Source: an uncultured Alphaproteobacteria bacterium
Lineage (GTDB): Bacteria; Pseudomonadota; Alphaproteobacteria; RF32; CAG-239
Length of the DNA stretch: 55,699 nucleotides
Assembly: GCA_944390355.1 (NCBI GenBank)
Contig: CALXPT010000009.1
Span: 1 to 55,699 of the forward strand
Direction: 5' to 3'
Of this stretch, positions 1 through 55,699 are shown one piece after another (position 1 is the first letter of the stretch; the number at the start of each line of letters is the position of its first letter). The translations under genes and the position numbers were made by a program. A model generated the notes under the pieces. It saw only the letters and a list, made by a program, of their open reading frames with translations. It did not search any database and had not been told where the DNA came from.

Positions 1-90
1 GGCAGGAATGCGGCCCTCACGACGACATGCGCGCGCTGCCCCCTTACCTGCTGTTTCACGCTTTTGAGCATTAAAAACTAAATCAGCCAT
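1..90 (-). CDS. rplY: 50S ribosomal protein L25 (bL25/Ctc family), N-terminal part only
   Basis: The complement of the window edge reads a clean 30-codon frame starting at the ATG at 90 and running off position 1. Its residues include the pattern KRETAGKGAARACRREGRIP, the conserved N-terminus of bacterial L25/Ctc proteins that bind 5S rRNA. An AGGA Shine-Dalgarno lies just upstream of the start. The rest of the gene is outside the window, so its length and any C-terminal Ctc extension cannot be judged. The neighbour inward is a broken IS element, so the native gene context on this side is disturbed. Confidence 0.85.
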   Translation of the reverse strand, partial: MADLVFNAQKRETAGKGAARACRREGRIPA

Positions 91-330
91 TTTTATATGT
101 CCTAAAAAATTGTTATACTAAACTATTTATTGGCCTCCAGGGGTGTCAATAAACAGTTTTTTTATACAACAAAATTTTGAAAATTCAAGCTTTATTTTGT
201 AGTGAGAGGTGTTTTTTTTGATTCTTTATTTTGTATGTGGCTAATTTTGTCTAGAATAGCAAAAGGGGGAATTGTAAGATTAAAAAGTAGCTGTAGGGAT
301 TATGAGATAAGAATTGTGGCTGAGGGGAAG
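91..330. other. Intergenic region between rplY and the IS remnant
   Basis: This region has no convincing gene. On the minus strand TTGACA (149 to 144) is followed by AT-rich sequence that could be the rplY promoter, with a weak -10. A motif GGCTAATTTTGTCTA at 239-253 recurs at 45312, 46000 and 46733 (see those entries). A 61-codon open frame at 202-387 has no homology I recognise and overlaps the IS end, so I do not call it. Confidence 0.5.
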
Positions 331-866
331 ATTATACTGCCCCAAGTTTCGGGAAAGCAAAAAAATGAGAGACGAAACAAGATTTAGGTGTAAACTAAGC
401 TAACTGAAAAGAGGGGTAGAAATGAAAGCTAAAAAATTATCAAACAAAGAAAAATTTGCCATAGTTTTAGAAGGCTTAAAAGGAGCCGGAGTTGCGGATA
501 TTTGCGCAAGATACGGCATATCGCAAGGCTGTTATTACAAACTTCGGGACAAGTTTTTATCAAACGCGGAAAATGTGTTTGATTTAGGAAAAGCCACGCA
601 AAACGAACAACGGCTTGTTGCCGAAAATATCAGGTTAAAACAATGCGTTGCCGATTTAACTTTGGAGATTAAAAAAATGAAGGTTGATAAGGTGCGCGGA
701 ATTTATAAGGTTTGTGAGGAGCGTAACCGTCAAGTCGTGAAGCTCGTCACAAGGCTTAAGTCCGAACATTCGTATTGGTGTTATCGGCGGATTTAAACAC
801 ACATGGAACATTTTTAATCATCAGACTCTACTATTTGCCGCTTGATAAACTTTGGGCAGTATAAAA
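331..866 (+). mobile_element. Internally deleted IS3-family-like element with terminal inverted repeats
   Basis: The left end TTATACTGCCCCAAGTTT (332-349) is matched in inverted orientation by AAACTTTGGGCAGTAT (847-862), with one mismatch over 16 bases. The enclosed open frame at 422-796 is a transposase remnant. At about 535 bp the element is far shorter than a complete IS3-type element, so most of the DDE-domain gene is missing. No clear target duplication is visible. The same left end recurs exactly, in reverse orientation, at 48173-48195, and in a diverged form at 45433-45450. Confidence 0.65.
422..796 (+). pseudogene. Truncated IS3-type transposase (OrfA plus the first residues of OrfB)
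   Basis: The 124-residue product begins with an OrfA-like helix-turn-helix (roughly residues 5-50, with KEKFAIVLEGLKG and DICARYGIS) followed by a leucine/charged helix to about residue 85. The last 35 residues end in VVKLVTRLKSEHSYWCYRRI, which resembles the OrfB start that normally precedes the integrase core. The frame stops there, so the DDE catalytic domain is absent and the protein cannot transpose DNA by itself. An SD-like GAGGGG precedes the ATG. It lies inside terminal inverted repeats, so it is a deletion derivative rather than a host regulator. Confidence 0.65.
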
Positions 867-878
867 AATGGAGAATTT

Positions 879-920
879 AAAAAGGGAAAACGGAGGCTTG
901 GGTCCTCCGTTTCCTTTTTA
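879..920 (-). terminator. Rho-independent terminator of the barrel-protein gene
   Basis: A stem pairs GGAAAACGGAGG with CCTCCGTTTCC, with one bulged A. A run of A on one side and T on the other makes it usable in both directions. It lies just past the stop codon of the minus-strand gene at 929. Confidence 0.75.
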
Positions 921-928
921 ACAATAAT

Positions 929-1684
929 TTATCTCAACACTTCGGCGTATGAGACTTTACGCCCCAAGCCGAAGGTGAACGTTACAGCCACCTGCAAATT
1001 AACGGCGGTTTTGGTCTTAGAGACAGCTTCGCCGTTAATCGACATCTTTGTGTCGTACTGGTACACAAAGCCTCTTAGGGAGAGCCCTAAGTTGTTTGTG
1101 TATCCGATGGCTTTTTTTATTTGGACTTCAGCACCTACCAGCCACGGGTTGGGTTTGCTTACGTTGTAGTCTGTGATCGGTTTCCCGTTAGAATCACATC
1201 CTTCCAACGTATATGAATATTTAATCTTCTGCGCTCCGGCGAAGGCTCCGAGGCTGATGCCCCAGTCTTTTCGCAAATCTATCGGGTCCCAGAAGGCACC
1301 CGCTACCGCGTGGAGGCCGAGTTCGGTTTCCTCGTGGAACTTGAACTGGCGTACACCAGCTCTTAATTCCCAGTGGAAACCTCGCTTTTGCTGTCCGATT
1401 ATTACTTCGCCTAACGGCTCGGTGGTGCTTAAGCCATCGATGTTAGGTAAGTTTAGGCCGGCACCGGCCCCCAAGAACCAGCCGGTGTATTTCTTGTACG
1501 ACGGCACGCCATCGTGCATCATTTCTACATACGGCTTGCCCTCCATTTTTTGGGCAAGCTTTGTATAATACGCCTCTGTGCAGGCGGTGGTCTGGTTCTT
1601 GTTTTCTTGGGCAGTTGCTGTTGTTGCGCCTGCAAAGCAGGCGATCATGGCGATTAAAGCCATGATGAAAATATTTTTTTTCAT
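929..1684 (-). CDS. Exported outer-membrane beta-barrel-like protein
   Basis: The 251-residue product has an N-terminal signal peptide (MKKNIFIMALIAMIACFAG, then an ATATAQ cleavage region at about residue 26). The mature part alternates short glycine/aromatic strands (WFLGAGAGLNL, FHWELRAGVRQF, WLVGAEVQI, LGLSLRGFVYQY) and ends with the strand VNLQVAVTFTFGLG. This is a small outer-membrane barrel pattern. I set the start at 1684 rather than upstream because only this ATG gives a signal peptide. No Shine-Dalgarno is present; the leader is an A-rich run, as in Bacteroidota. It follows the lipoprotein gene at 1816 by 131 bases on the same strand and may be cotranscribed with it. Family assignment is tentative. 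Confidence 0.6.
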   Translation of the reverse strand: MKKNIFIMALIAMIACFAGATTATAQENKNQTTACTEAYYTKLAQKMEGKPYVEMMHDGVPSYKKYTGWFLGAGAGLNLPNIDGLSTTEPLGEVIIGQQKRGFHWELRAGVRQFKFHEETELGLHAVAGAFWDPIDLRKDWGISLGAFAGAQKIKYSYTLEGCDSNGKPITDYNVSKPNPWLVGAEVQIKKAIGYTNNLGLSLRGFVYQYDTKMSINGEAVSKTKTAVNLQVAVTFTFGLGRKVSYAEVLR

Positions 1685-1706
1685 TTTTTTTTTGATTAAT
1701 AGTGAA

Positions 1707-1747
1707 GAGAGCAAGGGGGAGATTTGTTGTTTTAGCCCCTCGCTCTC
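1707..1747 (-). promoter_or_regulatory. Hairpin in the 5' leader of the barrel-protein gene
   Basis: GAGAGCAAGGGG (1707-1718) pairs with CCCCTCGCTCTC (1736-1747) with one mismatch around a 17-base loop. In the minus-strand transcript the stem ends about 22 bases before the start codon, leaving the A-rich initiation region single stranded. It could stabilise the mRNA or separate the two cistrons. There is no direct U-run, so it is not a typical terminator. Confidence 0.4.
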
Positions 1748-1815
1748 GAAAAAAAATTCTTTCCTATCTTATCCTTCATCTGACAGGGCGTAGGATGCTC
1801 TGTCTGAAGTTGTTA

Positions 1816-4800
1816 TCATTTTGCACGTTTCGGGAAAGTGTATGATACTCCACCGCGGTTTGAAGTTACGGTATATGTACCATCACCATTGTCCTTGGGT
1901 GTACAGCCGATATATGGGCTGTCATAACCGTTGTACACAAATGCCTGCATCGGAACGGCGGCATAGCCTTTGTTCCAAGAGTATGTGTGGTTAACGGTTT
2001 CCAAGGTGCCAATCTGTCCGTTCACAAGGGTATTACCCCAAGTGGTGGAAGTTGCCCCGTTGCTGGCGACATGAGTGCCGTCAGCATAATGTGCAATAAT
2101 GACAATGCCTGACAAACCAGAATCGGTTACAGAAACCGTACAGTCGAAGCTTGTTGCCTCAATGTAATCCTTTTCAGGATTTTCGGGTTCATCCGGTTCT
2201 TCTTCTTTCTCAATGGTTTCAACAGCTGTGTCGCTATCGCTAGCGATTTCTACACCGTCTGCATACAACTTACCCGTGAAGGTATAGGTGTTGCTGGTGG
2301 CTGTTGATGCGGTTTTGTTAACTTCACCTGTTACGGTTCCGTCAACAGTCAATGTGTAGGTTTCTCCCATATAAGTGATGGGATATTCAGTCTGCAGTGA
2401 AGCAGATACCACATTGTTACCGCGGTTGCTGCCAAAGGTGTAATCCTTGGCAGATGTATATGAGAATGAAGAAGCATTCAATGTCAGACCGGTCGGGTTG
2501 CCTGCGGCTACCGTCCAGTCGTTGCAGGCTACTACGCTTGTGCTACCGATAATGTCTCGGCTGTCTTCAACAGTCTTGTTCAGCTCTGTTTTGATGCTAT
2601 GTTTCTCAACATAGTTGAAGTACAGCTTTTTATCGGCGCGAACACCAATTTTTTCAACGAAGTATGTTACTTCGTCTTCGTCCGGTGTTTCTTCTTCTTC
2701 AATGGTTTCGATGCAAGTGTCGCTATCACTAGCAACCTCCACACCGTCAGCATACAACTTAGCCGTAAAGGTATAAGTGTTTGCTGTAGATGTTGAAGAA
2801 GTGCGTGCTATTTCAGCCTTCACTTCACCTGCGATATTCAAAGTGAATGTCTGGCCGTAGAAGTTAATCGGGTATGAAGTCTTCAGAGAAGCCTTCGCCG
2901 TATTTACTCCACGGTTAGAATTAAATGAATAATCGCGGGCAGCATCGTAAGTGATGCTGGTTGTGTAAAGGCTGATGCCTGTGGTCGTTGCGGTTGCCGT
3001 CCAGTCGCTGCATGCGATGGCGGAGATTGCTTTTTCGATTGGAGTCGACTTTCTTGTTCTACTATTTTCGGTTACGTTGACCGTGTGGGTCAAAACCTCA
3101 TAGTAATACAAGTTGCCGTTTTCGACTTTATCCTTTTCAATGTTCGGGATAACTTCGTCAACCGGTTTGTCTTCTTCAATCGCCTTGGTGTATTCAACCT
3201 CCTGACTCTTGGTTATGATGGCAGAAGAACCGTTAAACAAAGAGTAGTTGATTAAATCCAAATAAGTCTCAGATGTTTCTGTAGACTTAATCGGGTTAAC
3301 ACCCATCTCAATACCAACTTTTGAAACACTGTATTTTTTATCCCATACGAGGATGTCGAATCCGTCAATATGGTAATAAATATTCTCACGACCCTTAACA
3401 GTGGCCTCATGCGTAAAGTCCGCATAAGTCCATGTAGAAGTGTATTCTACATAGTCGAAAGAATAATTTACTTCAGTGTCGCTTGTGCGGCGTACCTCGG
3501 TCAGACCGGGGTTGGCGGCGTTATATAGACGGACAGCCGTTGCTTTGCGGCTGTCGAGACCAAACTGGGCAGCCAAAGAGATGTCCATGGCAGTTCTTGT
3601 TTCTCCTGCCTTGTTGTACACGATTACCAGCGTCCATTTGATGATACCGCCTTCTTCGTGTTCGTTCTCTTTATATGCAGAGATGATGAAATCATCATCT
3701 TCGTCGCCACCACCGATTTCTCCGTTTTCTACCTTAACCAAGGTCAAAGTAGAAGATAACTCCTTGCTTTCAGAACCATAGGTTCCGTTGGCTTTGAAGT
3801 TAATCGGGAGACGGTTGCCAGAAATTCCATTATCACTAATGGATTTTTCAGCGATTTCGGCTGCGCAATACTGTGGTTGGAACTCCTTGCCGTTTGGCAA
3901 GATAATTGTCGGGTATTCCCAATAACCTGCAAAGGTCATGGTACCACGATTTGTCTTCATTGTTAAGGTGTTCTTCATGCCAGTCAGTGTGATTGTACAT
4001 CCATACTGGCTGTCATTACGAACTTCTCCTGTTCTTATATTCTCTGCCTTGGATGCAGGAGACTTCGTGTAGGAGAGTTCTGTTACCTTAACCTCTTTAT
4101 TGGCCGGAGCCTCAAAAGAGTGAGAACGTGTGTAGCTCAGAGTTCCAACAGTTGTCGTTGAGCCGTCGCTCCAGATCTCAGACAAGTCTCCTGACCAGCT
4201 GTCGCCGTTCAGTTTTTCATTGATTACGTCGTAATCAACTACTTCCTTGTCATCTCCGTCCGGCGGCAGGATGCTACCACCTTCTTTTGCCACCTTGAAC
4301 GGTCTTTCAATCGTCAAGGTTCTTGTTTCGTTATCTACAGTGACAATGCCGGAAATGGCTGCCACTTTAACGATGTAATTTTCTTCTTCTTTTACTGTGC
4401 GAACATTGGTGCCCTCATATTCATAAGAGACAACGATATCGCACAAATCTGTTTTTGCTACGCCGGCAATTGTCAGCGATGAAACAGATTTTGAAGAAGA
4501 GGCTAAGAAAGCGATTTTGCTCCCTGCGCCCCAATCCAAGAATGTTACGGTACCATTGCTGGTCTCGCGAGTTTCTTGTGTTGGGTCAGCGTCGAACAGG
4601 TTGGCGTTGTCGGTAGCGACATACAATGTGTCGCGGTAACCAAATGCTACTGCAGCGGCGTTGATGTTGTATTCCGGAGCTGCCATTTGAGTGGTGCCGT
4701 CGGAATAAACAATTGTTGCATTGTATTTCAACAAAACGTTGGCGTATGCGCCACCGTCTGCTGCTGCAACAGTATATTCTTCACCGCGTGTCAGTGTAGC

Positions 4801-5061
4801 GTTTTTTGATGACCATTCAATGTTCTGCACGGGGCAGTCACCGTTTATGTGGTCAACTCTTACGACTGTTTTTTCCGGATCGGGATTTGTGTTCGGGTCA
4901 TCACAGTCGGTGCAACCGACTGAGTAGTTTAGATCGTCTTCGTTGCCGGTGTCGCAACCGGTCATTGTGAAGACGAACATCATAACTAATGCGCAGAGCG
5001 CCATAGTGGCGCTATTCACTACAGATGCGCACGCTGTAGCGAAGTTTTTCATTTTTCTCAT
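1816..5061 (-). CDS. Large surface lipoprotein with internal repeats, function unknown
   Basis: The 1081-residue product has a lipoprotein signal peptide with lipobox FTMTGC (Cys36) followed by acidic residues (DTGNEDD), which resembles the surface-export signal of Bacteroidota lipoproteins. The mature part is rich in T, S, E and D, with beta-type patterns. Residues about 631-790 and 791-955 are two copies of one domain, each with a Cys-x-DWT motif, SNRG, YP(I)xxYGxT and KLYADGVE(V/I)ASDSDT. A weaker third copy with TNRG sits near residues 300-445, and VTSNRGGVSYTFP forms the C-terminus. No enzyme motif is visible; an adhesin or cell-surface binding role is only an inference. The leader is A/T-rich with no SD. 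Gene style differs from the adjacent ppdK, suggesting acquisition by transfer. Confidence 0.6.
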   Translation of the reverse strand: MRKMKNFATACASVVNSATMALCALVMMFVFTMTGCDTGNEDDLNYSVGCTDCDDPNTNPDPEKTVVRVDHINGDCPVQNIEWSSKNATLTRGEEYTVAAADGGAYANVLLKYNATIVYSDGTTQMAAPEYNINAAAVAFGYRDTLYVATDNANLFDADPTQETRETSNGTVTFLDWGAGSKIAFLASSSKSVSSLTIAGVAKTDLCDIVVSYEYEGTNVRTVKEEENYIVKVAAISGIVTVDNETRTLTIERPFKVAKEGGSILPPDGDDKEVVDYDVINEKLNGDSWSGDLSEIWSDGSTTTVGTLSYTRSHSFEAPANKEVKVTELSYTKSPASKAENIRTGEVRNDSQYGCTITLTGMKNTLTMKTNRGTMTFAGYWEYPTIILPNGKEFQPQYCAAEIAEKSISDNGISGNRLPINFKANGTYGSESKELSSTLTLVKVENGEIGGGDEDDDFIISAYKENEHEEGGIIKWTLVIVYNKAGETRTAMDISLAAQFGLDSRKATAVRLYNAANPGLTEVRRTSDTEVNYSFDYVEYTSTWTYADFTHEATVKGRENIYYHIDGFDILVWDKKYSVSKVGIEMGVNPIKSTETSETYLDLINYSLFNGSSAIITKSQEVEYTKAIEEDKPVDEVIPNIEKDKVENGNLYYYEVLTHTVNVTENSRTRKSTPIEKAISAIACSDWTATATTTGISLYTTSITYDAARDYSFNSNRGVNTAKASLKTSYPINFYGQTFTLNIAGEVKAEIARTSSTSTANTYTFTAKLYADGVEVASDSDTCIETIEEEETPDEDEVTYFVEKIGVRADKKLYFNYVEKHSIKTELNKTVEDSRDIIGSTSVVACNDWTVAAGNPTGLTLNASSFSYTSAKDYTFGSNRGNNVVSASLQTEYPITYMGETYTLTVDGTVTGEVNKTASTATSNTYTFTGKLYADGVEIASDSDTAVETIEKEEEPDEPENPEKDYIEATSFDCTVSVTDSGLSGIVIIAHYADGTHVASNGATSTTWGNTLVNGQIGTLETVNHTYSWNKGYAAVPMQAFVYNGYDSPYIGCTPKDNGDGTYTVTSNRGGVSYTFPKRAK

Positions 5062-5816
5062 TTTCTTAAATTTTATTTATTATTATTTTTTTTGTTTTAG
5101 AAATATGTTGAGTCTCAAGTTTCAGGCGGTTTAGGCGTTGAAGCTTGAGATGATTGAAAAATTTTGAACTCCGCTGGAAGCACGTATGCCGCAGAGAATT
5201 ATGTCGTATTAGTATGATGAACCGCAAACCGAATTTGGCCTGATGTTTGCAACTTCAATATAAAGATAAGATTAGGTCAAAACTTTTTTAATTCATTAAT
5301 CAAAAATGTTATGAACATAAAATATCTTCCTTCAGATAATTTAATCATAATAACTGAAGACATACTAATTTTTTGTCAATTTTAGAATAACATAAATATT
5401 TACAAAACGCAATAGAAAACTTAAATCTTAATGATTGGTTTATATTTTGCGGACAATAAAAATATTTTTATTTGTCAAAAATGAGTCGAAAATGTTTTTT
5501 GAAAGTCCCAGCTGCCAAGCCTTTGCCCTAATGAGCGGATTTTTACACGACCTCTTTTAAACTTAGTCGCTTGAAAATATACAAAATATTGTAGAATCCT
5601 AGACTCAAAAAATAGGCGTCTAAGCGGATGAAACGAATCGGAAAAATACTAATTTTTGCTAAAATCGATTCTTTTTGCCCCCTAAACCCCCTTTTCGGAT
5701 TCGTGCCTTGGCTCTTTTGCCTCCCCGTTAGGCGATGTTTGTGTGCCTCAATTGAAAATTTTTCTTGAAGAATCTTGAATCTTGTTATAAATTCGTGCCA
5801 GTTTGATAACTGTATT
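5062..5816. other. Long intergenic region upstream of ppdK
   Basis: About 750 bases contain no plausible gene on either strand. The part next to the lipoprotein gene is a T/A-rich leader. The centre (5260-5500) is very AT-rich. The stretch 5640-5760 contains runs of C and mixed-composition sequence with no recognisable element. TTATAAATTC at about 5784 is a possible -10 region for ppdK, but the matching -35 is poor. The abrupt change of style between the lipoprotein gene and ppdK falls inside this gap. Confidence 0.4.
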
Positions 5817-5900
5817 GACTGCGAATCAAACTCGTCCGCTCGTGCGGCTCGGCGGATATCCGCTCGGTCGCCTACCCGCGGGAAGTCTGTAATTGCAGTC
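5817..5900 (+). promoter_or_regulatory. GC-rich structured leader upstream of ppdK
   Basis: GACTGC (5817-5822) can pair with GCAGTC (5895-5900). This encloses smaller hairpins, including CCGCTCGTGCGG and the perfect palindrome GCGGATATCCGC. The segment is visibly more GC-rich than its surroundings and ends about 30 bases before the ppdK Shine-Dalgarno. It may be a structured 5' untranslated region. I do not recognise a known riboswitch class. Confidence 0.4.
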
Positions 5901-5943
5901 TTGTTTTAACTTATTAATAAAGCGAATAGGAGCTATATTGACC

Positions 5944-8616
5944 ATGAGTAAATGGGTTTATACATTTGGTAACGGTAACGCCGAAGGCGATGCCACCATG
6001 CGCAATCTCCTCGGCGGTAAAGGCGCTAACCTTGCTGAAATGAACAAGGTCGGCTTGCCCGTGCCCCCTGGATTTACTGTAACTACTGAAGTTTGCACTT
6101 ATTATTACAATAATAATCATACCTATCCGGCCGACCTTAAAGAACAGGTTAAAGAAGCCGTCGCAGGTGTGGAAAAAATTATGGGCAAAAAATTTGCCGA
6201 TGCCGAAAACCCCTTGCTCTTCTCTGTTCGTTCAGGCGCAAGAGTGTCAATGCCGGGGATGATGGATACCGTCCTTAACCTCGGTTTGAATGACGAAACC
6301 GTTAAGGCTCTCGCTAAGGCTTCCGGCTCTGAGAGATTTGCTTATGACTCTTATCGCCGCTTCTTGCAGATGTTCTCCGATGTTGTGCTCGGTGCAGACC
6401 TCGAACTCTATGAAGAAGCTCTCGAAAATATGAAAAAATCTAAAGGCTATAAGTCTGATACCGATTTGACCGCCGAAGATTTGAAAGAACTCGTTAAACA
6501 ATACAAAGAAATTGGTCAGAAAATCGGTAAAGTCGTACCGCAAGATCCTTGGGAACAACTCTGGGCCGGTATCGGCGCCGTGTTCGGCTCTTGGATGGTC
6601 GACCGTGCTATCACTTATCGTAAATTGAACAATATTCCAGGCGATTGGGGTACTGCCGTTAACGTGCAGACCATGGTATTCGGTAATGCCGGTGATGACT
6701 GCGCTACCGGTGTTTGCTTCTCTCGCGATCCTGCTACCGGTGAAAATGTTTATTACGGTGAATACCTCGTTAATGCTCAAGGTGAAGACGTTGTGGCCGG
6801 TATTCGTACCCCGCAACCGATGGGCTCTAAAGGCGATGGTACTTCTTTGGAAGAAAAATGGCCTCACCTCTATAAAGAACTTGTTGATGTTCGCAATAAG
6901 CTCGAAGCTCACTACAAAGATATGCAGGATATGGAATTCACCATTCAACACGGTAAACTCTGGATGTTGCAATGCCGTAACGGTAAACGTACCGCTCAGG
7001 CAGCCGTTCGTATGGCTGTGGAAATGGTTGAAGAAGGTTTGCTCACCAAAGAAGAAGCTATTATGCGCGTCGGGGCTGACCAATTAGACCAACTCTTGCA
7101 CCCAATGCTTGACCCGAAGGCTAAGAGAGATGTTATTGCTACCGGTTTGCCGGCTTCTCCTGGTGCCGCTGTCGGTCGCGCCGTGTTCAACGCCGCTGAT
7201 GCTGAAGCTTGGGCCGCTAAAGGTGAAAAAGTTATCCTTATCCGTAACGAAACTTCTCCGGAAGATATCGGCGGTATGCACGCTTCTCAAGGTGTTATCA
7301 CCGCTCGCGGCGGTATGACTTCTCACGCTGCCGTGGTTGCTCGCGGTATGGGTACGCCTTGCGTTTCCGGTTCTCACGAAATTCATATCGACTACTCTAA
7401 AAAGACTATGACAACCGATAAAGGTGTTGTTATCAATGAAGGCGATTGGGTTTCTTTGGACGGTTCTAAAGGTCAAATCATTAATGGTAAAATGCCGACC
7501 GTTGAAGCTGATACAAACTCCGGTGACTTCGGTAAATTAATGGGCTGGGTGGATGAAATCCGCACAATGGAAGTTCGCGCTAATGCCGAAACTCCGAAAG
7601 ATGCTCAACAAGCTCGCGAATTCGGTGCTCAGGGTATCGGTTTGGCTCGTACCGAACATATGTTCTTTGATGCTGACAGAATTCCTGATATGCGTGCCAT
7701 GATCCTTTCTGAAACAGAAGAAGGTCGCCGCGCCGCTTTGGCTCGTTTGTTGCCGTATCAAAAGCAAGACTTTAAGGCTTTGTTCAAAATTATGGACGGT
7801 CTGCCGGTTAATGTTCGTTTGCTTGATCCGCCTCTTCACGAATTTTTGCCGCACACTGATGCTGAAATGCAGGAATTGGCTAACAAGATGGGCATGACAC
7901 TCGAAAAAGTTAAACAACGCGCCGCTTCTTTGCATGAAGCTAACCCGATGCTCGGTCATCGCGGTTGCCGTTTGCCGATTACTTATCCGGAAATTTGCGA
8001 AATGCAAACCCGCGCTATCTTGGAAGCCGCTTTGGAATGCCAAGATGAAGGTATTAAGGTTTTGCCTGAAATCGAAGTTCCTTTGACAGGTTCTAAGAAA
8101 GAGCTTGATATCGTTAAAAACATTATCGATACAACCGCTGAAAAAGTATTCGCCGAGAAAGGCAAAAAGATTAAGTATGAAGTCGGTTCTATGATTGAGT
8201 TGCCTCGCGCTGCTCTTCAAGCTGACGAATTGGCTAAATCTGCCGAGTTCTTCGGTTTTGGTACAAACGATTTGACCCAAACAACTTTGGGTATGAGCCG
8301 TGATGATACCGGTGCTATTCTTGATGAATATCGCGCTCGCGGTGTTTATGTGGCTGATCCGTTTGCATCTATTGATGTTGATGGTGTTGGTATGCTCGTT
8401 AAAATGGCTTGTGAAAAAGCTCGTAGCACTAACCCGACCATTACACTCGGTGTTTGTGGTGAACATGGCGGCGATCCGGCATCTATCAACTTCTTCCAGA
8501 CTTGCGACATGAACTATGTTTCTTGTTCTCCATTCCGTGTGCCTGTTGCTCGTTTGGCAGCAGCTCAAGCAGCGGTGAAGTATGGAAAGAGTAAGGCGTC
8601 TAAAAAGGCCGCATAA
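5944..8616 (+). CDS. ppdK: Pyruvate, phosphate dikinase
   Basis: This cytosolic enzyme interconverts pyruvate, ATP and phosphate with phosphoenolpyruvate, AMP and diphosphate. The 890-residue length matches bacterial PPDK. The order of domains is intact: an N-terminal ATP-grasp nucleotide-binding region (GGKGANLAEM near residue 25), the phosphohistidine swivel domain with GGMTSHAAVVARGMGTP (catalytic His461), and the C-terminal PEP-binding TIM barrel with GVCGEHGGDP (catalytic Cys838). The start at 5944 is fixed by the Shine-Dalgarno AGGAGC upstream and by the family N-terminus MSKWVYTFG; an in-frame ATG at 5893 would add an unconserved extension. The gene stands alone and is followed two bases later by a palindromic repeat array. 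With the PFK at 40314 it suggests a glycolysis that can recycle phosphate-bond energy. Confidence 0.97.
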   Translation: MSKWVYTFGNGNAEGDATMRNLLGGKGANLAEMNKVGLPVPPGFTVTTEVCTYYYNNNHTYPADLKEQVKEAVAGVEKIMGKKFADAENPLLFSVRSGARVSMPGMMDTVLNLGLNDETVKALAKASGSERFAYDSYRRFLQMFSDVVLGADLELYEEALENMKKSKGYKSDTDLTAEDLKELVKQYKEIGQKIGKVVPQDPWEQLWAGIGAVFGSWMVDRAITYRKLNNIPGDWGTAVNVQTMVFGNAGDDCATGVCFSRDPATGENVYYGEYLVNAQGEDVVAGIRTPQPMGSKGDGTSLEEKWPHLYKELVDVRNKLEAHYKDMQDMEFTIQHGKLWMLQCRNGKRTAQAAVRMAVEMVEEGLLTKEEAIMRVGADQLDQLLHPMLDPKAKRDVIATGLPASPGAAVGRAVFNAADAEAWAAKGEKVILIRNETSPEDIGGMHASQGVITARGGMTSHAAVVARGMGTPCVSGSHEIHIDYSKKTMTTDKGVVINEGDWVSLDGSKGQIINGKMPTVEADTNSGDFGKLMGWVDEIRTMEVRANAETPKDAQQAREFGAQGIGLARTEHMFFDADRIPDMRAMILSETEEGRRAALARLLPYQKQDFKALFKIMDGLPVNVRLLDPPLHEFLPHTDAEMQELANKMGMTLEKVKQRAASLHEANPMLGHRGCRLPITYPEICEMQTRAILEAALECQDEGIKVLPEIEVPLTGSKKELDIVKNIIDTTAEKVFAEKGKKIKYEVGSMIELPRAALQADELAKSAEFFGFGTNDLTQTTLGMSRDDTGAILDEYRARGVYVADPFASIDVDGVGMLVKMACEKARSTNPTITLGVCGEHGGDPASINFFQTCDMNYVSCSPFRVPVARLAAAQAAVKYGKSKASKKAA

Positions 8617-8618
8617 TT

Positions 8619-8740
8619 AAACTGTGTATAACGGGCGACTAATACAGATTTTGCGGATAGGAAAAATGCTCACCTACTTCTATGTAGGCTCCGCTTTTTC
8701 CTTCCTGAAATCTTATTATTCGCCTCGTTCTCCACAGTTT
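8619..8740. repeat. Long imperfect palindrome, copy 1
   Basis: The element begins AAACTGTG and ends CACAGTTT. Arms AACGGGCGACTAATA and TATTATTCGCCTCGTT pair with small bulges, then GGAAAAATGC pairs with GCTTTTTCC around an apical stem CCTAC-TTCTAT-GTAGG. It starts two bases after the ppdK stop codon, so it could act as the 3' end of that mRNA. Related copies are listed separately at 8885, 9147, 9273, 9908, 25968, 26086, 26212, 26344 and 26855. Confidence 0.85.
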
Positions 8741-8880
8741 AAGTCATAGAAGATTTATCTAGCGGTTATTTAGAAATCACTCTATCTGACTCGCTATCTG
8801 GATTTTTTGAAGATTTATTTAGAGGCATTTCTCGTAGCTAGAAATGCCTCTATTTGTAACTGTTCTACCCAGTTTTAAGT
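8741..8880. repeat. Spacer repeat with AGAGGCATTTCT palindrome, copy 1
   Basis: A 140-base segment following palindrome copy 1 is repeated almost exactly at 9009-9146 and with changes at 9396-9535. Its core AGAGGCATTTCT-CGTAGCT-AGAAATGCCTCT (8821-8851) is a perfect 12-base-pair hairpin. The same AGAGGCATTT/AGAAATGCCTCT arms are built into the palindrome at 25968, so the two repeat types share parts. Confidence 0.75.
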
Positions 8881-8884
8881 CGTA

Positions 8885-9146
8885 TAAAAGCTCGTATAAC
8901 GGGCGACTAATACAGATTTTGCGGATAGGAAAAATGCTCACCTACTTCTATGTAGGCTCCGCTTTTTCCTTCCTGAAATCTTATTATTCGCCTCGTTCTC
9001 CACAGTTTAAGTCATAGAAGATTTATCTAGCGGTTATTTAGAAATCACTCTATCTGACTCGCTATCTGGATTTTTTGAAGATTTATTTAGAGGCATTTCT
9101 CGTAGCTAGAAATGCCTCTATTTGTAACTGTTTTCCCCAGTTTGGG
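8885..9146. repeat. Second tandem unit: palindrome copy 2 plus spacer repeat
   Basis: From about 8893 this unit repeats the preceding unit almost base for base for roughly 240 bases, including the apical CCTAC-TTCTAT-GTAGG hairpin and the AGAGGCATTTCT hairpin. Only its outer ends (GTATAAAAGCTC and TTTTCCCCAGTTTG) differ, which indicates recent duplication. Confidence 0.85.
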
Positions 9147-9271
9147 AAAAGTTTGTATAACGGGCAACTAATACAGATTTTGCGGGTCTCCGCCATCCTC
9201 ACGTACTAGTTTGTACGCTCCGGTGTCGTCGCCCTAAAATCTTATTATTTGCCTCGTTCTCCGAACTTTTG
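9147..9271. repeat. Long imperfect palindrome, variant copy 3
   Basis: The outer arms AAAAGTTTGTATAACGGGC and GCCTCGTTCTCCGAACTTTT are kept, but the inner stem differs. GGGTCTCCGCCATC replaces GGATAGGAAAAATGC, and the apical hairpin is CGTAC-TAGTTT-GTACG instead of CCTAC/GTAGG. Both strands of the apical stem changed together. Confidence 0.8.
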
Positions 9272-9272
9272 G

Positions 9273-9535
9273 AAAAGTTTGTATTACAGGCGACTAATAC
9301 AGATTTTGCGGATAGGAAAAATGCTCACCTACTTCTATGTAGGCTCCGCTTTTTCCTTCCTGAAATCTTATTATTCGCCTCGTTCTCCACAGTTTAAGTC
9401 ATAGAAGATTTATCTAGCGGTTATTTAGAAATCACTCTATCTGGCGCGCTATCTGGATTTTTTGAAAGTTTGTTTCGAGGCATTTCTGTAGCTAGAAATG
9501 CCTCTATCTGTAACTGTTCTCCAAACTTTTTGTAA
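9273..9535. repeat. Third tandem unit: palindrome copy 4 plus diverged spacer repeat
   Basis: The palindrome (9273-9395) has the CCTAC/GTAGG apical stem. The spacer part (9396-9535) has small changes, with GGCGCG replacing GACTCG and a shortened AGGCATTTCTGTAGCTAGAAATGCCT hairpin. After it, a left half-palindrome (9536-9574) runs into the terminator of the HTH gene and has no right half. Confidence 0.8.
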
Positions 9536-9580
9536 AGTTCGTATTACGGGCTACCAATAGGAAAAATGCTCATGGTTTAT

Positions 9581-9616
9581 AAAAAAAAAGAGATTGCTAA
9601 ACAATCTCTTTTTTTG
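9581..9616 (-). terminator. Terminator of the first HTH gene
   Basis: AGAGATTG-CTAAA-CAATCTCT is flanked by A and T runs and ends the minus-strand HTH gene. It sits exactly where a half-palindrome breaks off. Confidence 0.8.
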
Positions 9617-9618
9617 AT

Positions 9619-9861
9619 TTAAGAAGTTTTGATAAGTTCAAAACGCAACTCATGTTCATATATAGCGGAGAGGATGGCGACTTGGTGTAATGAAAAAGAT
9701 TTTCCGCTTTCTATCAATTTAATATTTTTTATTGATACGCCGCTTTGGTGGGCAGCTTCCGAAAGAGTTAATTTTTTCTCGGTTCTTAATAAGCGTAATT
9801 CAAGGCCGATTATACGCCGCATCAAAAAAATTTTGTCTGCCGTATTTTTAGTTGGATTCAT
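9619..9861 (-). CDS. Small XRE/Cro-CI-type HTH regulator, copy 1
   Basis: The 80-residue product is nearly all helix-turn-helix: LRLLRTEKKLTLSEAAHQSGVSIKNIKLIESGK (residues about 25-57) has the spacing of XRE/Cro-CI DNA-binding domains. The short tail is EHELRFELIKTS. A clear GGAG Shine-Dalgarno precedes the ATG at 9861, unlike the SD-less genes next to it. A near-identical gene lies at 26569-26811. The proteins differ at only three positions (H/S, S/T, H/Y), while the DNA shows additional silent changes, so the protein is under purifying selection. It is antisense-oriented and embedded in palindromic repeats, which are candidate operators. Its targets are not known. Confidence 0.85.
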   Translation of the reverse strand: MNPTKNTADKIFLMRRIIGLELRLLRTEKKLTLSEAAHQSGVSIKNIKLIESGKSFSLHQVAILSAIYEHELRFELIKTS

Positions 9862-9907
9862 TTTCAGCTCCTTATTTTTTCATGTTTTTTATAAAAACAC
9901 CTGCCTT

Positions 9908-10031
9908 TAAATTGTGTATAATGGTCAACTAGGGTGTTGTCTGCGGGTCTTGAAAAATTCACGTACTGTTTTGTACGCTAAAATTTTTCTCGCCCTTGAC
10001 GCCTACTATTTGACGCATTCTCCCCAATTTA
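9908..10031. repeat. Long imperfect palindrome, CTAGGGTG variant, upstream of HTH copy 1
   Basis: Ends AAATTGTG and CCCCAATTT enclose arms GTCAACTAGGGTG and GACGCCTACTATTTGAC, the inner stem GAAAAATTC/AAAATTTTTC and the apical hairpin CGTAC-TGTTTT-GTACG. The corresponding copy at 26855 has CCTAC/GTAGG in the apical stem. It lies in the region from which the HTH gene must be transcribed. Confidence 0.8.
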
Positions 10032-10175
10032 ATAAATAAGGCAGGCGGAGCTAAACAACTGTCATACCACAGTCGCCGTTATTCAATATATTACCGGCAC
10101 TCCGCCTTTTCCAGCGGAGGATTTATTGGCATGAAGGTGTTGTTTAGGCACCGTCGGCTACCTCTAACCGACATT
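10031..10175. ncRNA. Conserved structured non-coding element, copy A
   Basis: A 145-base segment is repeated with few changes at 26974-27119. It can fold as GGCGGAG (10044-10050) with CTCCGCC (10100-10106) around ACTGT-loop-ACAGT (10058-10073) and GCCG-loop-CGGC (10075-10098). The same CTCCGC can pair instead with GCGGAG at 10114-10119. CTAAACAAC (10051-10059) can pair with GTTGTTTAG (10139-10147), and GTCGG-loop-CCGAC (10153-10172) closes the element. Changes between the copies fall mainly in loops and linkers. Whether it is transcribed, and from which strand, cannot be told here. I know no matching RNA family. Confidence 0.5.
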
Positions 10176-10293
10176 CTTATAATAAATCCAAAAAAACAGA
10201 TTGCAAGGAAAAGTTTGTATAACGGGCAATTCATACAGATTTTGTAAATGTTTGGATGTGGGTATCTCTAAAAATGATTTAATATCAAAATTG
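10176..10293. other. Intergenic sequence with a half palindrome
   Basis: A left-arm fragment of the palindrome family, AAAGTTTGTATAACGGGC, occurs at about 10206 and breaks off after ATACAGATTTTG. The remaining sequence is AT-rich and leads into the promoter of the membrane-protein gene. Confidence 0.5.
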
Positions 10294-10321
10294 TTGACAA
10301 AATTAAAAAAGGTGTTAGGTT
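10294..10321 (+). promoter_or_regulatory. Promoter of the 10366 membrane-protein gene
   Basis: TTGACA (10294-10299), a 16-base spacer and TAGGTT (10316-10321) are followed by a leader containing TTTATTATTG and AAAATTATTTTTT directly before the ATG, with no Shine-Dalgarno. The arrangement recurs before 12223, 27326 and 30982. Confidence 0.75.
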
Positions 10322-10365
10322 AGTCGTGTGAAATTTATTATTGTTAAACATTAAAATTATTTTTT

Positions 10366-11277
10366 ATGGATGTATTTATTATTTGTTTAATTTGTGCGGC
10401 TCTGATGTTCGGGGTTGAATACTTCGGGCGGCGGCACATGCGGCTTTTTAAGCTAAAGGCTGAGAGCCAAAGTGGTGAAGATATTGCTTCTGCGGTAGAC
10501 CAAGTCTATTATGGCGGAAAAGAGTCCGATAAAAGCGAAGCAGAGCGATTGCGAACCCGAAAAATTAAATATGTGCTTTGGGCACTCATTATATTTTTGG
10601 GGGTGGCATCAATCGTGTTTGTCAACTTTAAAGACCAATGGCTGGGCGAGTGGAAATCTTTTTTCTCTTCGGAAAACAAGGTCGAAGTCAAGGCTCCCAT
10701 AACTAAGGCGGATGATTATTCTTTATCTGTTTGGGACTATTTGGCGGCTCAGTTTAGCTATGAAAAGGCATATAGGTATTATGGTATAAAAAAAGTCTTG
10801 GCGTATCGTGAGGTTTTGGCAGAATGTCAAAAATTAGAAGAAGAGTTAAAACAAGAAGCGAAAGATTCTAATGAGGTAGAAAATTTTCTCAAAAGAGCAA
10901 GATTAAAAGAGTGTAAAGCTGAATTGGATATTGCTCAGCAGAATTTGCAAAATTTTGATGTATTTATGTATGATTGGAAGCTTTATTTGAAGTTAAATTG
11001 GCTTATCTTGGCTCTTTTATTGATTGGCGGGGCGGATTTGTATTTTACCCTTAAAGGCGACAAGAAGAATAAAGGCGACAAAGCTAAAAATATTTGGAGT
11101 GATTGTTGCGCAGTTTTGTCAATTATTGTCGCGTTTGTCGGTGTTTTCTGGCCTTTTATTTTGTGGGTGCATAAATATCAATGCGGTATGATATTTACCT
11201 TCAAAGATGTTATCGGGATTATCTTAACCGTGTGGTGTTTTGTCTTCTTTGTGAAACATGCTTCCGAGCTAGATTAA
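10366..11277 (+). CDS. Five-helix membrane protein with periplasmic coiled coil, family member A
   Basis: The 303-residue product has predicted membrane segments near residues 2-18, 68-88, 215-232, 245-263 and 275-297. The loop after helix 2 begins with the invariant FKDQWLGEWKSFFSSE and then forms a charged helical region (residues about 150-200, ECQKLEEELKQEAKD) likely to be a coiled coil. It belongs to a four-gene family in this window (12223, 27326, 30982) with a nearly constant first 115 residues and variable middle and end. DNA from the ATG to 11079 is identical to 12223-12936, then diverges abruptly. No known domain is recognised. The start is SD-less. A strong terminator follows at 11287. 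Confidence 0.8.
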   Translation: MDVFIICLICAALMFGVEYFGRRHMRLFKLKAESQSGEDIASAVDQVYYGGKESDKSEAERLRTRKIKYVLWALIIFLGVASIVFVNFKDQWLGEWKSFFSSENKVEVKAPITKADDYSLSVWDYLAAQFSYEKAYRYYGIKKVLAYREVLAECQKLEEELKQEAKDSNEVENFLKRARLKECKAELDIAQQNLQNFDVFMYDWKLYLKLNWLILALLLIGGADLYFTLKGDKKNKGDKAKNIWSDCCAVLSIIVAFVGVFWPFILWVHKYQCGMIFTFKDVIGIILTVWCFVFFVKHASELD

Positions 11278-11286
11278 AAAACGAAG

Positions 11287-11318
11287 AGCGTTGTTTGAAG
11301 AAAAACAACGCTTTTTTG
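11287..11318 (+). terminator. Terminator after membrane protein A
   Basis: AGCGTTGTTT pairs with AAACAACGCT and is followed by a T run. The same stem sequence is reused after the other three family members. Confidence 0.85.
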
Positions 11319-11347
11319 GTGTAAAATTCTTTTGTCTAATATTTTTG

Positions 11348-11376
11348 TTGACAAAAGACGAAAAGTTTAATATCGT
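11348..11376 (+). promoter_or_regulatory. Promoter of the 11422 gene
   Basis: TTGACA, a 17-base spacer and TATCGT, with TTTAATA just before the -10. The same arrangement precedes 31983 and 47142. An SD-less leader with TTTATTATTG follows. Confidence 0.6.
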
Positions 11377-11421
11377 CGGAGAAAGAAGTTTATTATTGTT
11401 TCATTATTAAAAAAAATAGCA

Positions 11422-12084
11422 ATGAGAAGAACGGATGATTGCTTTATTGAAGAATTGGTTGCGGAAACTTTGAGTGAGAATGTTTCTTCCGAACAGAAAA
11501 AACATGAACATGATGAGGCAAGACAAACGCAAGGGGATTATTCCGCTAATATGAAAAGGGTCGGGATGTTTTATTATGCCGAAGAAAAGTTGTTTTCGCC
11601 TTTTTTATTGGCAGGTAAAGTTGTATCCGGCGTTGTGGTCTATGTTGATGAAAGCAGTCAGCACGGTTTGATTGCTTCATTGCGTCAAAAAGTTATGCAA
11701 TGGTCCCGCGATTATTTCTTTATTGAAGTTGATGAGGGAAGCGGTATTGCAAATACGGCTCTTATTAACAAGATTGCGCGGAGAATGCGGTGTTATGCCG
11801 ATGCTGCACAATATTGTTTTGCTTTTGCTTTAGACGGAATTAAGGCCGGCGAGGCTTTTTTGCCCAGTGAACAAGAACTTGAAAAAGTTCGTGTTAATCT
11901 TGAAGAGGTTAATCATGCTTTGCGGCAAATCAAAAGAGCGGATTTGTTTGATGATGTTTATTATCTTTCATCGACCACTCGTACCAGCGGCGGAGCCGTA
12001 CGCATGAATTTGTTTAACGGTGATGTCAGATGTGATGTGAAGAATTATGTCGGGCATTGTGTTCGTCCGTTTATGGCTTTTTAA
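11422..12084 (+). CDS. DUF1566/C-type-lectin-like cytosolic protein
   Basis: The 220-residue product has no signal peptide or membrane helix. A charged N-terminus (residues 1-45) is followed by VGMFYYAEEKLFSP, then GVVVYVDESSQHGLIA, AAQYCFAFALDGIKAGEAFLPS and a C-terminal VRPFMAF. The layout (a hydrophobic strand, a D/E-S-x-HGLI motif, a LPS-x-x-E motif and a final RPxxAF) is that of the DUF1566/Fibrobacter-paralog group of lectin-like folds. It is a paralog of the product of 47142 and shares the C-terminal signature with the exported proteins at 37627 and 44061. Function unknown. The start is SD-less, with its own TTGACA promoter. Confidence 0.7.
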   Translation: MRRTDDCFIEELVAETLSENVSSEQKKHEHDEARQTQGDYSANMKRVGMFYYAEEKLFSPFLLAGKVVSGVVVYVDESSQHGLIASLRQKVMQWSRDYFFIEVDEGSGIANTALINKIARRMRCYADAAQYCFAFALDGIKAGEAFLPSEQELEKVRVNLEEVNHALRQIKRADLFDDVYYLSSTTRTSGGAVRMNLFNGDVRCDVKNYVGHCVRPFMAF

Positions 12085-12097
12085 TATTGTTTTTATG

Positions 12098-12130
12098 TCC
12101 GGTTGGTTTTTATACCTGCCGGATTTTTTT
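12098..12130 (+). terminator. Terminator after 11422
   Basis: TCCGGTTGG and CCTGCCGGA form an imperfect stem before a T run. A related terminator follows the paralog at 47142. Confidence 0.6.
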
Positions 12131-12149
12131 GTATCTATAAACAAAATTG

Positions 12150-12177
12150 TTGACAAAACAAAAAAAGGTGTTAGGTT
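12150..12177 (+). promoter_or_regulatory. Promoter of the 12223 membrane-protein gene
   Basis: TTGACA, a 16-base spacer and TAGGTT. It closely resembles the 10366 promoter but differs at several bases, although the coding regions are identical. Confidence 0.75.
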
Positions 12178-12222
12178 AGTCGCGTGAAATTTTATTATTG
12201 TTAAACTTTAAAATTATTTTTT

Positions 12223-13119
12223 ATGGATGTATTTATTATTTGTTTAATTTGTGCGGCTCTGATGTTCGGGGTTGAATACTTCGGGCGGCGGCACATGCGG
12301 CTTTTTAAGCTAAAGGCTGAGAGCCAAAGTGGTGAAGATATTGCTTCTGCGGTAGACCAAGTCTATTATGGCGGAAAAGAGTCCGATAAAAGCGAAGCAG
12401 AGCGATTGCGAACCCGAAAAATTAAATATGTGCTTTGGGCACTCATTATATTTTTGGGGGTGGCATCAATCGTGTTTGTCAACTTTAAAGACCAATGGCT
12501 GGGCGAGTGGAAATCTTTTTTCTCTTCGGAAAACAAGGTCGAAGTCAAGGCTCCCATAACTAAGGCGGATGATTATTCTTTATCTGTTTGGGACTATTTG
12601 GCGGCTCAGTTTAGCTATGAAAAGGCATATAGGTATTATGGTATAAAAAAAGTCTTGGCGTATCGTGAGGTTTTGGCAGAATGTCAAAAATTAGAAGAAG
12701 AGTTAAAACAAGAAGCGAAAGATTCTAATGAGGTAGAAAATTTTCTCAAAAGAGCAAGATTAAAAGAGTGTAAAGCTGAATTGGATATTGCTCAGCAGAA
12801 TTTGCAAAATTTTGATGTATTTATGTATGATTGGAAGCTTTATTTGAAGTTAAATTGGCTTATCTTGGCTCTTTTATTGATTGGCGGGGCGGATTTGTAT
12901 TTTACCCTTAAAGGCGACAAGAAGAATAAAGGCGACGAAGCTAAAGATACATGGAGAGATTTTTTTTCGGTTTTGTCACTTATCGGTGCGATTATCGGTG
13001 TTTTCTGGCCGGCGGTTTTGGTGTTGTGTGAATATCAATGCGGTATAATATTTGCCTTTAAAGATGTTGTGGGTATTATTTTGGTCATTTGGTGTTTTTA
13101 TTTTTGGTTGGAAAATTAG
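12223..13119 (+). CDS. Five-helix membrane protein with coiled coil, family member B
   Basis: The 298-residue product is identical to the product of 10366 over the first 238 residues, then switches to a different C-terminus (TWRDFFSVLSLIGAIIGVFWP onward), keeping two final membrane segments and the motif GVFWP followed by FKDVVGII. The 714 identical bases sit between unlike promoters and unlike 3' ends, which points to gene conversion or a very recent partial duplication. As in member A, helix 2 leads into FKDQWLGEWKSFFSSE and a coiled coil. Function unknown; a role in envelope sensing or defence would be speculation. Confidence 0.8.
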   Translation: MDVFIICLICAALMFGVEYFGRRHMRLFKLKAESQSGEDIASAVDQVYYGGKESDKSEAERLRTRKIKYVLWALIIFLGVASIVFVNFKDQWLGEWKSFFSSENKVEVKAPITKADDYSLSVWDYLAAQFSYEKAYRYYGIKKVLAYREVLAECQKLEEELKQEAKDSNEVENFLKRARLKECKAELDIAQQNLQNFDVFMYDWKLYLKLNWLILALLLIGGADLYFTLKGDKKNKGDEAKDTWRDFFSVLSLIGAIIGVFWPAVLVLCEYQCGIIFAFKDVVGIILVIWCFYFWLEN

Positions 13120-13133
13120 ATTGAGAAGAGAAA

Positions 13134-13168
13134 AAGCGTTGTTTGAAAAAAAACAACGTTTTTTTTGT
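13134..13168 (+). terminator. Terminator after membrane protein B
   Basis: GCGTTGTTT pairs with AAACAACGT before a long T run. Confidence 0.8.
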
Positions 13169-13236
13169 TTTTTTAAATTAAAAATTAAGGCTTTGGAGTT
13201 ATCATGGGTTATTATTTCGGTTAGGAGATTTTTTAG

Positions 13237-14082
13237 ATGAAAAAATTTTGGTGGGTCGCGGTGTTTGCCGGTGTAATCTTGAGTGGCTGCGGGCAGGGCG
13301 ATAAGGTTGAAACAAAAGAAGTTAAGTTTGAGATTAATGAACCCAAAACACGGGTATCCTTAAGTGTTGATTTTCCGATGGAGGCTCAAAATCCGACGTT
13401 TTTGAAACAGTTGCAAAAGGTGGTGAATGTGCCCTTTATCGGTGCTCACAATAATCCTAATGCGGCTCTTGATATTGAAGAAAATTTGAAGAGTGAAGCT
13501 GAAAATTTTGCAGCAGCCGCTAAGCAAAATGTGCAGGAATTAAACAAGCTCGGTATTGAAGCTTCGGGATATGCCGAGTATATCGGTGAAATGCGCAAAA
13601 TTGCCGATACGGATGGTTTTGTTACTTATGCCAATTTCGGTTATGTTTATACCGGCGGAGCTCATGGTGCCTCTTTTTGGGACAGCTGGGTGGTCGATAA
13701 AAAAAGCGGTGATGTGGTGTCGGATGATTTGCTCAATGTACAGACAGGTGAACCGGAGTTTAAGGAAATCTTGAAACAAGGGGTGATTGCTTATTTGGCG
13801 GAGCGTAAGGGAAGTAAAAGTTTTAATCCCGAGCAGTTGCAAGATGAGTTGCTGGATGTGGTTAAGGCCGATGATTTGCCTTTGCCCGCCGCTAAAGCCT
13901 TTTTGTTAGATGACGGGGTCGGGTTTGTTTACGGTGAATACGAAATTTCGTATTATGCCAATGGTAATATCGCCTTTGTGGTGCCGTTTGATAAAATGAA
14001 ACCTTATTTAACCCCTCAAGCTTGGGCTTTGGCCGAAAAGGGAAAAAAAGCTCAACAGATAAAGCCTTTTTTCTTTAATTAA
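13237..14082 (+). CDS. Lipoprotein with DUF4163/DUF3298 (RsiV/PdaC-like) domains
   Basis: The 281-residue product starts with a lipoprotein signal ending in ILSGC (Cys18). The mature part carries YVYTGGAHGASF (GGAHG at residues 140-144), the hallmark that DUF3298 proteins such as RsiV share, after a DUF4163-like beta region (residues about 30-135). In RsiV this fold binds lysozyme, but here there is no cytoplasmic anti-sigma segment, so a periplasmic or surface ligand-binding role is the safer inference. A good AGGAG Shine-Dalgarno precedes the ATG, unlike the preceding family genes. No terminator separates it clearly from 14170, and the two could be cotranscribed. Confidence 0.75.
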   Translation: MKKFWWVAVFAGVILSGCGQGDKVETKEVKFEINEPKTRVSLSVDFPMEAQNPTFLKQLQKVVNVPFIGAHNNPNAALDIEENLKSEAENFAAAAKQNVQELNKLGIEASGYAEYIGEMRKIADTDGFVTYANFGYVYTGGAHGASFWDSWVVDKKSGDVVSDDLLNVQTGEPEFKEILKQGVIAYLAERKGSKSFNPEQLQDELLDVVKADDLPLPAAKAFLLDDGVGFVYGEYEISYYANGNIAFVVPFDKMKPYLTPQAWALAEKGKKAQQIKPFFFN

Positions 14083-14169
14083 TCCGTTGGTTCGCTTGGG
14101 GTAATAATTTTGTAATAAATCAGGTATATAAAGTTTTATATAGAGTTGAATTTTTTACGGAGATGTTCA

Positions 14170-15603
14170 ATGCACAAACTATGGACGATGCTTTTGGTCG
14201 GAGCGGCCGGTTGCTGCGTTATGACAAGTGCTCAATCGGGGTATGCGCAATTTGAGGTTAATGAGGCGTTGTTGGATAAAATCGAAAATGCCGAGTTGAT
14301 GAAAAATTTGGCAAATGATGCGGAGACCGAAAATCAAACGAGTTCCGATGAATCTAAGGACGGAGCGGTGTCTGAATCTGCTCAAGATGAAAACCAGAAA
14401 GAAAAAAAATTTGAGGTTTTTGCTTTCGGCCGCGGTTTTGACTGCAAGGATCCGTTCGGATTTGCGACGTCTTCCGAAGATGTTTGCTTGAAAATTTGTC
14501 CGAATCGCGTATTTCAAAACGGTATTTGTCAGCTGAAGGAATGTCCCGAAGATAAGGTTTTTCGCGGAGAGGACGGCTCTTGTTCGGCGACACCTCAAAA
14601 TGGGGATGATACGCTTGATAAAGTTAACGCCGAAATGAACAAGCTTGATGCCGAACTCAGTGTTTTGGCAGGGGGAGACAATGTTGATGTTTGTCCCGAT
14701 ACGCATCCGTTGCTCAGTTATGGGCATTGTTATCCTTGCGACTACAAATACGCTTTGCGCGTCGATAAAAAAGATTTGGCTAAATGTTCTGATCGCATTT
14801 TTGTTATGAACGGTTGGGATGATAAGGCCGATGTTGTCAATAGTTATGCGCCTTGTCCTGAAAATGAACCTTTGCGCGCGTGGAACGGTGAATGTTTCTC
14901 GTGTGATTATCAGGGCGAAGTTCGGGTGATGGATGAGTGTTCCATTGTCGATTTAGCTTGTGATGTGTGTAAAAATCGTGTGATTTTCCCGAAAGGGTCA
15001 ATTAACCGTGTCAGTGTTTTGAAATGTCCTGAAGATAAGCCTTTGATGGATAGCAAAGGTGCTTGTCTGCCTTGTGACGTGGATCTTGATGTTTCTGTTA
15101 ACGGACTAAAAAATCAAGATGCTGCTTGTGTTTCCGCTTGTCAAGACAGCCGTGTGTTGTTTAATGATATTTGCGCTTTTAAAACTCCTGAAAATGAGCA
15201 ACGACAGGTCGCTTATTATACAACTCTTTATCAGACTTTTAAAAATGCCGTTGCTTGGCAGAAGGTTGATGAAGATGTTTTTAAAAATAAGTTTTTGTAT
15301 GAAGAATTTATTCCCATTAACGTTACGGCTCGTCCGATTTTGATTAGCTCTACTCAGCGACTTAGAAAAAATGAATTCGGGGTGGCTTTGAAACAAGATT
15401 GTGCGGTTGCGCGAAACAAAGATAATATTTTGATTTTGCAATGTGGGGATGCCGCTTCTCCTCAGCCACAGACTTATTCTTATACTTTTGAAGAATGTAA
15501 TCCTAAAGCCGGATGCCAGTTCGGTGGTAAGTGGCTGGTACGAGAGAGTGTTTATTCTTCTGCCGGCGAGGAAACGGAGAGTAATCTTTATTTGGTGAAG
15601 TAA
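14170..15603 (+). CDS. Exported cysteine-rich repeat protein, function unknown
   Basis: The 477-residue product begins with a signal peptide (MHKLWTMLLVGAAGC onward, cleavage after GYAQ at about residue 27). The middle contains at least four units of the form CP(E/D)xxPL...G.C..CD, beginning near residues 115, 175, 235 and 280. The last 35 residues (CNPKAGCQFGGKWLVRESVYS to NLYLVK) resemble the C-terminus of the protein encoded at 15648. I chose the ATG at 14170 because it follows ACGGAG at the right distance and yields the signal peptide. A disulphide-rich periplasmic or surface protein is likely. No catalytic motif is seen. Confidence 0.75.
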   Translation: MHKLWTMLLVGAAGCCVMTSAQSGYAQFEVNEALLDKIENAELMKNLANDAETENQTSSDESKDGAVSESAQDENQKEKKFEVFAFGRGFDCKDPFGFATSSEDVCLKICPNRVFQNGICQLKECPEDKVFRGEDGSCSATPQNGDDTLDKVNAEMNKLDAELSVLAGGDNVDVCPDTHPLLSYGHCYPCDYKYALRVDKKDLAKCSDRIFVMNGWDDKADVVNSYAPCPENEPLRAWNGECFSCDYQGEVRVMDECSIVDLACDVCKNRVIFPKGSINRVSVLKCPEDKPLMDSKGACLPCDVDLDVSVNGLKNQDAACVSACQDSRVLFNDICAFKTPENEQRQVAYYTTLYQTFKNAVAWQKVDEDVFKNKFLYEEFIPINVTARPILISSTQRLRKNEFGVALKQDCAVARNKDNILILQCGDAASPQPQTYSYTFEECNPKAGCQFGGKWLVRESVYSSAGEETESNLYLVK

Positions 15604-15610
15604 TAAATTC

Positions 15611-15638
15611 GGGGTGCTTTATGCACTCCTTTTTTTTG
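15611..15638. terminator. Convergent terminator between 14170 and 15648 genes
   Basis: GGGGTGC-TTTAT-GCACTCC is followed by a T run on the plus strand. Confidence 0.7.
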
Positions 15639-15647
15639 TTTTTTTCT

Positions 15648-16088
15648 CTATTTGATTAAATAGTAAGTTGTGTTTAACAATTGGTCGGAAAGGTTGTATT
15701 TGTATTCCGAAACCATCCAATCGGCGCGATAGGGACAGCCTGTCTCTTTTATACAGGGTGAAAGATAGTAATTGTAAAAATTATAGGTATCAATATCATC
15801 GTTAACGTAGATGTCAAAATTTGTTTCACGGCAGATGTAGGTGATGTGATTGACTTTATTTAGTATAAGTCGGCAAAATATTTTATCTGCAGGATGAGGA
15901 TTGTTTTGTGTGAAAATTCCTTGCGGTGATAGTTGGGTTTTTAGAGCCTTTTTTGATAACGGTGATAATGGCCGGTTAAATAACGGGTTTGCAAATTCAT
16001 CATTGTATTCGTTATCAATTGTGCGGGCCTGAATTGAGCTTGTAGCTAACAATGTGCAAATGAAGCTTAGTATGATTGATATTTTCAT
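15648..16088 (-). CDS. Exported small protein sharing the C-terminal domain of 14170
   Basis: The 146-residue product has a signal peptide (MKISIILSFICTLLATSSIQA). Its last 40 residues, SPCIKETGCPYRADWMVSEY onward to TTYYLIK, line up with CNPKAGCQFGGKWLVRESVYS to NLYLVK of the convergent neighbour, including both cysteines, W, V, E/S and the terminal YL(V/I)K. It therefore looks like a small paralog of the C-terminal domain of that protein. The domain has two conserved Cys that probably form a disulphide. Function unknown. An upstream GGAAAAC may serve as the ribosome site. Confidence 0.7.
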   Translation of the reverse strand: MKISIILSFICTLLATSSIQARTIDNEYNDEFANPLFNRPLSPLSKKALKTQLSPQGIFTQNNPHPADKIFCRLILNKVNHITYICRETNFDIYVNDDIDTYNFYNYYLSPCIKETGCPYRADWMVSEYKYNLSDQLLNTTYYLIK

Positions 16089-16165
16089 ATTGTTTTCCTA
16101 GCATTTTGTTTGCACTATTATGATACAAAAAGTTGAATTAAGACTTAACGCTATTGGCTTTGCTA

Positions 16166-16194
16166 TTGACAATGTATGGAAAAAAGAATACTCT
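16166..16194 (+). promoter_or_regulatory. Promoter of the 16246 gene
   Basis: TTGACA (16166-16171), a 17-base spacer and TACTCT. The SD-less leader TTTTTTTATTATCAATTTATAATT leads directly to the ATG at 16246. Confidence 0.55.
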
Positions 16195-16245
16195 CCTGCC
16201 TGTTTAATTTAATTTTATGTGTTTTTTTATTATCAATTTATAATT

Positions 16246-17046
16246 ATGAAAAAAATAGTTATGGGTGATGTATTTTCTGCTTTGCGAGAAGATATGAAAT
16301 TGATTGAGGGTATCAAAGCAAACTCAATCGTGAAAGTTGACGATGATTTGCGTTTGTTGTTTGGAACTTTGGCTCGCGGTTTGTATGCTCATTTGCAATC
16401 TTATCAGCAAATGTGGAAAGTTGATGACATGCTTTCTTGTCTTTCTTTAGAATCGGTTAATTCTTTGTTAATCTCTTGTGAAGGAGACAATAAATGTGTG
16501 GCTGAAATTCAAAAAAATCAGCTCTTGTATCGTGAAATGGGGCGGGTTTTTTGGTTGCGTGAGAAATTTAACAAATTGGTTGCCGATATTCAGGCCAGAA
16601 AAACTATCTTTGAAGATTTGTGGTGGAAGAAGTTTCCTCAAAATTATGAACAGTTTACTCTTCTTCCTTGTGAAGCGGCTTTGAATTTTTTGCATTTGCT
16701 CAGCGTTAGTTCGGTGCGCTTAGGTAAAAAGGCTGATGTTATTTTAACGGTTTTTTGCGATTTTTGGCGCGCGGCTCACAGAGATTTGAGACTTGAAAGA
16801 GCTTTTCTCCGCTTGTTTCGTACAGAGGTGTTTCAAAACGGTCTTTGGTATTGTGCCAATTATGCTCATATCGAAGATAATTTGTTTTGGGTGGCTCAGC
16901 GTGCCTATGAACAATATTTGCTAGGGCGCAGAGAATTGTATGATATTTTGATTGTGTGGCAGGAATATTTTAAGGCCAAGAAACAAGGAATGTTATCAGA
17001 AAATTTGGCGGCTCAAATCAAGTGTGGTTTGATGCCCGATATGTAA
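16246..17046 (+). CDS. Orphan helical protein, function unknown
   Basis: The 266-residue product (MKKIVMGDVFSALREDMKLI) is predicted to be almost wholly alpha-helical and soluble, rich in aromatic residues and leucine (for example FEDLWWKKFPQNYEQF near residue 125). It has no signal peptide, membrane helix or known motif. The phrase KKFPQNYEQF resembles the FP-x-x-M segments of the two genes that follow, so a distant relationship is possible. An in-frame ATG 27 bases upstream exists, but the leader pattern of the neighbouring genes favours 16246. It is the first of six consecutive plus-strand orphan genes. Confidence 0.65.
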   Translation: MKKIVMGDVFSALREDMKLIEGIKANSIVKVDDDLRLLFGTLARGLYAHLQSYQQMWKVDDMLSCLSLESVNSLLISCEGDNKCVAEIQKNQLLYREMGRVFWLREKFNKLVADIQARKTIFEDLWWKKFPQNYEQFTLLPCEAALNFLHLLSVSSVRLGKKADVILTVFCDFWRAAHRDLRLERAFLRLFRTEVFQNGLWYCANYAHIEDNLFWVAQRAYEQYLLGRRELYDILIVWQEYFKAKKQGMLSENLAAQIKCGLMPDM

Positions 17047-17060
17047 GAATTATGCCAAAA

Positions 17061-17090
17061 CAGTCGTTTTCTCTAACGGCTGTTTTTTTT
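17061..17090 (+). terminator. Terminator after 16246 gene
   Basis: CAGTCGTT pairs with AACGGCTG before a T run. Confidence 0.7.
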
Positions 17091-17093
17091 GTT

Positions 17094-17121
17094 TTGACTT
17101 TTGTCTAAAATGTGCTATATT
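17094..17121 (+). promoter_or_regulatory. Promoter of the 17171 gene
   Basis: TTGACT, a 16-base spacer and TATATT, immediately after the preceding terminator. Confidence 0.65.
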
Positions 17122-17170
17122 GCGTTCCGTGTTAATTATTTTTATGTCAAACATATAACTATGAAAAACT

Positions 17171-17764
17171 ATGTTCCAAGAAATTTGCAAAGAGTACAAT
17201 GCTCTTAAAAGTCAGCGAATACGCTATTTTAACAGGCATTTCGAACTGGAAGATGCTACTTTGCGTGCCGAGTTTTTGTGCCGTATTGACTGCCTGAATA
17301 CGCAGTTGGCAGGATTGCAAAATAAGTTCAAGGAAAATTTTCCGGATATGAAACGAATCTTGAGTTATCATATTCCGGCTGTTGAATTATCAGCTCTTTG
17401 GCGAGCTTTGCTTGAAAACTCCGAGCTTTGTGCCGGTATTGAACTCAAAATTATGGACATCATCTCAGAGGTTGGGTATTTGCAAGAGCCTATTAAAGAG
17501 GCGGATGCTGTTTTTGTTGTTCATCTACTTCCGGAAATGACTAAGGTTCTTAAAACACCGGAGATGGTTGCTTTTTGTTTTGAGCAGGTTAACGGTTATC
17601 CAAAGAAAATTTGTGGTTTTGTTCGGTGGCTGCGTTCCGAATCGTTTTCGGGTGAGGTGGTGCAAGACGTGAAAGAGTTTGTTTCTCGTTTGAGCAGCTA
17701 TTATCGTCGACAAGGTGTTCTTACTTTGGCTCAGGTAAAGTTGTTGGAAATTTGCGTTAATTGA
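17171..17764 (+). CDS. Orphan helical protein, paralog group 1 member a
   Basis: The 197-residue all-helical soluble product has no recognised domain. It is a paralog of the next gene (17799): both begin with an F-x-x-EY motif, have a leucine-rich helix ending in a FPDM/FPKKM segment, and contain SELCAGIELKIMDII versus PELCEGIEMNLLDFI near residues 90-105. Spacing to 17799 is only 34 bases with no terminator, so the two are probably one transcript. An ATG at 17161 is out of frame and cannot serve this gene. Confidence 0.65.
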   Translation: MFQEICKEYNALKSQRIRYFNRHFELEDATLRAEFLCRIDCLNTQLAGLQNKFKENFPDMKRILSYHIPAVELSALWRALLENSELCAGIELKIMDIISEVGYLQEPIKEADAVFVVHLLPEMTKVLKTPEMVAFCFEQVNGYPKKICGFVRWLRSESFSGEVVQDVKEFVSRLSSYYRRQGVLTLAQVKLLEICVN

Positions 17765-17798
17765 TTTTTTTGTTTTATTTTATTTTTTATTTATAATT

Positions 17799-18371
17799 AT
17801 GGATATCAAAAATTTTAGAAATGAGTATGCCGAGTTGGTGTGCTCTTACGGTAACCTTAATGACGTTGGCGATGATTTGGGACATTCTCCGCTGAAAAAA
17901 CGCTACAATGCCTTGCTGGATAATACTTCAAGAAAAATGAAGTATATGCAGTTTGCCTTTTTTAGGCAATTTCCCAAGAAAATGGCTGATTTTAAGAAAA
18001 CGGTCGTTTTGCTCGGAGATAGCGAAAGATTTGCTAATGTCGTTCTGCTTATGAAGGAATTTCCCGAGCTTTGCGAAGGAATTGAGATGAACCTGCTGGA
18101 TTTTATCCTCTATTTGTGGAAAAAAGAGAATGAACTTTTTGCGCAAAACGCAGATAAAATTCTGGCTTGTTTTTCAATCAGGCAGGTTTGCTCTTATCTT
18201 TATATCAATTTGGATTTTTATCCGGATATGGGATTGGTAATTGGCGATTTGTGGAAACAAGAAGTTGATGAGAGCTTGAAAAATGAAATTTGTTTGTTGA
18301 TGTGGGTGGTTAGTGCCGAAGTGGAACGGCCAACGCCGCGGCAAGTGGATTTTTTGAAGCTTTTTGAGTAA
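17799..18371 (+). CDS. Orphan helical protein, paralog group 1 member b
   Basis: The 190-residue product is a paralog of the product of 17171, sharing the ELC-x-GIE motif, the FP-x-x-M segment and overall helix layout. No signal peptide or membrane helix is visible. The leader TTTTATTTATAATT directly before the ATG has no Shine-Dalgarno. A perfect terminator follows. Function unknown. The pair may encode interacting helical proteins, which is inference from their adjacency. Confidence 0.65.
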   Translation: MDIKNFRNEYAELVCSYGNLNDVGDDLGHSPLKKRYNALLDNTSRKMKYMQFAFFRQFPKKMADFKKTVVLLGDSERFANVVLLMKEFPELCEGIEMNLLDFILYLWKKENELFAQNADKILACFSIRQVCSYLYINLDFYPDMGLVIGDLWKQEVDESLKNEICLLMWVVSAEVERPTPRQVDFLKLFE

Positions 18372-18388
18372 GTGAAACAAAGTTTTTG

Positions 18389-18419
18389 GAGAGGTCGAAA
18401 TTTTCGACCTCTTTTTTTG
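18389..18419 (+). terminator. Terminator after paralog group 1
   Basis: AGAGGTCGAAA pairs with TTTCGACCTCT and is followed by seven T. Confidence 0.9.
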
Positions 18420-18428
18420 TGAAATTTA

Positions 18429-18456
18429 TTGACAGAAAATATTTTTGCTGTACTCT
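18429..18456 (+). promoter_or_regulatory. Promoter of the 18500 gene
   Basis: TTGACA, a 16-base spacer and TACTCT, then an SD-less AT-rich leader (ATTATAATTTATATATATT). Confidence 0.6.
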
Positions 18457-18499
18457 ACCCACGATATTTTATTTTTATTCATTATAATTTATATATATT

Positions 18500-19273
18500 A
18501 TGAAAGAGCATAGATTAGCCAGTAGTTATGGTAGACATGTCTGTTATGGAAATTCTGCAGTGAGTTTATCCGGCAAGATTGGCAAAGCGATTAAAAAAGA
18601 AAATGAAGTTTTTCTGAAATCACATGAGCTGGTGGCGGATTTTGTGAAAATGTATCTTACGGACTATTGTGTTTTTCACAATGTTCATGACGGAGCGGTT
18701 TTGCAAATTTGCGTTCCGGCCAAAAGAATCCAAGCTTATACCGAAATTTGTGCCGGTAAGGGATGCGCGGGAATCGAAATTTTGGATTGCGCCAAAATGT
18801 CTAAGGTGTTTTTCCATTATGTTTCCAACGATGCCAGACACGTTGAGCCAAAGTATACACGTTGCGCCAAGCGGTTCAGATATGCAGAAACTTATTTGGT
18901 GAAGTGTTCTCCTGAGGGGGAATACGAATTTGAAAAGCTCCTTGGTTTCGATGATTGGCTCGACTCGGATAAAGCGGCGGAGGCATTCAAAGTTTGGAGC
19001 TTGTTGCGCCAAAGAAAACTTTGCGGCAATCTTTTTCGGGCAAAGGTAACTTTGCTTAATCATTACAAAACGGTGATTTTTGCCTTTTGTCAGGAAATTG
19101 ACGAGGGGGACAAATTGCTGGCGTGTGATTTGAGCTTGGGAGCTATCCGTGTTTTGAATATGGCGGATGTTGCTTTTGAGCTGGCGAAAGGTTATGCGAC
19201 TGTGCGAACAGGTTTTGTTTGCTTGCAGGCGGAAAATACGGTAGCAGGGCATTATCTCTACCAACGTATTTGA
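18500..19273 (+). CDS. Orphan protein, paralog group 2 member a
   Basis: The 257-residue soluble product is of mixed alpha/beta type. It is related to the next two genes. All three have an N-terminal basic helix, a middle segment with a Y-L-V or F-F-V strand (AETYLVKCSPEGEYEFEKLL here) followed by a W-L or similar turn, then a helix and a C-terminal beta region. Cysteines are frequent, but no signal peptide is present. No enzyme motif is recognised. Each member has its own promoter and terminator, so the three are independently expressed. Confidence 0.6.
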   Translation: MKEHRLASSYGRHVCYGNSAVSLSGKIGKAIKKENEVFLKSHELVADFVKMYLTDYCVFHNVHDGAVLQICVPAKRIQAYTEICAGKGCAGIEILDCAKMSKVFFHYVSNDARHVEPKYTRCAKRFRYAETYLVKCSPEGEYEFEKLLGFDDWLDSDKAAEAFKVWSLLRQRKLCGNLFRAKVTLLNHYKTVIFAFCQEIDEGDKLLACDLSLGAIRVLNMADVAFELAKGYATVRTGFVCLQAENTVAGHYLYQRI

Positions 19274-19292
19274 CAATTAAAAATTATGTTTT

Positions 19293-19324
19293 GAAGGCTG
19301 GGCAGTTTGCTCGGCCTTTTTGTT
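19293..19324 (+). terminator. Terminator after 18500 gene
   Basis: AGGC-GGGC pairs with GCTC-GCCT around an AGTTT loop, then a T run. Confidence 0.6.
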
Positions 19325-19334
19325 TTTTTTGTTG

Positions 19335-19363
19335 TTGACAAAATTTTGGCTATATGGTATATT
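19335..19363 (+). promoter_or_regulatory. Promoter of the 19395 gene
   Basis: TTGACA, a 17-base spacer and TATATT, then an AT-rich leader without a Shine-Dalgarno. Confidence 0.7.
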
Positions 19364-19394
19364 CCTGATTCGTAAAATTATAATTTATTATATT

Positions 19395-20102
19395 ATGGAT
19401 AACAGTATTGTGACAGCCAATCTGCATTATTCGACAGATTTGGGATGTGGAAAAAAAGCAAACAGGTATGCGTATGCAAACTTGTCGCAAAAGGTTGCGA
19501 AGTTTGTGAAGTCAAAAGATTTTCAACGTTTCTGCGAAGTGCAGGGGGTTGAGAGTTCAACCATCTTGCGAATTTGTTGTGGCAAGGATTGTCCGGTGTA
19601 TGAGCTGGATAATTTTGATGCCTACCTCGAGGGGTATCGCATTACCCAAGAGGGCGGAGAGAAGTACTATCAGGCAAAGACGGTGAAATTTATTAATAAG
19701 CCGGCTTTGAAAGAGCGCATTGTTACGCATAGTGATGTGTTCTTCGTGTGGAAGCAGGACGGCTTGTGGCGGGCTGAAATGCTGCTTGCCAATGAAGCTC
19801 AGCTTGATAGGGGGCGTGTTTGGGTTGGATTTAAAATCTTGGCCGAAATGCGTGGTTATCAAGTCAGCAAGCTTGCTTTAGCTGCATCGGGCGAAAGACT
19901 CTATTGGGTGGGCTCGGTGTTCGACAAGGAAGGCAATGCAAGGGAATTGCTGACTTCACTCGATGCGGCAGATGTTAAGGATTTGCCGAAAGGCGAGGTG
20001 TCTTTCGTGCCGGTGAATCTAGACGAGAACCGCATTTTGCGCACAAAGTTTAATCACTTCCGCAATATCGGCGGTGGAAAGCTGGAGCGCATTAAGAGCT
20101 GA
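19395..20102 (+). CDS. Orphan protein, paralog group 2 member b
   Basis: The 235-residue product shares with its neighbours the segment SDVFFVWKQDGLWRAEMLLA (compare SDTYLVSQDALGRFRLELLL in 20294). It begins MDNSIVTANLHYSTDL after an SD-less leader. It is soluble and basic, with no signal peptide. Its G+C content looks higher than that of neighbouring orphans, as does that of 20294. Function unknown. Confidence 0.6.
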   Translation: MDNSIVTANLHYSTDLGCGKKANRYAYANLSQKVAKFVKSKDFQRFCEVQGVESSTILRICCGKDCPVYELDNFDAYLEGYRITQEGGEKYYQAKTVKFINKPALKERIVTHSDVFFVWKQDGLWRAEMLLANEAQLDRGRVWVGFKILAEMRGYQVSKLALAASGERLYWVGSVFDKEGNARELLTSLDAADVKDLPKGEVSFVPVNLDENRILRTKFNHFRNIGGGKLERIKS

Positions 20103-20123
20103 AAAAAATTATTCTTAATTGGA

Positions 20124-20150
20124 AAAGGTGTCTTTGGACACCTTTTTTTT
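20124..20150 (+). terminator. Terminator after 19395 gene
   Basis: AAAGGTGTC-TTT-GGACACCTTT followed by T residues. Confidence 0.85.
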
Positions 20151-20224
20151 GTACTTAAAAATTCTATAGGTAGGGCGAAAAAAATGTTTGTGTGTGAGTG
20201 GTATTTTTTTTGTTAAAAAAATGT

Positions 20225-20252
20225 TTGACAAAAATGTACAAATGTGTTACTT
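20225..20252 (+). promoter_or_regulatory. Promoter of the 20294 gene
   Basis: TTGACA, a 16-base spacer and TTACTT, then a leader with TATTATTAACTTAAAATTAT before the ATG. Confidence 0.55.
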
Positions 20253-20293
20253 TGCTTGGCGATAAAGCTATTATTAACTTAAAATTATATTGT

Positions 20294-21136
20294 ATGGAGA
20301 ATTTTTATTCAAAAAACGGCACGTATCGTTCACTGGCAGTTGAAGAAATCGGTGGCCGTTCATCAAGAGCAAGTTATTTCAGAGTGGAAAAAGAGCCTTA
20401 TTCGAAAAAAATAGAACGTTTTCTAAATGATTACACGCAGGTAAATTATGTCTGCGCGGAAAACGGTATTAGAAATGGTGATACTGTCCAGTTGCAACGC
20501 CCGTCTCAGATTGGTGTGTATGCGCTTGAGGTGGGTGTTAAAGGTAACGGTGAACGCCAGTATCTGCAAGATGTTATTCTTGTAGCTGGAAACACCAAGG
20601 GATTGCACCATTATGTGGCCAATCTTGACCAGAGCAAAAACTCCGGACGGTACCAAAACTTGGCGGTGCGCGTCAAAGAATCCGATACCTATTTGGTGTC
20701 GCAAGATGCGCTTGGTCGGTTCAGATTAGAGTTACTCTTGAAAAACCAAGATTGGCTCAAAGAATACCGGTCTAAAAAGGCTTTTGACAATCTGCGGGAA
20801 AAATTGTTTGGGCGACCCGTTTCGGGGCTTCGCGTGCTGGCTACCGCCAATAAGTTTCTGACAGAGGTTGGAGATTTGGAACTCAAAAATGTACAGCTTC
20901 TATTGGGAGGCGGACGTTCTCTGGAACTGAAAATTGCCCGAATCCAGAAGCTGACTTTCAGGAATAATACCGTGAAGTACATCGTCTTATCCCTTAACTC
21001 CGGAAAATTCTGGGTGCTGGATGAAGAAAATGTCATTATTCGGGAGGATATGTCCGAAAGAATGACCGTGATGACAAACTTTGTTTATCTCAAGCGGACA
21101 TCTACTTCCACAGCGGATTTTGCCATTACCGTTTAA
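20294..21136 (+). CDS. Orphan protein, paralog group 2 member c
   Basis: The 280-residue product is the longest of the trio. It shares the central SDTYLVSQDALGRFRLELLL segment and the following basic helix with 19395 and 18500. The start ATGGAGAATTTTTATTC at 20294 is preceded by the same AT-rich leader as other orphan genes; upstream in-frame starts would place coding sequence across the promoter. No domain is recognised. The C-terminal half is beta-rich (VLSLNSGKFWVLDEENVII). It ends the orphan array directly before pal. Confidence 0.6.
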   Translation: MENFYSKNGTYRSLAVEEIGGRSSRASYFRVEKEPYSKKIERFLNDYTQVNYVCAENGIRNGDTVQLQRPSQIGVYALEVGVKGNGERQYLQDVILVAGNTKGLHHYVANLDQSKNSGRYQNLAVRVKESDTYLVSQDALGRFRLELLLKNQDWLKEYRSKKAFDNLREKLFGRPVSGLRVLATANKFLTEVGDLELKNVQLLLGGGRSLELKIARIQKLTFRNNTVKYIVLSLNSGKFWVLDEENVIIREDMSERMTVMTNFVYLKRTSTSTADFAITV

Positions 21137-21152
21137 TTATTAATTTCTATTC

Positions 21153-21182
21153 AGAGAGAGTGCCAACGCACTCTCTTTTTTG
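21153..21182 (+). terminator. Terminator after 20294 gene
   Basis: AGAGAGTGC-CAAC-GCACTCTCT followed by a T run. Confidence 0.9.
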
Positions 21183-21307
21183 TCGGGACAAAAAAATTGA
21201 GGTCTATTAGCTTTTTATGGTTGAAAATTATTTTTTTGTTGCTAAGTTAGATGTTGTATTAGTTGTTTAACAATTAAAAAATTTTTAAACCATATGGAGA
21301 AAATATT

Positions 21308-21772
21308 ATGAAAAAACTTTTAAGTTTGTTCTGCGCTTTCGCTTTCTTGGCCGGCTGCTCTGCCTTTGATTCTAACGGCGGTTTGTTCAGCGGTGCTGAA
21401 TGCGAATCTATGGAAGCTCGCGATTTTGCCGCTTCTGCCGAAGACAGAGTATTCTTTGCTTTCGATAGCTCTGCTTTGTCTAACAATGCTATCGAAGTTT
21501 TGCAGACTCAAGTTGAATGGTTGGAAAGCCATGAAAATGTTGATGTCATCGTTCAAGGTTACTGCGATGAAAGAGGTACCAGAGAGTACAACTTAGCTTT
21601 GGGTGAACGTCGTGCTAATGCCGTTAAACAATATCTTGTTTCTCAGGGTATTGCCGCTGACAGAATCTCTACTATCTCTTATGGCAAAGAAAGACCGGCC
21701 GTTTTGGGCAACAACGAAACCGCTTGGGCTCAAAATCGTCGCGCCGTTACCGTGGTTAAAGCCGCTGAGTAA
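21308..21772 (+). CDS. pal: Peptidoglycan-associated lipoprotein Pal
   Basis: The 154-residue outer-membrane lipoprotein of the Tol-Pal envelope constriction system has a signal peptide ending FLAGC (Cys17). Its OmpA-like peptidoglycan-binding domain carries FAFDSS near residue 56, VQGYCDERGTREYNLALGERRA around residues 80-103, and a final QNRRAVTVV. All the expected diaminopimelate-contact residues (D and R in the CDERG and NRR regions) are visible. GGAG lies upstream of the ATG. The usual upstream partners tolQRAB are not next to it; orphan genes occupy that side. cpoB follows, as in other Alphaproteobacteria. Confidence 0.96.
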   Translation: MKKLLSLFCAFAFLAGCSAFDSNGGLFSGAECESMEARDFAASAEDRVFFAFDSSALSNNAIEVLQTQVEWLESHENVDVIVQGYCDERGTREYNLALGERRANAVKQYLVSQGIAADRISTISYGKERPAVLGNNETAWAQNRRAVTVVKAAE

Positions 21773-21795
21773 TTTTGGCACTGTGCTGATTAACA

Positions 21796-21828
21796 AAAAC
21801 GCTCTCTTATTTGAGGGTGTTTTTTTGT
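21796..21828 (+). terminator. Terminator after pal
   Basis: AAAACGCTCTC pairs with GAGGGTGTTTT, with two wobble pairs, then a T run. It suggests that pal can be expressed apart from cpoB. Confidence 0.65.
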
Positions 21829-22030
21829 TGTGGTGATGTTGATATTTGTTCAATGGAGAAAACAGCGAATCGGTGAGCGCGTTTTTATTCAATGGTGGTT
21901 GGGTGATTTTTAGGGACAATTTTGCTCTTTTATTCAAGTGTGTGTAAATATTTCTTGTTATTGATGCAAATATGGGCTACCCTCTGGTAAACAGATTTAT
22001 CTAACCATGTGTTTTTTTTATGAGGATAAG

Positions 22031-22921
22031 ATGAGAAATTGGAAAATTTCAACTGCCGCTTTGGCTCTTTGGGTTTGTTGCGCGCCGGCGTTTGCTCAAT
22101 CAACAGCGGCTCTCAGTCAGGAAATTGAGGAACTGAGAGAAGATTTGCGCGTTTTGCAACGGCAAATGTACCGCGGGCAAGTCAGTAATGACCCCGGAGA
22201 GTATTCCGGTACTGTACAACAGCGTTTGAGCCAACTGGAAGAAACTGTGCGCAAAGTTTCGGGGCGGATGGATGAAATTGATTATAAATTTAAGCAAATT
22301 GATGAGCGTTTTAATGTCCTTAATAAGGATATCGATGTTCGCTTTAAAATGCTTGAGGGAAAACCTATCAGTGGCGGTTTGGGCGTTGAAAATAAAGCGC
22401 AAAAGTTTGATGCCCCGGTGGCTTCGAATCCGGCTAAATTCGTTGCCGGAGAACAAGTCCAAGGTGAAGAGCTGGCTCCTTTGGATATGCCTAAAAAAGC
22501 CGAGCCTGCTCCTAAACCCAAAGCAGCTGCTCCTCAAGATGTTAATAGTATCTATAAACGTGCTTTGGATGCTTATTATGCTAAAAAATATGCAGAGGCG
22601 GAACTTGGGTTTAACCAGATTTTGAGTAAGTATCCGAAAGATAAGCTTGCCAGCAATGCACAATATTGGTTGGGCGAAATTTCTTATAACTTCGGCGATT
22701 ATAAAAAAGCGGCCGTGGCGTTTGGTAAGGGGTATAAAAATTATAAAAGCGGCAATAAAGGTGCCGATAGTTTGTATAAACTCGGTGTCTCCATGCAACA
22801 GTTAGGAAAAAATGCCGAGGCTTGTGCCGCTTATAAGTCTTTGCCGACAGAATTCCCAAAGGCGGATAAAGAACTTCTTGCTAAGTCTAAAAAAGCTTTA
22901 ACTACACTTAAGTGCAAGTAA
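22031..22921 (+). CDS. cpoB: Cell division coordinator CpoB (YbgF)
   Basis: The 296-residue periplasmic Tol-Pal partner has a signal peptide (MRNWKISTAALALWVCCAPAFAQ), an N-terminal trimerising coiled coil (residues about 28-110, EIEELREDLRVLQRQM and KVSGRMDEIDYKFKQI), a proline/alanine linker and three C-terminal TPR units (NSIYKRALDAYYAKKYAEAE onward). The start at 22031 is preceded by AGGATAAG; an ATG at 22007 would spoil the signal peptide. Position after pal and before tilS is the common alphaproteobacterial order. Confidence 0.93.
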   Translation: MRNWKISTAALALWVCCAPAFAQSTAALSQEIEELREDLRVLQRQMYRGQVSNDPGEYSGTVQQRLSQLEETVRKVSGRMDEIDYKFKQIDERFNVLNKDIDVRFKMLEGKPISGGLGVENKAQKFDAPVASNPAKFVAGEQVQGEELAPLDMPKKAEPAPKPKAAAPQDVNSIYKRALDAYYAKKYAEAELGFNQILSKYPKDKLASNAQYWLGEISYNFGDYKKAAVAFGKGYKNYKSGNKGADSLYKLGVSMQQLGKNAEACAAYKSLPTEFPKADKELLAKSKKALTTLKCK

Positions 22922-22949
22922 TTTGCCGTGTGGGTGATTTGGGCGCGTT

Positions 22950-24032
22950 ATGGAGGCTTTTTTTGAAAAATATCAGGTGGCGGCAGATAAAATTGCCGTC
23001 GGGGTGTCCGGCGGGGCTGATTCACTCGCACTGGCGTTGCGTCTTAATGACTGGGCAAAGAAAAACGGCAAGAAAGTTGTAGCTTTAAGTGTTGACCATG
23101 GTTTGCGTCCCGAATCTCGTTCGGAAGTCGAATATGTGGCCGAGCTTATGGCTAAGTTCGGTATCGAACATCATATCTTGACATGGTTGGGTGAAAAGCC
23201 TCAAAAGGGAATCGAAGAAGCGGCAAGACGTGCACGTTATGATTTGGTGCTGGGATGGTGCCGCGAAAACGGTGTTTCTTGTTATGCGACCGGACATCAC
23301 ATGCGCGACCAAGCAGAGACTTTTTTGCTCAGGCTTATTCGCGGGAGCGGCGTGTATGGCCTAAGCGGAATGCTGCCGGTTTCTTCCATGCAAGGCGTTA
23401 CGATTATTCGGCCGCAGCTTGATGATAATCCCGAAGATTTACGAGCCTATTTAACCGAATGTGCCGTTTGCTGGGTGGAAGATCCTTCAAACCGATGTGA
23501 TGATTTTTTGCGGGTGAAAATCCGCAAGTTCTTGCCTACTTTGGAACAGGCTTTGGGGCTTGACGGCAAGCGTTTGGCTTCAACTTGTGCTACTCTTGCT
23601 AATACCAGAAATTTTATCGAATCCGAAATTGGTGATATTATGTTTCGGTATGTGCAAAATTATGATGATGTCGGCATGAAAATTCTTTGTTCTCAGTTTA
23701 AGTCTTTACATAAAGAACTTCAATTTCGGTTGCTGTCGGCCATGATAAAGATTGTCGGAGAGCAGGCTTATGCTCCCGAATCAGAGGAGATTTCGCGTGT
23801 GTGTCAGACTCTGAATTCTGAAAATTATCAGGGGCGTACGCTTGGCGGATGTGAAATCTTTGTGGCTCAGCAAAGTATTTGGGTGGTTAAAGAAGCTAAA
23901 AATCCCACTGTCTTGTCTAAATCAGCATGGGATGAGTTTGTTTTATATCATCGACAATATCGCCGTTTGGAACTGCCTTATAAATTGCGTGTGGCGATTG
24001 TTGAAAAGTGTATGAATCAAAATCGCTCTTGA
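22950..24032 (+). CDS. tilS: tRNA(Ile)-lysidine synthase TilS
   Basis: The enzyme converts the wobble C34 of the AUA-reading tRNA(Ile) to lysidine using ATP and lysine. The 360-residue product has the PP-loop motif VGVSGGADSLALAL (SGGADS at residues 20-25), followed by ALSVDHGLRPES and ATGHHMRDQAETFLLRLIRGSG, all typical of TilS. The C-terminal half is short and diverged, so any C-terminal tRNA-binding domain is reduced. It lies 28 bases after cpoB and 58 before ftsH, so the three genes may be cotranscribed. No strong Shine-Dalgarno is seen before the ATG. Confidence 0.95.
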   Translation: MEAFFEKYQVAADKIAVGVSGGADSLALALRLNDWAKKNGKKVVALSVDHGLRPESRSEVEYVAELMAKFGIEHHILTWLGEKPQKGIEEAARRARYDLVLGWCRENGVSCYATGHHMRDQAETFLLRLIRGSGVYGLSGMLPVSSMQGVTIIRPQLDDNPEDLRAYLTECAVCWVEDPSNRCDDFLRVKIRKFLPTLEQALGLDGKRLASTCATLANTRNFIESEIGDIMFRYVQNYDDVGMKILCSQFKSLHKELQFRLLSAMIKIVGEQAYAPESEEISRVCQTLNSENYQGRTLGGCEIFVAQQSIWVVKEAKNPTVLSKSAWDEFVLYHRQYRRLELPYKLRVAIVEKCMNQNRS

Positions 24033-24090
24033 GTTTTGCTCCAATTCGCCCTATATATATTTTTGGTTATTAAAGTGATAAGGATGTAAG

Positions 24091-25956
24091 ATGAAACAAT
24101 TTAAGTCCATGGTCGTTTGGCTGGTTGCCTTAATTTTGCTCTCTTTGATGATGGGCGGCGTCGGTGATAAGGCTAAATTTCGCGGCGGAGAATCGCTCGC
24201 TTTTTCTGATTTTATGAATATGGCTGAGAATAAAAAAGTTGCTTCCGTTACTATCGAAGGTCCCGAAATAAGCGGCGTTTTGACTGATGGTACGCGCTTT
24301 AATTCTTATTCGCCTTATGATCCTTCCATGGTTGAAACTTTACGCAAAAACGGGGTTAAGGTTGAGGCCAGACCGATGGATACCTCTTCTTCCACGTTTT
24401 GGAATGTGTTTGTCTCTTGGTTTCCGATGATTCTTTTGGTCGGCGTGTGGGTTTATTTTATGCGGCAGGCTAATTCCGGCAACAATAAAGCTATGAGTTT
24501 CGGAAAGTCTCGCGCCCGCCTGATTGAAAATAATAAGAAGGTTACTTTCGCCGATGTGGCCGGTTGCGACGAATCTAAACAAGAACTCGAAGAGATTATC
24601 GACTTTTTGAAAGATCCGGCTAAGTTCCAACGTTTGGGCGGGAAAATTCCTAAGGGTGTTTTGCTGGTAGGACCTCCGGGAACGGGAAAAACCCTATTGG
24701 CAAAAGCCGTTGCAGGGGAGGCGGATGTGCCGTTTTTCTCAATTTCGGGTTCGGATTTTGTTGAGATGTTTGTCGGCGTCGGTGCGTCTCGCGTGCGTGA
24801 TATGTTCGCTCAAGCCAAGAAAAATGCTCCTTGCCTCTTGTTTATTGATGAAATTGATGCCGTGGGGCGTCATCGCGGCGCAGGGCTTGGCGGCGGAAAT
24901 GATGAGCGTGAGCAGACCCTTAACCAGCTCCTTGTTGAGATGGATGGTTTTGATGCCAATGAAAATGTTATTTTGATTGCCGCTACCAACCGTCCCGATG
25001 TTTTGGATCCGGCTTTGCTCCGTCCGGGGCGTTTTGACCGTCAGGTTACGGTGGCGAATCCCGATATTAAAGGGCGTGAGGAAATCTTGAAAGTGCATGT
25101 GCGCAAAGTCCCGCTTGCCAAAGATGTTAACCTCTCGGTTATTGCTCGCGGTACCCCAGGATTTTCCGGTGCGGATTTGGCTAACCTTGTGAACGAAGCG
25201 GCTCTTTTGGCCGCGCGTAAAAATAAGCGCAAAGTTACTTCTCACGATTTTGATGATGCCAAAGATAAAGTACTTATGGGAAATGAGCGCAAGTCTATGG
25301 CGATGGATGAAAAAGAGAAAAAACTCACCGCTTATCACGAAGCAGGACACGCTATTTGTGGGTTGTTTACCCCTGGGGCCGACCCTATTCACAAAGCAAC
25401 CATTATTCCGCGCGGACGTGCCTTGGGTATGGTGCAATATTTGCCGGAGAAAGATCGTTATTCTTTCACCCGTCAGCAGATGTTGGCTCGCTTGATTTCC
25501 CTTATGGGTGGACGTGTGGCCGAAGAACTCAAATTTGGGCATGAGGAAGTTACTTCCGGTGCATCTTCGGATATTGCCGCTGCCACCAATCTGGCACGTT
25601 CTATGGTTACCGAGTGGGGGATGAGCGACAAGCTCGGTCCGGTTCTCTATGCTGAAAATTCCGGTGAAGTCTTTTTGGGCAAGTCGGTTACGCAAAACAA
25701 AAATATGAGCGAAGATACGGCGCGGCTTGTGGATGCCGAAATCAAAGCTCTTGTTACCGAAGGTCATGAGAAAGCCCTTAAACTCTTGCAAGAAAAAAGC
25801 GAAGAGTGGGAGCGTTTGGCGCAAGCCCTCATGGAATATGAAACCCTTACCGGTGAAGATATCGACAAAGTTATCAAAGGTGAGCCAATCGATGTTAATC
25901 GTGATGCGCCGGTGCCGGAAGAGAAGAGGACACAGGCTTCTGTTCCCGAGCTATAA
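24091..25956 (+). CDS. ftsH: ATP-dependent zinc metalloprotease FtsH
   Basis: The 621-residue inner-membrane AAA+ protease degrades unassembled membrane proteins and regulators. Two N-terminal membrane helices (residues about 6-24 and 108-126) flank a small periplasmic domain. Walker A GPPGTGKT (residues 194-201), Walker [12 protein letters not shown], the second region of homology RPGRFDRQ and the zinc site HEAGH (416-420) are intact. AAGGATG precedes the ATG. In related genomes glmM often follows closely; here palindromic repeats begin about 10 bases after the stop and a 7-kb accessory block intervenes. Confidence 0.97.
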
Positions 25957-25967
25957 AAAAAACTGTG

Positions 25968-26085
25968 CATAACAGCACATCTAGAGGCATTTTACGTTGT
26001 CTCGAAAAATTCACCTACTTCTATGTAGGCTAAAATTTTTCTCGCAACTAGAAATGCCTCTATCTGTACTGTTCTTCCCAGTTTT
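25968..26085. repeat. Long imperfect palindrome directly after ftsH
   Basis: It starts AAAACTGTGCATAAC and ends CCCAGTTTT. AGAGGCATTTT pairs with AGAAATGCCTCT, TCTCGAAAAATT with AAAATTTTTCTCG, and the apex is CCTAC-TTCTAT-GTAGG. It combines parts of the two repeat types seen after ppdK. Confidence 0.8.
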
Positions 26086-26211
26086 GTAAAGTTCGCTCTG
26101 TGGTCGACTAATACAGATTTTGCGGATAGAAAAAATGCTCATGTACTTCTGTGTACACTGCGCTTTTTTCTTCCTTAAATCTTATTATTCGACTCACATA
26201 TCGAACTTTTT
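26086..26211. repeat. Palindrome, TGTAC variant, first copy
   Basis: Arms GGTCGACTAATACAG and TTATTATTCGACTC, inner stem GAAAAAATGC/GCTTTTTTC and apex TGTAC-TTCTGT-GTACA. Compared with the ppdK copies, both the apical pairs and one inner G-C pair (now A-T) changed on both strands. Confidence 0.8.
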
Positions 26212-26343
26212 GAAAAGTTCGTATAATGTAATGGTCGATTAGTGCGTTGTCTGCGGGTCTCGAAAAATTCACCTACTTCTATGTAGGCTAAAATTTTTCT
26301 CGCAACTAGAAATGCCTCTATCTGTACTGTTCTTCCCAGTTTT
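26212..26343. repeat. Palindrome with CTCGAAAAATTC stem, copy 2
   Basis: The left arm is AAAAGTTCGTATAATG followed by GATTAGTGCGTTGTCTGCGGG. From the inner stem on it repeats 26010-26085, with apex CCTAC/GTAGG and right arm AACTAGAAATGCCTC. Confidence 0.75.
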
Positions 26344-26467
26344 GTAAAGTTCGCTCTGTGGTCGACTAATACAGATTTTGCGGATAGAAAAAATGCTCAT
26401 GTACTTCTGTGTACACTGCGCTTTTTTCTTCCTTAAATCTTATTATTCGACTCACATATCGAACTTT
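26344..26467. repeat. Palindrome, TGTAC variant, second copy
   Basis: This copy repeats 26086-26211 almost exactly, so 26041-26213 and 26295-26467 form a tandem direct repeat. A left half-palindrome (26468-26524) follows and breaks off at the HTH terminator, exactly as at 9574. Confidence 0.8.
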
Positions 26468-26532
26468 TGGAAAGTTTGTATAACGGGCAACTAATACAGA
26501 TTTTGCGGATAGGAAAAATGCTCATAGTTTAT

Positions 26533-26563
26533 AAAAAAAGAGATTGCTTAGCAATCTCTTTTC
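26533..26563 (-). terminator. Terminator of the second HTH gene
   Basis: AGAGATTGC-TTA-GCAATCTCT with flanking A and T runs. Confidence 0.8.
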
Positions 26564-26568
26564 TTGGT

Positions 26569-26811
26569 TTAAGAAGTTTTGATAAGTTCAAAGCGCAACT
26601 CATGTTCGTATATGGCGGAGAGGATGGCGACTTGATATAATGAAAAAGTTTTTCCGCTTTCAATTAACTTGATATTTTTTATTGATACACCGCTTTGGCT
26701 GGCGGCTTCCGAAAGAGTTAATTTTTTCTCGGTTCTTAATAAGCGTAATTCAAGGCCGATTATGCGTCGCATCAAAAAAATTTTGTCTGCCGTATTTTTA
26801 GTTGGATTCAT
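26569..26811 (-). CDS. Small XRE/Cro-CI-type HTH regulator, copy 2
   Basis: The 80-residue protein is identical to the product of 9619 except at three positions (SEAASQSG, GKTF and SLYQV). The DNA differs at more, mostly silent, sites. It has the same GGAG Shine-Dalgarno, terminator and orientation, and lies between a truncated half palindrome and a CTAGGGTG-type palindrome. It therefore belongs to the same module as copy 1. Two functional copies under purifying selection suggest a regulator tied to the repeats or to the adjacent membrane-protein genes. This is inference. Confidence 0.85.
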   Translation of the reverse strand: MNPTKNTADKIFLMRRIIGLELRLLRTEKKLTLSEAASQSGVSIKNIKLIESGKTFSLYQVAILSAIYEHELRFELIKTS

Positions 26812-26854
26812 TTTCAGCTCCTTTGTTCTAGGTTAAAACAAAGCCTGCCCTTAA

Positions 26855-26973
26855 ATTGTGTTTAATGGTCAACTAGGGTGTTGTCTGCGGGTCTTAAAAA
26901 ATTCACCTACTTCTATGTAGGCTAAAATTTTTCTCGCCCTTGACGCCTACTATTTGACTCATTCTCCCCAATT
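26855..26973. repeat. Long imperfect palindrome, CTAGGGTG variant, upstream of HTH copy 2
   Basis: Homologous to 9908-10031 in every arm, but the apical stem is CCTAC-TTCTAT-GTAGG rather than CGTAC/GTACG, and GTCTTAAAAAATTC replaces GTCTTGAAAAATTC. Confidence 0.8.
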
Positions 26974-27119
26974 TAATAAATAAGGCAGGCGGAGCTAAAC
27001 AACTGTTATAGCACAGTCGCCGTTATTCAATATATTACCGGCACTCCGCCTTTTCCAGCGGAGGGTTTTATTGCTATAAGGTGTTGTTTAGACACCGTCG
27101 GCTACCTCTAACCGACAGA
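26974..27119. ncRNA. Conserved structured non-coding element, copy B
   Basis: It repeats element A with changes mostly in loops: GGCGGAG (26988-26994) with CTCCGCC (27044-27050), the alternative GCGGAG (27058-27063), ACTGT-TATAGC-ACAGT (27002-27017), CTAAACAAC (26995-27003) with GTTGTTTAG (27083-27091), and GTCGG/CCGAC (27097-27116). The ATG present in the corresponding loop region of copy A is ATA here, which argues against a shared short peptide. Confidence 0.5.
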
Positions 27120-27242
27120 AGGAGTATAGGAAAAAATGTGGCTGTTTGTCAACTAAAAGTTTGTATAACGGCTTTTCTCTTCTTATTTTATTCTTTGTTT
27201 GTTTTTGCGGTAAGATAGATTTTGTGTTTATAAACAAAATTG

Positions 27243-27270
27243 TTGACAAAAGAGGAAAAGATGTTAAGTT
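27243..27270 (+). promoter_or_regulatory. Promoter of the 27326 membrane-protein gene
   Basis: TTGACA, a 16-base spacer and TAAGTT, then the family leader TTTTATTATTG and an AT-rich stretch to the ATG. Confidence 0.75.
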
Positions 27271-27325
27271 AGGCGCGTGAAATTTTATTATTGTTTAATA
27301 TTAAATTAAATTAAATTATTTTTCT

Positions 27326-28213
27326 ATGAGTACAATTATTATTTGTTTAGTTTGTGTGGCTCTGTTGTTCGGGGTTGAATACTTCGAGCGGCGGCACATG
27401 CGGCTTTTTAAGCTAAAGGCGGAGCACCAAAGTGGTGAAGATATTGCTACCGCAGTTGAGCAAGTCTATTATGGCGGAAAAGAGTCCGATAAACGCGAAG
27501 CTGAGCAATTGCGAACCCGAAAAATTAAGTATGTGCTTTGGGTACTCATTATATTTTTGGGGGCGGCATCGATTGTGTTTGTCAACTTTAAAGACCAATG
27601 GCTGGGCGAGTGGAAATCTTTTTTCTCTTCGGAAAACAAGGTTGAAGTCAAGGCTTCTGCAACCGAGGCGGATGATTATTCATTATCTGTTTGGGATTGT
27701 TTTGCGGCCTATTTCAGTCATGAAAAAGCTCTTGAGTATTATGGAACTAAGAGAGGCTTGGCTTATAATAAGGCTATGGCTGAGTTGCAAAAATGTGAGG
27801 AAACTTTGAAACAAGCTCAAGAAAGGCAGGTTAATCCTGAAATCGGCGTGCAATTAGCTCGTAAAGCGAAAGCTAAAACTAATTTGGAAAAGGCGAAAAA
27901 AGATTTTGAAAATTTGGTTTATTTTTCCAATAACTGGGAAGTTAATTCCAGATTAAATTGGATATTCCCGATTTTTCTTTTATGTTTTTCCTTCAATTTT
28001 TATGTTTTGAACAAAAATCTAAAACGACCTTATCTTGGATATGCTATTTTTGGTTCAGTCATTTGTTTTGTAGTGGGACTTGTTTTGGAGGATGTGTTGA
28101 GGGATGATTATAAAGGTGAGTTTTTGTTCACTGTGCGAGACGGACTTAATATTGCTTTTATGATTGGGAGTCTTGTTTTTTTGATTTTGTTTATGGCTAA
28201 AAACAGTGATTAA
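27326..28213 (+). CDS. Five-helix membrane protein with coiled coil, family member C
   Basis: The 295-residue paralog of 10366, 12223 and 30982 keeps the near-constant N-terminal 115 residues (RRHMRLFKLKAE, YYGGKESDK, RTRKIKYVLW and FKDQWLGEWKSFFSSE). The coiled-coil region (residues about 145-195, AELQKCEETLKQAQERQ) and the last three membrane segments are strongly diverged. It sits at the end of the second HTH/structured-element module exactly as member A does in the first. Function unknown. Confidence 0.8.
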   Translation: MSTIIICLVCVALLFGVEYFERRHMRLFKLKAEHQSGEDIATAVEQVYYGGKESDKREAEQLRTRKIKYVLWVLIIFLGAASIVFVNFKDQWLGEWKSFFSSENKVEVKASATEADDYSLSVWDCFAAYFSHEKALEYYGTKRGLAYNKAMAELQKCEETLKQAQERQVNPEIGVQLARKAKAKTNLEKAKKDFENLVYFSNNWEVNSRLNWIFPIFLLCFSFNFYVLNKNLKRPYLGYAIFGSVICFVVGLVLEDVLRDDYKGEFLFTVRDGLNIAFMIGSLVFLILFMAKNSD

Positions 28214-28237
28214 TAATGCTCATTCAAATCAACAAAA

Positions 28238-28272
28238 AAAGCGCTGCTCCGAAAGAGCAACGCTTTTTTTGT
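28238..28272. terminator. Terminator after membrane protein C
   Basis: A GCGCTGCTC-type arm pairs with GAGCAACGC around CGAAA, flanked by A and T runs. It also serves the convergent minus-strand gene at 28279. Confidence 0.8.
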
Positions 28273-28278
28273 TGTTGA

Positions 28279-28593
28279 TTACGCAATCAGTAGCATAAGC
28301 ACGATTGCGATAATTAAAATTCCGATAACCTCAAGCAAAAATTTGATAAAGCTGTTGTCAGTTTCTTTTTCTGCTTTTTCGCTTTTCCCGCAAATAAAAA
28401 CCGGAAGTTTCGGATCTTGTCCGTACAGTTGAATTTCGGTTCCGACGATTTTTTCAGCTTCCTCTCGTTCATGAGTTTGGACGACAATCGCATTTTTGCG
28501 GATTTTTTCAAGGTTTTGCCCGAGCTTTTGGGCGCGTTTAAGGATTGATACAATCGTTGCACCCACGATGATTATAAAAAGCAAGAGTTTCAT
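28279..28593 (-). CDS. Small two-helix membrane protein, function unknown
   Basis: The 104-residue product has one membrane helix at the N-terminus (MKLLLFIIIVGATIVSIL) and one at the C-terminus (FLLEVIGILIIAIVLMLLIA). A charged middle (residues 20-80) contains EREEAEKIVGTEIQLYG. Its start lies two bases after the stop of the upstream minus-strand gene (28596), so the two form an operon. No known family is recognised. Confidence 0.65.
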   Translation of the reverse strand: MKLLLFIIIVGATIVSILKRAQKLGQNLEKIRKNAIVVQTHEREEAEKIVGTEIQLYGQDPKLPVFICGKSEKAEKETDNSFIKFLLEVIGILIIAIVLMLLIA

Positions 28594-28595
28594 AC

Positions 28596-29711
28596 TCAGA
28601 ATAGATTTATGATGTTAGTAATCAGGTTGGTTGTTCTTTGAGACGTCATTTTGCGATAGATAAGTTTTTTTTGCTTATCATAGTCCTTATTATTTTGGGC
28701 CATATCCGGATTCCAATAATAAAAGAACCTATCGCGGCAGATTGTTGTCATTTCGTTTAGAGTAAATCGCTGTCCCCATGCGCACAGAACTTCCGGCAAA
28801 ACCAAAAATATTCCTTCCGGACAACCTGTCTGCGGATTATATTTTGTATAATCGTTACACGTTCCTACCGAAAAAATTTTCAATCCTCGTGTTAAATTAA
28901 ACGGATCTCCGCTTTTTATGTATTCCTCGCGAAGCGGTTTGATGTCCTTCTTGGCGATCATCAACATTGTTTCGGCACGGGAGTATGGTACGTCCGTGTA
29001 GCCGGCATACATTTGGCAGACAGTTTTAACAGAACAATTTCCTTTTTTGTAGAAGTGTACCGTAATCGGAGATTTGGACATCTTTTCATCAAGCTGTTCA
29101 CAAATCTTGCTGTCATTTTTATTGATGCCGGTACTCAGCCACTGGGCATAACCGCCAAAGTATTTTTGCAGATTTCCCAAATCAGAGTACGCCAGCTTTT
29201 CTTTAATATCAAAAATGTTGCCAGCGACACACGACTGACCTTCAATCGGCATGGCGAGTTCATAATGTTCAGTGTCAAGATTTATTGCAAAACGCCCGTT
29301 GTACTGCAAATAAGGATATTTTTCATTCAACATTTGCAAGTTTTTATCATTCGGAAACATGGTTAACATTTGTTCCATAGTTGCCCAATGGATATTATTG
29401 GCGTAGCAAAAACGTCTTCTGCTCCACAAGTTCTTCCCGACTTGAAACATTTTTATGTCCTTTGTCGGAACAACCTCTCGTCTTCCCGAAGAATAATATT
29501 GAATGATGGTATCACTCATAATTGGTTCTTTCGGAAATGTTTCTAACGACATAAAATCTCTGATTCCGTAATGTTCAGGATCAAAAACAAACTTTTCGCC
29601 TTGTTTTAATCCCCACACTCTTTCTTCAAAGATCAAATGCTCATCCTTTGTTTTTGGTGTAAAATCAAAGGGATCGACATTAATTAATGCAGGTAATAAT
29701 TCTTTTCCCAT
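28596..29711 (-). CDS. Orphan soluble protein, function unknown
   Basis: The 371-residue product (MGKELLPALINVDPFDFTPK) has no signal peptide or membrane helix. It is rich in aromatic residues and cysteines scattered through the second half. It contains no enzyme signature I recognise. It is transcribed divergently from 29899 from a TTGACG/TTAACG promoter and an SD-less leader (AATAAAAAACAATT). The small membrane protein downstream is almost directly coupled, which suggests that the two products act together. Confidence 0.65.
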   Translation of the reverse strand: MGKELLPALINVDPFDFTPKTKDEHLIFEERVWGLKQGEKFVFDPEHYGIRDFMSLETFPKEPIMSDTIIQYYSSGRREVVPTKDIKMFQVGKNLWSRRRFCYANNIHWATMEQMLTMFPNDKNLQMLNEKYPYLQYNGRFAINLDTEHYELAMPIEGQSCVAGNIFDIKEKLAYSDLGNLQKYFGGYAQWLSTGINKNDSKICEQLDEKMSKSPITVHFYKKGNCSVKTVCQMYAGYTDVPYSRAETMLMIAKKDIKPLREEYIKSGDPFNLTRGLKIFSVGTCNDYTKYNPQTGCPEGIFLVLPEVLCAWGQRFTLNEMTTICRDRFFYYWNPDMAQNNKDYDKQKKLIYRKMTSQRTTNLITNIINLF

Positions 29712-29750
29712 AATTGTTTTTTATTTAAAATAATACAAATTTCGGCATGA

Positions 29751-29778
29751 CGTTAACACAAAAAAAAATTTTCGTCAA
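29751..29778 (-). promoter_or_regulatory. Promoter of the minus-strand 29711-28279 operon
   Basis: On the complement, TTGACG (29778 to 29773), a 16-base spacer and TTAACG (29756 to 29751). Confidence 0.6.
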
Positions 29779-29816
29779 TAGTATTTTTTTTGTGTCGAAA
29801 AAAATATTTTTTTGTC

Positions 29817-29845
29817 TTGACAAACATAGAAGGGTGTTATATACC
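29817..29845 (+). promoter_or_regulatory. Promoter of the 29899-30353 operon
   Basis: TTGACA, a 17-base spacer and TATACC, then a leader with CTATATTATTAACTTAAATT and no Shine-Dalgarno. Confidence 0.65.
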
Positions 29846-29898
29846 TACTTCCGAATTTTGTATATTTATCTATATTATTAACTTAAATTTTTTGTTTT

Positions 29899-30372
29899 AT
29901 GGAAATGGAAAGTTTATCTTTGAATGCAGGAATTGCCCTAATTTGGGCAGTTGGTGTGCTTTTTGTGTTGGTTATTGCCGCGGGTGTTGTGATTTATCGC
30001 AATTGGAAGGATTTGCGGGAAAAAAATGCTTTGATGTCAGACGACATTGGCAAACTTCAAACTACAAGTTCAGAAACAAACGATGCATTGAAACAAACTA
30101 TCGATGATTTGAAAGCAGTTACGGATGAAGTACATCAAAATGATGCGCGGTGGCTGGAACATCAGAAAAGGATGCTGGAAGCAAGGCATCATGTGTATAT
30201 CTTAGGGATGCTTGATCATCTTGACGGTATGATTGCTGAAGTCAGAACCAGTGCCGTCCGCGGTGTTCTTGATGAAAAAACCGCCGCACTTCGCGAAAGC
30301 AGCTACAAAGCTGCCAAATCGGTTGTTAAAAGTATGTCGGATTTAAAATCAGATGACCATGAAGAAAAATAA
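29899..30372 (+). CDS. Membrane-anchored coiled-coil protein, function unknown
   Basis: The 157-residue product has one membrane helix (residues about 12-34, ALIWAVGVLFVLVIAAGVVIY) followed by a long predicted coiled coil (residues 38-95, with repeated D-L-K-x-V-T and E-H-Q-K patterns). The short leader before the helix puts the C-terminal part most likely in the cytoplasm. The next gene overlaps its end, so they are translationally coupled. Confidence 0.65.
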   Translation: MEMESLSLNAGIALIWAVGVLFVLVIAAGVVIYRNWKDLREKNALMSDDIGKLQTTSSETNDALKQTIDDLKAVTDEVHQNDARWLEHQKRMLEARHHVYILGMLDHLDGMIAEVRTSAVRGVLDEKTAALRESSYKAAKSVVKSMSDLKSDDHEEK

Positions 30373-30844
30373 GACTTTGGTTGTGTTGGCTCTGCTGTTC
30401 ATAGGAATTGTGGTAGCCTGTGTTTCTTGGAAACTTTTAATCGCGTTAGCGTTTGTTGTTGCCTTGTGGTATATTGTCGACATGGGTGAGGAAAAGTTTT
30501 TTGCTTTTGTGAAAGAAGCCTTTGTTGATATTTTTACCTACGGCAAAGAGAAAATCAAAGAAGCTGCTCAAAATGATGTTGAGCAGGAACTGGAAATCCA
30601 TGATGTTACTGTTGACAAGAATGAAGACGGAACTTTTGCGCTGAGCGTCTTTACCGAAAGAGGAAAATTGACCCTTGAGCCGCGTAGTTTTGACATCATT
30701 CCGAAGGAGTTGCAAAAGGGGCGTAAGGTTATCTACCGCGAAGTTTATACTTGGGTAGGGGCTAAAATTCAAAAGAGCGTTACCCTTACGGCTATCGGAA
30801 AAGATAAAGAGGAAAGACTTTTCCGTGTACAAACCGAAAAGTAA
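30353..30844 (+). CDS. Small membrane protein with C-terminal soluble domain
   Basis: The 163-residue product has two adjoining membrane segments (residues about 8-24 and 25-43) and a soluble domain rich in beta strands after residue 75 (EIHDVTVDKNEDGTFALSVF). It overlaps the 3' end of the preceding gene by 20 bases; a second in-frame ATG at 30359 would reduce this. The shared transcript and both proteins being membrane-bound suggest a complex. Function unknown. Confidence 0.65.
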   Translation: MTMKKNKTLVVLALLFIGIVVACVSWKLLIALAFVVALWYIVDMGEEKFFAFVKEAFVDIFTYGKEKIKEAAQNDVEQELEIHDVTVDKNEDGTFALSVFTERGKLTLEPRSFDIIPKELQKGRKVIYREVYTWVGAKIQKSVTLTAIGKDKEERLFRVQTEK

Positions 30845-30857
30845 CTTAAAACAAATC

Positions 30858-30890
30858 AAAAGCGTTGTTCGAAAGGGCAACGCTTTTTTT
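30858..30890 (+). terminator. Terminator after the 29899-30353 operon
   Basis: AGCGTTGTTC-GAAA-GGGCAACGCT then a T run. The stem is shared with the family terminators. Confidence 0.85.
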
Positions 30891-30909
30891 GTATCTATAA
30901 ACAAAATTG

Positions 30910-30937
30910 TTGACAAAAGGAAAAAGGGTGTTAAGTT
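30910..30937 (+). promoter_or_regulatory. Promoter of the 30982 membrane-protein gene
   Basis: TTGACA, a 16-base spacer and TAAGTT, preceded by the same GTATCTATAAACAAAATTG as the 12223 promoter. Confidence 0.75.
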
Positions 30938-30981
30938 AGGCGCGTGAAATTTTATTATTGTAAAACATTAAATTATTTTTT

Positions 30982-31857
30982 ATGAGTGTAATTATTATTT
31001 GTTTAATTTGTGCGGCTCTGGTGTTCGGGGTTGAATACTTCGAGCGGCGGCATATGCGACTTTTTAAGCTAAAGGCGGAGCTCCAAAGTGGTGAAGATAT
31101 TGCTTCTGCGGTTGATCAGGTCTATTATGGCGGAAAGGCAAAGGATAAAAGCGAAGCTGAGCAATTGCGAACCCGAAAAATTAAATATGTGCTTTGGGCA
31201 CTCATTGTATTTTTGGGGGTGGCATCAATTGTGTTTGTTAACTTTAAAGACCAATGGCTGGGCGAGTGGAAATCTTTTTTTTCTTCGGAAAGCAAGGTCG
31301 AAACCGAAGTTCCTGCAACCGAGGTGGATGATTATTCGTTGTCAATTTGGGACTATTTTGCTACTTATTTTAGTAGTCAAAAAGCGATGCGGTATGATTT
31401 GAGGCAAAAACAGGCTGATTATCAAGATGCTTTGGCAGAATACAGAGAATGTGAACAAGCTTTAAAACAAGCCCAGCAAAAGCAAGATAGTGAAGGTATA
31501 ACCATTCATAAAGCATATTTGGATGAGGCTAAAGCTAAAGTTGATCGTATCAAAAAAGATTTGGACAGTTTTAAATATGTTCCAAGTGATTGGAAAAAAT
31601 ATGTAAATTTGAACTGGCTTTTGTTAATACTTTTTTTGGTAAACGGTTTTATTTTGTATTCTGTTGCTAAAGATGATGACAATTGGCGTTCTATAGCCGG
31701 AATTTTGTCTCTTTTGGCCGTGATTGTCGGAGTTGCGTGGCCTTTCGCTGTTTTTCAATCGTTTCAAGGCGACATGATTTTCGGCCTCAGGGATGTTATC
31801 GGGATTATTTTGACACTTTTGAGTTTGTGCTATTTTTTTATTTTTATTGAAAATTAA
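30982..31857 (+). CDS. Five-helix membrane protein with coiled coil, family member D
   Basis: The 291-residue paralog of 10366, 12223 and 27326 has a conserved N-terminal third and the FKDQWLGEWKSFFSSE loop. The coiled coil (residues about 140-195, EYRECEQALKQAQQKQ) is diverged. The C-terminal helices keep GVAWP and LRDVIGIIL, matching members A and B more than C. No HTH gene or palindrome accompanies this copy, so the gene can exist outside the module. Confidence 0.8.
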   Translation: MSVIIICLICAALVFGVEYFERRHMRLFKLKAELQSGEDIASAVDQVYYGGKAKDKSEAEQLRTRKIKYVLWALIVFLGVASIVFVNFKDQWLGEWKSFFSSESKVETEVPATEVDDYSLSIWDYFATYFSSQKAMRYDLRQKQADYQDALAEYRECEQALKQAQQKQDSEGITIHKAYLDEAKAKVDRIKKDLDSFKYVPSDWKKYVNLNWLLLILFLVNGFILYSVAKDDDNWRSIAGILSLLAVIVGVAWPFAVFQSFQGDMIFGLRDVIGIILTLLSLCYFFIFIEN

Positions 31858-31862
31858 TGTAG

Positions 31863-31897
31863 AAAAAGCGTTGTTCGAAAGGGCAACGCTTTTTTTG
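31863..31897 (+). terminator. Terminator after membrane protein D
   Basis: AGCGTTGTTC-GAAA-GGGCAACGCT followed by seven T. Confidence 0.85.
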
Positions 31898-31912
31898 TGT
31901 CTAAATTTTGGG

Positions 31913-31941
31913 TTGACAAGCAGGGCTAAATTTAATAGTCT
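31913..31941 (+). promoter_or_regulatory. Promoter of the 31983 gene
   Basis: TTGACA, a 17-base spacer and TAGTCT with TTTAATA preceding it, then a leader with TTTATTATTAACTCTTAAAA and no Shine-Dalgarno. Confidence 0.6.
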
Positions 31942-31982
31942 CGGTGTGTTAACTTTATTATTAACTCTTAAAACATATTTTT

Positions 31983-32774
31983 ATGAATAAAAATTATTAT
32001 TTTGTTATCGGGAAAAAGAGTATTATGGTGGCTGAAGCAATCAAGCTTTTGCAAGAGCATCATGTTCCTTTTAAGTGTTTGGATGATCCTTACATCTTTG
32101 ATAAAAACGAAGAAGACGAGCTGATGCGTCAAGGGTATGTACCTTATTATGTTAATGTGGCTTATCGCTCCTCTTGTGATGTTTATTATCAAATTAATGA
32201 TTCATTTCTGTATAAGCTTTACCAATTGCTTGAAAAAAGATGTGTGATGTCTGACACTCATTATGATGCGATGATGTTTTGTGTGGGGACATATACATGG
32301 GATTGGTCGGCTAATTTGCGCCGTTTTGTTCAGATCGGCTATGCTAAGACTTATGTTCAAAAGATGCAGGCTGAGAATCGTTTGGCGTTGGGGATTGATG
32401 AACAAGCCGAACATTTGGCAGAGTTGGCCGTGAGTGAAGCATTGAAAAATGTAACAAAAAGCAATGATTATCTCATAATACGGTGGAATTATCCGGTTAA
32501 AAATTGTGATTTTGAACTTTTTTTGCCGATATTAGACCGTGTGTTTTGGCTGCAGCATTTTGTTAATGTGTTAATTCTTACTCCTAATAACGCGTTTTAT
32601 TATGGTTGTCAAAAGGTGGCTTTGGAGATTTTTCGAAATGTAAATTGTTCAACTTTTTATTTTGAGTTTTCTGTCGGTGCGCTTTATTCCTTAAACGAGG
32701 ACAGCATAAACAGAGCTATAAATGTTTTGCAAGAAAAAACCAAGGAACTCAAAAAAGCAGGTCTCTTGTGGTAA
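31983..32774 (+). CDS. Orphan soluble protein, function unknown
   Basis: The 263-residue product starts MNKNYYFVIGKKSIMVAEAI, which could be a short beta strand followed by a helix, and has LLQEHHVPFKCLDDPY next. The rest is mixed helix and strand with many tyrosines and cysteines. There is no membrane segment and no recognised motif. It is the last gene of the accessory block between ftsH and glmM. Confidence 0.65.
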   Translation: MNKNYYFVIGKKSIMVAEAIKLLQEHHVPFKCLDDPYIFDKNEEDELMRQGYVPYYVNVAYRSSCDVYYQINDSFLYKLYQLLEKRCVMSDTHYDAMMFCVGTYTWDWSANLRRFVQIGYAKTYVQKMQAENRLALGIDEQAEHLAELAVSEALKNVTKSNDYLIIRWNYPVKNCDFELFLPILDRVFWLQHFVNVLILTPNNAFYYGCQKVALEIFRNVNCSTFYFEFSVGALYSLNEDSINRAINVLQEKTKELKKAGLLW

Positions 32775-32780
32775 TACATA

Positions 32781-32814
32781 AGGAGAAAGGAATAACCTTT
32801 CTCCTTTTTTTTTG
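32781..32814 (+). terminator. Terminator at the end of the accessory block
   Basis: AGGAGAAAGG-AATAA-CCTTTCTCCT followed by nine T. Confidence 0.9.
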
Positions 32815-32926
32815 TTACATTTGTTAACATCTTGTTATTGATAAAGTGCATTGAGGGGGTTGCTTGCTTTTGCTTTTAAGCTTATGATGTCTTATCTTTT
32901 TTATAAATTTGGGAGTTTTGTTGATT

Positions 32927-34273
32927 ATGAGTGATAAGTTGTTTGGAACGGACGGTGTACGCGGCGTGGCTAATCAATATCCGATGACGGCCGAGTTTGC
33001 TTTGAAGTTGGCTATGGCGGCCGGTGTTCTCATTTGTTCCGAAAAAAAGAGGGTGGCTATTGCCAGAGATACCAGAATTTCTTCTCCAATGCTCGAATCG
33101 GCTTTGGCTGCCGGCTTTATGGCTGCAGGGGTCGATGTCTTGCTGCTTGGCGTTTTGCCGACGCCGGCGTTGACTTGCGTTACGCCAAAGCTTGATGTCG
33201 ATATGGCCGTGATGATTACCGCTTCCCACAATCCTTATTATGATAACGGGATTAAGCTGATTAATAAAGACGGAAATAAATTTTCCGATGCGGATACCGC
33301 TAAAATCGAGGAAAAAATTTTTCAGAATGATATTGTGCTTAATAAAGATAAAATCGGTGTGCTTGTAAATGTGCCGGATGCCGTTGCCTTGTATCTTGAT
33401 GATGTTTTGAAATTGGTCGGCGATAAAAAACAGCCGCTCAAGAGTTTGCGAATCGTATTAGACTGTGCAAATGGTGCTTTTTCTAAAATTATGCCCGAAA
33501 TCTTTAAATCTTTAGGCGCAGGCGTCATTGCTCTTGCTTGTGAGCCTGACGGTGTTAACGTCAATCATGATTGCGGTTCTCAACATATTGAAAATTTGCA
33601 AAAGGTGGTTAAAGAGTCACATGCTCAAATGGGAATTGCCTGTGATGGAGACGGCGATCGAATTGTGGTGGTTGATGATTTGGGAGAAAAAGTGCCTTGT
33701 GAGCAAATTATTGCTTATTTGGCCAAAGTTATGTCGGAAAATTCCACCCTTAACGGGCGTCCCGTGGTTTCGACCATTGTTTCAAACACGGGGCTGGACG
33801 GCTATATTCAATCTCTCGGTGTTCAATATTTTGCGACTAAGGTCGGCGAGCGGTATGTGATTGAAAAAATGCTTTCCGAAAACGGGGCTGTCGGCGGTGA
33901 AGAATCTGGTCATATCGTGCTCGGGGATTATTCCAAAACAGGCGATGCCTTGATGGTGGGGCTTTATTTGGCTTTGGCCATGGTTCAAAGCGGCAAAAAG
34001 GTGAGTGAGATTTTTCCGATATTTGCGCCGGAGCCGACTGAGGCCGTTAATATGCATTTTGAAGACAATGATACGGTACGCAAAATTATGGCGGATGAAA
34101 ATGTTTCTAAAGCCGCTCAAGAGGCTGATGACATGGTTAAAAAAATCGGTCGGGTTGTTTTCAGGGCTTCGGGCACCGAGCCGGTCGTGCGTATTTGGGT
34201 CGGCGGCAAAGACGAAAACTTGGTTAAAAAGGCCGCTCATCATATTCGCGAGGCGGTTAAACGCGCCGTTTAA
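32927..34273 (+). CDS. glmM: Phosphoglucosamine mutase GlmM
   Basis: The enzyme converts glucosamine-6-phosphate to glucosamine-1-phosphate for peptidoglycan and lipopolysaccharide precursors. The 448-residue product has FGTDGVRGVAN at the N-terminus, the phosphoserine loop ITASHNPYYDNGIK (Ser100), the metal site DGDGDRI, the sugar-binding GEESGH and the C-terminal phosphate loop RASGTEPVVRIW. The start at 32927 has GGGAG upstream. All catalytic elements are intact. It is separated from ftsH by the accessory genes, unlike the closer spacing usual in relatives. Confidence 0.97.
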   Translation: MSDKLFGTDGVRGVANQYPMTAEFALKLAMAAGVLICSEKKRVAIARDTRISSPMLESALAAGFMAAGVDVLLLGVLPTPALTCVTPKLDVDMAVMITASHNPYYDNGIKLINKDGNKFSDADTAKIEEKIFQNDIVLNKDKIGVLVNVPDAVALYLDDVLKLVGDKKQPLKSLRIVLDCANGAFSKIMPEIFKSLGAGVIALACEPDGVNVNHDCGSQHIENLQKVVKESHAQMGIACDGDGDRIVVVDDLGEKVPCEQIIAYLAKVMSENSTLNGRPVVSTIVSNTGLDGYIQSLGVQYFATKVGERYVIEKMLSENGAVGGEESGHIVLGDYSKTGDALMVGLYLALAMVQSGKKVSEIFPIFAPEPTEAVNMHFEDNDTVRKIMADENVSKAAQEADDMVKKIGRVVFRASGTEPVVRIWVGGKDENLVKKAAHHIREAVKRAV

Positions 34274-34351
34274 GTCGTAAATTTTTACTGGAATTTATTT
34301 TTGTTTCGTTCTATTATCGGGCTAGTTGTTTTTTTGGAGGAGTTATATATT

Positions 34352-35710
34352 ATGCATGTTACATTTCCAAAGTCGGTGGATAATACGCTACGGTTTTTGA
34401 AGTTGAAATTCTTGCCTAAGACTTTGTTCTTTCGGACAATGTTGTTAATCTTTATTCCGCTTATCGTGGTGCAGGTCGTTTCGATTGTGGCTTTCTTTAA
34501 CGGAAACTGGTCGAGAATGGGCAAAAAATTGTCGGATAATTTGACTGCTGATATTGCTATGGTTATTGATTATTCTCAAGGAAAACCTAAAAAAATTGCC
34601 GAGTTTGATAAGCTTTCCGAAAAAAATTGGAATTTGAAAGTTTCTTTCTATGATAATGCCAGCAAACATCAGGTTATGAACAAGGCCAGCAAACATCATG
34701 AATTTATTACCGGATTTTTGGAGGAATCACTCAAACATAAATTTCCGCAATATGAAAGTCAAATTTATCTGACCAAAGACCGCGAGACTTTGTGGGTGTT
34801 TGTTGATACGGATAACGGTTTGTATAAGTTTGAAACTCCTGCCAAAAATATTTTTACAACGGCAGTGTTCGGCTTTGTGGCTTGGATGGTCGGTACATCT
34901 TTTTTGTTGTTCTTGGTGGCGGTTCTCTTCCTTCGTATTCAAGTGCGCTCTATTGCCGATTTGGCTAAGTTTTCGGATGATTTCGGGCGCGGAATCGATA
35001 TTAAAAATTTTAAACCTTACGGCTCTTCGGAAGTACGTAAGGCCGGTTTCGCCTTTATTAAAATGAAAGAGAGAATCCAACGGCAGATGAGTGAACGCAC
35101 GCAGATGTTGGCCGGTGTTTCTCATGATTTGCGCACGCCTTTAACCCGTATGCGTCTGCAGGCTGAGATGATGCCTCAGGGACAGGATAGAGATGACCTT
35201 ATGCAAGATATTTCCGAAATGGAAAAAATGCTCGATGGTTATTTGGATTTTGTCAGCGGTGAGGCTGGCGAAAAATCTACCTTCGTTGATATGAACGAAT
35301 TGATTTTGAGTATTTTGAATAAATTCCGCAATAAAAATGCTCTTATTCGTTATGCGACCAATGATCAAGTCAGTGCTATTCAAGGGCGTGAGCAGAGCTT
35401 AAAACGCGCTTTGACAAACATTATTTCAAATGCTTTTGATTATGCTCAGACCGTTGCCGTTCGTCTTGAGAGCAATAATAATCGTTTGGAGATTACTGTG
35501 GATGATGATGGCCCTGGGATTCCCGAAGATAAGCGTGAAGATGTTTTTAAGGCATTTTATCGCATTGAGGAATCTCGCAATAAGGAAACCGGCGGTGTGG
35601 GGCTTGGTTTGTCAATCGCCAAAGATATTATTTCTTCTCATGGCGGCAAAATTACTTTGGGTGATAGTGATATGGGAGGCTTGAGGGTACTCATCAGTAT
35701 TCCCTTATAA
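34352..35710 (+). CDS. EnvZ-type sensor histidine kinase
   Basis: The 452-residue membrane sensor kinase has two membrane helices (residues about 33-52 and 167-190) flanking a periplasmic sensor of about 110 residues. A HAMP linker (ADLAKFSDDFGRGIDIKNF), the HisKA motif AGVSHDLRTPLTRMRL (phospho-acceptor His258) and the ATPase boxes follow: NIISNAFDYA (N), DDDGPGIP (G1), and GGVGLGLSIAKDI (G2). GGAGGAG before the ATG fixes the start. No response regulator gene is adjacent, although EnvZ-type kinases usually have one, so it is an orphan within this window. Confidence 0.92.
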   Translation: MHVTFPKSVDNTLRFLKLKFLPKTLFFRTMLLIFIPLIVVQVVSIVAFFNGNWSRMGKKLSDNLTADIAMVIDYSQGKPKKIAEFDKLSEKNWNLKVSFYDNASKHQVMNKASKHHEFITGFLEESLKHKFPQYESQIYLTKDRETLWVFVDTDNGLYKFETPAKNIFTTAVFGFVAWMVGTSFLLFLVAVLFLRIQVRSIADLAKFSDDFGRGIDIKNFKPYGSSEVRKAGFAFIKMKERIQRQMSERTQMLAGVSHDLRTPLTRMRLQAEMMPQGQDRDDLMQDISEMEKMLDGYLDFVSGEAGEKSTFVDMNELILSILNKFRNKNALIRYATNDQVSAIQGREQSLKRALTNIISNAFDYAQTVAVRLESNNNRLEITVDDDGPGIPEDKREDVFKAFYRIEESRNKETGGVGLGLSIAKDIISSHGGKITLGDSDMGGLRVLISIPL

Positions 35711-35740
35711 TTGTCCGTATCGGTATTTTCTTTCATGATA

Positions 35741-35778
35741 AAAAAACTCCGGATTTTTTTGTGAAACCGGAGTTTTTT
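35741..35778 (+). terminator. Terminator after the sensor kinase gene
   Basis: AAAAAACTCCGG pairs with CCGGAGTTTTTT around a 14-base loop. Confidence 0.9.
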
Positions 35779-35857
35779 GTTAAAGGCATTTTAATATTAT
35801 TGCACTATAATGATGCAAGTGTATGGATTGTCGGAACTTGAAAAAACAGGTTGAAAT

Positions 35858-37573
35858 ATGGAAACTTTGGAAAATAATACGGCGTTATCTTCCGGCTCGT
35901 CTTATGACGATGCTTTGGGGGAGGTTGACGTTGTGTCCGAAATTCCTGATTTTGAAGCCGGAAAAGTGGAGTTGTCTATTCCTCAAAAATATATTTCCGT
36001 TCCTAAGCCTAAAAAGCCCAATCCTTATGCGAAAGTTAAACCCGAACCTTTGTCTAAGGGTAAGGCCGTGCCGGTTTTTCATTCGGAGACTTATGTGGAT
36101 GAAGATGGCGTGGAACATATGATTCCTCCCACTTATGATAAGTCTCAGATGAATTTGCCTCAGTCAAGGTACAAGATTTCTGATTCTCCAAACTATGAGG
36201 GAGAGCGTGTTGATATGGAAGCAGTTGCAGATACACCTGATTTTTTAAAAACTTGGCAAGATGATAATTCAGCGGCTGAGATTGATGAGGCCGTTAATGA
36301 GGCGTTGGATAATGATGCTCCGGTTGAGTATGTTCATGCAGGAGATGAAAATTCCGGTGTCGATAATGTTTCTGTTAATGATGATGCGATTGTGAATAAT
36401 AAGGAAGTTTTGGGGGGCGAGGTTTCGGTTATGAAAGAGCCTGCAGCTACTCAATCTTTTGAAGTGACTGAAAATGGGGAAATTGATTTAGAAAATTTGG
36501 ATGCGATTATTGCCGCACATACACCGCATGAAGAAGAGGTTGAAGTAAAGGATTTGTCCTCTGATGACACGCTTTTTGCATCCGGCGGGGCGGTTAATAT
36601 GCATACTATTCCGAAGTTTAGTTTGGATGATGAAAATGTGGATACAGCGGACGATGGGAAAGATGTTTCTCAAAAAGTGAATGCGACGCAATTGGATGGT
36701 CCGGTCGGAAATGAAAATGAAGTTATGTTTTTAGAGCCGGATGATGATGACCATGTATTTGATGATTTGGGAAAAGAAACAGCTGAGCCGATTTCGGTAG
36801 ATGATTTGGTCGGGATAGATGAAACCGGTGAGGCACATTCTTTTATAGATGATGATTTGGCTATTGAGCCGGAGGCCGTACAGGAGGCGGCGGAAGTTGC
36901 GGAGGAGAGCGGGCTTGCGGATGCGATTGAAACAGAGCCGGAAACCGTGCAGGAGGTTACGTTTGATGAAACAGAGCCGGAGGTTGCAAGTGAGGTAGGG
37001 CAGGAGGTTACGTTCGAAGAGGCGGAGCCGGAGGCTGCAAGTGAGGTGGCTCAAGATGTTACGTTCGAAGAGGCGGAGCCGGAGGTTGCAAGTGAGGTGG
37101 CTCAAGATGTTACGTTCGAAGAGGCGGAGCCGGAGGTTGCAAGTGAGGTGGCTCAAAATGTTACGTTCGATGAGGCGGAATCGGAGGCCGTGGGTGAGGC
37201 TGAGTTCGTAAATACTCAAAGCTCAAATCAATCAGCGATTTATTTGGAAAATTTGGCAGCTCAATCTTATAGTCTTGGTTCTTTAGAAAATTATTTGCAA
37301 GTAACGGCGCATGATTTACCTGAACAGTTTGTAGCAGATGATGTGCAGAATTCTATCCAAATAAATGCCGGAAATTCTGATTATGGGTGGTCGGTGATTT
37401 TTGATTCCGGTGTCGTTATGGGAATGTGTGATGTTAAAGAATATCAACTTCGTAACGGAAAGCTGCCAACGCCAAACGGTGCTTTGTGTTATGGTTTTAA
37501 ACGAATGAATTTCAGTGGTGTTCAAAAAATCGTTTGTTATGAAGTGCCGCGTTATTTTAGTTATATTCGCTAA
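35858..37573 (+). CDS. Acidic repeat-containing protein, function unknown
   Basis: The 571-residue product is very acidic and low in complexity. The first 90 residues contain proline/lysine-rich PKPKKPNPYAKVKPEPLSKG. Residues about 367-450 are tandem copies of VTFEEAEPEVASEVAQD. A C-terminal region of about 110 residues (SYSLGSLENYLQVTAHDLP to the end) looks folded and has no repeats. There is no signal peptide or membrane helix. The -10 TATAAT at 35806 fits a promoter, but the -35 is weak. A scaffold or polar-organising role is possible for such acidic, proline-rich proteins, but nothing here proves it. Confidence 0.7.
   Translation: METLENNTALSSGSSYDDALGEVDVVSEIPDFEAGKVELSIPQKYISVPKPKKPNPYAKVKPEPLSKGKAVPVFHSETYVDEDGVEHMIPPTYDKSQMNLPQSRYKISDSPNYEGERVDMEAVADTPDFLKTWQDDNSAAEIDEAVNEALDNDAPVEYVHAGDENSGVDNVSVNDDAIVNNKEVLGGEVSVMKEPAATQSFEVTENGEIDLENLDAIIAAHTPHEEEVEVKDLSSDDTLFASGGAVNMHTIPKFSLDDENVDTADDGKDVSQKVNATQLDGPVGNENEVMFLEPDDDDHVFDDLGKETAEPISVDDLVGIDETGEAHSFIDDDLAIEPEAVQEAAEVAEESGLADAIETEPETVQEVTFDETEPEVASEVGQEVTFEEAEPEAASEVAQDVTFEEAEPEVASEVAQDVTFEEAEPEVASEVAQNVTFDEAESEAVGEAEFVNTQSSNQSAIYLENLAAQSYSLGSLENYLQVTAHDLPEQFVADDVQNSIQINAGNSDYGWSVIFDSGVVMGMCDVKEYQLRNGKLPTPNGALCYGFKRMNFSGVQKIVCYEVPRYFSYIR
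36956..37205 (+). repeat. Tandem 51-base coding repeat
   Basis: About five in-frame copies of a 51-base unit (17 residues, VTFEEAEPEVASEVAQD) lie in the acidic protein. Units 2 to 4 are almost identical; the first and last are diverged. Such arrays change copy number by slippage or recombination without breaking the frame. Confidence 0.9.
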
Positions 37574-37577
37574 CTAT

Positions 37578-37606
37578 AAAGCCCGTTCTAATAAAGAGCG
37601 GGCTTT
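37578..37606. terminator. Convergent terminator between 35858 and 37627 genes
   Basis: AAAGCCCG-TTCT pairs with AGAG-CGGGCTTT. A related hairpin follows the mirrored gene at 44938. Confidence 0.75.
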
Positions 37607-37626
37607 GACATATTGAAAAAACAAAC

Positions 37627-38487
37627 CTAAAAAGCTAGGACTGGACGAACGTACCAGTCACCAATCTTATCGCCGTTGCCCGCATTACCATTATCGAAAT
37701 CCAGACTCCAAGCACCGTAGTTAGAACTCTCGGAAGAAGACCAATGCCCATATAACGGTAGTTTTGTTCCGCCGATTGTCCCTAAAGCCGTGTTCAAAAC
37801 ATCTATATTTTGATATATGGCATTCAACTCTCCCATAGCTGGCAAATACCAATCTCCGGCTAACGTTCCTTCTGTTTTATATCTATTTACATACCAAAAT
37901 GCAGGACAATCATACCTATTCGCTTTACAATATTCAAACGCTAAACGCGTATTATTTTTACCTTGCCAATCTGCAACAGCCACCGATTCTGAGGCGATAT
38001 TTGGTAATGACGGTACATCCAAAAATTTATGTTCATTCAACCATGGTCTCCGTGCCGTATCCAACGCTATCGCTAAACGATTCGCTCGATCAAACACCAC
38101 ACCGATTGGCTTTTTAGACACTACAACACTCGGATCACAACTCATATCCGAATACAAGATAGCCCCGACAGTACAATTACTCGACGATGCTCCGTTTTCT
38201 ATTGTTACAATTTTTTCCTCTATTGTTGTTATTTTATTAGTGATTTCCGTTATCTTATTCGTTTGTTCGGTTATTTTGTTAGTTAGCTCCGTTATTTGAG
38301 TGCTTAAATCGCTTGCTGTGCAGTTCCATGCATTGCCGAACGGGCATTTAATACCGCCGTTACATGATTGACTGGAAGTATACCCCAAACTTGAACAACT
38401 CGGGGTTTGGATACAGGCAGCCTCCGCCACACCGCTCAACAAACCACTCACCACCAAAGCCGATGAATATAATAAAATCTTTCTCAT
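37627..38487 (-). CDS. Exported coiled-coil protein with DUF1566/lectin-like C-terminus, copy 1
   Basis: The 286-residue product has a signal peptide (MRKILLYSSALVVSGLLSGVAEA), a short Cys-containing region (CIQTPSCSSLGYTSS), and a heptad coiled coil of near-perfect LTNKITE/QTNKITE units at residues about 61-97. The C-terminal domain (residues 105-286) has GVVFDRANRLAIAL, DWQGKNNTRLA, GDWYLPAMGELNAIY, HWSSSES and a final VRPVLAF, typical of DUF1566-type lectin-like folds. The start follows AGGAGAAAG. It is the second gene of an operon with 38594. Codons at 37651-37725 form a hypervariable stretch compared with copy 2 at 44061 (see Findings). A trimeric stalk with a binding tip is a plausible shape. 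Confidence 0.8.
   Translation of the reverse strand: MRKILLYSSALVVSGLLSGVAEAACIQTPSCSSLGYTSSQSCNGGIKCPFGNAWNCTASDLSTQITELTNKITEQTNKITEITNKITTIEEKIVTIENGASSSNCTVGAILYSDMSCDPSVVVSKKPIGVVFDRANRLAIALDTARRPWLNEHKFLDVPSLPNIASESVAVADWQGKNNTRLAFEYCKANRYDCPAFWYVNRYKTEGTLAGDWYLPAMGELNAIYQNIDVLNTALGTIGGTKLPLYGHWSSSESSNYGAWSLDFDNGNAGNGDKIGDWYVRPVLAF
37651..37725 (-). other. Hypervariable 25-codon stretch (candidate diversity-generating retroelement VR), copy 1
   Basis: The stretch is aligned without gaps to 44820-44894. Twenty of 25 codons differ, all changing the amino acid, and only three substitutions fall in third codon positions. It is flanked by 18 identical bases on the 5' side and by the conserved VRPVLAF codons on the 3' side. 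Confidence 0.6.
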
Positions 38488-38593
38488 TTTCTTTCTCCTG
38501 TAGGCGGGGTCTACCGCCATCAATTTTGCATTGTGCCCAGACCGCCGCATTGTTAATAATTATGGTTATTTTTCCCTCTCTCTTGACTTTGAA

Positions 38594-39466
38594 CTATTGT
38601 TCAAAAGCACAATAGTCGCACCAGTCGGTACAATTTGTTGCACAGCCGGTTACAACATATAAATTCGAGCATTCTTCATAAGTGCAGACCGTACACGGCG
38701 GACATTCGCTCTCCGTACCTAAGTTCGGGCATTTTTTGCACTCCGAACACAGGGTTGTATTGCCGCTTTGGCAGGTCGTCGCTCTGTCCTCACAGCCCAT
38801 TTCCCCGCAATCCAAATATCCGGTGCAGTCTTTCTCTTTAATTTTGTATTTTTCCTTGATTTTCAATCCGCCTTCGTCGCATTCCATACAAGGCTCGCCG
38901 TTCGCTTCATAACCATCGGGAATAGAACCCAACGTATATTTATAATCTGACGAACACGTCGGGGTACAGCAATCTTGATACAAGCCGTCACCACAAACCT
39001 CTCCGACGCCTTTTAACGGAGCTTCACAAGTTACATAATTACTCGGACAATCCGGAATACATTCAGCAAAATATTTTTCATCTAACGGGCAGAATTTATC
39101 TGGCGAATAACCTTCAGGGCATGAAGTTTTGTCATAACCCATTTGAGCACAGCTTTCTTTGTAGTCATCACCATCATCATCACCACCTCCGCCTCCGCCG
39201 CTCGGCGTGGTCGGGTCTCTGTCCGTGCCGACAAAATCCGCGCCGCCGCAATCTTCCGTATCCGTTATCCAGCACACCTGTGCAACCTTGATTTCTTGCC
39301 GCTCACTAAAACTCTCGGGAGATAAATAATCTTCAGAAAAGAGGTGTGTGTGAAGTGTGTGAACAAATGTAATTTTTTCTGAAGGAAGGGAAATATCGGC
39401 TCTCACATCCGGCGCAAAAATCGCAACCGATGATAACAGCCCAAACAATAAATAAACCTTGTTCAT
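38594..39466 (-). CDS. Exported cysteine-rich protein, copy 1
   Basis: The 290-residue product has a signal peptide (MNKVYLLFGLLSSVAIFAPDVRA), a short linker with a Gly/Asp-rich stretch (GGGGGGDDDGDD, residues about 86-97), and a C-terminal part rich in cysteine, with CxxC-type spacing throughout (CPPCTVCTYEECS, CATNCTDWCDYC). It probably forms many disulphides outside the cytoplasm. I placed the start at 39466 after AAAGGAC; upstream in-frame codons overlap the promoter. It is the first gene of an operon with 37627. Its paralog at 43097 differs mainly in the linker and first cysteine region. Confidence 0.75.
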   Translation of the reverse strand: MNKVYLLFGLLSSVAIFAPDVRADISLPSEKITFVHTLHTHLFSEDYLSPESFSERQEIKVAQVCWITDTEDCGGADFVGTDRDPTTPSGGGGGGDDDGDDYKESCAQMGYDKTSCPEGYSPDKFCPLDEKYFAECIPDCPSNYVTCEAPLKGVGEVCGDGLYQDCCTPTCSSDYKYTLGSIPDGYEANGEPCMECDEGGLKIKEKYKIKEKDCTGYLDCGEMGCEDRATTCQSGNTTLCSECKKCPNLGTESECPPCTVCTYEECSNLYVVTGCATNCTDWCDYCAFEQ

Positions 39467-39506
39467 GATAAAAGTCCTTTCGATATTACTTATCTCCACG
39501 ACTCGT

Positions 39507-39535
39507 ATTATACCACAAGAAAAAAATCCTTTCAA
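39507..39535 (-). promoter_or_regulatory. Promoter of the copy-1 Cys-rich/coiled-coil operon
   Basis: On the complement, TTGAAA (39535 to 39530), a 17-base spacer and a perfect TATAAT (39512 to 39507). It is identical to the mirrored promoter at 43028. Confidence 0.9.
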
Positions 39536-39617
39536 TAGAAATTTTCGAGGTTTTCCGCGGGTTTGCACGAACTCTTTTGCATAAAAAAATTATTTAGAAA
39601 AAAGTTTTAAAATCAAA

Positions 39618-39645
39618 AAAACGCCCGAAAAATTCGGACGTTTAA
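39618..39645 (-). terminator. Terminator of rpsU
   Basis: AACGCCCGAA/TTCGGACGTT stem with a U run on the minus-strand transcript. Confidence 0.8.
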
Positions 39646-39663
39646 TCATTAAAAAATTTCTTA

Positions 39664-39870
39664 TTAGAAACCTTCGGTATCTAAGCGTTTGCGTAGCTGT
39701 TTACGAGCACGACGAATGGCCTCCGCCTGACGACGTGCCTTCTTTTCAGAGTTCTTTTCATGACAACGACGCAATTTCATCTCACGGAAAATACCTTCTC
39801 TTTGCATTTTCTTTTTCAAAACTTTCAAAGATTGGTTAACGTCATTACCGATAACAGTAACTTGAACCAC
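39664..39870 (-). CDS. rpsU: 30S ribosomal protein S21
   Basis: The 68-residue basic protein matches bS21: [20 protein letters not shown] at the start, [20 protein letters not shown] in the middle and an arginine-rich C-terminus. A GAGGTGAT Shine-Dalgarno sits upstream. It lies in the unique segment between the two arms of the inverted duplication, so any inversion through those arms would flip this essential gene without breaking it. Confidence 0.95.
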
Positions 39871-39963
39871 TTATATCACCTCATTTCATCAATAAAAAAA
39901 ACTTAAAACCTAAAAAGTTGTGCAATAAATAACACATGAAATTTATTATTGCAAGCAAAATTT

Positions 39964-40176
39964 TTAGGCAATAATATTCGGCGTAATTTTAGATTCGACG
40001 CGTTTAATTTTGCTTTGCAAACCGACGCGGCTGGAGTTCAGTTGTTTCGCCTTAAAAAAGTCAATGGTTTTATTTCTTGCAACCAAATGTCTTATATCGG
40101 AGCTGACTCGTCTTTCTTCAAGCTTAAGCTCACATAATTGATGCTGGAGTTTACCCAGATTGTCATCTCTAAACAT
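39964..40176 (-). CDS. YdcH-like DUF465 family protein
   Basis: The 70-residue helical product has two antiparallel helices: LGKLQHQLCELKLEERRVSSDI and VGLQSKIKRVESKI, ending PNIIA. The heptad pattern and the P-x-IIA terminus resemble alphaproteobacterial DUF465/YdcH proteins, whose function is not established. AGGAAATAAAA precedes the start. It is transcribed away from pfkA. Confidence 0.65.
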   Translation of the reverse strand: MFRDDNLGKLQHQLCELKLEERRVSSDIRHLVARNKTIDFFKAKQLNSSRVGLQSKIKRVESKITPNIIA

Positions 40177-40313
40177 CTGATTTTATTTCCTTTTTACAAA
40201 AAATTGTATGATAAACAAAAATTTTACTGGAAATCCTCCAATAAAATCTGTAATAAATTATACAGCATTTGGATAATTTATGCAACAAAAAAAGAATATT
40301 TAGGAGTTATTTT

Positions 40314-41396
40314 ATGAGTGAATCAAAGAAAATTGGTATTTTGACCAGCGGCGGTGATTGTGCCGGTTTGAATGCGGTTATTCGTGCAGTTGTTAACGGA
40401 GCTTCTCAAAAAGGCTGGACGGTTTACGGAATCCACAACGGTACTGACGGATTGACCGAAAAACCGCTTTCTTATGAAATTTTAACGGTGCACAATTTTT
40501 CTGACACACCATGGCCCAGATTAAGCGGTTCATACCTTGGTTCATTAAATAAAGGGGTTAAAATGGAATCATTGGCCGAAATGTCTAAACGTTTTGGCGA
40601 CGGTGTGCGGGAATTGGGGCTTGATGCCGTTATTGTTGTCGGCGGAGACGGCAGTATGAATATTACCGGAAATTATTGCAAAGGTGCCGGTATTAAAATG
40701 ATTGGCATTCCTAAAACAATTGACAATGATACTCCGATTACTGAATTTTCGGTAGGATTTAATTCAGCTTGTCAGGTTTGCACGACTGCAATTGATAGCT
40801 TGGAATTAACGGCTCGTTCTCATCACCGTGCTTTGATTTGCGAAGTTATGGGGCGCGACGCAGGACATCTGGCCATGCAATCTGCTCTAGCCGGACAAGC
40901 CGATGTTTGTTTGGTTCCCGAAATTCCTTATAAGATTGACCATGTTATCGATAAACTAAAATCAATTAAAGCCAGCGGGCGCAATCATGCCGTAATTGTT
41001 GTTTCCGAGGGAATTAAAACCGAAACGGGCGAACATCTTTCTGCTGCCAAAAACTTAATCGGTGAAGCGGTTTACGGCGGTGTCGGACAATACCTTTCAT
41101 CAGAAATCAATAAGCGTTATTCGGAATTTCAGACCCGTGTAACCACGCTCGGACATATTCAACGCTCAGGCGTTCCGAGTTGTTTTGACCGTTTGTTGGC
41201 GGCATTATTCGGGGCAAGAGCAATCGAATTACTTGCAAATGGCGAAACCAACAAAATGGTGGTTTGGAAAGGTGGGAAAGTTGAGGCTGTTTCTATTGAT
41301 GAAGTGGTTAAGAAAGGTACAACCTTGCTGGATACAAATTCTGACTTTGTCAAGGCAGCTCAAGCATTGGGTATGTATATCGGCGAAGCTAAATAA
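40314..41396 (+). CDS. pfkA: 6-phosphofructokinase (PfkA family)
   Basis: The enzyme phosphorylates fructose-6-phosphate in glycolysis. The 360-residue product has GILTSGGDCAGLNAVIRAVV, the nucleotide/diphosphate loop VVGGDGSMNITG, the catalytic PKTIDNDTP and the substrate motif MGRDAGHLA. The loop GGDGS has Gly at the position that is Asp in typical diphosphate-dependent enzymes, while the Lys in PKTIDND is the residue found in diphosphate-dependent and some ATP-dependent long forms. The phosphoryl donor is therefore uncertain, with ATP more likely. The start at 40314 is set by TAGGAG. Confidence 0.93.
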   Translation: MSESKKIGILTSGGDCAGLNAVIRAVVNGASQKGWTVYGIHNGTDGLTEKPLSYEILTVHNFSDTPWPRLSGSYLGSLNKGVKMESLAEMSKRFGDGVRELGLDAVIVVGGDGSMNITGNYCKGAGIKMIGIPKTIDNDTPITEFSVGFNSACQVCTTAIDSLELTARSHHRALICEVMGRDAGHLAMQSALAGQADVCLVPEIPYKIDHVIDKLKSIKASGRNHAVIVVSEGIKTETGEHLSAAKNLIGEAVYGGVGQYLSSEINKRYSEFQTRVTTLGHIQRSGVPSCFDRLLAALFGARAIELLANGETNKMVVWKGGKVEAVSIDEVVKKGTTLLDTNSDFVKAAQALGMYIGEAK

Positions 41397-41417
41397 GCAT
41401 CGTCTTTTATAATGGTT

Positions 41418-41447
41418 AAGCCCGTTGTAAAGCGGGCTTTTCTTTTT
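41418..41447. terminator. Convergent terminator between pfkA and the nuclease gene
   Basis: AAGCCCG-TTGTAAAG-CGGGCTT followed by T residues. Confidence 0.8.
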
Positions 41448-41456
41448 GAAAAAAAA

Positions 41457-41939
41457 CTATTTTTGCCTACGGTTCAGCGCTCGCCAGATTTCGGGTCTCA
41501 TGAAACGCCCCTGCCAGATTCCTCTCTTTTGTTTTCGGGCAATTTCTTCATCTTTTATGTATTTATCGTCATAATGGTCATAGGCAACAGCCCAGCCGCT
41601 TTTTATCATTGCCTTATTAATATCTTCGCCGTTGGCATAGCAAAATGAAACTTGTCTTTTGTAGCGATCAAGCGATATTTTTTTACAGACAACATCTTTC
41701 CCTTTAATAAAATCTACCAAAAATTCTCGCGCTTTAATGCCACAGCGATATTTTTGATTATTTTTATCATGGCAAATTTGTTTGTATTCGGGGGCATCTA
41801 TCCCTTCAAGGCGAATTTCCGTACCATTCAGCACAATACTATCACCGTCTATGACTTTAATATGCTGCATATCTCGGGCGGCCAAGTTGTGTCCTAAAAA
41901 TAGAAAACAAAGCACCCAAACAAAGGATTTTTTTCTCAT
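41457..41939 (-). CDS. Secreted thermonuclease (SNase) family nuclease
   Basis: The 160-residue product has a signal peptide (MRKKSFVWVLCFLFLGHNLAA) and one SNase domain: HIKVIDGDSIVLNG, then IRLEGIDAPEYKQ carrying the Arg, Asp and Glu of the active site, and LDRYKRQVSF with the second catalytic Arg. All catalytic positions are present. The enzyme should cleave DNA or RNA in a calcium-dependent way in the periplasm or outside. GAGGTTAGC is the Shine-Dalgarno. Confidence 0.9.
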   Translation of the reverse strand: MRKKSFVWVLCFLFLGHNLAARDMQHIKVIDGDSIVLNGTEIRLEGIDAPEYKQICHDKNNQKYRCGIKAREFLVDFIKGKDVVCKKISLDRYKRQVSFCYANGEDINKAMIKSGWAVAYDHYDDKYIKDEEIARKQKRGIWQGRFMRPEIWRALNRRQK

Positions 41940-42085
41940 TGCTAACCTCTACCCACGAGAGGATATTTCATTAAAATAAAAATATGTTTAATAACCTCAA
42001 AAAAAACTTTGTCGTTTGTAAAAGATTGTAATAAACTACTCGTAGTTTATATAAACAACTATTAATAAACATAAGGATAAATAAA

Positions 42086-42931
42086 GTGTCCGGACAAATT
42101 GGTTCCAAGTTAGTCTTATCGGTGCTTGCGCTGTTTCTGAGCAGTTGCGATTTGCGTACGCGTAGTTTTAAGGATATTATAAATGATCCGCTGAATGAAC
42201 ATGTCGAAGTTGAAAATGCAAAATTATACCGGCCGAGTTCCATTATCTTTTGTCGCAATAAACAATGCGCTCCGGCACATTTATCAATGTCTAAAGAATA
42301 TATTCACAATTCTTTATTGCATTTGCTGCAAAATAACAGTCGAAAGACCGCTTTAATTTGTGAAGCTGATCCGAGCAGTCACGCTTGTATTGAAAACTAT
42401 GTTCAACTTCCGATAAAAATAGGGATTACCCCTGGGTATTTTTATCTTGATTCTGCAAAAATTACGGATGTTTCGGTTACTAAAGGAAATTCACAAATCA
42501 GTCTTGTGTTAAATTACGGAATAACTTATAACGGACAAACGCCGGATTGTTTGGCCTCGCGAACGATTGTTTTTGCCAAGTCGCCGTCTAATATCATATG
42601 GGAAGACCCCGGGTATAGCTGCCAAATGAATGCTATCGGCCAGACTTCTGTTAAAACCGTTTTTTCGATTGATTATATAGATTTGGATTATGGTTATATT
42701 GGAGGATACTATTCTATAGGTTTGTCAGGACCGACGTATGGTGGCGGTACCGGATATATGCTTATTCGTATGCCTAAAGATGCTTATCCTTTAGCCCCTA
42801 ATTTAAAGGCTCCGAAAAATTCTAAAGTTAGCCGTCTCGGAGAACAATTATTACAGCAAGAAGTTCCGCAAAATTATAGTGGAGCAGTTAATTCGAATGT
42901 AAAAGTATTTCCGATTACACAAAAAAATTAG
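42086..42931 (+). CDS. Lipoprotein of unknown function (GTG start)
   Basis: The 281-residue product has a lipoprotein signal ending LFLSSC (Cys20) and a mature part rich in beta strands and aromatic residues (IGGYYSIGLSGPTYGGGTGY near residue 210). It begins at a GTG after AAGGATAAATAAA; no ATG gives an intact signal peptide. No conserved domain is recognised. It lies immediately before the right arm of the inverted duplication and ends in a terminator (42951-42980) whose T run touches the arm boundary. Confidence 0.7.
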   Translation: MSGQIGSKLVLSVLALFLSSCDLRTRSFKDIINDPLNEHVEVENAKLYRPSSIIFCRNKQCAPAHLSMSKEYIHNSLLHLLQNNSRKTALICEADPSSHACIENYVQLPIKIGITPGYFYLDSAKITDVSVTKGNSQISLVLNYGITYNGQTPDCLASRTIVFAKSPSNIIWEDPGYSCQMNAIGQTSVKTVFSIDYIDLDYGYIGGYYSIGLSGPTYGGGTGYMLIRMPKDAYPLAPNLKAPKNSKVSRLGEQLLQQEVPQNYSGAVNSNVKVFPITQKN

Positions 42932-42950
42932 ATTTCAATAATTAGTACGG

Positions 42951-42980
42951 CCTGTTTGTTAAAAAACAGGTCATTTTTTT
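42951..42980 (+). terminator. Terminator after the 42086 gene
   Basis: CCTGTTT-GTTAAA-AAACAGG followed by T residues. Confidence 0.7.
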
Positions 42981-43027
42981 ATGCAAAAGAGTTCGTGCAA
43001 ACCCGCGGAAAACCTCGAAAATTTCTA

Positions 43028-43056
43028 TTGAAAGGATTTTTTTCTTGTGGTATAAT
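43028..43056 (+). promoter_or_regulatory. Promoter of the copy-2 Cys-rich/coiled-coil operon
   Basis: TTGAAA, a 17-base spacer and TATAAT, then AAAGGAC as the Shine-Dalgarno before the ATG at 43097. Confidence 0.9.
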
Positions 43057-43096
43057 ACGAGTCGTGGAGATAAGTAATATCGAAAGGACTTTTATC

Positions 43097-43954
43097 ATGA
43101 ACAAGGTTTATTTGTTGTTTGGGCTGTTATCTTCGGCGGCGATTTTTGCGCCGGATGTGAGAGCCGATATTTCCCTTCCTTCAGAAAAAATTACATTTGT
43201 TCACACACTTCACACACACCTCTTTTCTGAAGATTATTTATCTCCCGAGAGTTTTAGGGAGCGGCAAGAAATCAAGGTTGCGCAGGTATGCTTTATCACC
43301 GATACCGAAGATTGCGGCGGGGCGGACTTTGTCGGCACGGATTTGGAAGGCGGCACACCGGAAGTTATACCCCCAGGGGGAGGAGATGCCGAAAGCTGTA
43401 TCAAAATGGGGTATGATAAAACCTCATGTCCGAACGGCTATAAAGGCAACAAATATTGCCCGCTGAATAATAAATATTTTGCCGAATGTATTTCGGATTG
43501 TCCGAGCAGTTACGTAACTTGTCAATCACCACAGCAAGGAGTCGGAGAGGTTTGTGGTGACGGCTTGTATCAAGATTGCTGTACCCCGACGTGTCCGGCG
43601 GAATACAAGTACACATTGGGTTCTATTCCCGATGGTTATGAAGCGGACGGCGAGCCTTGTATGGAATGCGACGAAGGCGGATTGAAAATCAAGGAAAAAT
43701 ACAAAATTAAAGAGAAAGACTGTTCGGGATATTTGGATTGCGGGGAAATGGGCTGTGAGGACAGAGCAACGACTTGTCAAAGCGGCAATACAACCCTGTG
43801 TTCGGAGTGCAAAAAATGCCCGAACCTCGGCACGGAGAGTGAATGCCCGCCGTGTACGGTCTGCACGTTTGAAGAATGCTCGAATTTATATGTTGTAACC
43901 GGCTGTGCAACAAATTGTACCGACTGGTGCGACTATTGTGCTTTTGAACAATAG
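43097..43954 (+). CDS. Exported cysteine-rich protein, copy 2
   Basis: The 285-residue paralog of 38594 has an almost identical signal peptide and C-terminal 150 residues (GVGEVCGDGLYQDCC to DWCDYCAFEQ). The linker is different (LEGGTPEVIPPGGGDAES), and the CP-x-x-YKGNKYCPLNNKYFAEC segment carries many substitutions. The mosaic pattern suggests exchange between the copies or diversification of the middle. It is the first gene of a two-gene operon. Confidence 0.75.
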   Translation: MNKVYLLFGLLSSAAIFAPDVRADISLPSEKITFVHTLHTHLFSEDYLSPESFRERQEIKVAQVCFITDTEDCGGADFVGTDLEGGTPEVIPPGGGDAESCIKMGYDKTSCPNGYKGNKYCPLNNKYFAECISDCPSSYVTCQSPQQGVGEVCGDGLYQDCCTPTCPAEYKYTLGSIPDGYEADGEPCMECDEGGLKIKEKYKIKEKDCSGYLDCGEMGCEDRATTCQSGNTTLCSECKKCPNLGTESECPPCTVCTFEECSNLYVVTGCATNCTDWCDYCAFEQ

Positions 43955-44060
43955 TTCAAAGTCAAGAGAGAGGGAAAAATAACCATAATTATTAACAATG
44001 CGGCGGTCTGGGCACAATGCAAAATTGATGGCGGTAGACCCCGCCTACAGGAGAAAGAAA

Positions 44061-44918
44061 ATGAGAAAGTTTTTATTATATTCAACAATTTTGGTGGCTT
44101 TTACGATGAGCGGCGGGGCGGCAAATGCAGCGTGTATTCAAACTCCGACTTGTTCAAGCTTGGGTTATACCTCAAGTTCATCCTGCGACGGCGGTATTAA
44201 ATGCCCGTTCGGCAATGCATGGAACTGCACAGCAAGCGATTTAAGCACTCAAATAACGGAGCTAACTAACAAAATAACCGAACAAACGAACAAGATAACG
44301 GAGGTTACTAATAAGATAACAACAATAGAGGAAAAAATTGTAACAATAGAAAGCGGAGCATCGTCGAGTAATTGTACTGTCGGGGCTATCTTGTATTCGG
44401 ATATGAGTTGTGATCCGAATGTTGTAGCGTCTAAAAAGCCAATCGGTGTGGTGTTTGATCAAGCGAATCGTTTAGCGATAGCGTTGGATCCAGAGGCGGT
44501 AAAATGGTGGGTTGATAATCCTTTTGATGTACCGACATTATCAAATTATAGTTCACCATCAGAGGCAACAGCAGATTGGCAAGGTAAAAATAATACGCGT
44601 TTGGTGTTGGAGTATTGCAAGACGAATGAGAGGAGAGGTTGTCCTGCAGTTGAATATGTGAATCGCTATAAAACGGAAGGAACACAAGCAGGAGATTGGT
44701 ATGTGCCAGCTATGGGAGAGTTGAATGCCATATATCAAAATAAAGATGTTTTGAACATGGCTTTAGGGACAATCGGCGGAACAGAACTATACAGTGAGCA
44801 TTGGTCTTCTTCCGAGAGTCCTAGCGGCCTTGTTTGGATTCAGGATTTCTATGATGGTGTTGTCGACAACAGCACTGTGTATGCTAAACTTTTCGTTCGC
44901 CCGGTCCTAGCTTTTTAG
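44061..44918 (+). CDS. Exported coiled-coil protein with DUF1566/lectin-like C-terminus, copy 2
   Basis: The 285-residue paralog of 37627 has a signal peptide (residues 1-24), a Cys region, a heptad coiled coil (residues 61-97, LTNKITE repeats) and a DUF1566-like domain ending VRPVLAF. Ordinary substitutions and short indels separate the copies between residues about 160 and 245. From Pro254 to Phe278 the copies differ at 20 of 25 residues with no indel. AGGAGAAAG sets the start. The 106-base spacer from 43097 contains an inverted repeat (GGCGGTCT/AGACCCCGCC) conserved in both arms. Confidence 0.8.
   Translation: MRKFLLYSTILVAFTMSGGAANAACIQTPTCSSLGYTSSSSCDGGIKCPFGNAWNCTASDLSTQITELTNKITEQTNKITEVTNKITTIEEKIVTIESGASSSNCTVGAILYSDMSCDPNVVASKKPIGVVFDQANRLAIALDPEAVKWWVDNPFDVPTLSNYSSPSEATADWQGKNNTRLVLEYCKTNERRGCPAVEYVNRYKTEGTQAGDWYVPAMGELNAIYQNKDVLNMALGTIGGTELYSEHWSSSESPSGLVWIQDFYDGVVDNSTVYAKLFVRPVLAF
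44820..44894 (+). other. Hypervariable 25-codon stretch (candidate diversity-generating retroelement VR), copy 2
   Basis: The stretch aligns without gaps to the complement of 37651-37725. There are 12 first-position, 15 second-position and 3 third-position differences. It is bounded by identical TGGTCTTCTTCCGAGAGT upstream and by GTTCG(T/C)CC(A/G)GTCCTAGC downstream. A GC hairpin (44938-44968) lies about 20 bases beyond the stop codon. Confidence 0.6.
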
Positions 44919-44937
44919 GGGAGTTCTCTTAATATAT

Positions 44938-44968
44938 CAAAGCCCGTTCGTTAAGAATGGGCTTTGGT
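44938..44968. terminator. Convergent terminator after 44061
   Basis: AAAGCCC pairs with GGGCTTT around a 13-base loop. It may serve the minus-strand gene at 44984 too. Confidence 0.7.
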
Positions 44969-44983
44969 CTTTTTGTTAAGTTT

Positions 44984-45190
44984 TTATAAAAAGAACATTG
45001 AAAATTCTTTCCAGTTATACCAAACAAGTGTGGCAAAGGCTAAGATAATCAATGTTAAGAGAATTTGTGCCAGCACTTTTACTCGATGTGAACATGGGGT
45101 TACATCATGTGTGTTGGCATCAAAATATTCATGCTTGGTGGGGTCATAATCATTATTTGGTGTGTACCCCTGATTTTGTTTTTTTTCCAT
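44984..45190 (-). CDS. Small single-helix membrane protein, function unknown
   Basis: The 68-residue product has a charged polar N-terminal half (MEKKQNQGYTPNNDYDP) followed by one membrane helix (VLAQILLTLIILAFATLVWY, residues about 39-58). It has a TTGACA/ATAATT promoter on the minus strand (45259 to 45231) and an SD-less AT-rich leader like the other orphan genes, which supports it being real despite its size. No family is recognised. Confidence 0.6.
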   Translation of the reverse strand: MEKKQNQGYTPNNDYDPTKHEYFDANTHDVTPCSHRVKVLAQILLTLIILAFATLVWYNWKEFSMFFL

Positions 45191-45532
45191 AATGATATGT
45201 TTTAAGTTTATAAAAATAAAATGTCAGCTTAATTATGTAAAAAAACATAATTTTGTCAAGAAGTTTTTGCCGGATGAATTGTAAAAGATGCGAACTTCTC
45301 TTTTAAATTCCGGCTAATTCTGTCTATAGAGAGGAGTCTGAAGATAAGATGATTTGTGAAAGTGGAAAACAAGGGGAAGATTTGGTGAGGTATAAGAATT
45401 AGCTAAATGAATGTATGTTGTTGTCTGCGCTTTGTACTGTCCCAAGTTTTGGAAGGAAAAGTGTTTTTTTTGCTTTACTTTAGGGGGGGAATTTCCTAGT
45501 ATTATATTATGTTTAATCTGAAAGGCATTAAT
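45191..45532. other. Intergenic region with IS-end remnants
   Basis: The region holds the promoter of the minus-strand 45190 gene (TTGACA at 45259 to 45254, 17-base spacer, ATAATT). It also holds a copy of GGCTAATTCTGTCTA (45312-45326) and a diverged solo IS end TACTGTCCCAAGTTTT (45435-45450). The pair has the same order and a similar spacing to the pair at 239 and 334. No gene is seen. Confidence 0.55.
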
Positions 45533-45940
45533 ATGGAAAATGTGGTTCGTGTCGGGGTTGGGGTTTATATTTTTAACCAAAAAAAACAGGTATTGTTGGG
45601 TTTAAGAAAAAGCAAACATGGCGAAAATACTTGGTGTCCTCCCGGCGGCCATATGGAATTTGGTGAAACGAATGAACAAGCTGCCATAAGAGAAGCCAAA
45701 GAAGAGACGAATCTTGATTTGAATCCGCAAAATATCAAATTGTGTGGATTGACAAATGACTTTTTTCCTGAAAACAATCGTCATTACATTACTCTACACT
45801 TCTTTTGTCATGATTTTAAGGGAACGCCGGAGTTGATGGAACCTAATAAATGCGTTCAATGGCAGTGGTTTGATGTTGATAAACTGCCGGAGAATCTTTT
45901 CTTGTCTAATCGAAATTTTCTTAGAAATCATTCTTTGTGA
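45533..45940 (+). CDS. Nudix hydrolase (MutT family)
   Basis: The 135-residue enzyme has a complete Nudix box GGHMEFGETNEQAAIREAKEETNL (positions about 39-62), with the usual glycine before U replaced by Thr/Asn. The metal-binding REAKEE core is intact. It hydrolyses a nucleoside diphosphate linked to another group; the substrate cannot be read from the sequence. The NTWCPPGGH lead-in resembles NUDT15/MTH1-like sanitation enzymes. The start at 45533 follows GAAAGG. Confidence 0.9.
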   Translation: MENVVRVGVGVYIFNQKKQVLLGLRKSKHGENTWCPPGGHMEFGETNEQAAIREAKEETNLDLNPQNIKLCGLTNDFFPENNRHYITLHFFCHDFKGTPELMEPNKCVQWQWFDVDKLPENLFLSNRNFLRNHSL

Positions 45941-45999
45941 AAAAGTGTTTTTAATTTTTTGTATTTAATTAGAAGAGCAGATTTATTCATATATGTTGT

Positions 46000-46014
46000 G
46001 GCTGATTCTGTCTA
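46000..46014 (+). repeat. GGCTGATTCTGTCTA motif copy
   Basis: One of four copies of GGCTAATTYTGTCTA (239, 45312, 46000, 46733), each followed by a purine-rich stretch. The function is unknown; it may mark an IS end or insertion scar. Confidence 0.5.
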
Positions 46015-46180
46015 AAATGGAGGGGCTTTTTTAGAGGTGAGGGAGGCGTCGAGAAGGCTTGAATAAGCTTGTGAGAGGGTGTTTCGAGATAAGTGGTCAA
46101 ATAAGGTGATGCGCGGGGCGGGCGTAAAAATAAAAAACCTCACAATATGGAAGTTGTGAGGTGGGATTGGTTTGTTGCAG

Positions 46181-46594
46181 TTACTTTGATTGTTTTTTAT
46201 AATCCTTATCAAACAATATGAGCAAATTAAGCGGTTTATCGTGGCTCAATACCCAGTTATGTGAGGTAAATTCTACCGAATTTACACGTTGATAAGCAGC
46301 TTGCAAAGCGGCTTCTTTGGTTGGGAATTCATCATAAAATGCTCCTTCGCCGCCGAGCTCTTTGTTGCCGAAAGACATTAATCGCATATCCCGTCCATAA
46401 TCGCCCGATTCCTCGTAAACTAGCGTGGCCGTATATCTTAGCTGTTTGTTCGGAGAACAGAATTGGTTATCTGTTACCTCAATAGCGAAGTGGGTATTTA
46501 CAAACTCGTAGAGCTCTTCGACTTTATTTTCATCAATATTCAGCTTTTGGGCAAAGTGCCGTTTGGCAAAACTTGTAAAATCGTTCTTGTTCAT
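46181..46594 (-). CDS. Orphan small protein, function unknown
   Basis: The 137-residue soluble product begins with a helical region (NDFTSFAKRHFAQKLNIDEN) followed by a mixed beta part with RYTATLVYEESGDYGR and AAYQRVNSVEFTSHNWVL. There is no signal peptide. The leader is AT-rich and SD-less on the minus strand. No family recognised; its reading frame and composition look coding. Confidence 0.55.
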   Translation of the reverse strand: MNKNDFTSFAKRHFAQKLNIDENKVEELYEFVNTHFAIEVTDNQFCSPNKQLRYTATLVYEESGDYGRDMRLMSFGNKELGGEGAFYDEFPTKEAALQAAYQRVNSVEFTSHNWVLSHDKPLNLLILFDKDYKKQSK

Positions 46595-47063
46595 AAATCA
46601 TAATTTTTTAATAGTTAGACATAATTATTTAATGTTTTATCAATCGTAGATTATTTATCTCAGAAAATCAAGTAAAAGAATTTTCTTTTATATTTGTTAG
46701 GGGTGGAGAAGGTAGTTTTTTAATGTGCTGTGTCTAATTTTGTCTAGATTGAGAGAGGGAAAGAAAAGGTGTTTGTGGGAAGCGAGGGGAAGAAAAGAGG
46801 GAAAAAAATCAGCGGGGATTGGGGCTGAGGGGAGCGCGGAGATTGAGGGCGGTCGTGAATTGGGAGTGAGGTGAGGAGAGCGCGGAGATTGAGGGCTGAG
46901 TGGAGATTGGGGTGAGGAGAAAGCGCGGAAATTGAGGGCGGACGTGAATTGGGAGAGGGGAGTGCGGAGATTAAGGGCGGGAGCGGGGATTGGGGCTGAG
47001 GGACAGTATATTGATTTGGTGGATCTATAAGAGGCTGTATAAAATTATCATCAATATTAGAGA
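46595..47063. other. Intergenic region with G-rich purine repeats
   Basis: After the AT-rich leader of the minus-strand gene there is a GTCTAATTTTGTCTA motif (46732-46746) and then about 250 bases of strongly purine-biased DNA (46747-47003), annotated separately. A 108-codon proline-rich open frame on the complement is explained by that composition and is not called as a gene. Confidence 0.6.
46747..47003 (+). repeat. Purine-rich, G-rich degenerate repeat tract
   Basis: The plus strand is almost entirely A and G with scattered T and C. GCGCGGAGATTGAGGGC or close variants occur at 46834, 46880, 46923 and 46962. GCGGGGATTGGGGCTGAGGG occurs at both ends (46812 and 46983). Runs of three to five G at short spacing could form quadruplexes or triplexes. 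Confidence 0.8.
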
Positions 47064-47092
47064 TTGACAAAGTATTATAAGTTTAATAGCTT
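47064..47092 (+). promoter_or_regulatory. Promoter of the 47142 gene
   Basis: TTGACA, a 17-base spacer and TAGCTT with TTTAATA before it, then an SD-less leader with TTTATTATTTTAG. Confidence 0.6.
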
Positions 47093-47141
47093 GTGGGCGA
47101 GTGTTTATTATTTTAGTTTATCATTTTAAATCTATATCATT

Positions 47142-47816
47142 ATGGAAAAACAGGAAAAGAAATCAAAAAAGGAAATTTGGAAGGAAATTTCTTTGGATTT
47201 TCGGTCGTTGTGCCGAGAGCTGAGGCTTTGGTGGTTGCCAGGGAGAGGGAATTCTGAATCAGAAAAGAAAATCCGGAAAAAGAAAGTCGGGATGTTTTAT
47301 TATGCCAAAAAGAATTTCTTTTCCGAAAAGCGTCTTTGGGGCAAGACAATGTCAGGCATTGTTGCTTATGTCGATGAAACAGGAGAGCATGGCTTAATTG
47401 TTCTTTTGCATCCTAAAAAAATGCAGTGGTCGAGTGATAAGTTATCTGTCAGGTTGCCTCGTGATTCGAGGGGAAAAGAACGTACGCGCTTGATTTTGGA
47501 AGCTGCTGCTATGCAAGCCAAAAAGGCTGAGGCGGCAGAGTATTGCGCAACGTATGCTTTTGATGGTATTAAAGCCGGAGAAGCATTTTTGCCAAGTATG
47601 GAAGAATGGGAAAAAGCTATTGGGCCTAATATTTCATTGTTGAATGAAAAATGGCGTTCGATAAAAGGAAAAGATTTGTTGGAAAAGGGGGCGTATTGGT
47701 CTTCTTCCCAATTTTTGTTTAATTTATCTTTTGCTTTGATTTTCGATGATGATGATTGGGATTTGGCGTTGAAAGATAATAATGATGTCTATGTTTGTCC
47801 GGTCATTGCGTTTTGA
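47142..47816 (+). CDS. DUF1566/C-type-lectin-like cytosolic protein, paralog of 11422
   Basis: The 224-residue product has a very basic, lysine-rich N-terminus (residues 1-50) and then the same sequence of motifs as the 11422 product: KVGMFYYAKKNFF, SGIVAYVDETGEHGLIVLL, AAEYCATYAFDGIKAGEAFLPS, YWSSSQ and a terminal VCPVIAF. There is no signal peptide. It has the same promoter type and SD-less leader as its paralog 36 kb away. Function unknown. The fold assignment comes from the WSSS and LPS motifs and the C-terminal signature. Confidence 0.7.
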   Translation: MEKQEKKSKKEIWKEISLDFRSLCRELRLWWLPGRGNSESEKKIRKKKVGMFYYAKKNFFSEKRLWGKTMSGIVAYVDETGEHGLIVLLHPKKMQWSSDKLSVRLPRDSRGKERTRLILEAAAMQAKKAEAAEYCATYAFDGIKAGEAFLPSMEEWEKAIGPNISLLNEKWRSIKGKDLLEKGAYWSSSQFLFNLSFALIFDDDDWDLALKDNNDVYVCPVIAF

Positions 47817-47837
47817 TTTATTATTTTAATTTTTTTT

Positions 47838-47873
47838 ATCCGGTTGGTTTTATGCCACCGGTTTTTTTATGGT
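47838..47873 (+). terminator. Terminator after 47142
   Basis: CCGGTTGG-TTTTATG-CCACCGG before a T run. Confidence 0.7.
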
Positions 47874-47932
47874 TATTGTATATGGGTGAATTTGCTATAA
47901 AGTGTAAATTGTTTGACTGTAGGGTATAGCTT

Positions 47933-48118
47933 TCAGAATAATTTCAAAATAGCTTGGTTGGCTTGGGAGGCAAGGGAGAGGGCATTGGTTGCGAGGTTTT
48001 GGCGGGTTCGGAGTGCCAGTATATTGGCGGATTCTTCGTTCATATCGGCAAGCGTGAGTTTGTCAGCTCCTTCTTCCAAAACTTGGTTAAGACTATCTTG
48101 AACATTATTTGAATGCAG
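47933..48118 (-). pseudogene. C-terminal fragment of a flagellin gene
   Basis: About 60 codons on the complement read LADMNEESANILALRTRQNL and ALSLASQANQAILKLF then stop, which is the flagellin C-terminal D0 helix. The N-terminal D0/D1 domains and the central region are absent. Upstream, the frame runs into sequence unrelated to flagellin and an IS end at 48173-48195. No other flagellar gene is in the window. The fragment has no start signal of its own, so it is a relic of a lost flagellin gene. Confidence 0.75.
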
Positions 48119-48172
48119 CCAGTCAACACTTTTCAAAACAATTTTCTCCAAAGACTCTATTACTTTTTTATT

Positions 48173-48195
48173 CCCGAAACTTGGGGCAGTATAAT
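48173..48195 (-). repeat. Solo IS end next to the flagellin fragment
   Basis: These 23 bases are the exact reverse complement of the IS left end at 331-353 (ATTATACTGCCCCAAGTTTC plus GGG). The rest of the element is not present. Its position between the flagellin fragment and unrelated sequence suggests insertion and deletion removed the 5' part of the gene. Confidence 0.8.
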
Positions 48196-48229
48196 TCCGT
48201 CTTTTTCTGCTTATACTCGTTCTAGTGTG

Positions 48230-48418
48230 ATGCAAAGATATAAGTTAGAAGAAGGGCAGAAATCTTTTGGAAAACGAGTTGATGTCAGTGCTAAAAATGA
48301 TGAAATTATTAATCGGATGACAGAAATTCACGGACAAGAAAAGCCAAAGCATGGTGCAGTTGCGGCAGATGAGGCAGCCAAAGCTTATATTGCTAAAAAA
48401 GCTTTTGAAAGAGATTAA
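48230..48418 (+). CDS. Short orphan open frame, possibly a gene fragment
   Basis: The 62-codon frame reads MQRYKLEEGQKSFGKRVDVS and ends AKAYIAKKAFERD. Its composition (charged, helical) is protein-like, but no ribosome site is seen and the frame continues upstream across the IS end. It may be the 3' end of a gene cut by the same rearrangement that removed most of the flagellin gene. Confidence 0.35.
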   Translation: MQRYKLEEGQKSFGKRVDVSAKNDEIINRMTEIHGQEKPKHGAVAADEAAKAYIAKKAFERD

Positions 48419-48440
48419 TGTTTTTCTAAGGTAGCGGATG

Positions 48441-48480
48441 AAAAAAAACAGTCTTGATTTTTTTTTCAAGACTGTTTTTT
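48441..48480. terminator. Bidirectional terminator before the 48499 permease gene end
   Basis: AAAAAACAGTCTTGA pairs with TCAAGACTGTTTTTT. Confidence 0.9.
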
Positions 48481-48498
48481 TGCATTAAGCGTGGCGGG

Positions 48499-49839
48499 CT
48501 ATTCAAAATACTGGATGTATAACCATGCGCAGCTTATGCCAACGCTGATTAACATCACGGGTATTGACCACTTCAAGAAACGGATGAAGTTGATGTGGTT
48601 GCCGTGGCGTTGCGCCAAGCCTGCCACAATCACGTTGGCTGATGCGCCAATTAATGTTCCGTTGCCGCCAAAGCAAGCGCCAAGTGATAATGCCCACCAT
48701 ACAGGCATCATGGCTTCACGGCCGCCAAGCTCGGCTTCCATCGATTTTATCATCGGTATCATCGTGGCCACAAACGGGATGTTATCAATCACGCTTGAAA
48801 CAATGGCCGATACCCAGACAATCAGCAACATGGTCTTGGAGATTGAGCCCTCCGTCAACTTTATAAACTCTTGTCCCAAAAGTTTTAACACGCCGGTTTC
48901 TTCCAATCCATATACCACGACAAACAAGCCGGTGAAGAAAAATATCGTTGTCCAATCAACTAACGCTAAAGCTTCTGCCGTTTTGGCTTCTCGTTCGTCG
49001 TGGCGATTGCCCCATGTGTATAGCATCAGCAAAACTGCCGCACCGCAGATTGCGATTGTGCCGTTGTTTAGATGAATGTGTTCCGCCATGATGAAACCCA
49101 GTATGACAACAAACAAAACGCTTAAGCATTTGGCCAAAAGTGCTTTGTCGGTGATGGATTTGCTTTCATCTATTTTCATAACTTCCGCGCGTCTTCTACT
49201 GTCGGTCTTTAAGTGACGTCCCCAGAAAAAGTCAAATATCATGATGATGACAAACATCGTGAATATTACAACAGGTGTCAACTCTCTAACAAAGTCCATA
49301 AATGACAAGTTTAGAGATGAGCCAATCAAGATGTTGGGAGGGTCACCAATTAAGGTTGCCGTACCACCGATGTTGGCAGCAAAAATCTCCAATATCAGGT
49401 AGGGATACGGATTAACTTTTAATTTTTCTGTTATTTGGAAAGTTACCGGCACGATTAACAAAACGGTGGTAACATTATCCAAAAAGGCTGAAAAAAATGC
49501 GGTTACGATTGCCAAAACTGCCAATAATCCTCTTGGGTTGGCGTGTACTTTTTTGGCTCCCCAGAAAGCCACGTATTGGAACATGCCTGACTTTTCACAA
49601 ATACCGACGATGGTCATCATGCCGATAAGCAAAGCCAAAGTGTTAAAGTCTATTCCTTTTAAAGCCGTTGTTTGTGTTAATATGCCTGTGAAAATCATGA
49701 TGGCTGCAGCCAATAAGGCGACAACGGCACGGTTTAATTTTTCAGAGAACAATATTAAATAACATACGACGACGATTATTGTGGCAACTATCTGCGGATT
49801 TAATCCAAAAATTAAATGTGATGCAGTTGCTGCGTCCAT
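48499..49839 (-). CDS. ArsB/NhaD-type ion transporter, paralog 1
   Basis: The 446-residue inner-membrane permease has about 11 to 12 hydrophobic segments. The signature IGDPPNILIGSSLNLSFMDF (residues about 160-180), the LLDNVTTVLLIVPVTF-like region before it and the inverted-repeat counterpart VIDNIPFVATMIP with FGGNGTLIGASANVI in the second half define the ArsB/NhaD/P-protein group of the ion transporter superfamily. Sodium/proton exchange is the usual activity for the NhaD branch, but the substrate is not certain. GAAGG precedes the ATG. A close paralog lies at 54211. Confidence 0.85.
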   Translation of the reverse strand: MDAATASHLIFGLNPQIVATIIVVVCYLILFSEKLNRAVVALLAAAIMIFTGILTQTTALKGIDFNTLALLIGMMTIVGICEKSGMFQYVAFWGAKKVHANPRGLLAVLAIVTAFFSAFLDNVTTVLLIVPVTFQITEKLKVNPYPYLILEIFAANIGGTATLIGDPPNILIGSSLNLSFMDFVRELTPVVIFTMFVIIMIFDFFWGRHLKTDSRRRAEVMKIDESKSITDKALLAKCLSVLFVVILGFIMAEHIHLNNGTIAICGAAVLLMLYTWGNRHDEREAKTAEALALVDWTTIFFFTGLFVVVYGLEETGVLKLLGQEFIKLTEGSISKTMLLIVWVSAIVSSVIDNIPFVATMIPMIKSMEAELGGREAMMPVWWALSLGACFGGNGTLIGASANVIVAGLAQRHGNHINFIRFLKWSIPVMLISVGISCAWLYIQYFE

Positions 49840-49934
49840 GATAAACTTCCTTCATTTATGTTAAAAAATACTTTTTACACCCTCACATATAACCGTCATA
49901 AGCTAAAATTGTATTAATTTTTGTAAAATTATAT

Positions 49935-49970
49935 AAAAAGCATAATCCATTCATTGAATTATGCTCCTTT
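49935..49970 (-). terminator. Terminator of the 50790 hydrolase gene
   Basis: GCATAAT pairs with ATTATGC; the minus-strand transcript then has a U-rich tail. Confidence 0.65.
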
Positions 49971-50004
49971 ATATGCTTGAATTTGCTTGAAATATGTTTT
50001 TTAA

Positions 50005-50790
50005 CTATTCTTCATCATCCAAGAAAGAATCGTCGTCGTTGAAATCTTCATCCATATCTTGAGAATCGTCTTCCAACAATAAGGTTTCATCGGTAGAATC
50101 CTCTATCTCGGATTTGCGACGGCGGCCACGGCGTTTTTTCTGCGGGCTTTTTTTGGTGGCGGCATTGATAATGTAGTTGCCGGTAATCTTGTATAAGTCA
50201 ACCAAATGATTGTTATACATGTGGTCGGCGTCTTCTATCTCGGCAAAATCGACCTCAACATTGCGCAAGGTATTTAGTCTCCGCGCCATTGTGGCAACAG
50301 AGGCCGGATTGCCGATTTCGTCCTTGCCGCCCTGAATGATTAATCCTGATGTGGGGCAGGGAGCCAGAAATGAAAAATCTTTTTCGTTTGATGGAGGCGA
50401 AACGGCTATGAAATTGTTAATGTCAGGGCGGCGCATTAATAGCTGTAAACCTATCCATGCTCCGAACGAATAGCCGGCTATCCAGCACTGGCGGGCATCG
50501 GGGTTAACCGACTGCAGCCAATCCAGTGCGACCGTGGCATCGGATAATTCTCCTGGGCCGTCTTCAAATTCGCCTTGCGAACGGCCGACGCCCCTGAAGT
50601 TGAAACGTAGTACCGAAAAACCCAGATTTTGAAAACAGTTAAACAGTGTATAAACAACTTTGTTGTTCATTGTGCCACCGTACTGCGGGTTGGGGTGTAA
50701 AATTAAGGCTACCGGTGCGTTGGGACGTTCACTTTGGTGATAGCGTCCCTCTAAGCGGCCGGCGTGGCCATTGAATAAAACTTCGCTCAT
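50005..50790 (-). CDS. Alpha/beta hydrolase of the COG2945 type
   Basis: The 261-residue product has LILHPNPQYGGTMNNKVVY, then FNFRGVGRSQGEFEDGPGE and the nucleophile elbow AGYSFGAW (GYSFG), all typical of COG2945 predicted hydrolases. The acid and His sit in GGKDEIGN and EDADHMY. The last 50 residues form a separate tail, first basic (KKSPQKKRRGRRRK), then very acidic, that is not part of the fold. The substrate is unknown. The start is at 50790; longer frames cross the promoter shared with the divergent cysE. Confidence 0.88.
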   Translation of the reverse strand: MSEVLFNGHAGRLEGRYHQSERPNAPVALILHPNPQYGGTMNNKVVYTLFNCFQNLGFSVLRFNFRGVGRSQGEFEDGPGELSDATVALDWLQSVNPDARQCWIAGYSFGAWIGLQLLMRRPDINNFIAVSPPSNEKDFSFLAPCPTSGLIIQGGKDEIGNPASVATMARRLNTLRNVEVDFAEIEDADHMYNNHLVDLYKITGNYIINAATKKSPQKKRRGRRRKSEIEDSTDETLLLEDDSQDMDEDFNDDDSFLDDEE

Positions 50791-50914
50791 TATACTTTTA
50801 TCTCTTTTTATCTCTGTTATTTTAACATTAATTTTATTAATATACTTGTATCTTATTTTAAGAATCTTGTATAAATTCTTAATTTCGGAATAATTTGAGG
50901 AAATATAACACAAA

Positions 50915-51607
50915 ATGAACAAAAATTTCAAGATGATTCGTCAAGAGGTTCAGGCCGTGTTGGACAGAGACCCTGCAACCGGCTCCAAACTCGAGGCTGT
51001 GCTTTGTTCTTCCGGCTTTCACGCTATTTTAATGCATCGGATGAATCATTGGCTTTGGAAAAAAAATTTTAAGCTGACGGCGCGTGTCTTATCTCAATTT
51101 ACGCGTTTTTTGACCGGTATTGAAATCCATCCGGCAGCGCGAATCGGAAAAGGCTTTTTTATTGACCATGGTATGGGGGTTGTTATCGGCGAAACAACTC
51201 AAATCGGTGATAATGTTACTTTGTATCATGATGTTACGCTGGGCGGAACAACCGTGTTTTCCAAAGACGGAAAAGTTACCAGCAAACGTCATCCGACCGT
51301 CGGAAATAATGTGATTATCGGGTCGGGGGCACAGGTCTTGGGGCCGATTAATATCGGTGATAATGTTAAAATCGGTTCAAATGCCATTGTTACCAAAGAT
51401 GTGGCTCCTGATACTACGGTGGTTGGTATGGCCGCTCATCATGTGGCGGAAATTAACGGTCGCAATAAACGCAGAAAAGAGCGTTTTGCTGCTTATGGTT
51501 TGGTGGAAAATCTCGAAGATCCGCTCGAGGAGAAAATTAGGCTTTTAACTCAAGAAGTCAATGACCTTAAAACCGAAATCACTCGTTTGAAAGAACTCAA
51601 AAAATGA
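50915..51607 (+). CDS. cysE: Serine O-acetyltransferase
   Basis: The enzyme makes O-acetylserine from serine and acetyl-CoA, the first step of cysteine synthesis. The 230-residue product has the N-terminal helical domain (residues 1-65) and a left-handed beta-helix with IHPAARIGKGFFIDHGMGVVIGETTQIG, LYHDVTLGGT and KRHPTVGNNVIIGSGAQVLGPI, in which the active-site His-Asp pair (DHGMG, HDVT) is intact. The C-terminal tail is a long charged helix. The next gene, mnmA, overlaps its stop as ATGA, so the two are translationally coupled. This links sulfur acquisition to tRNA thiolation. Confidence 0.95.
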   Translation: MNKNFKMIRQEVQAVLDRDPATGSKLEAVLCSSGFHAILMHRMNHWLWKKNFKLTARVLSQFTRFLTGIEIHPAARIGKGFFIDHGMGVVIGETTQIGDNVTLYHDVTLGGTTVFSKDGKVTSKRHPTVGNNVIIGSGAQVLGPINIGDNVKIGSNAIVTKDVAPDTTVVGMAAHHVAEINGRNKRRKERFAAYGLVENLEDPLEEKIRLLTQEVNDLKTEITRLKELKK

Positions 51608-52680
51608 TGCCTTTGTTTGCTGATAAAAAGCCTTCTCAAACGCGTATTTGTGTAGCGATGTCCGGCGGGGTGGACAGTTCTGCCGCGGTGGTTATGCTTA
51701 AAAATGCCGGTTATGACGTGTTTGGTTTGACCATGCGTTTGCTCCAAAAGCCTTATGTTTTTGAAAACGAATCGGTTAACGATGCCGGCAAAGTTGCTCA
51801 AAAGCTCGGAATTACTCATGAGTATTTGGATTTTACTCAAGATTTTAAAACAAAAGTAGTGGATTATTTTGCCGATGCTTATATTCAGGGGTTGACGCCT
51901 ACTCCTTGTGTGATGTGCAATCGTTTTATTAAACTCGGTGCTTTGGCCGAAGAGGCCAAAAAGCGTGGGGCGGACGTTATGGTTACAGGTCATTATGCCG
52001 ATGTGCGCGTTGTTAATGGGCAGGTCGAATTGCGGCGGGCTAGAGACTTAGTGCGCGACCAGAGTTATTTTTTGTTTAATGTGGAGAAGAAATATTTAAA
52101 TATGCTGCGTTGTCCGCTGGCTGAATTGTCAAAAGATGATACGCGAAAAATTGTGCAAGAGGCCGGTCTTGAGATTTTTGATAAACCGGACAGTCAAGAT
52201 ATTTGTTTTGTGCAAAAGGGAAAGTATGTTGATTTGATTAATCAGCTCAGGCCGGATTATCTTTTGAAAAAAGGCGATATTGTTGATTTGGGCGGAAATG
52301 TCTTGGGGCAGCATAACGGCATTATTCATTACACCATCGGACAACGCAGAGGTTTGGGAATCGGCGGGGGGGCTATCTATTATGTAATCGGAATTGATGC
52401 TCTTAAAAATCAAGTTATTGTCGGCTCTCATGAAGATTTGAAGTGTCGCGGAGTGCTTATTGGCAATGTTAACTGGCTCGGTGAGGATAGACCCGAAGTT
52501 TTGTATTGTGATGTTAAACTTCGTTCCAGACAGAATTTGGTTAAGGCGGAGGTCGAGTTTTTATCTGAAAATCGTGCAAAAGTTAAACTTTTAGATGAGT
52601 TTTACGGTGCAGCGGCCGGACAAGGATGTTGTTTCTATCAAGAGAACCGCGTTTTGGGCGGCGGGTTTATTTTGCCTTAA
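51604..52680 (+). CDS. mnmA: tRNA-specific 2-thiouridylase MnmA
   Basis: The enzyme adds sulfur to U34 of tRNA(Lys), tRNA(Glu) and tRNA(Gln). The 358-residue product has the PP-loop AMSGGVDSSAAVVML (SGGVDSS at residues 20-26), the catalytic cysteine in TPTPCVMCNRFIK, the second cysteine in DSQDICFVQKGKY, and TIGQRRGLGIGG from the central domain. All expected catalytic elements are intact. It is coupled to cysE through the ATGA overlap. Confidence 0.96.
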   Translation: MMPLFADKKPSQTRICVAMSGGVDSSAAVVMLKNAGYDVFGLTMRLLQKPYVFENESVNDAGKVAQKLGITHEYLDFTQDFKTKVVDYFADAYIQGLTPTPCVMCNRFIKLGALAEEAKKRGADVMVTGHYADVRVVNGQVELRRARDLVRDQSYFLFNVEKKYLNMLRCPLAELSKDDTRKIVQEAGLEIFDKPDSQDICFVQKGKYVDLINQLRPDYLLKKGDIVDLGGNVLGQHNGIIHYTIGQRRGLGIGGGAIYYVIGIDALKNQVIVGSHEDLKCRGVLIGNVNWLGEDRPEVLYCDVKLRSRQNLVKAEVEFLSENRAKVKLLDEFYGAAAGQGCCFYQENRVLGGGFILP

Positions 52681-52758
52681 GCTAAATGTCATGGAATTGT
52701 AACTTTTTTTAAGGGTCGGATGTGCTATAATTATTTTAAACAGAGGGAGATTCTCGTC

Positions 52759-53286
52759 ATGAAAAGTTTATGGTATATTTCGGCGTTGTTGATGGGGTTC
52801 GGACTAGCTTGTAACTCTTATGCTTTACCCGCTGACCCGTGGGCTGTCCAGTCTCAGGATTATTTGCAGGAAAATGATGCAACCGTGGATGAGGAGACTG
52901 ATTCTTGGACGGATAAGCTCTCGGCATGGAAAGAGGAAATGTTTGATAATGCTGTTGACAGTAAAGCTGCCGTTGATGCCGAATTTGATGCTTTGGTCGA
53001 TAGATTGGATGCTCAGAAATCTTCGGACATTCAAACGTCGGATATGGCTTTCGGAAAACTTAAAAAAGAAAAAACATCTTCTTCTTCCTTTCAGTTTGAT
53101 TTTTCCGATTTATGGGATAAATTTGTCGGTAAACTCTCTGCTATGTGGGATTGGTTTTGCGATTTGCTTGATGGTTTTGCTCAAAAATGTCTTAACTGGG
53201 CAAATTCCGGTATGCAAAGGCTTTCTTCCGAGACAATTTCAATTAAAAATGAACTGAGCGGAGCGGTCAAAGATTTGACTCGATGA
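52759..53286 (+). CDS. Exported protein of unknown function
   Basis: The 175-residue product starts with a signal peptide (MKSLWYISALLMGFGLACNSYA). The mature part is acidic, then contains a helical, tryptophan-rich region (FSDLWDKFVGKLSAMWDWFCDLLDGF, residues about 116-141) that looks amphipathic. A TATAAT at 52726 and AGAGGGAG before the ATG support the start. There is no family match that I recognise. Its promoter is separate from that of mnmA. Confidence 0.75.
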   Translation: MKSLWYISALLMGFGLACNSYALPADPWAVQSQDYLQENDATVDEETDSWTDKLSAWKEEMFDNAVDSKAAVDAEFDALVDRLDAQKSSDIQTSDMAFGKLKKEKTSSSSFQFDFSDLWDKFVGKLSAMWDWFCDLLDGFAQKCLNWANSGMQRLSSETISIKNELSGAVKDLTR

Positions 53287-53331
53287 TGTCTGCCGATTTG
53301 AGAATATTTCTCGTCGGATGAAAAATATTTG

Positions 53332-53359
53332 TTGACTCAAGCGGGCAAGATGTTATTAA
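53332..53359 (+). promoter_or_regulatory. Promoter of the TrmJ-like gene
   Basis: TTGACT, a 16-base spacer and TATTAA. The expected transcription start is near 53366. Confidence 0.55.
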
Positions 53360-53394
53360 CTCCCCTAGATTTATGTTTTTGGGGGAGATATGCT

Positions 53395-54114
53395 ATGTTG
53401 GCTCCGGTCGTGATTTTGGTTAATCCGCAGATGTGTGAAAATGTCGGTATGGCGGCGCGCGCGATGATGAACTGCGGTGTTTCCGAAATGCGTTTGGTGG
53501 CGCCCAGAGAAAATCACTTATCCGAAAAGGCGATTGCCGCTTCTTCGGGTGCGGAGAAAATTTTGCAGGCGGCGAAGGTTTTTTCCTCAACCAGAGAGGC
53601 AGTGGCTGATTTGAATATTGTTTATGCCTCAACAGCCAGAAAGCGCAATATGATTAAAGAGGTTTTAACCGCACAGGGCGCGGGAGGTGAAATTTCTCAA
53701 AAAGCTTTGGGCGGTATTCATGCCGGTATTCTCTTCGGGCCGGAGCGCACGGGGCTGCATAATGATGATGTGGCTTTGGCTGATAAAATTATTGAAATTC
53801 CTCTCAACCCCGAACATTGCTCGCTTAATCTCTCTCAAGCGGTTTTGCTCGTTTGTTATGAATGGTATAAGACCCAAGCGGTTGCGCCCGATGCTCAGAT
53901 GGTTACCAACGGTGCTCCCTTTGTGGAAAAAGAAAAGCTTTATCGTTTTTTTGATTTTCTTGAAAATAAGCTCTCTGATTGTAAAGCTTTTCAGGATGAT
54001 GAAAAACATCCTAAAATGATGATTAATCTTCAAAATATTTTTTTGCGCGGTGAATTAACCGAGCCGGAGCTTAACTCTCTTTATGGCGTTATAAACTTTT
54101 TATCAGGTCACTAA
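53395..54114 (+). CDS. trmJ: TrmJ-type tRNA 2'-O-methyltransferase
   Basis: A SPOUT-fold RNA methyltransferase of 239 residues. VILVNPQMCENVGMAARAMMNCG at the start, LFGPERTGLHNDDVALAD in the middle and IPLNPEHCSLNLSQAVLLVCYEW form the SAM-binding knot and are characteristic of the TrmJ/LasT group, which methylates the ribose of nucleotide 32 in tRNAs. The start at 53395 follows GGGGGAG; upstream in-frame codons overlap the promoter. Confidence 0.85.
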   Translation: MLAPVVILVNPQMCENVGMAARAMMNCGVSEMRLVAPRENHLSEKAIAASSGAEKILQAAKVFSSTREAVADLNIVYASTARKRNMIKEVLTAQGAGGEISQKALGGIHAGILFGPERTGLHNDDVALADKIIEIPLNPEHCSLNLSQAVLLVCYEWYKTQAVAPDAQMVTNGAPFVEKEKLYRFFDFLENKLSDCKAFQDDEKHPKMMINLQNIFLRGELTEPELNSLYGVINFLSGH

Positions 54115-54210
54115 CAATTGTTTTTGTTATTTATTTTTTCTCGAATTAACTAAAAATTTTATATTTTGTTTGAGAATGGAATTGTTTTTTATGTTAGTGG
54201 GAGAAAAAAT

Positions 54211-55527
54211 ATGCACTCTGCCGAGGTGATTTTTGGTTGGAATCCGATGGTGGTTTCAAGCGTTATCCTTATCATCAGCTATATTATCTTGTTTACCGAA
54301 AAGCTTAATCGTGCCGTGATTGCTTTAATCGGTGCGGGGGTGATGATTATTTGCGGGGTTTTAACTCAAGCTCAAGCGATTAAGGGAATCGATTTTAATA
54401 CGTTGGCACTGCTTATCGGGATGATGATTGTGGTCGGTATTTGTGAAAAATCAGGAATGTTTCAATATGTGGCTATTTGGGGAGCTCAACAAGTGAAGGC
54501 CAGCCCTCGCGGGATGATGGTGGTGTTGGCCGTCGTTACTGCCATGTTCTCGGCTTTGCTCGACAATGTTACGACGGTTTTACTTTTGGTGCCGGTTACG
54601 TTTCAGATTACGCGGAAGCTTAAAATTTCGCCTTATCCGTATTTGATTTTGGAGATTTTTGCTTCCAATATCGGCGGTACGGCAACACTTATCGGCGACC
54701 CGCCTAATATTTTGCTCGGTTCGGCCTTGAATCTCTCCTTTATGGATTTTGTCAGAGAGCTTACGTTGATTGTGGCTTTAACCATGGTTGCTTTGCTGGT
54801 TGTGTTTGATTTTGCTTACGGACGTCATTTGAAAACCAATAAGCGTTGTCGAGCAGAGGTGATGTCGATTGATAAAAACTCCACCATTACCGACAAGGTT
54901 TTGCTTATCAAATGTTTGGTGGTGCTTTTTTGTGTGATTTTGGGTTTTGTGTGTGCCGAGCATTTCCATATTGCAAACGGTACAATCGCCATGACGGGAG
55001 CCGTGATTATGATTTTGCTCTACACTTGGGGAAATCGTCATGATGAGAGAGAAGCCAAAACGGCTGAAATCTTTACGCTGGTGGATTGGACGACGATTTT
55101 CTTCTTCGCCGGTTTGTTTGCCATTGTTTATGGTTTGGAAGAGGCCGGTGTTTTGGTTCTTTTGGGGCAAAAATTCGTTGAGTTTTCCGAAGGGAGTATT
55201 GATAAAGCCGTGTTCTTGGTGTTGTGGGTGTCGGCAGTCGTGTCGGCGGCCATTGATAATATCCCTTTTGTTGCGACTATGATTCCCGTGTTGAAGTCTA
55301 TGGAGGTTGAAATGGGCGGCCGTGAGGCTATGATGCCCGTGTGGTGGGCTTTGTCCCTCGGGTCTTGTTTCGGCGGAAACGGTACGCTTATTGCCGCATC
55401 GGCTAATGTGATTGTGGCCGGTATGGCTCAGCGCGAAGGTACTCCCATTTCTTTCTTGGGGTTCCTTAAGTGGTCCGTTCCGGTTACTATCGGCTCGGTG
55501 CTGATTGCCAGTCTCAAATTTATGTAA
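54211..55527 (+). CDS. ArsB/NhaD-type ion transporter, paralog 2
   Basis: The 438-residue membrane protein is closely related to the product of 48499: both share IIL(F)xEKLNRAV, GIDFNTLALLIGMM, ICEKSGMFQYVA, IGDPPNIL(I/L)GS, HDEREAKTAE, DNIPFVATMIP and FGGNGTLI. The start at 54211 follows GTGGGAGAAAAAAT. A terminator follows. Two closely similar copies within 6 kb indicate a duplication with later divergence. They may differ in ion or pH preference. Confidence 0.85.
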   Translation: MHSAEVIFGWNPMVVSSVILIISYIILFTEKLNRAVIALIGAGVMIICGVLTQAQAIKGIDFNTLALLIGMMIVVGICEKSGMFQYVAIWGAQQVKASPRGMMVVLAVVTAMFSALLDNVTTVLLLVPVTFQITRKLKISPYPYLILEIFASNIGGTATLIGDPPNILLGSALNLSFMDFVRELTLIVALTMVALLVVFDFAYGRHLKTNKRCRAEVMSIDKNSTITDKVLLIKCLVVLFCVILGFVCAEHFHIANGTIAMTGAVIMILLYTWGNRHDEREAKTAEIFTLVDWTTIFFFAGLFAIVYGLEEAGVLVLLGQKFVEFSEGSIDKAVFLVLWVSAVVSAAIDNIPFVATMIPVLKSMEVEMGGREAMMPVWWALSLGSCFGGNGTLIAASANVIVAGMAQREGTPISFLGFLKWSVPVTIGSVLIASLKFM

Positions 55528-55546
55528 TCGGGGGATAAATCTGTTT

Positions 55547-55573
55547 GCGGGGAGGCTTTTCCCCGCTTTTTTT
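55547..55573 (+). terminator. Terminator after the second permease gene
   Basis: GCGGGG pairs with CCCCGC around a short loop, then a T run. Confidence 0.85.
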
Positions 55574-55614
55574 GCTTCCTAAGGGAAAAATTTGCTCTTT
55601 TTGTCAGAAATTAG

Positions 55615-55642
55615 TTGACAGCACGAAAAAGTTATGTATATT
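55615..55642 (+). promoter_or_regulatory. Promoter at the window end
   Basis: TTGACA, a 16-base spacer and TATATT, with an AT-rich leader. It precedes an ATG at 55690 whose gene runs out of the window (only three codons visible). Confidence 0.65.
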
Positions 55643-55699
55643 GCAAACAAAAGATTTTTGTTTAATCTATAAAAATTGGATGGTTTAATATGTACGCAG

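What the first reader, a model, noticed from the sequence alone, without database searches (positions are those of the whole stretch)
37651..44894. Diversity-generating-retroelement-like hypervariation at the C-termini of two paralogous exported proteins
Comparing the complement of 37651-37725 with 44820-44894, the two genes align without gaps, but 20 of 25 codons differ and every difference changes the amino acid. There are 12 first-position, 15 second-position and only 3 third-position differences, the reverse of normal drift. The flanks are almost identical: 18 bases upstream, and the VRPVLAF codons downstream with two silent changes. This is the pattern produced when adenines of a template rich in AAY codons are randomised into NNY codons by a diversity-generating retroelement (DGR). 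The domain (WSSS motif, RPVxAF end, DUF1566-like) is of the C-type-lectin-like kind that such systems diversify. A template at all differing sites could be adenine (for example AAT, AAC, GAT, CAG, AAG codons). No reverse transcriptase or template is in this window, so the system would act in trans.
Basis: partly seen in the sequence, partly recalled or inferred. Interest (0 to 1): 0.93.

Follow-up and report, generated by a model that had tools for sequence, protein, structure and literature searches.

The report
Retroelement-written lectin genes, writer missing
Two genes of an uncultured alphaproteobacterium, predicted to encode exported lectin-like proteins, end in stretches that were likely rewritten by a diversity-generating retroelement: a species of the same genus carries matching adenine-rich templates and the enzyme genes, while searches of the assembled genome around these two genes found neither, so the writer was probably either lost or missed in assembly.

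Summary
The two stretches are variable repeats (VRs) of a diversity-generating retroelement (DGR). The genome gives 44 family matches; 18 VR-like ends were collected, and 17 align to a template. A congener, G005, then proved to hold a nearly identical real template between a bAvd gene and a reverse transcriptase (RT). Against G005's two templates, 307 of 629 template-adenine sites but 64 of 655 other sites differ in those 17 VRs. The silent third base of changed AAY codons is kept in 293 of 334 cases over all 37 VRs of both genomes. In the window's genome no RT, bAvd or template was found. Two sites where congeners carry the cassette are intact and empty. The machinery is lost or unassembled. 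Congeners show 1 to 7 tandem templates and, in one, RT apart from Avd plus templates. The mechanism is known; the scale, the template arrays and the missing writer are of interest.

The parts
44802..44915 (+). Variable repeat (114 nt) of the first target gene, WSSSE...RPVLAF; hypervariable core 44820-44894
   Evidence: nearest G005 TR1, but 9 of 38 non-adenine core sites changed; third-template-like codons CAG / GTC GAC
37630..37743 (-). Variable repeat (114 nt) of the second target gene; hypervariable core 37651-37725
   Evidence: 19 of 37 template-adenine sites and 6 of 38 other core sites differ from G005 TR1
44061..44918 (+). Target gene 1: exported-looking protein (signal peptide by inspection), coiled coil, C-terminal Lcl_C / C-type-lectin-like domain (longer ORF from 43998)
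37627..38487 (-). Target gene 2: paralogue in inverted orientation (longer ORF to 38550)
   Evidence: Pfam Lcl_C 34.6 bits, just under the 34.9 cut-off; 77% identity to target 1
42956..43954 (+). Cysteine-rich partner gene directly upstream of target 1; the same kind of pair stands beside the DGR in G005
38597..39568 (-). Cysteine-rich partner gene directly upstream of target 2; together an inverted duplication of about 2 kb at 87% identity
44892..44919 (+). Conserved 3' end of the VR, candidate initiation-of-homing site (inferred)
   Evidence: 15 copies in the genome with at most 3 mismatches, 0 in the control; this copy has 3
37626..37653 (-). Same conserved 3' end in target 2 (inferred homing site)
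   Evidence: exact match

Best explanation
The two stretches are variable repeats likely written by a diversity-generating retroelement, in which a reverse transcriptase with its Avd partner would copy an adenine-rich template RNA, put random bases opposite adenines, and paste the copy over the 3' end of scattered lectin-like genes. Shown here: adenine-specific differences against real templates of a congener; template, bAvd and RT side by side in that congener; an abrupt 5' boundary of the shared segment; no RT, bAvd or template found in the assembled window genome; two cassette sites intact and empty. Inferred: that the writer acted in trans in the ancestors of this strain, that at least three templates fed the repertoire, and that the machinery has been lost or lies in an unassembled piece (about even). 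Predicted: the product is an exported binding protein whose binding face varies.
For: Template typed from the VRs before any relative was read matches G005 TR1 except for one codon and two bases. Against G005 templates, core sites, alignment not favouring adenine: 17 of 18 G000 VRs, 307/629 adenine sites vs 64/655 others changed (p 1e-56); 19 G005 VRs, 314/700 vs 48/745 (p 1e-68); 4 VRs in each genome have zero non-adenine changes. Third base of changed AAY codons (codons 6-25): kept 270, T/C switched 10, purine 7 in the 32 of 37 VRs used; kept 293, switched 24, purine 17 in all 37. In 14 of 18 G000 VRs the first 15 nt are identical, while the 30 nt before them differ by 40% in an ungapped comparison. 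G005 order: VR, bAvd, TR1, TR2, RT. [ILV]GxxxSQ and YVDD in 8 of 8 genus RTs and in L223. RT in 8 of 11 genus genomes, the window's genome among the 3 without. P0118 vs the 37.6 kb gene: 95% identity before the VR, 50% in it; P0056 vs L003: 98.5% and 59%.
Against: No RT (0 matches, the latter at E up to 10), no bAvd and no template in a genome listed as 100% complete. The sites used by G005 (C10) and by other congeners (C20, ligA/tol) are uninterrupted and empty. The window pair fits TR1 worse than most: 9/38 and 6/38 non-adenine changes. The 44.8 kb VR is largely kept in relatives (6 of 33 and 8 of 33 residues differ). Of the 20 listed pairs with at least 97% identity before the VR, 17 keep 94% or more of the VR, 1 is low only through a longer tail, and the 2 with real turnover both involve P0056. 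One VR is shared unchanged by proteins about 10% different before it (P0058 and L003). VR lengths occur that match neither G005 template. The templates used for scoring come from another species.
Confidence: 0.92

Rival explanations
1. Ordinary paralogue divergence under positive selection on the ligand-binding loop, with no retroelement.
For: The family is large and paralogous (44 matches); lectin-type binding loops often evolve fast (recalled); the part upstream of the VR also differs between the two copies.
Against: It does not explain conservation of the silent third base in variable codons (293 of 334 over all VRs), identical synonymous codons in the first 15 nt of 14 of 18 VRs, or a template predicted blind and then found.
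Confidence: 0.03
2. Gene conversion or cassette shuffling among the paralogues makes the mosaic, without reverse transcription.
For: N-terminal and partner stretches are near-identical between paralogues; the same VR occurs in proteins about 10% different before it (P0058 and L003), so conversion or plain retention does occur; VR lengths vary by whole codons.
Against: Conversion moves existing sequence; it cannot by itself create new changes concentrated on adenines of a non-coding template. It may act alongside the DGR.
Confidence: 0.04
3. Sub-question, compatible with the best explanation: the species has an active cassette at a third place and this 42-contig assembly simply lacks it, so VRs are still being rewritten.
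For: 4 G000 VRs have zero non-adenine changes; P0056 and P0118 show VR turnover; repeats break assemblies and two target genes lie at contig ends, C34 and C11; an RT 72% identical to G005's lies on short contigs (P0122, longest 4006 bases), possibly from a nearer species.
Against: Listed 100% complete; searches negative; both sites known in the genus are empty; the 44.8 kb VR looks frozen and most close pairs keep their VR.
Confidence: 0.5
4. The writer comes in trans from a phage or prophage.
For: Some DGR clades are almost wholly viral (PMC8144416, passage).
Against: The cassettes of G005 and G008 sit among chromosomal housekeeping genes; no relative of the RT and no template match in the viral contigs (each with limited patterns).
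Confidence: 0.03

Closest known systems
Canonical DGR (BPP-1 order: target, avd, TR, RT; order recalled)
   Same: Congener G005 has the same order with bAvd, templates and an RT with the SQ motif; adenine-specific variation at the 3' end of a lectin-type gene
   Different: In the window genome only VRs were found; many dispersed targets; several templates per cassette in some congeners
Remote / trans DGR targets in cyanobacteria (PMC7517822, passages) and Thiohalocapsa PB-PSB1 (PMC10907252, passages)
   Same: VRs far from the cassette, paralogous C-type-lectin targets; PB-PSB1 also has incomplete DGR loci and candidate remote targets
   Different: In those reports remote targets are tied to a DGR of the same genome; here no RT was found in the assembly
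Multi-VR and multi-template DGRs (PMC6642488 section 13: Stenotrophomonas SKA14, 2 templates and 6 VRs, five in DUF1566 proteins; PMC3521204 section 14: distal VRs >370 kb away, near a strongly mutated RT)
   Same: DUF1566/Lcl-type targets, several templates, secondary RT decay
   Different: 7 tandem template-like copies in G001; 18 (G000) and 19 (G005) VRs collected on many contigs; in G008 RT apart from Avd plus templates
Legionella Lcl C-terminal domain (8q4e)
   Same: Domain profile and predicted fold
   Different: No collagen-like repeats seen; a predicted long helix stands before the domain; below Pfam cut-off in the window proteins

Membership tests
Diversity-generating retroelement (whole system) | RT of the DGR clade ([ILV]GxxxSQ and YxDD) | tested here: not met
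   Window genome: 0 matches. Genus: 8 of 11 genomes have one; motif in all 8 and in L223. The window genome is filed as holding DGR targets, not a DGR; the assembly may be incomplete.
Diversity-generating retroelement (whole system) | Non-coding adenine-rich template repeat | tested here: not met
   Window genome: none found. G005, G008, G002, G001, G007: 2, 2, 3, 7, 1 template-like copies
Diversity-generating retroelement (whole system) | Accessory protein (Avd type) | tested here: not met
   bAvd PF22296: own 0; genus 7 of 11. G005: 58.4 bits over the cut-off of 40; NCBIfam Avd 53.1 bits, under its cut-off of 80
DGR variable repeat / target gene | VR differs from template almost only at template adenines | tested here: met
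   307/629 vs 64/655 in 17 of 18 VRs, against a congener's templates; 4 VRs with no other change. The two window VRs have 9/38 and 6/38 other changes.
DGR variable repeat / target gene | VR at the 3' end of a target ORF | tested here: met
DGR variable repeat / target gene | C-type-lectin-type fold of the target domain | tested here: inconclusive
DGR variable repeat / target gene | Initiation-of-homing site: VR and template 3' ends alike but distinguishable | tested here: inconclusive
   VR end GCTTTT then TAG vs template end GCTTAT in G005; function not tested, hairpin not examined
DGR variable repeat / target gene | Observed mutagenic homing in a population | not testable with these tools
   No reads; only indirect comparison of relatives, with few cases of turnover
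Lcl_C (PF07603) | Score over the curated cut-off | tested here: not met
   26.2 and 34.6 bits against 34.9; yet the precomputed annotation of P0001, identical to target 1, names PF07603.18

The most novel reading that the evidence does not exclude
A genus of small-genome Alphaproteobacteria runs a multi-template DGR, with up to seven tandem templates, as a genome-wide writer for dozens of scattered lectin genes, and species such as this one have shed the writer and keep the finished repertoire as frozen, selectable surface diversity.
Probability: 0.4. Interest if true: 0.72.

Novelty: new member of a known kind. Interest (0 to 1): 0.55.

Why it matters
It gives a natural experiment. Related genomes with and without a detectable writer share the same kind of targets, so one can ask what happens to hypervariable repertoires once mutagenesis stops, how one RT serves several templates, and whether templates specialise for subsets of targets. 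It also shows that VRs can be recognised, and their template read off, from a genome in which no RT is found, a case that surveys starting from the RT would miss.

Tried and rejected
A non-coding 24-nt match to the VR end on C13 was read as a possible template, but it is only a duplicated 3' flank of another target. PADLOC and NCBIfam gave only RT families of other kinds for the G005 RT, the NCBIfam ones under their cut-offs. The genome-contig scan found 3 loci, all titled uncultured Alphaproteobacteria bacterium. Scans of viral contigs found no RT relative and no template (short or exact patterns, so limited). Foldseek with the domain model gave no hit at E<=0.001, while the full-length model (pLDDT 54) matched 4eps and 8q4e and VIA-align ranked these two first for the domain model; I treat the fold as likely, not shown. 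Seven word searches of an open-access library listed no paper that I could see to be about this genus's DGRs; of the papers cited I read passages, plus section 13 of PMC6642488 and section 14 of PMC3521204, and no supplements.

Rows dropped or not looked at: L035 (poor alignment); L013, L033, L035, L036; L002, L012, L035, L036 and G005's L199, and codons with a purine third base, (all put back, where the kept share falls from 270 of 287 to 293 of 334). The two templates themselves were removed from the G005 count. For G005 I fetched 19 regions plus the cassette locus, against 48 family matches; one of these (L196) gave no VR by the pattern. 19 G007 regions were fetched but not analysed. One search used the 120 listed of 843 database relatives.
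Full report
OBSERVATION. The segment lies at the 3' end of two paralogous genes in inverted orientation, each downstream of a cysteine-rich partner gene; the two pairs form an inverted duplication of about 2 kb at 87% identity.

THE FAMILY. One search of the window's own assembly (G000, 1.71 Mb, 42 contigs, listed 100% complete) gives 44 matches to the target protein, some of them N-terminal only. Many of the ends show a fixed frame, WSSSE.S...AW.L.F..G.V....K.....YVRPVLAF, with runs of variable codons; a few members have other ends. The variable codons are mostly NNT or NNC, and which of T or C occurs depends on the position. From the G000 loci held, 18 VR-like ends were collected by a pattern that allows three mismatches.

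BLIND PREDICTION. From these VRs I wrote down the template they imply and searched G000 with it. No template was there; the strong matches were VRs. Relatives were read afterwards. RVT_1 occurs in 8 of 11 genomes of the genus, not in G000. In G005 the RT stands in the order target VR, bAvd, TR1, TR2, RT. TR1 matches the typed template except for one codon and two bases, one of them the VR/template end difference also seen inside G005. This agreement is the strongest single argument. It is a prediction by eye, but it was fixed in the call record beforehand.

ADENINE SPECIFICITY. With an alignment score that does not favour adenine, and counting only the core, 17 of 18 G000 VRs (L035 dropped) differ from the nearer G005 template at 307 of 629 adenine sites and 64 of 655 other sites; 19 G005 VRs at 314 of 700 and 48 of 745. 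Four VRs in each genome have no non-adenine change. In template AAY codons changed at position 1 or 2 (codons 6-25), the third base is kept 270 times, switched between T and C 10 times and a purine 7 times in the 32 VRs chosen; over all 37 VRs, poor fits included, the counts are 293, 24 and 17. T and C are synonymous there, so selection on the protein does not explain it. The first 15 nt of 14 of the 18 G000 VRs are identical while the 30 nt before them differ by 40% in an ungapped comparison, which overstates divergence where lengths differ.

THE WINDOW PAIR. Of the 30 differing sites 23 are adenines in TR1. The 37.6 kb VR is nearer to TR1 (6 of 38 other sites changed) than the 44.8 kb VR (9 of 38). 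The latter shares CAG and GTC GAC codons with two other G000 VRs, and several database relatives show the same AW.Q residue pattern; I infer a third template not seen in G005. The 44.8 kb VR is largely kept in relatives P0004 and P0005: 6 and 8 of 33 VR residues differ, against 18 and 9 of 152 in the middle of the protein. It has probably not been rewritten for some time. P0118, by contrast, is 95% identical to the 37.6 kb gene before the VR but 50% within it, and P0056 vs L003 is 98.5% against 59%. These are exceptions: of 20 listed pairs with at least 97% identity before the VR, 17 keep 94% or more of the VR.

WHERE IS THE WRITER? Searches of G000 found no RVT_1, no match to the G005 RT at E up to 10, no bAvd and no template. 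The site of the G005 cassette is on contig C10: ZIP transporter, fused partner and target gene, small lipoprotein-like gene, tRNA-Ser, homologue of the G005 265-aa gene; only about 70 bases lie between the target's stop and the lipoprotein-like gene. The site used by several congeners, between ligA and a membrane-protein gene, is on C20 and holds only a partner and target pair. Both stretches are inside contigs. Loss or a third, unassembled site both remain possible; I hold them about even.

THE GENUS. Template-like copies in the stretches read: G001 7 (one looks degraded, one is short), G002 3, G005 2, G008 2, G007 1; none recognised beside the RT in G003, G004, G010 or L223. In G008 the bAvd gene and two templates lie next to a tolB-like gene on one contig while the RT lies near ligA on another, both more than 1.5 kb from contig ends. 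bAvd is over its cut-off in 20 of 126 genomes of the family. Family matches per genome range from 20 to 78 in the genus with a shorter query that finds 32 in G000.

COMPARISON. DGRs with several VRs, with more than one template, with distant VRs and with a decayed second RT are in print (PMC6642488 section 13; PMC3521204 section 14 and passages; PMC7517822 and PMC10907252 passages). Hence 'new member of a known kind'. What I did not see in those passages is a genome with this many VRs and no RT found, or an array of seven templates; the 6-template Pseudomonas case is described there as having few A-to-N substitutions.

VERDICT. Observation confirmed, mechanism supported, current activity in this strain not shown and possibly over.

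Noticed in passing
L230 (G008:C26) about 5290-6164 and L100 (G008:C30) 6594-7958: Split cassette in congener G008: bAvd with two templates beside a tolB-like gene, RT alone near ligA on another contig.
   Followed up: partly
L104 (G001:C129) about 9150-10916: Seven tandem template-like copies between bAvd and RT, of differing length; one has low adenine content and looks degraded.
   Followed up: partly
L101 (G010:C50), L102 (G003:C43): The RT frame opens a few bases after the bAvd gene and no template is recognised nearby; the template may lie elsewhere.
   Followed up: no
VRs of G005 and G000: VR lengths of 114 to 129 nt in whole codons, although G005's two templates are 114 and 117; slippage on AAY runs or vanished templates could explain it.
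   Followed up: partly
P0010, P0058 and G000 L003: The same VR is found in proteins about 10% different before it, which suggests retention or gene conversion of written VRs.
   Followed up: no
window 47142-47816 and 11422-12084: Two shorter proteins without an obvious signal peptide end in WSSSQ...CPVIAF and YLSST...RPFMAF; distant relatives of the targets, apparently not recent VRs.
   Followed up: partly
window 10366-11277, 12223-13119, 27326-28213, 30982-31857: Four paralogous, membrane-protein-like ORFs with closely similar N-termini.
   Followed up: no
window 36930-37220: Repeated acidic motif (EVASEVAQDVTFEEAEP) inside a 571-aa ORF.
   Followed up: no
window 422-5061: Transposase-type ORF near two reverse-strand ORFs that look Bacteroidota-like to me (recalled style, no search made); possible transfer or chimeric contig end.
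   Followed up: no
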